NCBI GenBank assembly: GCA_026394935.1
Contig: JAPLZR010000008.1
Location: forward strand, 1 to 32,022
Length of the DNA: 32,022 nt
Direction of reading: 5' to 3'
Source of the DNA: Candidatus Woesearchaeota archaeon
Lineage (GTDB): Archaea; Nanobdellota; Nanobdellia; Woesearchaeales; ARS49
Shown here: piece by piece, positions 1 through 32,022 of the stretch
Position numbering within the stretch: the first letter of the stretch is position 1
How the letters are laid out: each line of letters begins with the position of its first letter
Translations under genes and position numbers: made by a program
The notes under the pieces: model-generated
Database searches by the model: none
What the model was told of the DNA's origin: nothing
The model's input: only the letters and a program-made list of their open reading frames with translations

Positions 1-198
1 TTTCACACCAGCCTTCTGAAAATCAGACAATTTCAAACCAGTAATAATACCAGTGCCGAGATGCACCCTGCCAGAAATCTCAAAACCAATATAATGCTTC
101 AAAGGAACATCAGTCTCAAGCATACCCTTAAGCTCTTCAGGAGTAAGAACCTCATCAGTATTCCTTGAAATCAAATCAAATCTTTTTTGAACATCCAT
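1..198 (-). CDS. tyrS: Tyrosyl-tRNA synthetase, archaeal type, partial (N-terminal part; truncated by window edge)
   Basis: Reverse-strand translation from ATG at 198: [66 protein letters not shown], resembling the N-terminus of archaeal/eukaryotic TyrRS (L-I-x-R-N-T-x-E-V ... Y-x-G-x-E-x-S-G-x-x-H-x-G). A TATA-like TTTAAATA lies just upstream on the minus strand. Confidence 0.85.
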
Positions 199-234
199 AA
201 TTTTTGATTATCAATACCGTATTTAAAGTTTGTG

Positions 235-320
235 TCGTGCTGGTCCTTCGGACTGAATTTCTTCTCCCCTTACCTGCGTAGGGGAGAAAAATTCACCCAA
301 GCAACGCTTGGGCGGCACGA
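235..320. repeat. Four-arm inverted-repeat (cloverleaf-like) intergenic element
   Basis: Closing stem TCGTGC(235-240)/GCACGA(315-320); arm 1 GTCC-TTC-GGAC (243-253); arm 2 GAATTT-c-TTCTCCCCT(255-270)/AGGGGAGAA-AAATTC(280-294); arm 3 CCCAAGC-AAC-GCTTGGG (296-312). Confidence 0.7.
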
Positions 321-377
321 ATACCCACTGGACAAACAGCCGCAAGCTATAAAAGCCGACAACAAAAAAGCAAACAA

Positions 378-1169
378 ATGCAACTCATACCAGTATCAGC
401 ACTAAGCAGCTGGACACACTGCCCAAGACAATTCTACCGATCATACGTGCTAAGCATAGAGGAAGCACCAAAAGACGTAATGATACTAGGACTAATAAAA
501 CACAGACTGCACGAAAGCATAACAAAAGATGAAAAAACCATAAAAGAACTCAAAAAAACAGACAACGTACAAGAAAAACTACACGCAACATACTTACAGA
601 TATTGCGCACAATAGTAACAGAACACTCAAACGCGCTAAGAACAGTAAAAGTGCCATTAACAACAGCATTCCAGAAATCACTTCCAATAATAAAATTCGA
701 AGCAGAAGACAAAACAAGCATACTATTGCCATTACTCGAAAAAGGGCTAACAGGCGAAGAACTATGGAACGCGATAACGCCAAAAGTAAAAACAGAATAC
801 TCACTGCAAAGCCTGAAACTAGGCCTAAAAGGAAGAATAGACAGGCTGGAATGCCACGAAACAAAAATAATGCCAGTAGAACTCAAAAGCGGAAACCCGC
901 CAAAAGAAGGAGTATGGGACGGGCACAGAATACAAGCAACAGCATACGCAATGATGCTCGAAGACAAATTCAACGTCCAAGTACCAGAAGCAGTAATACA
1001 CTACCTAGATTTCAACGAAAAAAGAACAATAGTATTAAACCCATTCATGAGAGAAGAAGTCATAGAAACAACAAACAAAGTCAAAAAATGCCTCGAAACC
1101 AAAGAGCTCCCAGACGGGTGCGGGAAGTGCCAGGCATGCGAACAATGCGAAGCACTCAAAACAACTTAA
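378..1169 (+). CDS. Cas4-like / PD-(D/E)XK-family nuclease with a cysteine cluster
   Basis: 263 aa; N-terminal SxLSSWxxCPRQFYRSYV, core GRIDRLE...MPVELKSG (D...ExK), QATAYAMML helix, C-terminal CGKCQACEQC. TATA-like CTATAAAAG upstream. Confidence 0.8.
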   Translation: MQLIPVSALSSWTHCPRQFYRSYVLSIEEAPKDVMILGLIKHRLHESITKDEKTIKELKKTDNVQEKLHATYLQILRTIVTEHSNALRTVKVPLTTAFQKSLPIIKFEAEDKTSILLPLLEKGLTGEELWNAITPKVKTEYSLQSLKLGLKGRIDRLECHETKIMPVELKSGNPPKEGVWDGHRIQATAYAMMLEDKFNVQVPEAVIHYLDFNEKRTIVLNPFMREEVIETTNKVKKCLETKELPDGCGKCQACEQCEALKTT

Positions 1170-1239
1170 AAACTCAACAGAAAGGTTTAAATATGTCACA
1201 AATTTGAAACCTGTTATCATTCAAGAAAGGTGATACACA

Positions 1240-1503
1240 ATGATTGACGATCAAAAAAAGTTCTCAAAGCAACTGATAGGAAAAACAGTAGTCAGCAAGA
1301 GCGGAAAACGCTTCGGAGAAGTAGGAGACATAGTCTTCGAAGTAAAATCAGGCGAGCTCATCCACGTAGCACTCAAAAACCCAACACAATACACAGAAAA
1401 ACTCGAACTTGAGAAAAGCAAAGAAGGAAACCTCCTAATACCATTCAGCGCAGTCATCGCAATGGGAGACTTCCTCGTAGTATCAGAAGAAGACATAGTA
1501 TAA
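1240..1503 (+). CDS. PRC-barrel domain protein
   Basis: 87 aa; LIGKTVVSKSGKRFGEVGDIVFEVKSGELIHVAL is typical of PRC-barrels. SD-like AAAGGTGAT upstream. Confidence 0.8.
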   Translation: MIDDQKKFSKQLIGKTVVSKSGKRFGEVGDIVFEVKSGELIHVALKNPTQYTEKLELEKSKEGNLLIPFSAVIAMGDFLVVSEEDIV

Positions 1504-1555
1504 TTCTTTTTCACAATAATGTTTTTATATTCAGCATAGAAAAAGGTATCTGGGG

Positions 1556-2515
1556 ATGGCAGAAGACTCATCAATCTGGACAGAGAAATACAGACCAAAA
1601 ACGTTTGACGGCATAAAAGGACAAGAAGCAACAGTCCAAAAACTCAAAGCGTTCGTCAAACAAAAAAACCTGCCACACCTGATGTTCACAGGACCGGCAG
1701 GCGTAGGAAAAAGCACGATAGCACTAGTCATAGCAAGAGAATTCTATGGAGAATCATACAGAGAAAATTTCCTGGAACTAAACGCGAGCGATGAAAGAGG
1801 AATAGACATCGTAAGAAGCAAAGTAAAAGACTTCGCAAGAACAAAAGCAATAGGAAACGTACCATTCAAAATGATCTTCTTAGACGAGTGCGACGCGCTC
1901 ACAAAAGAAGCACAACAAGCACTAAGAAGAACCATGGAAAACCACACAAGCACCTGCAGGTTCATACTAGCAGCAAACTACAGCAGCAAAATAATAGATC
2001 CAATACAAAGCAGGTGCGCAGTATTCCGCTTCAGACCACTAACAAAAGAACAACTACTGCCCTACATCACAAACATAGCAGAAAAAGAAAAACTAACAAT
2101 ATCACAAGAAGCAAAAGACGCGCTAGTCACGATAGCAGAAGGAGACTGCAGAAAAGCCACAAACATAATGCAAAGCGCGGCATCAGACACAATCACGCCA
2201 GAAATAATCTTCTCACTAGCATCAGTAGCAGAGCCAAAAGAAGTAAAAGAAGTACTAACAACAGCACTCAAAGGAGACTTCATAAAAGCAAGAGAAAAAC
2301 TATTAGACATAATGCTAAGATACGGACTTTCCGGCTTAGATGCAATCAAACAAATACAAAGCGAAATCTGGAACCTGGAACTAGACGGAAGGAAAAAAGT
2401 AAGCCTAATAGACAAATGCGGAGAAACAGAATTCAGACTGGTAGAAGGCTCGGATGAGTTCGTACAATTAGAAGCATTATTAGCACAATTCGTATTAGCA
2501 GGAACTAATTCTTGA
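1556..2515 (+). CDS. rfcS: Replication factor C small subunit (clamp loader ATPase)
   Basis: 319 aa; WTEKYRPKTFDGIKGQ, Walker A GPAGVGKST, DEC(D) box FLDECDALTKEAQQALRRTME, sensor/SRC QSRCAVFRF. Confidence 0.95.
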   Translation: MAEDSSIWTEKYRPKTFDGIKGQEATVQKLKAFVKQKNLPHLMFTGPAGVGKSTIALVIAREFYGESYRENFLELNASDERGIDIVRSKVKDFARTKAIGNVPFKMIFLDECDALTKEAQQALRRTMENHTSTCRFILAANYSSKIIDPIQSRCAVFRFRPLTKEQLLPYITNIAEKEKLTISQEAKDALVTIAEGDCRKATNIMQSAASDTITPEIIFSLASVAEPKEVKEVLTTALKGDFIKAREKLLDIMLRYGLSGLDAIKQIQSEIWNLELDGRKKVSLIDKCGETEFRLVEGSDEFVQLEALLAQFVLAGTNS

Positions 2516-2540
2516 ATTATATGCTTCGCAATTATAACTT

Positions 2541-2578
2541 AGGGGTATTCAACCGCCATACCCCTAAAACCCCGGCGG
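2541..2578. terminator. Hairpin region between convergent genes (possible bidirectional terminator)
   Basis: AGGGGTAT(2541-2548)/ATACCCCT(2558-2565), and overlapping CCGCC(2553-2557)/GGCGG(2574-2578), between rfcS and the minus-strand lipoprotein block. Confidence 0.5.
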
Positions 2579-2579
2579 C

Positions 2580-3512
2580 TTATTCTCCCGCACTCTTAAC
2601 AAGCAAAGAATCCTGAACAGTCTGTTCGTAATCATAAACAACTTCTACACCAATAACCTGCTCATAATCAGAACGCGATGAAACAGCCTGAGTGCAGGAA
2701 ATAGTCTTAGAACCGCCATAAAGCGTAACAAAACCTTCAGCCATAATGTCACCGCCCTCAAGACCAGTGCACAAAAGACCCGACAAGCCAGACTGAACAA
2801 TCACATAAACCCTGTTCTCGCTCTGGCGATTGGTCCTGTCACAAAAAGTATTCCTCTGGAAAACACTACCAACACCAACATTCTTGATATCAAAAGTAAA
2901 CCCGAGTTTGTCCTTAGCACGAGCACTCTCCTTAAAATCAGAAATCTGAACAGGAGCACCACTATTATAAACCGGCTTGTTCTCATTAATTTCACAAATA
3001 CCGCCAGCTCTCGGAGTCAACAAGTTATCACGAACACACAACTTTCCAACAGCCTGCGTTCTGTACAAATAGCAAACATCAGCCCTCAAAGTAAACTGGG
3101 CAGAAGCACCAGAAATTCTCCCAGCATGATTCAAACCAACAAACTCAGTAAAAACAAGAGGACCAGACAAAACACCAGTCTCAGTCTTCCTAGTCTCGAT
3201 AACATCATCAGGAGCAAGCAAAGTCAACAATTGCTCAGACTTGCCAAACTCAACAGGATTAATACCAGTAATCCTCACCCTCACATTATCCTTAGGAACA
3301 AGAGCCTCACCCTTGTTCTCCAACTTGACAATAACATTAAACGGGTCCTGACCACCATCAAAAACCTCAGCCCTATAATCCTGGAAACCAATAACAAGAC
3401 CCTGAGCACCGCCAACAAAAGGAGAAGTCATACTAACAGCACCTTTCGTTTCTCCCCCAGTACATGCAACTACAAGAAAAGCCAACACCAACAACGGAAG
3501 TAATCGCCTCAT
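2580..3512 (-). CDS. Predicted lipoprotein, paralog 1 of 3
   Basis: 310 aa; signal peptide with lipobox LVVAC; CYLYRTQAVGKLCV, GAPVQI, IKNVGVGSVF motifs shared with the next two genes. Confidence 0.8.
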   Translation of the reverse strand: MRRLLPLLVLAFLVVACTGGETKGAVSMTSPFVGGAQGLVIGFQDYRAEVFDGGQDPFNVIVKLENKGEALVPKDNVRVRITGINPVEFGKSEQLLTLLAPDDVIETRKTETGVLSGPLVFTEFVGLNHAGRISGASAQFTLRADVCYLYRTQAVGKLCVRDNLLTPRAGGICEINENKPVYNSGAPVQISDFKESARAKDKLGFTFDIKNVGVGSVFQRNTFCDRTNRQSENRVYVIVQSGLSGLLCTGLEGGDIMAEGFVTLYGGSKTISCTQAVSSRSDYEQVIGVEVVYDYEQTVQDSLLVKSAGE

Positions 3513-3545
3513 TTTTCAATTTCAAACATTCTTTGTTATTTAAAC

Positions 3546-4490
3546 TTAACGCTCAACGTGAAGAATCTCAACAGGCTTTGAAATGCTCTGCTTATAACCG
3601 AACTCCAGGAATATGCTCAAAGGAGTCAAATAAGCACTCTGGCCTACAATACCTGAGAGCTCACAGAAAAATGAGCCCGCACCATTAGAAAGACGGAGAT
3701 AACCAGAACCTTCAATTGATTCAGACAACGGCTTGCAGGACTGCATAATAGTTGTATCACCAACAATAACATCCAAAACCCTGACAAAATCAACATCATT
3801 AAACGACAAGCCAGCACCATACGGACTGCAGGACTGATAAGCTTCAGACTTAAAGACGTCTCCACTGCCAACATTCTGAACACTAATACTAAAACGAGTG
3901 GTGCCAGGAGCAGCATCAACCTGAACACCGGTAATCGCAATCGGAGCACCCTGACTGCCCAGCGAAACAGGACCAGGAACACAAACTTTTTCCATACGCG
4001 TAGGAGCATAAGGATTAGGATCAATGCATACCTGAGCATTAGCAGAAGTAAAATAAGTATAGCACGCAGTAGCTAAAAGAGTAGGCTGATATTTATCAAT
4101 ATTTTTCAAAATGGGAATTGTGCCGCTGAAAGAAATCGTATCCATCTCACCTTTAGGCATATATTGAGTCCTTCCTTTCAACACCTCAATCGGTTTACCC
4201 TGCGTACCAATTCCTGCTATCATATTCTGATCAAAACCGGACAAGTAAAGAGAACCAACAGCATCGCTAGTGCCCTTATTCTCAACCTGCACAACAGCCT
4301 CAAAAGGACTGCTATCATAAACTCTTGCAGGAGGAAGATTAGGAACAAAAGAAATTCCTAAACCCTCAGTTCCGTAACGAAAATTGGTTCCGGTAGGCTC
4401 AGTTTGCTTTGTTGTAGTAGTACAAGCAAATAATGCTAATAAGAACACCAAACATAACACTCTCTTTTTCATACACGCCATTTCAATCAC
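3546..4490 (-). CDS. Predicted lipoprotein, paralog 2 of 3 (start may be ATG at 4481 or 4472)
   Basis: Signal peptide with lipobox LFAC; ENKGTSDAVG, CYTYFTSANAQVCIDP, PVSLGSQGAPIAI, VQNVGSGDVF shared with neighbours. Confidence 0.8.
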   Translation of the reverse strand: MIEMACMKKRVLCLVFLLALFACTTTTKQTEPTGTNFRYGTEGLGISFVPNLPPARVYDSSPFEAVVQVENKGTSDAVGSLYLSGFDQNMIAGIGTQGKPIEVLKGRTQYMPKGEMDTISFSGTIPILKNIDKYQPTLLATACYTYFTSANAQVCIDPNPYAPTRMEKVCVPGPVSLGSQGAPIAITGVQVDAAPGTTRFSISVQNVGSGDVFKSEAYQSCSPYGAGLSFNDVDFVRVLDVIVGDTTIMQSCKPLSESIEGSGYLRLSNGAGSFFCELSGIVGQSAYLTPLSIFLEFGYKQSISKPVEILHVER

Positions 4491-4511
4491 TTCCTTATAA
4501 ATACTTTTTGG

Positions 4512-5441
4512 TTAATAAGCGCCAACCGAACAGACACCCTGGCTTGGAAGACGGGTAACAGCAACAGGCCATGCAACAACGTCCTTATAACCATAATCCA
4601 ACTCGACAAGCAAAATAGAACTGAACGTTCCAGAATCAACACCATACTTTGCCTCAGCAAACTTGCAAATCACAGTAGCTTCCTTTGCAGGATCAAGCCT
4701 GACAACACCCGGAGTGCATACAAGCTCATTACCCTGCACTTCAGCACGAACAATAACCTCGCTAATATTCAAAGAACCAGGACCCCTAAGGCAGGCAAGC
4801 ATAACAGCATCCTTAGCAAACACTGTACCAGTGCCCAAGTTCTGAATACTGATTTCAAAATAAGGACGCACCATGTCCCCTTCAGGAGCCATAACAGAAG
4901 AAACCTTTGTAACAGCGACAGGACCACCCTGACCGCCACTCAAAGAAACAGGCTTAGCAGTACAAGGCTTATTCTTATTAATACCCCTAACATCGGGGTC
5001 AATACAAACAGGCACGCCAGCAGTCGTCTTATAAGGATAACACGCCTGGAAAATCAAAGTTGTATCATAAGAAGCTGATTGTTCAGGCAGGTCAACACTC
5101 TCAAACTTGAAAGACGTTTGATTAACACCGCCAACAGGATAATAAGAACTTTTGCCAAGCAAAGAAAACTCGCCAACAGCAGAATCAACAGGAGCCAAAT
5201 ACTGTTCCTCAAGAATCCAAGAATACTTTCCCCCCTTAATATCAAATGCGCCACTGTTCTTCAAAAAAAGAAAAACCTCGCCCTGCTGGCACATATAAAC
5301 ACCAGCCATCGAACCAGGAGCAAACGTAACATCCAACGCAGAAGTACCAACCCTAATCTCAGGAGGAACAGGAATGCCCTTTTGCACAGGCATAAACTGG
5401 CAGGCAGACAACAACAGCAAAACTAAGATGAGCTTTCTCAT
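4512..5441 (-). CDS. Predicted lipoprotein, paralog 3 of 3
   Basis: 309 aa; signal peptide with lipobox LLSAC; CYPYKTTAGVPVCIDP, PVSLSGGQGGPVAV, IQNLGTGTVF shared with neighbours. Start overlaps the stop of the upstream gene (ATGA-type). Confidence 0.8.
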   Translation of the reverse strand: MRKLILVLLLLSACQFMPVQKGIPVPPEIRVGTSALDVTFAPGSMAGVYMCQQGEVFLFLKNSGAFDIKGGKYSWILEEQYLAPVDSAVGEFSLLGKSSYYPVGGVNQTSFKFESVDLPEQSASYDTTLIFQACYPYKTTAGVPVCIDPDVRGINKNKPCTAKPVSLSGGQGGPVAVTKVSSVMAPEGDMVRPYFEISIQNLGTGTVFAKDAVMLACLRGPGSLNISEVIVRAEVQGNELVCTPGVVRLDPAKEATVICKFAEAKYGVDSGTFSSILLVELDYGYKDVVAWPVAVTRLPSQGVCSVGAY

Positions 5442-7246
5442 GGCGAAGGCACCTTCTTTTGTTGGACATTAACGCCAACTTTCTTCTTCACAACATACTG
5501 ATAATTCACAGTAGTCTTAAAACTCCTGATAGCCAAAGGAGCATTAGCCAACAAAACAGCCACATCTTTAACTTTTGTGTGAACACGAATAGTCTTAGGA
5601 GTGGTCACAGGAGATTTAAACAATTTCAAAAGAACACTGCCTTCCAATGTGCACGTCTGCTCTGCGTCTTTTCCGCCAGTACAGCCGGAAACCGGATTAC
5701 CATCCACATCTTCAATGGTCAATCCAGGAGGAACAGTAATACTAAAATTAGTAATGTTCCAAAGCTCGCCCTCCATCCAATTCCTGTCAAAAGTAATGCT
5801 TAAAGTAGGACCGAATTCCTCGCCGGCAACAAGCGCAACAGGCTGCTGACCAGCACCCATACCAATCATCAAAGGACCGCCAGTAAACTTGGCAATAGGA
5901 TTCTTATCAGCAATCTTAAACGAGTCCAACGGGTCAATCTGCTTTCTGCGCATAGACCTGACAGTCTCCTGATCCATAAAATAACTCTTCAAGAAAGCGC
6001 TCGTAATAAAATCAAAAGAAGTCTCAAGCACAATCTGAGGAGAACCCAAACCAGCATCAGAAGCATTAATCAGGCAATCAAGCTCCTGCATCTCATACTC
6101 CTCGACGGAAAAAGTGTCACGAGGCTTGATCACTCCCCTTGCAAAGTCCACGCCCTCAGGATAGCACTTAACTTTAACAATCAAATTCTCGCTAGTCTTA
6201 AACGACTCAACCCTCAACCTGGCAAAAACATCAATCTTATCCTCAAACTGAACAATCGGAGAAGTAACACCAACATTATCCACAAACACGCCCAAAGGCT
6301 TCTGACTCTGAGCTTCAACACCCATCTCATAATCACCAGTCGCAATATAAATCTGAGATTGAATTCCTTTGGCAACCTGCTGGCCAGCCTTGAAAAGAGT
6401 GTTGAACGAGTCAAACCATCCCTGGCGAACAGCATAAACAGACTCATACAACGGAGTCCCTGGCGGGGAAATCAATGAAACAGTAGTAGGCGCTAACAAA
6501 ATCGTCACAAAAAAAAGAAGGTTGACAAACAATGCAACCCATTTCAACGTATTCGGACCTTTCTGATCCGTTCTTTTAGGCCATACAGCAATGACGAACA
6601 AATAAGTTACAATCAGAAAAGTGGTCGCAAAATTAGGCAACGGCACATTCATCATAGTCTGAGCCCAAACGGAAAGCCAGAACAGGATAATACCGCCAAA
6701 CAAAACAATAAGAACAGTCAAAACCTTATTGGCAAAATCCCTTGTTTTTTCAAAAGTCCAAACCACCAGAGTAGCAGTAATACCGACTGCCAAAATAATA
6801 TTTGTCGAAGTCAGCATATTAACCGACTCCAAAAACCAAACAAGAACCGGCAATAAAAGAACAACAAAACCCTTCTTCGGCTCCTTAAAAATAACACCGA
6901 CAATCAGCGAAGCACTAGCAGAAATTAAAATCCAATTAGCTAGAGTGCGAACGCCAATAAAGCGCAAATACAAAAAGAGAAAAAAAGCAATAACAAAAAC
7001 AACACCAGGCTGAGCCCAAATCTTGCCTTTAGCCGGCTCGTAACCAGCCTGAATGGGAGCCGCCGCCATAGCGCCGCCAACAGCTGCAGCAGCCCTGCCA
7101 GTGCGGCTTTCCGCAATTCTTTCCTTCAAAGCCCTTGCCTTTTCAGCAGCGCGTTCCTTCAATTCTTTTGCCTTATCAGCCAGTCCAACAAAAAAACCAG
7201 AACCCGGCGCTATTATGTTAGCAGCCGTGGCTTTCAAATCAACCAT
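5438..7246 (-). CDS. Polytopic membrane protein with large C-terminal ectodomain
   Basis: 602 aa; N-terminal amphipathic KAKELKERAAEKARALKERIAES, several hydrophobic helices, then ~330 aa of beta-rich sequence. Confidence 0.75.
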   Translation of the reverse strand: MVDLKATAANIIAPGSGFFVGLADKAKELKERAAEKARALKERIAESRTGRAAAAVGGAMAAAPIQAGYEPAKGKIWAQPGVVFVIAFFLFLYLRFIGVRTLANWILISASASLIVGVIFKEPKKGFVVLLLPVLVWFLESVNMLTSTNIILAVGITATLVVWTFEKTRDFANKVLTVLIVLFGGIILFWLSVWAQTMMNVPLPNFATTFLIVTYLFVIAVWPKRTDQKGPNTLKWVALFVNLLFFVTILLAPTTVSLISPPGTPLYESVYAVRQGWFDSFNTLFKAGQQVAKGIQSQIYIATGDYEMGVEAQSQKPLGVFVDNVGVTSPIVQFEDKIDVFARLRVESFKTSENLIVKVKCYPEGVDFARGVIKPRDTFSVEEYEMQELDCLINASDAGLGSPQIVLETSFDFITSAFLKSYFMDQETVRSMRRKQIDPLDSFKIADKNPIAKFTGGPLMIGMGAGQQPVALVAGEEFGPTLSITFDRNWMEGELWNITNFSITVPPGLTIEDVDGNPVSGCTGGKDAEQTCTLEGSVLLKLFKSPVTTPKTIRVHTKVKDVAVLLANAPLAIRSFKTTVNYQYVVKKKVGVNVQQKKVPSP

Positions 7247-7248
7247 TT

Positions 7249-8409
7249 TTATTCCGCACGAACCTGCAGCTTGACAACATCAAGCTCAGTCAGCGGCTTG
7301 ACCTCAATATAATTATTACCCTCCCTAATCAGAGAACTAATATCCCGCTCGTACTTGTTATCACGCTGGTCAATAACCGACATTCTGCCATTAACGTTCA
7401 ATTCAGCACGCTTTGAAACCTGGTCGTCAACGAATTCCAAAGTCAAAAGGACAATTCTGTCCTTATCCAAAACGTCATTGTAAATACTGCTCTTAACATT
7501 GAAAAAGTCAATATACGCCTTAACAGGCTTCAAAACAGTACGAGCCTTAACCTGCTCAACACGATAACTACCCTTTGAAATCCTGAAAAGCAAAGTATTC
7601 TTGCCAATACGCAAATCCTCACCATACAAGTCCTGCCTGTTCGGACCCTCACAAGCCGGAGCTGCAGAATAAATAATCTTGCCGTTCAACTCAATATCCA
7701 AAACGCCAACACTCTTCTGATCACAAATCGGGTAAAAGTCCAAATAAGCAGTATCAAGATTGTCATGCTCTGTATTAGAAATCGTGAAAGTGTTAGTAGC
7801 CATCTGACGCTGAACATCAGTAATATCACCAACAACCTTAACGTCAGACAAGGAATACTTTTTCTTCGAGAAAAAGCCTCCTGTGACTGCAAATTCCAAA
7901 ATATTAGTATCCTTCAACAAAGTCTTAGGCAAGGAAACAGGAGAAGGATTCTGAACACTCACTTTATTCTCATAAATAAGCTGGCCATTCAAGAAAATCT
8001 GCAAGGCACCAGCACGCTCGGGAGCCTGGAAACCCAAAATAACATTCTCGGTATTTTCCAAATCCACAACAGGAAACACCATAGACTTTTTCTGCTCTCC
8101 AAACCAGCCCTTATTGACAACAAAAGGATTCTCCTTAGCAAGAACAACAGCATTACGAGTCTCAACCAAATAAACATTAGGAATACGATGATCAAAAACA
8201 TTCTTATCAGAAAAAGTCAGCCTGCCAGGAGCAGCATCCAACAAAGTAAGCTCTGCCACAGTAACCGACGTTGCGTTCTCGCCTTCAAGCAAAACCTGAC
8301 GTTCAGCAGGAGGCAAAAACAATATGTAAAAAATGAACAGCAAAGTAATGATGCCAATAAGCGAAGCAGCAGGATTACCGGTCTGGAACTTTTGAGCGCG
8401 CCTATTCAT
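7249..8409 (-). CDS. Single-TM membrane-anchored protein with repeated beta-sandwich-like modules
   Basis: Start taken at ATG 8409 (MNRRAQKFQTGNPAASLIGIITLLFIFYILFL), preceded by AAAAGGTGATG; the ORF-track start at 8469 would overlap the pelota promoter region. Confidence 0.75.
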   Translation of the reverse strand: MNRRAQKFQTGNPAASLIGIITLLFIFYILFLPPAERQVLLEGENATSVTVAELTLLDAAPGRLTFSDKNVFDHRIPNVYLVETRNAVVLAKENPFVVNKGWFGEQKKSMVFPVVDLENTENVILGFQAPERAGALQIFLNGQLIYENKVSVQNPSPVSLPKTLLKDTNILEFAVTGGFFSKKKYSLSDVKVVGDITDVQRQMATNTFTISNTEHDNLDTAYLDFYPICDQKSVGVLDIELNGKIIYSAAPACEGPNRQDLYGEDLRIGKNTLLFRISKGSYRVEQVKARTVLKPVKAYIDFFNVKSSIYNDVLDKDRIVLLTLEFVDDQVSKRAELNVNGRMSVIDQRDNKYERDISSLIREGNNYIEVKPLTELDVVKLQVRAE

Positions 8410-8481
8410 AAACATCACCTTTTTTGATAGAAGTACACCATATCGAATAGTATTTAAATGTTTTCTCAATTACTAGCATAT

Positions 8482-9531
8482 ATGAAAATAACGCACAAAA
8501 ACCTGAAACAAGGAGAAATCAAAGTACTAGTGGAAACGCCAGAAGACCTATGGTATTTATCACAAATAATTGATACCGGAGATTCTATAAAAGGCAAAAC
8601 GCCAAGAAAAATCAAGCCAACAGAAGAAGCAGAAGCCGTCAAAAGAATGGTGTTCATCGCACTCACAGTTGAGAAGGTCGATTACACGGCAAACACATTA
8701 CGAGTAGGAGGAAAAATAACAGAAGGACCAGAAGACGTACCACGCGGAAGCTACCACACCTTTTCCGTAGAACCAGGAACTGCGATATCAATACAAAAAG
8801 AACACTGGTACGGCTACCAGCTGGACAGATTAGAAGAAGCAACAGAAACAAAACTCGCCAAGATAATGATATGCGTGTTTGACAGAGAAGACTCGTACTT
8901 CGCAATCATGAAAAGAACAGGAGCAGAAGTGCTGGCGCATTTAAGAGGAGACGTTGAGAAGAAAAGAATAAGCACGAAAATAACAGCAAGCTTCTACGAA
9001 CAAATCATAAAACAACTCGAACAATACGATGAAAGATACAAGCTCGATTACATAATCCTCGGAAGCCCATCATTCTGGAAAGAAGAACTATACAAAGTAC
9101 TAAAAAATGACAATCTGAGAAAGAAGATAATACAGGCAACGTGCTCATCAGTCGACGAACAGGCAATAAACGAAGTCCTGAAAAGAGAAGAAGTCAGCAC
9201 TGCACTAAAACAGGAAAGAACATCAAAAGAAATGATACTAGTTGAGAAAGTACTGCACGAAATTTCCAAAAAAGGAGCAGTAGTCTATGGAGTAAAAGCA
9301 ACAGAAGAAGCAGCAACCGCAGGAGCAATAGAAACATTACTCGTGACAGACACTTTCATACACAAACTAAGAGAAGAAAACAAGTTCGGACAAGTCGACC
9401 ACATGATGCGTTCAGTCGACAAACAAAAAGGAAAAGTCACAATAATATCAGGAGAACACTCAGGCGGAAAGAAATTAGACGGCATAGGCGGAATAGCAGG
9501 CTTGCTAAGATACAAACTAAGTTACGACTGA
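8482..9531 (+). CDS. pelA: Pelota (Dom34), mRNA surveillance / ribosome rescue factor
   Basis: Start at internal Met (MKITHKNLKQGEIKVLVETPEDLWYLSQII); full-length archaeal pelota-like sequence including VEPGTAISIQKEHW and GGIAGLLRY. Confidence 0.93.
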   Translation: MKITHKNLKQGEIKVLVETPEDLWYLSQIIDTGDSIKGKTPRKIKPTEEAEAVKRMVFIALTVEKVDYTANTLRVGGKITEGPEDVPRGSYHTFSVEPGTAISIQKEHWYGYQLDRLEEATETKLAKIMICVFDREDSYFAIMKRTGAEVLAHLRGDVEKKRISTKITASFYEQIIKQLEQYDERYKLDYIILGSPSFWKEELYKVLKNDNLRKKIIQATCSSVDEQAINEVLKREEVSTALKQERTSKEMILVEKVLHEISKKGAVVYGVKATEEAATAGAIETLLVTDTFIHKLREENKFGQVDHMMRSVDKQKGKVTIISGEHSGGKKLDGIGGIAGLLRYKLSYD

Positions 9532-9920
9532 GTCAAAACGTCAGGAAGAGATGCAACACGGTCCCAATACGCTCTTTTCAATTCATTAGGTTCGTCTTTC
9601 CTTTCTCCGCGATAAAATTCCCTGAAACAAGGACCATGGAATGAACGACCAACATAACGCCTAAGCTCGGCAGGTCCTGGAATAACCAGATGGCATGTAC
9701 CACATTCAGGAATCGAGCTTGCTTTCCAAACAGGTTTATCAACGGGATCTGCTTTCCACCAGCCATCCTTATCACGATATTCCTCCATACTCATCAGATA
9801 AAGCAATTTAAAATCTTTGTTAGACAAAGCCAAAAGTTTCTTGTAATCCAGATCCCTGAAACCGTCCCATACACAGGGCGGACGCATAAAATCAGCAAGA
9901 TTCAAAGGTTTTTGAGTCAT
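9522..9920 (-). CDS. Hypothetical protein with a small Cys/His motif
   Basis: 132 aa; CGTCHLVIPGPAEL...GPCFREFYRG suggests a small zinc-binding motif. Convergent 10-nt overlap with pelota; TATA-like TTTATAAT upstream on the minus strand. Confidence 0.65.
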   Translation of the reverse strand: MTQKPLNLADFMRPPCVWDGFRDLDYKKLLALSNKDFKLLYLMSMEEYRDKDGWWKADPVDKPVWKASSIPECGTCHLVIPGPAELRRYVGRSFHGPCFREFYRGERKDEPNELKRAYWDRVASLPDVLTQS

Positions 9921-9930
9921 GAAAAAAACA

Positions 9931-9942
9931 AAGTACGACCAT
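9931..9942. promoter_or_regulatory. 12-mer AAAGTACGACCA, copy 1 (promoter of 9522-9920)
   Basis: Identical to 10119-10130; adjacent to the predicted minus-strand TATA. Confidence 0.5.
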
Positions 9943-10033
9943 TATAAATGATTTTAGCTTTTCAATCAGCACTAATACATCTTATACATACAAACACTAT
10001 GATACAAAACACCATTTCATAGCCAATAAAACC

Positions 10034-10042
10034 TTATATATA
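10034..10042 (+). promoter_or_regulatory. Strong TATA-like box (TTATATATA) inside a long intergenic region
   Basis: CCTTATATATACC with no plausible plus-strand ORF starting shortly after it. Confidence 0.45.
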
Positions 10043-10118
10043 CCCTCCCTCTTTGAATGAACTAACTTCGGAGTAGCGATTCCCCCTTCGAAGGTAGTGC
10101 TTGGGAGTAAAAACCTAT

Positions 10119-10130
10119 AAAGTACGACCA
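10119..10130. promoter_or_regulatory. 12-mer AAAGTACGACCA, copy 2 (upstream of TrmB-like gene)
   Basis: Immediately upstream of the TATA-like GTTTTAATACC of the 10240 gene. Confidence 0.5.
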
Positions 10131-10239
10131 AAAAGTTTTAATACCACGCGGTTTTACCTCAAGAGAATAACAAAAACGTGTTACGGAAAAACCGGAGTGA
10201 AAAAATCCGGGTTTACGTCGCAAAAAGGGGGGAGGTAGC

Positions 10240-11049
10240 ATGATAGTTAAAGAAGAATTTTTAAGCAAATTAAGACGTTACTTCGTCTTAAACCTTTATG
10301 AAGTCAAAATTTGGACAGCCCTGTTATCACGAGGAGTGGCAACAGCAGGCGAGCTTTCTGACATCGCAAACGTGCCAAGAAGCAGAAGCTATGACGTTCT
10401 AGAAAGCCTTGAACGAAAAGGATTTGTAATAATGAAGCTCGGCAAGCCAATAAAGTACATTGCAGTCCCGCCAACAGAAGTGCTCGAAAGAGTAAAAAAG
10501 AATCTGAGCGATGAAGCAACAGAAAGAGTCAAAAGACTAGAAGACCTCAAAAAGACACCTGTACTCGAAGAATTGAACTCATTACATACGCAGGGCGTAG
10601 AACTAGTCGATCCGACAGAACTGTCTGGAAGCTTAAGAGGAAGACACAACCTCTACTCGCAACTCGAGCTTGCAATAAGAAAAGCAGAAAAAAGCGTCAC
10701 AATAATGACGACATCACAAGGACTGATGAGAAAAGTAGAAGGACTCAAACCAGTCTTTGAGAAACTCAAGAAGAAAGGAGTCAAAATCAGAATAGCAGCT
10801 CCACTTACAAAAGAAACAAAAGACGCAGTGCAAGACGTAAAAGATGTTGCGGAAGTAAAGCACACGGACAGCAAAGCAAGATTCTGCATCGTAGACGGCA
10901 AAGAACTAATCTTTATGATAATGGACGACCAAGAAGTCCACCCGACATACGATGTAGGCATCTGGGTCAACACACCCTTCTTTGCAAACGCATTAGAAGG
11001 AATGTTCAACACTGCATGGAAATCAATGAAGGAACCATCCTTCAAATAA
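10240..11049 (+). CDS. TrmB-family HTH transcriptional regulator
   Basis: 269 aa; LYEVKIWTALLSRGVATAGELSDIANVPRSRSYDVLESLERKGFV winged HTH, coiled linker, C-terminal PLD-like effector domain. Strong SD GGGGAGGTAG. Confidence 0.88.
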   Translation: MIVKEEFLSKLRRYFVLNLYEVKIWTALLSRGVATAGELSDIANVPRSRSYDVLESLERKGFVIMKLGKPIKYIAVPPTEVLERVKKNLSDEATERVKRLEDLKKTPVLEELNSLHTQGVELVDPTELSGSLRGRHNLYSQLELAIRKAEKSVTIMTTSQGLMRKVEGLKPVFEKLKKKGVKIRIAAPLTKETKDAVQDVKDVAEVKHTDSKARFCIVDGKELIFMIMDDQEVHPTYDVGIWVNTPFFANALEGMFNTAWKSMKEPSFK

Positions 11050-11058
11050 TTTTTTTTT
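11050..11058 (+). terminator. Oligo-T tract (T9), candidate archaeal terminator
   Basis: AATTTTTTTTTC directly after the TrmB-like stop codon, before pheS. Confidence 0.5.
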
Positions 11059-11068
11059 CTTTAATTTC

Positions 11069-12592
11069 ATGGACATCAAAAAGCTCGCACAGAGCCTGCA
11101 CCCATATGAGCGACGCGTGCTACCAGAGCTCGCGCAACACCCATATTTGGCAGACCTTGCTGCGACCACAGGACTACAGGAAGTAGAAGCCATGCGCGCA
11201 CTGCAATGGCTTGAAAACAAAAAAGCAGTAGTCATAGAAACAGCTCCGCAAGAATTGGTAGAGCTAGACAAAAACGGACAGGAATACCTAAAAAAAGGAC
11301 TGCCAGAAAAAAGATTCCTGGCAATACTTCTAGAAAAAGAAATACCGCTAAGCAGACTCGCAGAAAAAACAGGACTGACAAGAGAAGAAGTCAACATCTG
11401 CGTAGGACTATTAAGACAAAAAAGCGCAATAATACTCCTGCAAAACAAGGAGCTCATCATAAAAATCACAGACCAAGGAAGAAGACTCCTGCAAAACGGA
11501 TTTTTGGAAGAAAAGTTCCTCAAAAAAGAATTCCCGCTAGACATCATAGAACTAAAGCCGGAAGAAAAACAAGCACTAGAGCAGTTGCGCAAAAGAAAAC
11601 AAATAATCAAAATAGACATCAAAAGAATCAAAAAAGCCATTCTGACAGACGTCGGCAAAAAACTAATTTCTTTAGGAGTACGAGATGAAGAATTCGTAGA
11701 CGCAATAACACCGCAAATATTACGAACAGGAGAATGGAAAAACAAAACCTTCAGAAGATACGACGTAACAATCAACGTTCCAAGCATTTCCAGCGGAAAA
11801 AAACAAGCATACAGAGCATTCCTGGACTGGGTAAGAAAGAAGTTTGTGGGATTAGGATTCCAGGAAATGCAAGGACCATTAGTAGAAACAGAATTCTGGA
11901 ACATGGACGCACTCTACATGCCCCAATTCCACAGCGCAAGAGACATACACGATGCGTACTACATCAAAGAACCCAAATACGGAAAACTCGACGACAAACT
12001 AGTCAAAAAAATACAGGCAGCACACGAAAACGGAGACAACACAGGAAGCACAGGATGGAGATACCAATTTGACCCGGAAAGAACACACAGACACGTGTTA
12101 AGAACACAAGGAACAGCATGCAGTGCAAGAATGCTCGCATCAAAAGACCTGGCAATACCGGGAAAATACTTCGGAATAACAAGAGTATTCAGACACGACG
12201 TAATAGACGCAACACACCTACCAGACTTCAACCAAACAGAAGGAATAGTGATACAAGAAGGACTCACGTTCAGACACCTTGTAGGACTGTTGAAAATGTT
12301 CGCAAAAGAATTCGCAGACACAGAAGAAATACGAATCGTACCAGGATACTTCCCATTCACAGAACCAAGCGCAGAACTCTACGCCAAGCACCCGCAACTC
12401 GGATGGATAGAACTCGGAGGAGCAGGAATATTCAGACCAGAAGTCGTCACACCTTTACTCGGAAAAAACATAAGCGTTTGCGCCTGGGGACTAGGAATAG
12501 ACAGAATAGGAATGTTCAAACTCGGATTAAAAGACATAAGAGAACTGTTCTCACAAGACCTGAACTTTTTACGCAACACACCGGTGATATAA
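11069..12592 (+). CDS. pheS: Phenylalanyl-tRNA synthetase alpha subunit
   Basis: 507 aa; class II aaRS motifs: FVGLGFQEMQGPLVETEFWNMDALYMPQFHSARDIHD, VFRHDVIDATHLPDFNQTEG, CAWGLGIDRIGMFKLGLKDIRELFSQDL. Confidence 0.95.
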   Translation: MDIKKLAQSLHPYERRVLPELAQHPYLADLAATTGLQEVEAMRALQWLENKKAVVIETAPQELVELDKNGQEYLKKGLPEKRFLAILLEKEIPLSRLAEKTGLTREEVNICVGLLRQKSAIILLQNKELIIKITDQGRRLLQNGFLEEKFLKKEFPLDIIELKPEEKQALEQLRKRKQIIKIDIKRIKKAILTDVGKKLISLGVRDEEFVDAITPQILRTGEWKNKTFRRYDVTINVPSISSGKKQAYRAFLDWVRKKFVGLGFQEMQGPLVETEFWNMDALYMPQFHSARDIHDAYYIKEPKYGKLDDKLVKKIQAAHENGDNTGSTGWRYQFDPERTHRHVLRTQGTACSARMLASKDLAIPGKYFGITRVFRHDVIDATHLPDFNQTEGIVIQEGLTFRHLVGLLKMFAKEFADTEEIRIVPGYFPFTEPSAELYAKHPQLGWIELGGAGIFRPEVVTPLLGKNISVCAWGLGIDRIGMFKLGLKDIRELFSQDLNFLRNTPVI

Positions 12593-12593
12593 A

Positions 12594-14219
12594 ATGCCAA
12601 CAATCACATTCGCAACAGAAGACTTATACAAACTCATAGGACAAAAACTAGACGACAAAAAACTTTTACAATTATTAGACTGCGCAAAAGCAGAACTAGA
12701 CGCAAAACTAACAACAGAAGCAACAGTCAAGTATAACGACACCAATCAACCTTACTTGTGGAGCGTGGAAGGACTAGCAAGACTATTCAGAAATCTGCTT
12801 GGCAAGAAATCGCCACAAATCAAAATAGAAAAACCAAAAGAAGAAGTCTACTACGACAAAAGACTGGCAAAAATAAGACCATACATCGCATGCTTCACAG
12901 CAACAGGCAAAAAAATAGATGACTATTTGTTAAAACAACTGATACAACTGCAGGAGAAATTAGCTGAGAACTACGGCAGAAAAAGACAAAAAATCTCCAT
13001 AGGAGTATATCCACTGAAGAACATAGCATTCCCAATATCTTACAGAGCAGCAAGCCCTGACGAAACCTTCACGCCATTAGACTTCCACCAGCAAATGAGC
13101 CTGAAACAAGTGCTCGAAAAACACCCGAAAGGAAAAGAATACGGACACCTCATAAAAAACCAAAACGCATACCCTGTTTTTTCTGATGCACGAAAAAACA
13201 TCCTGTCGTTAATACCTGTAATCAACAGCGAACAAACAGGAAAAATGACAATAGGAGACGATGCACTGCTATTTGACACAACAGGAACAGACGAAGAATC
13301 AGTAAACCTAGTAGCAAACATTTTCGCTTATGCACTAGCAGAAAGAGGATTCACAATACAAGCACTAAACGTATGCTATCCAAACAAAAAAGTTGCAACA
13401 CCAACAATGACAGGCAAAAAAGTAAAATTTGACGAGAAAGAAATAGAAAAACTCCTCGGAATAAAACTCAAGCCAAACGAAATAAAAACAGCACTAACGC
13501 GAATGGGATACGAGTACCAAAACGGAAACGTCACAATACCCTGCTACCGCGACGACATAATGCACCAAGTAGACATAATCGAAGATGTAGCAATAGCTTA
13601 CGGATATGACAAGTTCACAGCACTGCCACAAACAGCATACACTGTCGGAAGCACGTTCCCAATACAACAATTCATAGACACACAAAGAGAACAATGGATA
13701 GGACTCGGATACCAAGAAATAATGAGCCCAGTACTCTCAAACAAAGAAAATATGTACAACAAAATGAACCTTACAGATACAGGCACAATAGAAATAGAAA
13801 ATCCAGTATCGCTAACGTTTTCCTGCATAAGAACCTGGATACTGCCAATATTATTGGACTTCCTTTCAAAAAACAAACACGTAGACTACCCGCAAAAAAT
13901 CTTCGAACAAGGAGTAATCACGAAAAGAGAAACAGAAGCCATAGACGAACAACACATAGCAGGAGTAACTGCGCATTCCACAGCAACATTCACAGAAATA
14001 AGACAAGCAGCAGAAGCAGCGCTGAAAAGCTCAAACATCACTTATACATTTGAAGAACTAGACATGGAATGCTTCGTACCAGGCAGAGCAGCAAAAATAA
14101 TGGTAAACGGAAAACAAGCAGGATTCATAGGAGAATTCCACCCAGCAGTACTCGAAAAATTCGGAATAACAACGCCAGTAGCAGGATGCGAGATTAACCT
14201 GACGGCACTGAAGCCTTAA
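12594..14219 (+). CDS. pheT: Phenylalanyl-tRNA synthetase beta subunit, archaeal type
   Basis: 541 aa; follows pheS by 1 nt; B5-like region and catalytic-like domain (DDIMHQVDIIEDVAIAYGYDKF, GFIGEFHPAVLEKFGI). Confidence 0.94.
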   Translation: MPTITFATEDLYKLIGQKLDDKKLLQLLDCAKAELDAKLTTEATVKYNDTNQPYLWSVEGLARLFRNLLGKKSPQIKIEKPKEEVYYDKRLAKIRPYIACFTATGKKIDDYLLKQLIQLQEKLAENYGRKRQKISIGVYPLKNIAFPISYRAASPDETFTPLDFHQQMSLKQVLEKHPKGKEYGHLIKNQNAYPVFSDARKNILSLIPVINSEQTGKMTIGDDALLFDTTGTDEESVNLVANIFAYALAERGFTIQALNVCYPNKKVATPTMTGKKVKFDEKEIEKLLGIKLKPNEIKTALTRMGYEYQNGNVTIPCYRDDIMHQVDIIEDVAIAYGYDKFTALPQTAYTVGSTFPIQQFIDTQREQWIGLGYQEIMSPVLSNKENMYNKMNLTDTGTIEIENPVSLTFSCIRTWILPILLDFLSKNKHVDYPQKIFEQGVITKRETEAIDEQHIAGVTAHSTATFTEIRQAAEAALKSSNITYTFEELDMECFVPGRAAKIMVNGKQAGFIGEFHPAVLEKFGITTPVAGCEINLTALKP

Positions 14220-14532
14220 CAGCCTTCTTAACAACAGGTTTTGCAACAGGCGCTGAAACAACCTTAACCCGAGCAGGCGCTTTAGCCTTAGTCTTCCGTT
14301 CAACAACCTCAACACCAGCATCCTTCAAAGCAGCAACAACGTGCTCGTGAGACGCGCCTTTTACAATGGACAATTTCTGAGGCAAAGGCTCCAAATGAAT
14401 CATATTACACTTCCTACGCCTTGTCTGACCATCAATAAGAACAAAACTCTTGTCTAAATTGTCAACAACAACACACTTCAAGCCAGCATCCCTGCCAGCA
14501 ATCTTCACGCAAACACGTCCGATTTCAAACAT
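14194..14532 (-). CDS. rpl14e: 50S ribosomal protein L14e, with Lys/Ala-rich C-terminal tail
   Basis: MFEIGRVCVKIAGRDAGLKCVVVDNLDKSFVLIDG...RRRKCNMIHLEPL; convergent 26-nt overlap with pheT. Confidence 0.88.
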   Translation of the reverse strand: MFEIGRVCVKIAGRDAGLKCVVVDNLDKSFVLIDGQTRRRKCNMIHLEPLPQKLSIVKGASHEHVVAALKDAGVEVVERKTKAKAPARVKVVSAPVAKPVVKKAVKASVPSG

Positions 14533-14577
14533 TTTTTTATCCCCTCATCAAGCAGGACGTCGCCGCACCCTGCAGGA

Positions 14578-14844
14578 TTATGACCTAACTTTAGCAATAA
14601 TAACACGCCTCGTGCAAGCACTGCACAAATTACCGCCAAAAGGACGCGAAGGCCTTCTAGCAGAGCGCGGAACCTTCTTAACCAAATTCTTAATACCACG
14701 AGCAACGCCAAACAAAAAGGCACCACACTCAGCGCACTGAGGCTTAGCATTCTTACGCCTGGCATAATGCAAAACAGTCACTCCACCAGGAGTCTTCGTA
14801 TATATCCTCCTAAACGTCCTCGAACGATACCTAACAGTTGGCAT
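14578..14844 (-). CDS. rpl34e: 50S ribosomal protein L34e (ORF track starts at 14850; MPTVRYRS start preferred)
   Basis: MPTVRYRSRTFRRIYTKTPGGVTVLHYARRKNAKPQCAECG...RPFGGNLCSACTRR. Confidence 0.92.
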   Translation of the reverse strand: MPTVRYRSRTFRRIYTKTPGGVTVLHYARRKNAKPQCAECGAFLFGVARGIKNLVKKVPRSARRPSRPFGGNLCSACTRRVIIAKVRS

Positions 14845-14868
14845 ATGCACGAGGGGACAGTCAGGGGT

Positions 14869-15564
14869 TTATAAACGTTTTGGAAGCAACCTTCTAAGTT
14901 CAATCTCCGTCAGAAAACGCCACTTGCCAGGCCTCAAATCACCCAGTTCCAAAGAAGCAACCCTCGTACGAACAAGACGCTTGACAAAAAAGCCAAGCTG
15001 TTCAAACAAACGCCTAACAACATGCTTACGACCTTCACGAATTTTCAAAATAACCTTGTTGCCAGAAACATCAATACCAGACAAATTAACCTTTTTATCG
15101 TCAATAACAATCCCTCCCTTCAACTCTTCCATCTTCCTCTCAGACAAAACCCTGTCAAGAAGAACAAAATACTCCTTCTCAACCTCATAACGAGGATGAG
15201 TCAGCTTGTTAGCCAAATCACCATCATTAGTAAACAACAAAAGACCCTCAGTATTCTTGTCCAAACGACCAACAGGAAAAACACGCTCAGGAACCTTAAC
15301 CAAATCCATAACAGTCTTCATACAATACTCTTCACTAACAGTCGTAACGTAATCTTTAGGCTTATTCAACATAATGTAAACCTTCTTTTCAAGAACAATA
15401 GCCCTCCCATTGACGATAATCTTATCCTTATCAGGATCAGCCTTATCACCCAGCTTGATGACTTTTTTGTTAACCAGAACCCTACCATTAGCAATCAAAT
15501 CCTCGCATTTCCTTCTACTCGCAACACCAGCCTGAGCCAAAATCTTCTGAACACGATACAACAT
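14869..15564 (-). CDS. RsuA/RluB-type pseudouridine synthase (S4 domain + catalytic domain)
   Basis: 231 aa; S4 domain RVQKILAQAGVASRRKCEDLIANGRV, catalytic GRLDKNTEGLLLFTNDGDLANKLTHP. Confidence 0.92.
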   Translation of the reverse strand: MLYRVQKILAQAGVASRRKCEDLIANGRVLVNKKVIKLGDKADPDKDKIIVNGRAIVLEKKVYIMLNKPKDYVTTVSEEYCMKTVMDLVKVPERVFPVGRLDKNTEGLLLFTNDGDLANKLTHPRYEVEKEYFVLLDRVLSERKMEELKGGIVIDDKKVNLSGIDVSGNKVILKIREGRKHVVRRLFEQLGFFVKRLVRTRVASLELGDLRPGKWRFLTEIELRRLLPKRL

Positions 15565-15616
15565 ACGACCAAGCTCGTCGAAACCCTTTTAAATACCTAT
15601 CGTCAGAACAGACAAT

Positions 15617-16129
15617 ATGATAGACATAGTGTTCCCAAACAAAAACGAGCAGGAATTCGAAGAAATGGCAAAAAAGCTCGGAATAGAACTGCTTTTCGTG
15701 TACAAAGACAACAAAAACGCAAAAGCACTCCTAGTAGAACCAAAAGACGTACGCAAAGCGCACGACAAAAAAATAATTGCAATATGCACTGCAAGCAGAG
15801 AAGCAATAGAACGAGGAGCGGATGTTGTATACGGATTTGAATTACTTGAGACAAGAGAACACACACACTACAGAGCATCAGGAATGAACCAAGTACTATG
15901 CAAGCTAGCTGCTGATAAGAAGGTCAAAATAGGATTTTCTTTTTCATCAATACTGGAAAGCTACGGGCAAAAAAGAGCGATAATAATGGGACGAATGGCA
16001 CAAAACATAATGTTCTGCCAAAAATACAAAACACCAATCAAAATAGCAAGCTTTGCAACAGAACCATACCAAATGAGAGCAGAAGCAGAACTAAAAGCGT
16101 TCTTTAAACAGTTAGGGATGACTGGTTAA
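15617..16129 (+). CDS. rnp3: Ribonuclease P protein component 3 (Rpp30 family)
   Basis: 170 aa; MIDIVFPN...ADVVYGFE, HYRASGMNQVLCKLAADKKVKIGFSFSSIL, IMGRMAQNIMFCQKYKTP. Confidence 0.82.
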   Translation: MIDIVFPNKNEQEFEEMAKKLGIELLFVYKDNKNAKALLVEPKDVRKAHDKKIIAICTASREAIERGADVVYGFELLETREHTHYRASGMNQVLCKLAADKKVKIGFSFSSILESYGQKRAIIMGRMAQNIMFCQKYKTPIKIASFATEPYQMRAEAELKAFFKQLGMTG

Positions 16130-16625
16130 GACAGGCGTCTGCCTGTTCAAAACTCGTAGCATTACGCCTACACTCACTAATCAGACTATACTCCGCAACA
16201 GCCTGCTCACAAAACTTAGAACTAGTAATCAAAGACAAATCCCTACGAGCAAGACCCCTGCAAATATCATTAGTACAAACTGCTTCATTACCGAGCACGG
16301 CATGACAAGTCCAATCATCACCACAACCAGCAAGATTTCGCTGGAGAATAGCATTACACGCTAACTCATCATCTGTTCCATTACAAACATTAACACCAAA
16401 CTTGGCAAAACAATAAGAGTTAAAAACCTCATCAGTGAGCTTGACACAATCATTGGCATTAGGCTGTTCAAGAGCCTTTAAAAAAGGAACATAAACCTGC
16501 ACATCAGCATTACAAGCCTTGATATCTTTTTCAGGAGTCCAAACAGAGGGTTTCATAGAATACCAGTAAACACCTAAACCAGCCAAAATAACTATAAAAA
16601 TAACCAAAATCACCACTTTTCTCAT
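16104..16625 (-). CDS. Single-TM, Cys-rich predicted extracellular protein
   Basis: Start at internal Met (MRKVVILVIFIVILAGLGVYWYS); 12 cysteines in the ectodomain. Convergent overlap with rnp3, divergent from the 16681 operon. Confidence 0.7.
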   Translation of the reverse strand: MRKVVILVIFIVILAGLGVYWYSMKPSVWTPEKDIKACNADVQVYVPFLKALEQPNANDCVKLTDEVFNSYCFAKFGVNVCNGTDDELACNAILQRNLAGCGDDWTCHAVLGNEAVCTNDICRGLARRDLSLITSSKFCEQAVAEYSLISECRRNATSFEQADACLNQSSLTV

Positions 16626-16680
16626 AACTCTCAATAAAGAACCAAAATATTTAAATGTTCTTACGTGTCCAATCACATAT

Positions 16681-18366
16681 ATGATTAAAAAGGGGTTTTG
16701 GGTAGTAATACTACTAGTTCTAGCAGTAGGAGTATCAGCAGTAGAGTTTCAATGGCAACTCACGCAGTACATAAGAGTTGAGCAATCAAGCGACAATTGC
16801 GATATAAATGCTAAAGATGCGCCCGAAGCTCTTAAACTGCAATCTTCTGACTGCAATATTGAAGCATTTGCAAGCATAAATCCACCTGATGATAGAGATT
16901 GGTGGTTGCAAGTAGGAGTTGCGATATTAGCTGGAGATGTAGTCAGCAATTCTGAGTGGTATGCATTTGATAATGATCATAGAGGCACGTATCAAAAAGC
17001 TGGCTGGAAAAGTGGAAAAGGTGACAGAGTAACAACATGCGCGAAGTGCTGGCGCAGGACGACTGTTAATCGTAGATATGAAACCTGCGCCGAATGGCAA
17101 AAATCAACAGTTGAAGCATATGTCAAAATACCCGGCATCAAATCAAACGTCACATTTGCAGACGGCAAAAAACCCTTAGGAACAGTATCAGACTTTGCAA
17201 AAAGATGTTATGTAACGGCAGGAACGTACACGCCTGAAACAACAAACCCAAACGTTTACATTTACATTGAGAACCAGGAAAACATTTTTGCATGCATAGA
17301 CGCAGACCAAGACAAACGATGCGATATAGATCAAGCAGCATCATGCTTACCACCTTATGATTGGAATGCAAAATGGTATGCGAAAACCGGAGACTACTGC
17401 TGCGGAGTCGACTTAAGCTACACGCCAACAACACCACCCTACTGCGAATACTACACAGACCTAACAGCAATCTGCGGAAAAGACACAGCAGGCGACTGGA
17501 AATGGGTGGCATCAGCAGTCGAAGGACAATCAAGAAAATTAGCATGTCCAACACCGATATCGTTTTTAGCAGGCGGACAGTCGAGCATTTATTACTGCGG
17601 AAACAAAAGCGCAACAGTATTTGCAAGCAACGCATTCGACTCCTTTGATAACAATAATATGCGAGAAATAGCCCATCACGAATTCATATGCACGCCAAGC
17701 ACAGCAACGATAACAGAATGCGTAGGAGACGAAGGAACATTATCAGACGGAAACAACTACAAAACAACAGGAGAATGGATAAACCAAACAGGAATACAAT
17801 TCTGCTCTGCGGAAAACAAATGGATAACAGACCTGAACGCAGACAAAAAAACCTGCATAGCAGCAAGACAAAAACAAACCTGGTCAGTAGCGTGGACAGG
17901 AGCAAAATGCTGTGGAGACCCGTTAGATGACAACACAGCAGAAGGCACGTATGAAGACAAATGGGTAGACAGCGGCGAGGGCACAGCAGGAGGATGCTAC
18001 AACAACACATTCATAGCATCAGGAGAATTTACTGACGCGGGAAGAACAATCATCAACTACAAAGGAGAATTCTACAGCTGCGGACAAAGCAAAACACTGG
18101 GCAGCATAACAACGCACGTACAACAAACCTGCGGAACACCACTGCTAAACGCAACGCTTGTAGGAACAAAACACCACATAGTATGCACTCCAGAAGGAAA
18201 CTGGATGTTCACAAACAACACAGCAACAACACAAGCCACAAGCACAACATGGTCAACATCACAAGGGTGCTGTCTAGACACGCAATGCTGGGACGGACAA
18301 GACTGCAGAAACATAGGAGAATACCAACCAATGGATGATAGAGGTTACAGATGCACAGCAGACTAA
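16681..18366 (+). CDS. Secreted Cys-rich protein, first gene of surface operon
   Basis: 561 aa; signal peptide MIKKGFWVVILLVLAVGVSA; repeated CCG/CTP-type cysteine motifs. TATA-like ATATTTAAAT upstream. Confidence 0.75.
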   Translation: MIKKGFWVVILLVLAVGVSAVEFQWQLTQYIRVEQSSDNCDINAKDAPEALKLQSSDCNIEAFASINPPDDRDWWLQVGVAILAGDVVSNSEWYAFDNDHRGTYQKAGWKSGKGDRVTTCAKCWRRTTVNRRYETCAEWQKSTVEAYVKIPGIKSNVTFADGKKPLGTVSDFAKRCYVTAGTYTPETTNPNVYIYIENQENIFACIDADQDKRCDIDQAASCLPPYDWNAKWYAKTGDYCCGVDLSYTPTTPPYCEYYTDLTAICGKDTAGDWKWVASAVEGQSRKLACPTPISFLAGGQSSIYYCGNKSATVFASNAFDSFDNNNMREIAHHEFICTPSTATITECVGDEGTLSDGNNYKTTGEWINQTGIQFCSAENKWITDLNADKKTCIAARQKQTWSVAWTGAKCCGDPLDDNTAEGTYEDKWVDSGEGTAGGCYNNTFIASGEFTDAGRTIINYKGEFYSCGQSKTLGSITTHVQQTCGTPLLNATLVGTKHHIVCTPEGNWMFTNNTATTQATSTTWSTSQGCCLDTQCWDGQDCRNIGEYQPMDDRGYRCTAD

Positions 18367-19457
18367 TACTCCTGATTCTGATACTGATTCCTGCAGTTAC
18401 TGCAGCACACTGGGAATCAGTAGAACTAAAACACAACTGGGATTTAACTTCAAAAGGATTCTGCTCACAAACAACTCAATGCCTGGTAAGAGCATCATAC
18501 AATGAAAGCCTAGACAACCAGCCAGACAAATATTGGACAGAACTAGCAAACGCAAACAGACCAAAATGCATACAAGACAAACAATACCTATCAGACAATT
18601 ACTGCGAAAACGGCAAATGGAGCTCAAGAACAAAACTCATAGCACGACAATTACTCGCAATAGCAGGAACCAACAGTTTCGCGCTATATTGCGACAATTA
18701 CCAAAACGTCCTCAATGAATACAAGTATAATACAGATTACGGAACAGTAACCACTTTCTTAGGAAAATACTGCCAAAAACCAAACGGAAGAACAGAAAAC
18801 TGCGTCAACAACATCTGCGTAATAAAATACGGAAACAAAGTAGCATTCGGAACAGCAATAAACACAAACATAAGCTCAGACAAATCACCATTACAAGCAC
18901 TAAACTACTCAAAAACAAAATGCGACGGCAAAACAAGCACAGGATACAACCCCTGCGGAGACTCAGTCTATTACAACCCTGATACTGAAAGCATAATCTA
19001 TGCTCCAGGAGTAAGCCCGATACCAGCAGTAACACAAACAGAAATAGATTACGTAGAAGACTCATATGAGAAACTAAAAGACTACACTTATGACTACGTT
19101 CACAACCCAACCGTCTGGCAATACAACTACACATACTACAACACCACACCACAATTTCAACACATCTACATAACAAAAGACGGAGAAGATTTCTTCTACG
19201 GCTTCAAACAAGAAAACATCAGCCAGCCACCAGTAAGCTATGCAGGATGGTATTACTCAAACATCGATTTGCCGGATGAAGCGTGCGACAGGTACATCAA
19301 AAGATACGACGACAGAGCAAGCTGTGAAGAGCAACCATCAGACACAGAATTCTACATAGTCGCATACAAGAAACCGCCGGCAAGCACGCTGGACAGACAC
19401 GTCAGCATCATCTACGCATGGCAGGACATGACAGGCAAAATAAGGATATACAAATGA
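18351..19457 (+). CDS. Secreted Cys/Tyr-rich protein
   Basis: 368 aa; signal peptide MHSRLILLILILIPAVTA; FCSQTTQCLV and DNYCENGKWSSRTKLIA motifs. Overlaps upstream gene by 16 nt. Confidence 0.75.
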   Translation: MHSRLILLILILIPAVTAAHWESVELKHNWDLTSKGFCSQTTQCLVRASYNESLDNQPDKYWTELANANRPKCIQDKQYLSDNYCENGKWSSRTKLIARQLLAIAGTNSFALYCDNYQNVLNEYKYNTDYGTVTTFLGKYCQKPNGRTENCVNNICVIKYGNKVAFGTAINTNISSDKSPLQALNYSKTKCDGKTSTGYNPCGDSVYYNPDTESIIYAPGVSPIPAVTQTEIDYVEDSYEKLKDYTYDYVHNPTVWQYNYTYYNTTPQFQHIYITKDGEDFFYGFKQENISQPPVSYAGWYYSNIDLPDEACDRYIKRYDDRASCEEQPSDTEFYIVAYKKPPASTLDRHVSIIYAWQDMTGKIRIYK

Positions 19458-20770
19458 AGGCACAAATCACGATATTCATCATCATAGGAATTTTGGTAGT
19501 AGTCGCATTCGGAATAACACTATACGCGGGAACCAAAATGTCAGGAAGAATAGAAACAAAACAAACAACACAAAGACTCGAACAATTAGGACTCCAGCCA
19601 TTACAAGATTACGTAAACACCTGCCTAAGCCTTGCAACAAAAGAAGGACTCAAACTCATCGGAAAACAAGGAGGAACAATCTACGCAAGCCAAGGAGGAC
19701 TAACACCAGACTACACAGACGAAAAACAATACATCACACAAGAAGAGACAAAAGTGCCGTATCTAATAATGCCGCCTAAAGGAAACGTGGGCAATACTGA
19801 CTGCAACACAGAAGAAGACTGCGAAGAAAACTGCTGTTTATTCCAATCAGAACCACCAGGATACCCCTATCCAGGATTTCCATACGCAGGAGGAGAACTG
19901 CTCTTCACAGGATACTACGGAATGAGCAAGATACCACCATTATACAAACAAACACCAACAGGAGAGAACGTAACAAACTCAATACAAGAAAATCTTGAAA
20001 GATACATCACACAAAAAACAGAAGAATGCACAAAATGGACAACATTTGAAGACAAAAACTACCAAATAACAGCAGGAACACCAACAACCTCCCTAATATT
20101 CGCAGAAAACCAAACACAATTCCAAGGAGAAAAATACATCACAATAGAACTCAACTGGCCGATAGAAATTACGACACCAGGAGGAGACAAAGCAAACCTG
20201 AAAGACTTCGCAATCAGAGAAAACGTAAGACTCGCAACAATATACTTCACAGCAAAACAAATCATAGACGCAGACGCAACAGACATATCATACATACCAG
20301 AAGACAGAGAATCATTCACAGTCACAACACTAAAAGCAGGAGAAGACAGCATAATAACGCTAAAAGACGGACAAAGCACAATAGACAACAAACCATTTGA
20401 ATTCTGGATAGCAAGAAAAAACAGAAAACCAGCACTATGGGAAATAGACACAATAGAACTTGAACAGATGACATTCCACGTAAAAGAAGACAGAGGAGCA
20501 ACCATCAAAATAGACGGCAACAAACTTATCATAAATGACATCTGTCAGGAAGCAGACAAACCAAACCCGTTCACAATAGCGCTAAACGCATCAGACCCGG
20601 ATGAAGACAATGTCGTCTATTACGTAACACCAGATGAAATACCAGGAGAAAGCGCACTCGGACTGCCATTCGGAATAAGAGTATACGCAAAGGACAACAG
20701 CGCAAATGATGCTGAATGGTTTGATTATCAAGACATAACATTACAGGTAGGACTATGCATAGAAGAATAA
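19454..20770 (+). CDS. Pilin-like / class III signal-type membrane protein with large ectodomain
   Basis: Start at ATG 19454 (ATGA overlap with upstream stop): MKAQITIFIIIGILVVVAFGITLY, then ~410 aa ectodomain. Confidence 0.75.
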   Translation: MKAQITIFIIIGILVVVAFGITLYAGTKMSGRIETKQTTQRLEQLGLQPLQDYVNTCLSLATKEGLKLIGKQGGTIYASQGGLTPDYTDEKQYITQEETKVPYLIMPPKGNVGNTDCNTEEDCEENCCLFQSEPPGYPYPGFPYAGGELLFTGYYGMSKIPPLYKQTPTGENVTNSIQENLERYITQKTEECTKWTTFEDKNYQITAGTPTTSLIFAENQTQFQGEKYITIELNWPIEITTPGGDKANLKDFAIRENVRLATIYFTAKQIIDADATDISYIPEDRESFTVTTLKAGEDSIITLKDGQSTIDNKPFEFWIARKNRKPALWEIDTIELEQMTFHVKEDRGATIKIDGNKLIINDICQEADKPNPFTIALNASDPDEDNVVYYVTPDEIPGESALGLPFGIRVYAKDNSANDAEWFDYQDITLQVGLCIEE

Positions 20771-23700
20771 TCATCTGCACAATCGTAATTTTCGCAGTCT
20801 TAGCTATATTCGTCTACGCACAAAACGTAGGATGCTGCTGCGACCCAGTACTATTCAACGGAAGCTATGACACACAAACAAACTGCGCAGCAAAAGCATT
20901 CCTCTTCATAGGACCACCACCAAACATACAAACAACCTGCAGTCAGCACTGCAATGCAACAAGACCAAGCGCAACAGCACCAAGATGCGGAGACAGCATC
21001 TGCCAAACAACAGAAAACGCCACAACCTGCCCAGCAGACTGCGCAATAATCACAGGATGTGATTCACCAAACTACAACCCAGCACCAACAAACTTCTACA
21101 TAGCACCGGTAAAAGGACAAAAAGCATTACGACTCAATTTTAATTTACCCTGCCCAGCAAACTCCATAACAATAGGAAGATGCAAAGGAGACTGCACAAA
21201 CTTCCAAACAATAGCAACAATACCACCAGCAACAACATTCAAAGATGAAGACCCAACACTTGAATTCAACACAGACTACACATACTCAGTAGTTGCACAA
21301 TACAACCTGGCAGGAAACAGCATTCCAGCAACAGCAAAAGGAAACGCAGGCGACCTGGAATGCTGGCAACAACAAGGACAATTCTGCCTAAACTACTATT
21401 CATACGACCAGTATTACGATTACCTCATAACAAACGGATACGGACAATACAGAGCAGAAGACTTTGAACGAATATTCGGAAGAACAGTAAACCTGACATT
21501 CGGAACACTGTTCAACAAAGGATACCAGTGCACAGACGCAAACAAACTAGCAGACCTAAGCCCTGCGGTAAGCTGCACAAAAAACCAATACTGCATAGCA
21601 GACGAGCAAGGACCAAGATGCGTTGAAAAAACACCATGCACAACAGGAGACCCATTCGGACTGTTTGCAACAGCAACAAGCTGTGAAACAGGACTGTTAA
21701 CAAGATACTGCTTCTATGACAAAAGCGCAACCACAGCAAACAGGTGCTACAGTTGCGACCCAAGAATGACCTGCTACGACTACAAAAGCAAAGAAACATG
21801 CGAAAGAGACAACTGCGGAGCAGGAGACTGCCAATGGAACGATGTATTCGATGATTTAGGAACAGGAGTATGCATCGACAAAAGATACAACAACTGCAAA
21901 CTCTGCAGCACAAATGGAACAAAAGGAATGGAAATAACAAAAGCGATGAGCGCAATATGGGACGTTTGCAGAGAAGAAAAAAGCGACGCGCTAAGCAACG
22001 TTTTGTACCCTTGCTTTTACGACGCGGACAGAAAAACAAGCAAAACCTGCGACGAATCAACCTGCGCAGACTACACACCACCACAATGCGGGTCGCCAGA
22101 AGGAGGAATAAAACTAAACCCTGACAACAGCATAGCAATCCCAAGCACAGACACCTGCGAAATAGGCGTATGCCAGTACAATGACATAACAGGATGCATC
22201 AAAAACGCAGACGGAAACACAGCATCAGACTGCAGGTACGGAGACAAAGCGTGCGAACAAGACCACTACCCGCCAACAACCACACTAATACCAACAGGAT
22301 ACGCAGGCAGAGTGGACTTCATCAACATAAGAATATTTGACAAAAAAAACTCAACAAGCCCACCATTGGACAACGCAGGAAAAACAGGATACAAAACATA
22401 CCTGTGCATCAAAAACGCGACAACAACATGCGATGACGCAAGAACATTCAGCATAACAACAAGCGCAACAAGACTCTCGCTCAAAAATACAGCATTAAAA
22501 GAAGGCAACCAAACATTAGGCCGACTAAAGTCAGGGAACAACACAATAGCATTCTACAGCAGAGATTATGCGAACAATCTCGAAATCATACAGGAAACAG
22601 ACATTTACGCGTGCGAAAACTGCAGTCCACCACAACTCGTAAACCTGACAGTAACAGGAGGAAGAGTAATCGGCAACAAAATATACACCTCTTCAACAAA
22701 ACCAACATTCACATTCACATTCGACGAGCCAACACAAGTCACATTCGCAGAAATAATGCGAGAAGGAGAATCAGTACAACTATCACAACTAACAACAGGA
22801 ATGACAGAAGTCCACGAATTCACACCAGTAACAACTTTGCTCGGAACATACAACTTCACAGTCAACGGGCACAACGACAAATCCATCTACTTTGACGCGC
22901 CAGAACTAAAATACCAGCTAATAGTAGACCCTGACCTCGCAGGACTCAGCATAATACCGGAAGACCAAAGCATAACAAACAAAACAACAATAGACATAAT
23001 ACTAAACTTCACAAGACCCGCAAGCCTTGACAAAGTAACACTCGTCCTTGACAATTACGCAGACCCGTACGCTGTCACAGAAATATCAAGAGACATAACA
23101 AAACTGTTCACAACAACAAACAACCAAACATTCACAGCAAAAGTCGGAAACATAACAGGAGGACAATACACAATAATAGTAGAAGCAACAGGATTCAACA
23201 CGCTTGAAATCTACAAACAAAGCACGTTCTTCGTAGCAACAGTAAAACCAGGAATAAGACTCACATACCCGACATTCGGAGTAACAGCATACTCGGTATT
23301 CAACTCAACAGTCGAAACACCAATACCAAGCGAGTGCAGATACGTATTCGACACTCCAACAGCGCCAAACGCAGCAGACTACGAATTCCTAAACACGTAC
23401 GAAGGAGCAGGAACAATACACACAACCTCAGGATTAAGCATACCATACGGCTCACAAGAAGCGCACCCACTGCACGTCTACTGCAAATTCGAACAATTCG
23501 GAATAATACAAAGAAGCTTCAGCATAACGCTCGACCCAGAACCACCAGTGCTCATCACTGCATTCGCAGAACCAGCAATCATAGCAGAACCATACATACC
23601 AGACCAGGAATTATACTCAACAACACTAAAAGCGCAAATCGACAAGCCAGGATTCTGCAAATACTCAATAGCCGCAAGCAATTTCGGCTTAATGGACGGC

Positions 23701-25509
23701 AAATTCCCAGGATACGACAGAACACCAAAAACAAGCGTTGCAGCAGACGTAAACGTAACAGAACAAAAAACATACCAGTACTGGGTAGCGTGCAAAGCCA
23801 AAAACCAGCTAACAACAGCGCCAAAACAAGTCACATTCACAGTAGACCTCACACTGCCATTAAACGTAACAAGCAGCACACCATACGGATTCGGAGCACT
23901 CAACTTCAGCATAGGAGTAGTAGCAAACAAAAGAGTATACTGCTACTTCGGAGAAAATCAGGAAGATACAACAAAACCAATGGGCGCAGGAACAGCAAGC
24001 TATGTACAAAGACAGCAAATCACAGTAACAAGTCCTGGAGAATACACGTATTATATCAAATGCGCGCACGTATCAGGAGAACAATCAGACATAATAGAAA
24101 TACCAGTATTCATCGACACAACACCGCCTGAAATGAAGGCAGTGGACGACTCAGGACTCCCAAGCGAACCAGACATAACCTGGAGCAAAAGCAAAATAAA
24201 AGTGGCATTCAGAGCAGAAGACCCTGAAAGCGGAATATCACACTACCTCATAACGCTCAAAGAAGCAACAGGAAACAAAATAATCTTCAAAGACTACATC
24301 AGCAACGTAACAACAGGAGAGCCGATATACATCTCCACAACAACAAGCGGAACTCCATTCCTTCTAACAAACGGCAAACAATACAAGTTCATCGTAAAAG
24401 CAGTAAACAAAGTAGGACTGTTAAGCGAGCCGATGGAAAGCGACGGAGTAACAGTAGACACGAGCAAAATACCGCCAACCTGCCAAGACGGAGAACAAGA
24501 CGAAGACGAAACAGATATAGACTGCGGAGGAAGCTGCGACGGCTGCTCAGAAGACAAAAAATGCAGCCTTGACGTGGACTGCACAACAAACTACTGCGAA
24601 GACGGCAGGTGCAAGTCAGCAAGCTGTGAAGACGAAGTTCTCAACGGACTGGAATCAGACGTGGACTGCGGAGGAGAGCCGTGCGAAAAATGCGAAAACT
24701 TCAAAGTATGCATTGACAGCACAAACTGCGTATCAGAATACTGCGATCTCAGGAATGAAGTATGCATAGATGCGCCGCCCTGCGCAGACAAAAAACTCAC
24801 AACAGGAGAAACAGACATAGACTGCGGAGGACCATGCGAGCCCTGCGGAGAAGGAAAAAGCTGCATAGAAAACAACGACTGCACAGAAGGAATGAACTGC
24901 ACAACAGACACAAAAGTATGCGCAGGACCAACTGCTGAAGAAGAAGCACCCGTAATGCTGGAAGAAATAACAGTAGTCGAAGAAGAAACCTCGCTAATGT
25001 GGCTGTTATACCTGCTGTTCCTCATACTCGCAGTAGGAGGAATATTAGTGGGAGCAATCATAATCCTGGCAAAAGAACGCAAAAAACCAGAAGCGCTATT
25101 CAAACCAGAAATAAAACCCGAAATGCTGAAGCCCGCAGATTTGGAAAGACTGCACAGGTTTGCAAAAAAAGAAGAAATACCAGACAAAGAATGGATAACG
25201 CTGGAAAAAGAAATCAAGAAAAAACACGTACCATACACATCCGCTCTTGAAAAACTAAGAAAAATAGCGCGCAAAGAAGCACTTTCAGAAGAACCGCTTG
25301 CAAGACTAAAAACCCTGCTCGACCACCTAAACGAGTACGAAAGAACACAAATACTAATCAAAATAAAACTATGGCGGGAAGGAAAACTCACAAAAGAAGA
25401 AATCGAAGAACTACTAAGAAAATTACGAATAACAGCAGAATACTATAAACTGCACAGAGAAGAATTCGAAAAAGAACTCGAAGAATATGGGCACAAGAAA
25501 AAACACTAA
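20755..25509 (+). CDS. Giant Cys-rich extracellular protein, C-terminal TM anchor and charged cytoplasmic domain
   Basis: 1584 aa; signal-like N-terminus, CGDSICQTTENATTCPADC motif, Ig/FN3-like beta modules, three DxDCGGxCxxC repeats, TM LMWLLYLLFLILAVGGILVGAIIIL, ~145 aa basic/acidic helical tail. Confidence 0.8.
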   Translation: MHRRIIICTIVIFAVLAIFVYAQNVGCCCDPVLFNGSYDTQTNCAAKAFLFIGPPPNIQTTCSQHCNATRPSATAPRCGDSICQTTENATTCPADCAIITGCDSPNYNPAPTNFYIAPVKGQKALRLNFNLPCPANSITIGRCKGDCTNFQTIATIPPATTFKDEDPTLEFNTDYTYSVVAQYNLAGNSIPATAKGNAGDLECWQQQGQFCLNYYSYDQYYDYLITNGYGQYRAEDFERIFGRTVNLTFGTLFNKGYQCTDANKLADLSPAVSCTKNQYCIADEQGPRCVEKTPCTTGDPFGLFATATSCETGLLTRYCFYDKSATTANRCYSCDPRMTCYDYKSKETCERDNCGAGDCQWNDVFDDLGTGVCIDKRYNNCKLCSTNGTKGMEITKAMSAIWDVCREEKSDALSNVLYPCFYDADRKTSKTCDESTCADYTPPQCGSPEGGIKLNPDNSIAIPSTDTCEIGVCQYNDITGCIKNADGNTASDCRYGDKACEQDHYPPTTTLIPTGYAGRVDFINIRIFDKKNSTSPPLDNAGKTGYKTYLCIKNATTTCDDARTFSITTSATRLSLKNTALKEGNQTLGRLKSGNNTIAFYSRDYANNLEIIQETDIYACENCSPPQLVNLTVTGGRVIGNKIYTSSTKPTFTFTFDEPTQVTFAEIMREGESVQLSQLTTGMTEVHEFTPVTTLLGTYNFTVNGHNDKSIYFDAPELKYQLIVDPDLAGLSIIPEDQSITNKTTIDIILNFTRPASLDKVTLVLDNYADPYAVTEISRDITKLFTTTNNQTFTAKVGNITGGQYTIIVEATGFNTLEIYKQSTFFVATVKPGIRLTYPTFGVTAYSVFNSTVETPIPSECRYVFDTPTAPNAADYEFLNTYEGAGTIHTTSGLSIPYGSQEAHPLHVYCKFEQFGIIQRSFSITLDPEPPVLITAFAEPAIIAEPYIPDQELYSTTLKAQIDKPGFCKYSIAASNFGLMDGKFPGYDRTPKTSVAADVNVTEQKTYQYWVACKAKNQLTTAPKQVTFTVDLTLPLNVTSSTPYGFGALNFSIGVVANKRVYCYFGENQEDTTKPMGAGTASYVQRQQITVTSPGEYTYYIKCAHVSGEQSDIIEIPVFIDTTPPEMKAVDDSGLPSEPDITWSKSKIKVAFRAEDPESGISHYLITLKEATGNKIIFKDYISNVTTGEPIYISTTTSGTPFLLTNGKQYKFIVKAVNKVGLLSEPMESDGVTVDTSKIPPTCQDGEQDEDETDIDCGGSCDGCSEDKKCSLDVDCTTNYCEDGRCKSASCEDEVLNGLESDVDCGGEPCEKCENFKVCIDSTNCVSEYCDLRNEVCIDAPPCADKKLTTGETDIDCGGPCEPCGEGKSCIENNDCTEGMNCTTDTKVCAGPTAEEEAPVMLEEITVVEEETSLMWLLYLLFLILAVGGILVGAIIILAKERKKPEALFKPEIKPEMLKPADLERLHRFAKKEEIPDKEWITLEKEIKKKHVPYTSALEKLRKIARKEALSEEPLARLKTLLDHLNEYERTQILIKIKLWREGKLTKEEIEELLRKLRITAEYYKLHREEFEKELEEYGHKKKH
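24481..24921 (+). repeat. Three tandem ~45-50 aa Cys-rich repeats within the giant protein
   Basis: CQDGEQDEDETDIDCGGSCDGC..., CEDEVLNGLESDVDCGGEPCEKC..., CADKKLTTGETDIDCGGPCEPC... Confidence 0.85.
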
Positions 25510-26005
25510 AGCACAAATCATAGGACAAATATTCATATTCATACTTGCAGGACTGGTATTCATCTTGATAGTCACATACGGGTACAAAGCAATACAATAC
25601 TTCATAGAAAGACAAGAACAAATAGTGCTCGTAGACTTCAGAACAGACCTAGAAATAGCAGTAGAAGGAGTAAAAAGAGACTACGGAACCGTACGAAAGG
25701 TAGACCTGAAACTGCCAACAAAATATTATGGAGTGTGCTTCTTTGACTACACTTCCACTGCATGCGATCCAAAAGAGTTGTCAATAGATCCAAAGCTGAT
25801 AACGCCAGGACAAACATTCAACGTCAAATGGGCAGAAGACACGTGCAAGCTCAAAAGCGCAAACGTATTCATAATACCAAGAACACAAGACTTTGACCTA
25901 CCGGATATACAAATCGATACAGGATACATCTGCATACCAAACACGGGAATAGTCACAATACGCCTGGAAGGAACAGGCAAAAGAGCAAAAATATCAGAAT
26001 GGTAA
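25487..26005 (+). CDS. Pilin-like small membrane protein
   Basis: 172 aa; MGTRKNTKAQIIGQIFIFILAGLVFILIVTYGYKAIQYF. Overlaps upstream gene by 23 nt. Confidence 0.7.
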   Translation: MGTRKNTKAQIIGQIFIFILAGLVFILIVTYGYKAIQYFIERQEQIVLVDFRTDLEIAVEGVKRDYGTVRKVDLKLPTKYYGVCFFDYTSTACDPKELSIDPKLITPGQTFNVKWAEDTCKLKSANVFIIPRTQDFDLPDIQIDTGYICIPNTGIVTIRLEGTGKRAKISEW

Positions 26006-26985
26006 AAAGGGGCATAGCTGAACAAAGTTCATCAGGTCTTTTTTCCCCTTCAGGAAAAAAAGGTTTTGAACTACAATTCCACTGGATATTTGTCATAATA
26101 GCAGGAGCGCTAATACTCGCATTCTTCTTCAGCGTGGCAAACAAACAAAGAAACCTCAGCCAGGAAAAATTGCAATTAACACTCGCAACAGACATAGAAA
26201 ACATCTTCACAGGAGCAATAGTAAGCAGAGGAACAGCACAAAAACTCCCAGTGCCGCCGCAAGGAATAGCCTTTGAATGCACAGAAGGATGCGAATGCAA
26301 ATTCAAAATAGCAAACGCAGGAAAAGACTTCGGAGACAAATCAATGTTCGCGCCAGCACTGCTACAAGGACAGGACATTGTAGTATGGTCGCTCGAACTC
26401 AAACTGCCATACAGAGTAACAAAAACACAACAACAAATGACGAGCACGAAATACGAAGAATACCAGCACACGAAATTCATACTGCTAGACGTTGAACCAA
26501 CAACACTAGATTATTCGTTCAAAAAAGAAAGCGCTAGCGCAGTAAAAATAACACCAACAGCAGTACAATTCTACACACAAGACGGACAAGAACTTGTACA
26601 AGGAGGGTTTCTCAGCTATGCAGGACTGCCATCACTCTACGCAGCAATATTCTCAGAAGACGAAACAATGTACAAATGCGGACTAAAAACCGCATTCAGA
26701 AAACTAAGCTACGTATCAAAACTATACGCGGAAAGAGCAGCAGAACTCGAAAACGAATCAGTAAACGCAGGAAAAACCTGGTGCACGTACGGAGCACCAA
26801 CAACAGGAGACGTCTGCCAATCAACAGCATCAATAATCGGTCTATTATGCAAACAACACGAAAACGCAAAACAATTGGCAGACAAACTTGATGACACTCT
26901 CATAACAGAACTAAGCACAACAAAAGAACAACTGGACAGCGCAAACAGAAACTTCCTGCAACAAAGCTGTCCGGAGATATTCTAA
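25999..26985 (+). CDS. Pilin-like membrane protein with 280-aa ectodomain
   Basis: KKGFELQFHWIFVIIAGALILAFFFSVANKQ; Cys-containing ectodomain. Overlaps upstream gene by 7 nt. Confidence 0.7.
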   Translation: MVKRGIAEQSSSGLFSPSGKKGFELQFHWIFVIIAGALILAFFFSVANKQRNLSQEKLQLTLATDIENIFTGAIVSRGTAQKLPVPPQGIAFECTEGCECKFKIANAGKDFGDKSMFAPALLQGQDIVVWSLELKLPYRVTKTQQQMTSTKYEEYQHTKFILLDVEPTTLDYSFKKESASAVKITPTAVQFYTQDGQELVQGGFLSYAGLPSLYAAIFSEDETMYKCGLKTAFRKLSYVSKLYAERAAELENESVNAGKTWCTYGAPTTGDVCQSTASIIGLLCKQHENAKQLADKLDDTLITELSTTKEQLDSANRNFLQQSCPEIF

Positions 26986-27501
26986 ATGAGAGCGCAGATT
27001 AAAATGTTTGAAACAATAGCAGTGCTCATAGTATTCTTCTTCCTGCTATTTACCGGCTCAATATTCTACTTCGCAGCACAAAAATCATCACTACAAAAAG
27101 AAAAAGTCAAAGCAAGCGAACAATACGCACTACAAATAGTACTGAAAGCACTGTACATGCCGGAACTGGACTGCTCATTCCTTGTAACACAAAAAGACAA
27201 CTGCATAGACAAGATAAAACTAACAAAACTGGCAGAACTCATGTCATCGGATGAAACAGCGCAAACAGACTACTACAGCGAATTCGGATACGCAACAATA
27301 ACAGTAAGCGAAGCATACCCCCGCCATACAAATACAACATTGTACAATAACGTACTAACAAAAACAGAGAAAATACTAGGCGTGGACAAAGAAGTGCCGG
27401 CATTCACAGCAAATATAGCAACACAAAGCCCAATATTACTGTATGACGCAATACAAGACAGCTATGCATTCGGAATAATAGAGGTAAACGTGTATGTCTA
27501 A
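26986..27501 (+). CDS. Pilin-like small membrane protein
   Basis: 171 aa; MRAQIKMFETIAVLIVFFFLLFTGSIFYF; directly abuts upstream stop. Confidence 0.7.
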   Translation: MRAQIKMFETIAVLIVFFFLLFTGSIFYFAAQKSSLQKEKVKASEQYALQIVLKALYMPELDCSFLVTQKDNCIDKIKLTKLAELMSSDETAQTDYYSEFGYATITVSEAYPRHTNTTLYNNVLTKTEKILGVDKEVPAFTANIATQSPILLYDAIQDSYAFGIIEVNVYV

Positions 27502-27979
27502 AGCACAGATGGAGATTTTTGGACTGGTCATTATCGTAATACTATTAGCAATAGGACTGCTGTTCGCCATAGTAATTCTCACAAAAACACCAACAAGAGA
27601 AGTAGAAAGAGTAAAAGAAAGCGTGCAGGCAGCAAACTTTCTCAATACGATACTAGGAACAACATCAACCTGCGGAAAAAGAACAGTAAGAGAACTCATA
27701 CAAAACTGCGCAGTAGCAAGCAAAGACTGGGTGGGAGCAGCACCATGCGATGGAGCGAATACCTGCTCACTTGCAGAAAACATGATAAAAAACATGCTAA
27801 ATCAAACACTCGGCAAATGGGGCAAAGACTACAAATTCTACATGAACGGCACAGAAGCAGTAGAACAAATAGTAATAGGAACAGACAACCCCTGCAAAGG
27901 AGAACGAGAAGGAAGCACAAGACCGGAAAAAATCAGAACAGGACTAGACATAACAGTCACGCTGCATATCTGCAGTTAA
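27494..27979 (+). CDS. Pilin-like small membrane protein
   Basis: 161 aa; MSKAQMEIFGLVIIVILLAIGLLFAIVIL; Cys-containing ectodomain. 8-nt overlap with upstream gene. Confidence 0.7.
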   Translation: MSKAQMEIFGLVIIVILLAIGLLFAIVILTKTPTREVERVKESVQAANFLNTILGTTSTCGKRTVRELIQNCAVASKDWVGAAPCDGANTCSLAENMIKNMLNQTLGKWGKDYKFYMNGTEAVEQIVIGTDNPCKGEREGSTRPEKIRTGLDITVTLHICS

Positions 27980-28872
27980 TCATTCAAAGCAAAAGTAGAA
28001 GCAGAAAAATCAGCAGTTTTCAATGCAATATGCAATAAATGGCTGAGAACAACAGCATCCTCACTCTTAACAATCAACTGCTCAATCCTGTTTTTCAGCA
28101 CTTTAAAATCATCAGACAACTCACTTAACTTAACAACATCAAACTTGTAAAACAACTCATAATACCGCCTTAACAAAGAATTAACCTCTGCAAAAACATC
28201 AACAGAAGACTTGCTCAGCTTATTGTTTGCAGACTCGCAAATGTACTTGTACTCGTCAGCAATCTTCTCCAAATTCCACATAATAACGTACAAGAAACTT
28301 GTCTTAGCAGGCTCATCAAGACCGCGCTTGTTCAAAATCCTCTCGCAAAAATTAGTCAACTGGTTATTCTGTTTTTCCAGTTCAAGCAAATTATTCAGCT
28401 CAGAATATTTCTTCTGCCTAATTAATTCAAGAGACCGGTCAGCAAGAGACAAAGTAACAAGAAAAGCCCTCCTGACAATAACCTGCAACTGGTCATCCAA
28501 CTCTTTAGCAAGAGAACGAATAATGCAAGAAGAACCAGAACGATGAACAACAGCAAAACCCAAAAACAAATCCTTCAACAACTGGTCAATAACAGAAGTG
28601 TGCTGAAAATCATTCACCTTAATCTCAATTTCATCATAACCCTTCTTGTGTAAAGAAGATAACAACCAGCGCAAAGCACGCTCAGAAGCATTAGAAACAT
28701 CAACAACACCCTTCCTCAGCATCCTCGGCTCTGCAGTAGAAACAATCAAACGAGGACCAGTCTCAACAACATCAACCTCCTCGCCCTTCTTAACACCCCA
28801 CTGCCTAACCCAATCAGTAGGCAGACTGACAACAAGCGTCTTGTCAGCAATCTGAATAACCCTGCGCTTCAT
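27976..28872 (-). CDS. AbrB/SpoVT-domain plus PhoU-domain regulator
   Basis: 298 aa; N-terminal RRVIQIADKTLVVSLPTDWVRQWGVKKGEEVDVV (AbrB-like swapped hairpin), C-terminal helical PhoU-like region. Confidence 0.85.
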   Translation of the reverse strand: MKRRVIQIADKTLVVSLPTDWVRQWGVKKGEEVDVVETGPRLIVSTAEPRMLRKGVVDVSNASERALRWLLSSLHKKGYDEIEIKVNDFQHTSVIDQLLKDLFLGFAVVHRSGSSCIIRSLAKELDDQLQVIVRRAFLVTLSLADRSLELIRQKKYSELNNLLELEKQNNQLTNFCERILNKRGLDEPAKTSFLYVIMWNLEKIADEYKYICESANNKLSKSSVDVFAEVNSLLRRYYELFYKFDVVKLSELSDDFKVLKNRIEQLIVKSEDAVVLSHLLHIALKTADFSASTFALND

Positions 28873-28884
28873 AAAAACTCCAGA

Positions 28885-28911
28885 CGATAACTTAATATAT
28901 AAATGTTATCG
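28885..28911. promoter_or_regulatory. Divergent promoter with palindromic operator candidate
   Basis: CGATAAC(28885-28891)-N13-GTTATCG(28905-28911), spacer TTAATATATAAAT containing a TATA box. Confidence 0.6.
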
Positions 28912-28926
28912 CTAAGGGGTAGTAAT

Positions 28927-30714
28927 ATGGGATTAGGAAAATGGCTGGAATTCATAATGAAGCACATGAACCAAACTGCAACACTTGCAGGACTCGCCAC
29001 TTTTCCATATACGTTCTATGAGCTGCATAAGTATGTAACAAGAAATCCGGACAACACCTTTTTGGGACAACTGAAGTACATGGCGATCCCGGTGGCTGCA
29101 AGCTTATTGACAAAATGGGGTTTACTGACATTATACTGCTATACAAGAGAGGACACGAACAGACGAACAAGAATTGGAGACAGAAAAAAAATAAAAAAAC
29201 TTTGGAAAGAGTTAGAATCAAAAGAACATCCAAAAATAACATTTGGACCTGAACAGCGCATTAATTATTCAATCGTTGATGTTTTAAGATACCATTCTTC
29301 AGATTTTCAAGAATTAACACAAAGAGCAAGAGAAACAGAAAACCCGTTTATAGCGCTTGATGCATCAATAAGAAATTTCAGTCTTAAAGCCGGTCATCCA
29401 GATGAAGGCTATACATTGTTCCGTGATGCGCTTGACTGGATGCGTAAGAGAAAGCCAAAACTAAGATGGAAAACAAAAGCATATTTCTTAAACACAAAAT
29501 TGGCATTGTATTTGTCAAAATTCCTAGAGCCTAGAGCGATAGAAAATTATATTTTAGGCGCTATTTATGAGAGCATAATTAACCCAGAACAAGCAGGGCA
29601 ATGGACGGAATTAGGAAAACTCGTTGCAGACAAATTCGGGAGCCCTCAAAAACCAGAAATGTATGTATTTCACGCCTTATTGGCAACAGCCCAGAAAAGA
29701 AGCGATGAAAAAGAAGCATGGAGAACGGCTTTTGAATTAATCCAGCAGACACTAAAACCAAAAAGGTTGGGAGAATCAAGAAATCCAGTATGGGCTGTTG
29801 AAGGCCAGGAAGAAAGCAAAAAATTCTTTTCAGGAACATTTGCGTTCAAGGGAAACACCGAGAGGTATGAGTTGGAAAATGAAGAGAAATCAGCGCATAA
29901 ACTTGAGGAAATACTTGATAAAGACGCGATCGCGCCAGAACCCATATACATAACAGAAGAACCTTACAATGAACTGTACGTTTACATAATGCGATATCTT
30001 CCAGGCGAATTGCTCTCTAACCAATTTCTAAAAGGAGACAAAAGAGGACTAGAAAAAGTCATTCCAGTGCTGGCAAGAATTCACGCAAGATACCCGACTG
30101 AAGGACTCACCAGATTAAATCTTGAAGAAAAAACTGCAAAAAAACTACAATCACTGGGAATGCAATCTGCCTTAAAATATTTCAGGCCAGTAACAGCTGA
30201 TTTGCAGGCACACCCAATATGGGCAGTAAACAAAGACGCCCACCCTGAACAATGGCAGATGCTAAACAACCCCCACACAGAAGCAAAAGTCGGAGTGCTG
30301 GATACAGAAATAAAAGAGGTCCAGCCAATAGTACTCGACATTGCGAATCTGCTGTATTATGTAGGACAATTTACAAGAGAAGAAAGAGAAAAATATGTCG
30401 GAGGGCACGTCAGCAACTTAAGAAAAGAAGGAGCAAAAATCCACGATCAAACATTTGCGCAGGCGTACGATGGAGCAAACGGACCGCTCTTAAGAGCGGT
30501 CGACAACGCAGCAATATTCAGAATGCTATGCCTCATAGAAGCATGGTCTGATCCAGACAGACCAAACATGCGCACTCAAAGAGAAAGACTTGTCAAGACG
30601 GCATTACAGACAATAGACGATTTAAAAGAACACGATACAAAATATTATTCTGAAAACGAAACGGAATACAAAGCGCTAAAGGAAAGATTCCCTGAATTTC
30701 TTAAGGCAACTTAA
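28927..30714 (+). CDS. Membrane-anchored protein with C-terminal APH-fold kinase-like domain
   Basis: Start at ATG 28927 (MGLGKWLEF...). N-terminal hydrophobic segments, helical middle, C-terminal FAFKGN (beta3 Lys), YVYIMRYLPGELL (hinge), VNKDAHPEQW (HGDxHPxN-like), VLDTE...LDIANLLYY. Confidence 0.65.
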   Translation: MGLGKWLEFIMKHMNQTATLAGLATFPYTFYELHKYVTRNPDNTFLGQLKYMAIPVAASLLTKWGLLTLYCYTREDTNRRTRIGDRKKIKKLWKELESKEHPKITFGPEQRINYSIVDVLRYHSSDFQELTQRARETENPFIALDASIRNFSLKAGHPDEGYTLFRDALDWMRKRKPKLRWKTKAYFLNTKLALYLSKFLEPRAIENYILGAIYESIINPEQAGQWTELGKLVADKFGSPQKPEMYVFHALLATAQKRSDEKEAWRTAFELIQQTLKPKRLGESRNPVWAVEGQEESKKFFSGTFAFKGNTERYELENEEKSAHKLEEILDKDAIAPEPIYITEEPYNELYVYIMRYLPGELLSNQFLKGDKRGLEKVIPVLARIHARYPTEGLTRLNLEEKTAKKLQSLGMQSALKYFRPVTADLQAHPIWAVNKDAHPEQWQMLNNPHTEAKVGVLDTEIKEVQPIVLDIANLLYYVGQFTREEREKYVGGHVSNLRKEGAKIHDQTFAQAYDGANGPLLRAVDNAAIFRMLCLIEAWSDPDRPNMRTQRERLVKTALQTIDDLKEHDTKYYSENETEYKALKERFPEFLKAT

Positions 30715-30739
30715 GAAACTTAAGAACAAAGAATAAGCA

Positions 30740-30749
30740 GTCAGCTGAC
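30740..30749. promoter_or_regulatory. Perfect palindrome GTCAGCTGAC upstream of Lrp-like gene
   Basis: 10-bp perfect palindrome 22 nt before the ATG at 30771. Confidence 0.35.
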
Positions 30750-30770
30750 ATATTCTATGTTGGTGATAAA

Positions 30771-31229
30771 ATGAAAAAAACTGACATAATACTTTTAACC
30801 CAACTAAGACAAAACGGCAGGATAACGCTGACAGACCTGTCCAGAAAAACAAACCTTCCAGTAAGCACGCTCCATGAACGGCTCAAAAAACACCTGGAAA
30901 GCGGACTCATCAGACCAGGAATGCTAATGGACTTTGAAAAACTCGGATTCAAAACAAGAGCATACATACTCTTCGCTTCAGACGAAAAAGAAAAACTGTT
31001 CGGGTATCTGAAAGAGCACCCGAGCGTAAACTCCATAAGCAGAATAAACAACGGATGGAAACTGATAATGGAATGCGTATTCAAAGACATGTACTCGCTG
31101 GAAGAATTCATAGAAGAAATAGAAAAGAAATTCCACATCAAACAAAAAGAAGTACACTACGTGCTAAATGAAGTAAAACGCGAAGGATTCTTCACTCAGG
31201 AAAATACAGCGCTGAAGATGATGAGGTAA
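30771..31229 (+). CDS. Lrp/AsnC-family HTH regulator
   Basis: 152 aa; MKKTDIILLTQLRQNGRITLTDLSRKTNLPVSTLHERLKKHLESGLI, followed by an alpha/beta domain. SD-like GGTGAT. Confidence 0.85.
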   Translation: MKKTDIILLTQLRQNGRITLTDLSRKTNLPVSTLHERLKKHLESGLIRPGMLMDFEKLGFKTRAYILFASDEKEKLFGYLKEHPSVNSISRINNGWKLIMECVFKDMYSLEEFIEEIEKKFHIKQKEVHYVLNEVKREGFFTQENTALKMMR

Positions 31230-31296
31230 CCCACGCGGACAAAAGTTTAAATACCAGCACACACACGATAATCCCAATAACAAACGAGGTGTCAAA

Positions 31297-31605
31297 ATGA
31301 AAGGCCAAGGATTACCAATCAGCACAATTATCATCGCAGCACTAGGAATACTGGTTCTAGTCGTAATAGGCGCCATATTCGGCAGTCAAATAAGCAAATT
31401 TGGAAAGGCAGCAAGCGAATGCCAGGGAAGATGCTACAAAGCAAGCCCGCCAGTCGGAGTAATGCCAGGAGTATTTGACCCAAACAAATGCAATGCAGAC
31501 TTTGAAACAAAACTAAGCGGAGCATGGATACCAAAAAGCATGCCATCAAAAGTAGACAACCCCGGAGAGTGGAGATGCGACGAATGCTGCATTCTAACAG
31601 GATAG
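31297..31605 (+). CDS. Small pilin-like secreted/membrane protein
   Basis: 102 aa; MKGQGLPISTIIIAALGILVLVVIGAIFG, ectodomain with 5 Cys. TATA GTTTAAATA and SD GAGGTG upstream. Confidence 0.75.
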   Translation: MKGQGLPISTIIIAALGILVLVVIGAIFGSQISKFGKAASECQGRCYKASPPVGVMPGVFDPNKCNADFETKLSGAWIPKSMPSKVDNPGEWRCDECCILTG

Positions 31606-31850
31606 GACAAGGACTGCCAATAAGCACGATAATAATAGCGGCGCTTGGACTAATAGTTCTAATAATAATGGCAGTGATGGTACAGCAAAGAACAACAATC
31701 TTCAGCAAAAACCTCAAAAATGCATCAGAAGACGTCTGTGCACCTACAAACGAAATAAAATCAATGGGAACAGACTGCGACACAATATACGCAACATTCA
31801 CAGACCTCGCGCCAGGACAAATCTGCTGCAGAAAAGGCACAGCCAAATAG
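31584..31850 (+). CDS. Small pilin-like protein, paralog of preceding gene
   Basis: Start taken at ATG 31584 (MLHSNRIGQGLPISTIIIAALGLIVLIIMAVMV), overlapping the upstream stop by 22 nt; near-identical GQGLPISTIIIAALG head. Confidence 0.7.
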   Translation: MLHSNRIGQGLPISTIIIAALGLIVLIIMAVMVQQRTTIFSKNLKNASEDVCAPTNEIKSMGTDCDTIYATFTDLAPGQICCRKGTAK

Positions 31851-31885
31851 CAAGACTTTTATACTTATTTCCCAGATTTTCATTT

Positions 31886-31996
31886 ATGAAAAAGGGGCAA
31901 CAAACAGACTTCTGGAAGTATCTGACCTATATAATACTTGTACTGGCAATGTTTGCCGTGCTCATATACATACTTAAAACAAAGGTACTGCCATGA
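31886..31996 (+). CDS. Tiny single-TM protein (36 aa)
   Basis: MKKGQQTDFWKYLTYIILVLAMFAVLIYILKTKVLP; ATGA overlap with the next ORF. Too short for the ORF track. Confidence 0.55.
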   Translation: MKKGQQTDFWKYLTYIILVLAMFAVLIYILKTKVLP

Positions 31997-32022
31997 ACAA
32001 AAAAGGATTCGAACTAAAAGAC
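31993..32022 (+). CDS. Start of a further pilin-like gene, truncated by window end
   Basis: MNKKGFELKD...; matches the KKGFEL head of the 25999 gene; ATGA coupling to the preceding gene. Confidence 0.5.
   Translation, partial: MNKKGFELKD

Follow-up and report, generated by a model that had tools for sequence, protein, structure and literature searches.

Archaeal type IV pili with an ATPase of the subclade 4F type, among the closest described systems to the locus analysed here, share with it a GspE/FlaI-type ATPase, a TadC-like platform and an A24 peptidase, as well as a large protein at the cell surface and several genes for minor-pilin-like proteins. The 4F ATPases often carry a Cys-rich N-terminal domain (Makarova, Koonin and Albers 2016, PMC4858521), and the same survey of archaeal type IV pili reports them in nanoarchaea without identifiable cognate pilins. 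Another study makes the general prediction that DPANN genes lying close to FlaI/TadC and lacking annotation, the 'dark matter' islands, encode diverged pilins (Makarova, Wolf and Koonin 2019, PMC6393860). In bacterial type IVa pili, the PilY1/minor-pilin priming and tip complex combines several minor pilins with a large secreted protein (PMC7541494), and in the Bas bindosome assembly system of Sulfolobales small pilin-like proteins are served by an ATPase. Cryo-tomography of cultured Nanobdellota has shown an attachment organelle with a cone, a portal and a thin tube or filament; the authors suggest that it occurs throughout the phylum and say that its proteins have yet to be identified (PMC11420986, PMC11104419).

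The locus compared with these systems is a cassette of eight genes (g1 to g8) within a window of 32,022 nucleotides, the whole stretch of DNA analysed, from a tiny archaeon that is probably host-dependent. Unlike 4F-type archaeal pili, its products reached no curated family cut-off in Pfam and NCBIfam scans, the cassette lies apart from the motor genes in most genomes, its own included, and it encodes a giant Cys-rich protein, g4, whose counterparts across cassettes measure about 1600–2000 aa. The bacterial PilY1/minor-pilin complex is likely a functional analogue, although g1–g4 did not match the PilY1 family in Pfam or NCBIfam, no family match to minor pilins was seen, and g4 has a C-terminal membrane anchor. 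From the Bas system the cassette differs in that its matches fall far below cut-off, with no BasA/B/C homologue above the curated cut-offs among g1–g8 and no sugar-binding proteins found. It fits the general prediction of DPANN pilin islands made by Makarova, Wolf and Koonin, and its source belongs by name to the same phylum as the cultured archaea with the attachment organelle.

Layout of the cassette and its products

The cassette comprises eight plus-strand ORFs at 16681–27979, each overlapping or abutting the next, with junction overlaps from g1 to g8 of 16, 4, 16, 23, 7, 0 (abutting) and 8 nt. The ORFs, coordinates and junctions were all found as the initial annotation had given them, as was its division of the contents into two secreted Cys-rich proteins, a pilin-like protein, an anchored giant and four smaller pilin-like proteins; its statement that the cluster holds no ATPase, TadC or prepilin peptidase gene was likewise borne out for this interval. 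The features of the window are as follows.

16645..16656, + strand: TATA-like archaeal promoter element, about 30 nt upstream of the first ATG (by eye)
16681..18366, + strand: g1, secreted Cys-rich protein, 561 aa, 30 Cys
18351..19457, + strand: g2, secreted Cys-rich protein, 368 aa, 12 Cys
19454..20770, + strand: g3, pilin-like protein with a large ectodomain, 438 aa
20755..25509, + strand: g4, giant secreted Cys-rich protein, 1584 aa, 77 Cys
25487..26005, + strand: g5, small pilin-like protein, 172 aa
25999..26985, + strand: g6, pilin-like protein, 328 aa
26986..27501, + strand: g7, small pilin-like protein, 171 aa
27494..27979, + strand: g8, small pilin-like protein, 161 aa
31297..31605, + strand: 102-aa protein with a prepilin-like N-terminus (MKGQGLPISTIIIAALG; by eye)

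The position of the TATA-like element would fit a single leaderless operon transcript; scans for sigma-70 promoters and for terminators, both unsuited to archaea, returned hits near shuffle level.

Judged by eye, g1 and g2 begin with ordinary Sec-type signal peptides. The most variable member is g1, which was recognised in 8 of 80 loci, and the region matching g2 is in many relatives part of a larger Cys-rich secreted protein of about 500–1100 aa. In g4, a charged tail of about 140 residues lies on the cytoplasmic side of the single transmembrane helix near the C-terminus, and a weak fn3 match (E 0.0026) lies below the Pfam cut-off. Together with the ectodomain of g3, g1 and g2 are probably disulfide-stabilised.

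The N-termini of g3 and g5–g8 are of the prepilin type. That of g3 reads MKA/QITIFIIIGIL (the slash marks the predicted cleavage point); a longer alternative start at 19418 is possible, and the alignment of relatives favours 19454. Matches to g3 were found in 85 of 96 relatives, many spanning just the N-terminal segment of other proteins, and because that segment matches so many of them the g3 search taken alone was set aside as unspecific. The clearest motif is that of g8, [KR][AGS]/QMEI, with K or R at −2 in 57/57 members, A, G or S at −1 in 54/57 and Q at +1 in 52/57; g5–g7 are similar but noisier, with Q at +1 and E at +6 near-invariant in g7. As a pattern only, the class III-like signal (a basic residue, A/G/S, a hydrophobic segment) is present in g5–g8, and the Glu at +5 that is canonical in bacterial pilins is absent.

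AlphaFold2 models predict a helix at residues 2–55 with a beta head for g5 (pLDDT 93.8), and a helix at 2–56, a beta domain and then C-terminal helices for g6 (pLDDT 89.7), so that both proteins as modelled have the pilin-type layout of a long N-terminal helix and a globular head. Foldseek searches of the PDB with these two models found no pilin or other structure at E <= 0.001, and when PDB sequences were searched with profiles of g5, g7 and g8, no relative turned up. Pfam scans of all members of the g5–g8 alignments gave chance-level or sub-cut-off matches only, and the g8 match to DUF7288 was weak and below cut-off.

Conservation of the cassette and its links to pilus machinery

Gene linkage in the cassette is far above chance. 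In every one of 80 g6-containing loci (L058–L137), neighbouring partners lay on the same strand when both were present, and the order g4-g5-g6-g7-g8 recurs among relatives. Pairs overlapping or at most 15 nt apart numbered 19/24 for g2–g3, 25/35 for g3–g4, 43/59 for g4–g5, 45/66 for g5–g6, 48/68 for g6–g7 and 59/63 for g7–g8, counts that are approximate because starts were chosen mechanically. Median identity of relatives to the window proteins was 45% for g7 and 43% for g8, against 31% for g1 and 35% for g2. Profile searches and a comparison of neighbourhoods, as proposed in the initial annotation, found the cassette kept together in the order and in a large part of the phylum.

Of 279 genomes sampled from the phylum (DPANN of the Woesearchaeota/Nanoarchaeota type), 220 matched the g6 profile and 276 had the type IV pilus ATPase. 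About 20% of the sampled genomes have the ATPase with g6 undetectable, which indicates that in some genomes the motor can do without the cassette; genomes lacking g6 mostly also lack g7 and g8. As whole families are without g6, f82 and f98 among them, we rejected it as a universal marker of the phylum; in family f98, g6, g7 and g8 were undetected in G159 (605,887 bp), G181 (668,961 bp) and G298, genomes that may be those of the cultured species with the attachment organelle. One g6 locus (L137), titled Aminicenantes bacterium, was read as probable misbinning and not as transfer to bacteria.

The initial annotation had also suggested locating the pilus genes elsewhere, and they were found on two other contigs of the genome. 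The sole strong T2SSE match, over cut-off, is an ATPase on contig C7 (L005, 9122–11371), whose PDB relatives are an archaeal-type GspE entry (2oap), CpaF and FlaI. By eye, several cysteines lie near its N-terminus. A TadC-like platform gene (T2SSF, E 5.5e-4, below the Pfam cut-off) directly adjoins the ATPase gene here and in relatives. Contig C140 encodes one A24 prepilin peptidase (Peptidase_A24, over cut-off), for which the closest NCBIfam model is FlaK, below the FlaK cut-off. Absence of the pilus machinery was therefore rejected. The same contig holds a candidate major pilin at 14154–14645, with a pilin N-terminal domain just below cut-off (E 0.0012), and this pilin-like gene is conserved in three relatives. 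A second, weak and sub-cut-off T2SSE match, an ORF of about 610 aa on C30, appears by eye to be a PIN-domain ATPase and was not counted as a pilus motor.

Gene neighbourhoods in relatives tie the cassette to this motor. Genome G100 carries ATPase-g3-g4-g5-g6-g7-g8, all on one strand, with an ATPase 64% identical to that on C7, and at locus L114 a TadC-like gene, 51% identical to its counterpart here, lies immediately before g4–g8. A second pilin cluster, B, gives an indirect link: it comes after g8 in 30 of the 38 loci with enough flank, and in other orders it comes after ATPase-TadC, with the same internal arrangement in genomes G141 and G120 and with parts of it in G270 and G256. A search of the cassette's own genome with the cluster B profile A6, run without a positive control and with the window's contig ending at 32022, gave no match.

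A proposed pilus tip module and competing readings

We consider it likely that g1–g8 form a minor-pilin/tip-adhesin cassette and supply an archaeal type IV pilus with its variable module, exposed at the surface. In such a scheme, g3 and g5–g8 would enter the membrane and be cut behind [KR][AGS] by the C140 peptidase. The C7 ATPase and TadC-like platform would then assemble them into a complex of minor pilins, for priming and at the tip, from which a filament of a separately encoded major pilin would be built up. With its C-terminal helix as an anchor, g4 may keep this complex in place or lead it through the envelope. The tip adhesin is best sought among the least conserved parts, g1, g2 and the g3 ectodomain.

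The initial annotation had proposed a filament or adhesion complex outside the cell, stabilised by disulfides and containing pilin-like proteins, and this is partly supported: the N-termini, the g5 and g6 models, the conserved cysteines, conservation as a unit and the context links to ATPase and TadC all agree with it, while cleavage, assembly, tip position, adhesion and a host-cell binding role are what we infer for these proteins. The description of the system as undescribed stands at the family level; as a categorical statement it is too strong, since the cassette is best placed with archaeal type IV pili, and PMC6393860 had already pointed, in a general way, to islands of diverged pilins in DPANN genomes.

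The alternative that survives best, though unlikely, is a bindosome-like complex, in which the pilus ATPase, platform and peptidase would serve a short membrane-bound scaffold displaying Cys-rich proteins for nutrient or surface binding. An operon without a major pilin and a g4 that is membrane-anchored and not released would suit it, as would the matches of g7 to BasB (E 0.0014; 18.6 bits against a cut-off of 230) and of the C7 ATPase to BasE (5.2e-16), both weak and below cut-off. However, the BasB match spans only residues 10–50, the N-terminal helix region, Pfam recognised no substrate-binding domain in g1–g8, and C140 holds the further conserved pilin-like gene.

Very unlikely is a type II secretion-like pseudopilus, a short piston exporting g1/g2 or other Cys-rich proteins. 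Several distinct pilin-like proteins encoded with secreted ones are consistent with it, and the large helical domain of g6 may recall a large minor pseudopilin, but Foldseek matched neither g5 nor g6 to a PDB pseudopilin, the signal peptides of g1 and g2 are ordinary Sec-type ones, and export needs no piston in a cell with a single membrane, which is usual for archaea and is assumed here. Less probable still is a DNA-uptake (competence) pilus that captures extracellular DNA, with g1–g4 structural or DNA-binding: DPANN genomes are often described with pili and competence or DNA-import functions (PMC9938205, PMC9563170), but the window's cluster includes no competence gene, and large, fast-changing Cys-rich proteins suit adhesion better. 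That these are S-layer or envelope assembly proteins with signal-anchor helices and a superficial likeness to pilins is highly improbable, for although short hydrophobic N-termini are common in these genomes and Foldseek did not confirm the pilin fold, the conserved [KR][AGS]/Q motif, the G100 and L114 arrangements and the position of cluster B beside ATPase-TadC argue against it.

With the pilus tip cassette as the preferred reading, host attachment would be a plausible function. A bolder proposal, which we regard as doubtful, is that the cassette would be the apparatus for host contact in most Woesearchaeota-type archaea. It would then be a disulfide-stabilised attachment device derived from a type IV pilus, whose fast-changing Cys-rich tip proteins set host specificity, and would take on in this order the role that the attachment organelle has in cultured Nanobdellota. 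For the question of how DPANN cells recognise their hosts and hold on to them, the cassette offers a concrete, testable gene set: most of the phylum has g4–g8, with g1–g3 or different Cys-rich proteins ahead of them, and synteny with motor genes is seen in at least two genomes. The cassette is also a candidate for the pilins missing from earlier surveys. Annotators gain profiles for four new pilin-like families, and experimenters gain named targets in a group with almost unannotated surface biology.

Downstream of the cassette, toward the contig end at 32022, the 102-aa protein at 31297..31605 looks by eye like the small proteins of B4 type found in pilin cluster B.

Composition and conservation of the cassette

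The eight plus-strand genes described in the initial annotation were borne out in size, cysteine content and junctions when the open reading frames were re-derived from sequence: two secreted Cys-rich proteins (g1, g2), a pilin-like protein with a large ectodomain (g3), a 1584-aa Cys-rich anchored giant (g4) and four smaller pilin-like proteins (g5-g8). Only for g3 can the start be moved: a longer frame opens at 19418, but the alignment of its relatives begins at 19454, giving the N-terminus MKAQITIFIIIGIL. With a TATA-like element about 30 nt upstream of the first ATG (by eye) and no real upstream gap before any later gene, g1-g8 probably form a single transcript. The window is a complete contig (C62, 32022 bases) of a 1.03-Mb genome in 146 contigs, 90.5% complete.

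The best full-length relatives in the g3 search came from the same genus and family, and nearly all of the 20 g3-relative neighbourhoods retrieved for gene-order comparison carry g2-g3-g4 followed, where the contig reaches, by g5-g6-g7-g8, with order and strand kept and commonly with shared flanking genes. Scanning GTDB species genomes with the g6 alignment gave 109 confirmed loci, 80 of which were retained; most relatives that carry a name belong to Woesearchaeota or Nanoarchaeota. Among these 80, many on truncated contigs, g6 was counted in 80, g4 in 71, g7 in 68, g5 in 66, g8 in 64, g3 in 38, g2 in 26 and g1 in 8, with the complete g4-g8 set in 45; neighbouring cassette genes always share a strand and usually overlap or touch. 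Together with g6 profile matches in 220 of 279 genomes sampled phylum-wide (177/220 among good-quality ones), these counts make g4-g8 the core and g1 and g2 lineage-variable genes at its front. The joint conservation on which the proposal of one system hinged recurs for g4-g8, in order and strand, by both profiles and neighbourhoods. One contig titled Candidatus Aminicenantes bacterium (L137) bears a complete-looking g4-g8 cassette and is probably archaeal and misbinned.

The 59 sampled genomes without a g6 match were rescanned with the g7 and g8 profiles. The g7 profile matched seven, just two strongly (G145 and G224); the g8 profile, run on the 59 plus four positives (G000, the source genome, and G100, G141 and G120), gave 10 matches, comprising all four positives and six g6-negative genomes. 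In G145 and G224, g8 adjoins g7, and these are therefore cases of a missed g6, not true absences; the rarity of g7 and g8 among g6-negative genomes indicates that cassette genes are largely co-present or co-absent. Assembly gaps account for part of the g6 absences, and whole-family absences, such as f82 and f98 (the latter possibly the family of cultured Nanobdella/Nanopusillus), look real.

Divergent from g1 lies the gene for a 190-aa Cys-rich membrane-anchored protein (12 Cys; 16104-16676, minus strand), its position occupied in several relatives by a 146-187-aa Cys-rich gene. The conserved downstream neighbours of g8 (27976-30714) include a 298-aa minus-strand protein with an AbrB-like N-terminus and a weak doc_partner match, PhoU-like by eye, and a 603-aa protein with no NCBIfam match.

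Pilin character of the small proteins

None of g1-g8 reached a Pfam or NCBIfam cut-off, the g5, g7 and g8 profiles had no relative among PDB sequences, and a Pfam scan of all sequences aligned for g5-g8 revealed no common family. Weak matches of g8 to DUF7288 (E 0.0064) and of g7 to the bindosome protein BasB (E 0.0014) may serve as leads only.

In g8, position -2 is K/R in all 57 members, -1 is A/G/S in 54 of them, and +1 and +3 are Q and E, respectively, in 52 each. Q and E are near-invariant in g7, and [KR][AG] precedes the hydrophobic stretch in most members of g5 and g6; the automated count places the site wrongly in some rows. Confident AlphaFold2 models built from alignments of 57 and 65 sequences have a predicted pilin-like layout: g5 has helix 2-55 and a beta head (pLDDT 93.8), and in g6 helix 2-56 is accompanied by a beta domain and, at the C-terminus, a helical domain (pLDDT 89.7). 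Foldseek matched neither model to the PDB at E <= 0.001, so both are pilin-like by layout and not placed by fold.

Pilus machinery and its link to the cassette

Pilus ATPase, TadC and prepilin peptidase genes are missing from the cluster, as first noted, but are located elsewhere in the genome, on contigs C7 and C140. The one strong T2SSE ATPase (C7), a family present in 276/279 sampled genomes, counts among its solved relatives CpaF, FlaI and the entry 2oap, which is named type II secretion system protein; it is adjoined by a TadC-like gene and by coiled-coil and multi-TM genes that recur near the ATPase phylum-wide. These neighbours of the type IV pilus ATPase occupy L005 11485-15007 and encode two coiled-coil proteins (153, 208 aa) and four multi-TM proteins (193-211 aa); several have relatives beside the ATPase across the phylum, and those tested had no convincing Pfam or NCBIfam match. 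C140 carries the one A24 peptidase, and about 1.5 kb beyond its gene lies one further feature:

G000:C140:14154-14645 (L006 8155-8646), candidate major pilin, 164 aa

Its product, kept in three relatives, has a pilin/archaellin (type IV pilin) N-terminal segment just under the curated cut-off, making it a candidate for the major pilin.

In G100, an orthologue of the C7 ATPase (64% identical) heads a one-strand run ATPase-g3-g4-g5-g6-g7-g8, a single unrelated opposite-strand ORF separating g3 from g4. The g4-g8 run of L114 has a TadC-like gene immediately upstream of g4, sharing 51% identity with the one on C7. The cassette is also tied indirectly to the motor through a second pilin cluster, cluster B, which lies <=8 kb after g8 in 30/38 loci with enough flank (counted on the more specific families B1, B5, B6, B9 and B10, because cluster B profiles drift somewhat to g7/g8) and follows ATPase-TadC, order unchanged, in G141 and G120 and in part in G270 and G256. 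The one profile tried found no cluster B in the source genome. Cluster B consists of some eight genes for pilin-like proteins in a set order (L141, L150, L170, L111, L090 and others). Many Woesearchaeota have it after g8, other taxonomic orders have it after ATPase-TadC, and the gene that comes next often has an OB-fold-like relative (C7_5529).

A minor-pilin and tip-adhesin reading

The best fit to the cassette is a minor-pilin/tip-adhesin set belonging to an archaeal type IV pilus, in which the components have diverged and a Cys-rich giant protein is included, in agreement with the filament or adhesion complex first proposed; the host attachment included in that proposal is plausible, given the lifestyle and the divergence gradient across the cassette, in which g1 and g2 are least conserved. 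A gradient of this size could equally arise where constraint on secreted proteins is relaxed in the ordinary way. In Myxococcus, the priming and tip complex consists of PilY1 and four minor pilins (PMC7541494), and in Saccharibacteria, bacterial episymbionts, host binding is aided by a type IV pilus (PMC12206443). Subclade 4F ATPases exist in nanoarchaea without identifiable cognate pilins (Makarova et al. 2016, PMC4858521), DPANN dark-matter islands probably encode diverged pilins (Makarova et al. 2019, PMC6393860), a later DPANN study found motor genes with pilins unannotated (PMC9563170), and the component proteins of the Nanobdellota attachment organelle are unknown (PMC11420986, PMC11104419). 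Searches of openly readable papers, in their main text, turned up no prior description of the g1-g8 cassette.

The window also holds a second surface-protein cluster (2580-8469, minus strand) of three Cys-containing lipoprotein-like proteins (~310 aa each) and two membrane-anchored proteins (602 and 406 aa), several of which have look-alikes, by eye, at L150 10568-19998 in G141, downstream of that genome's A24 peptidase gene.
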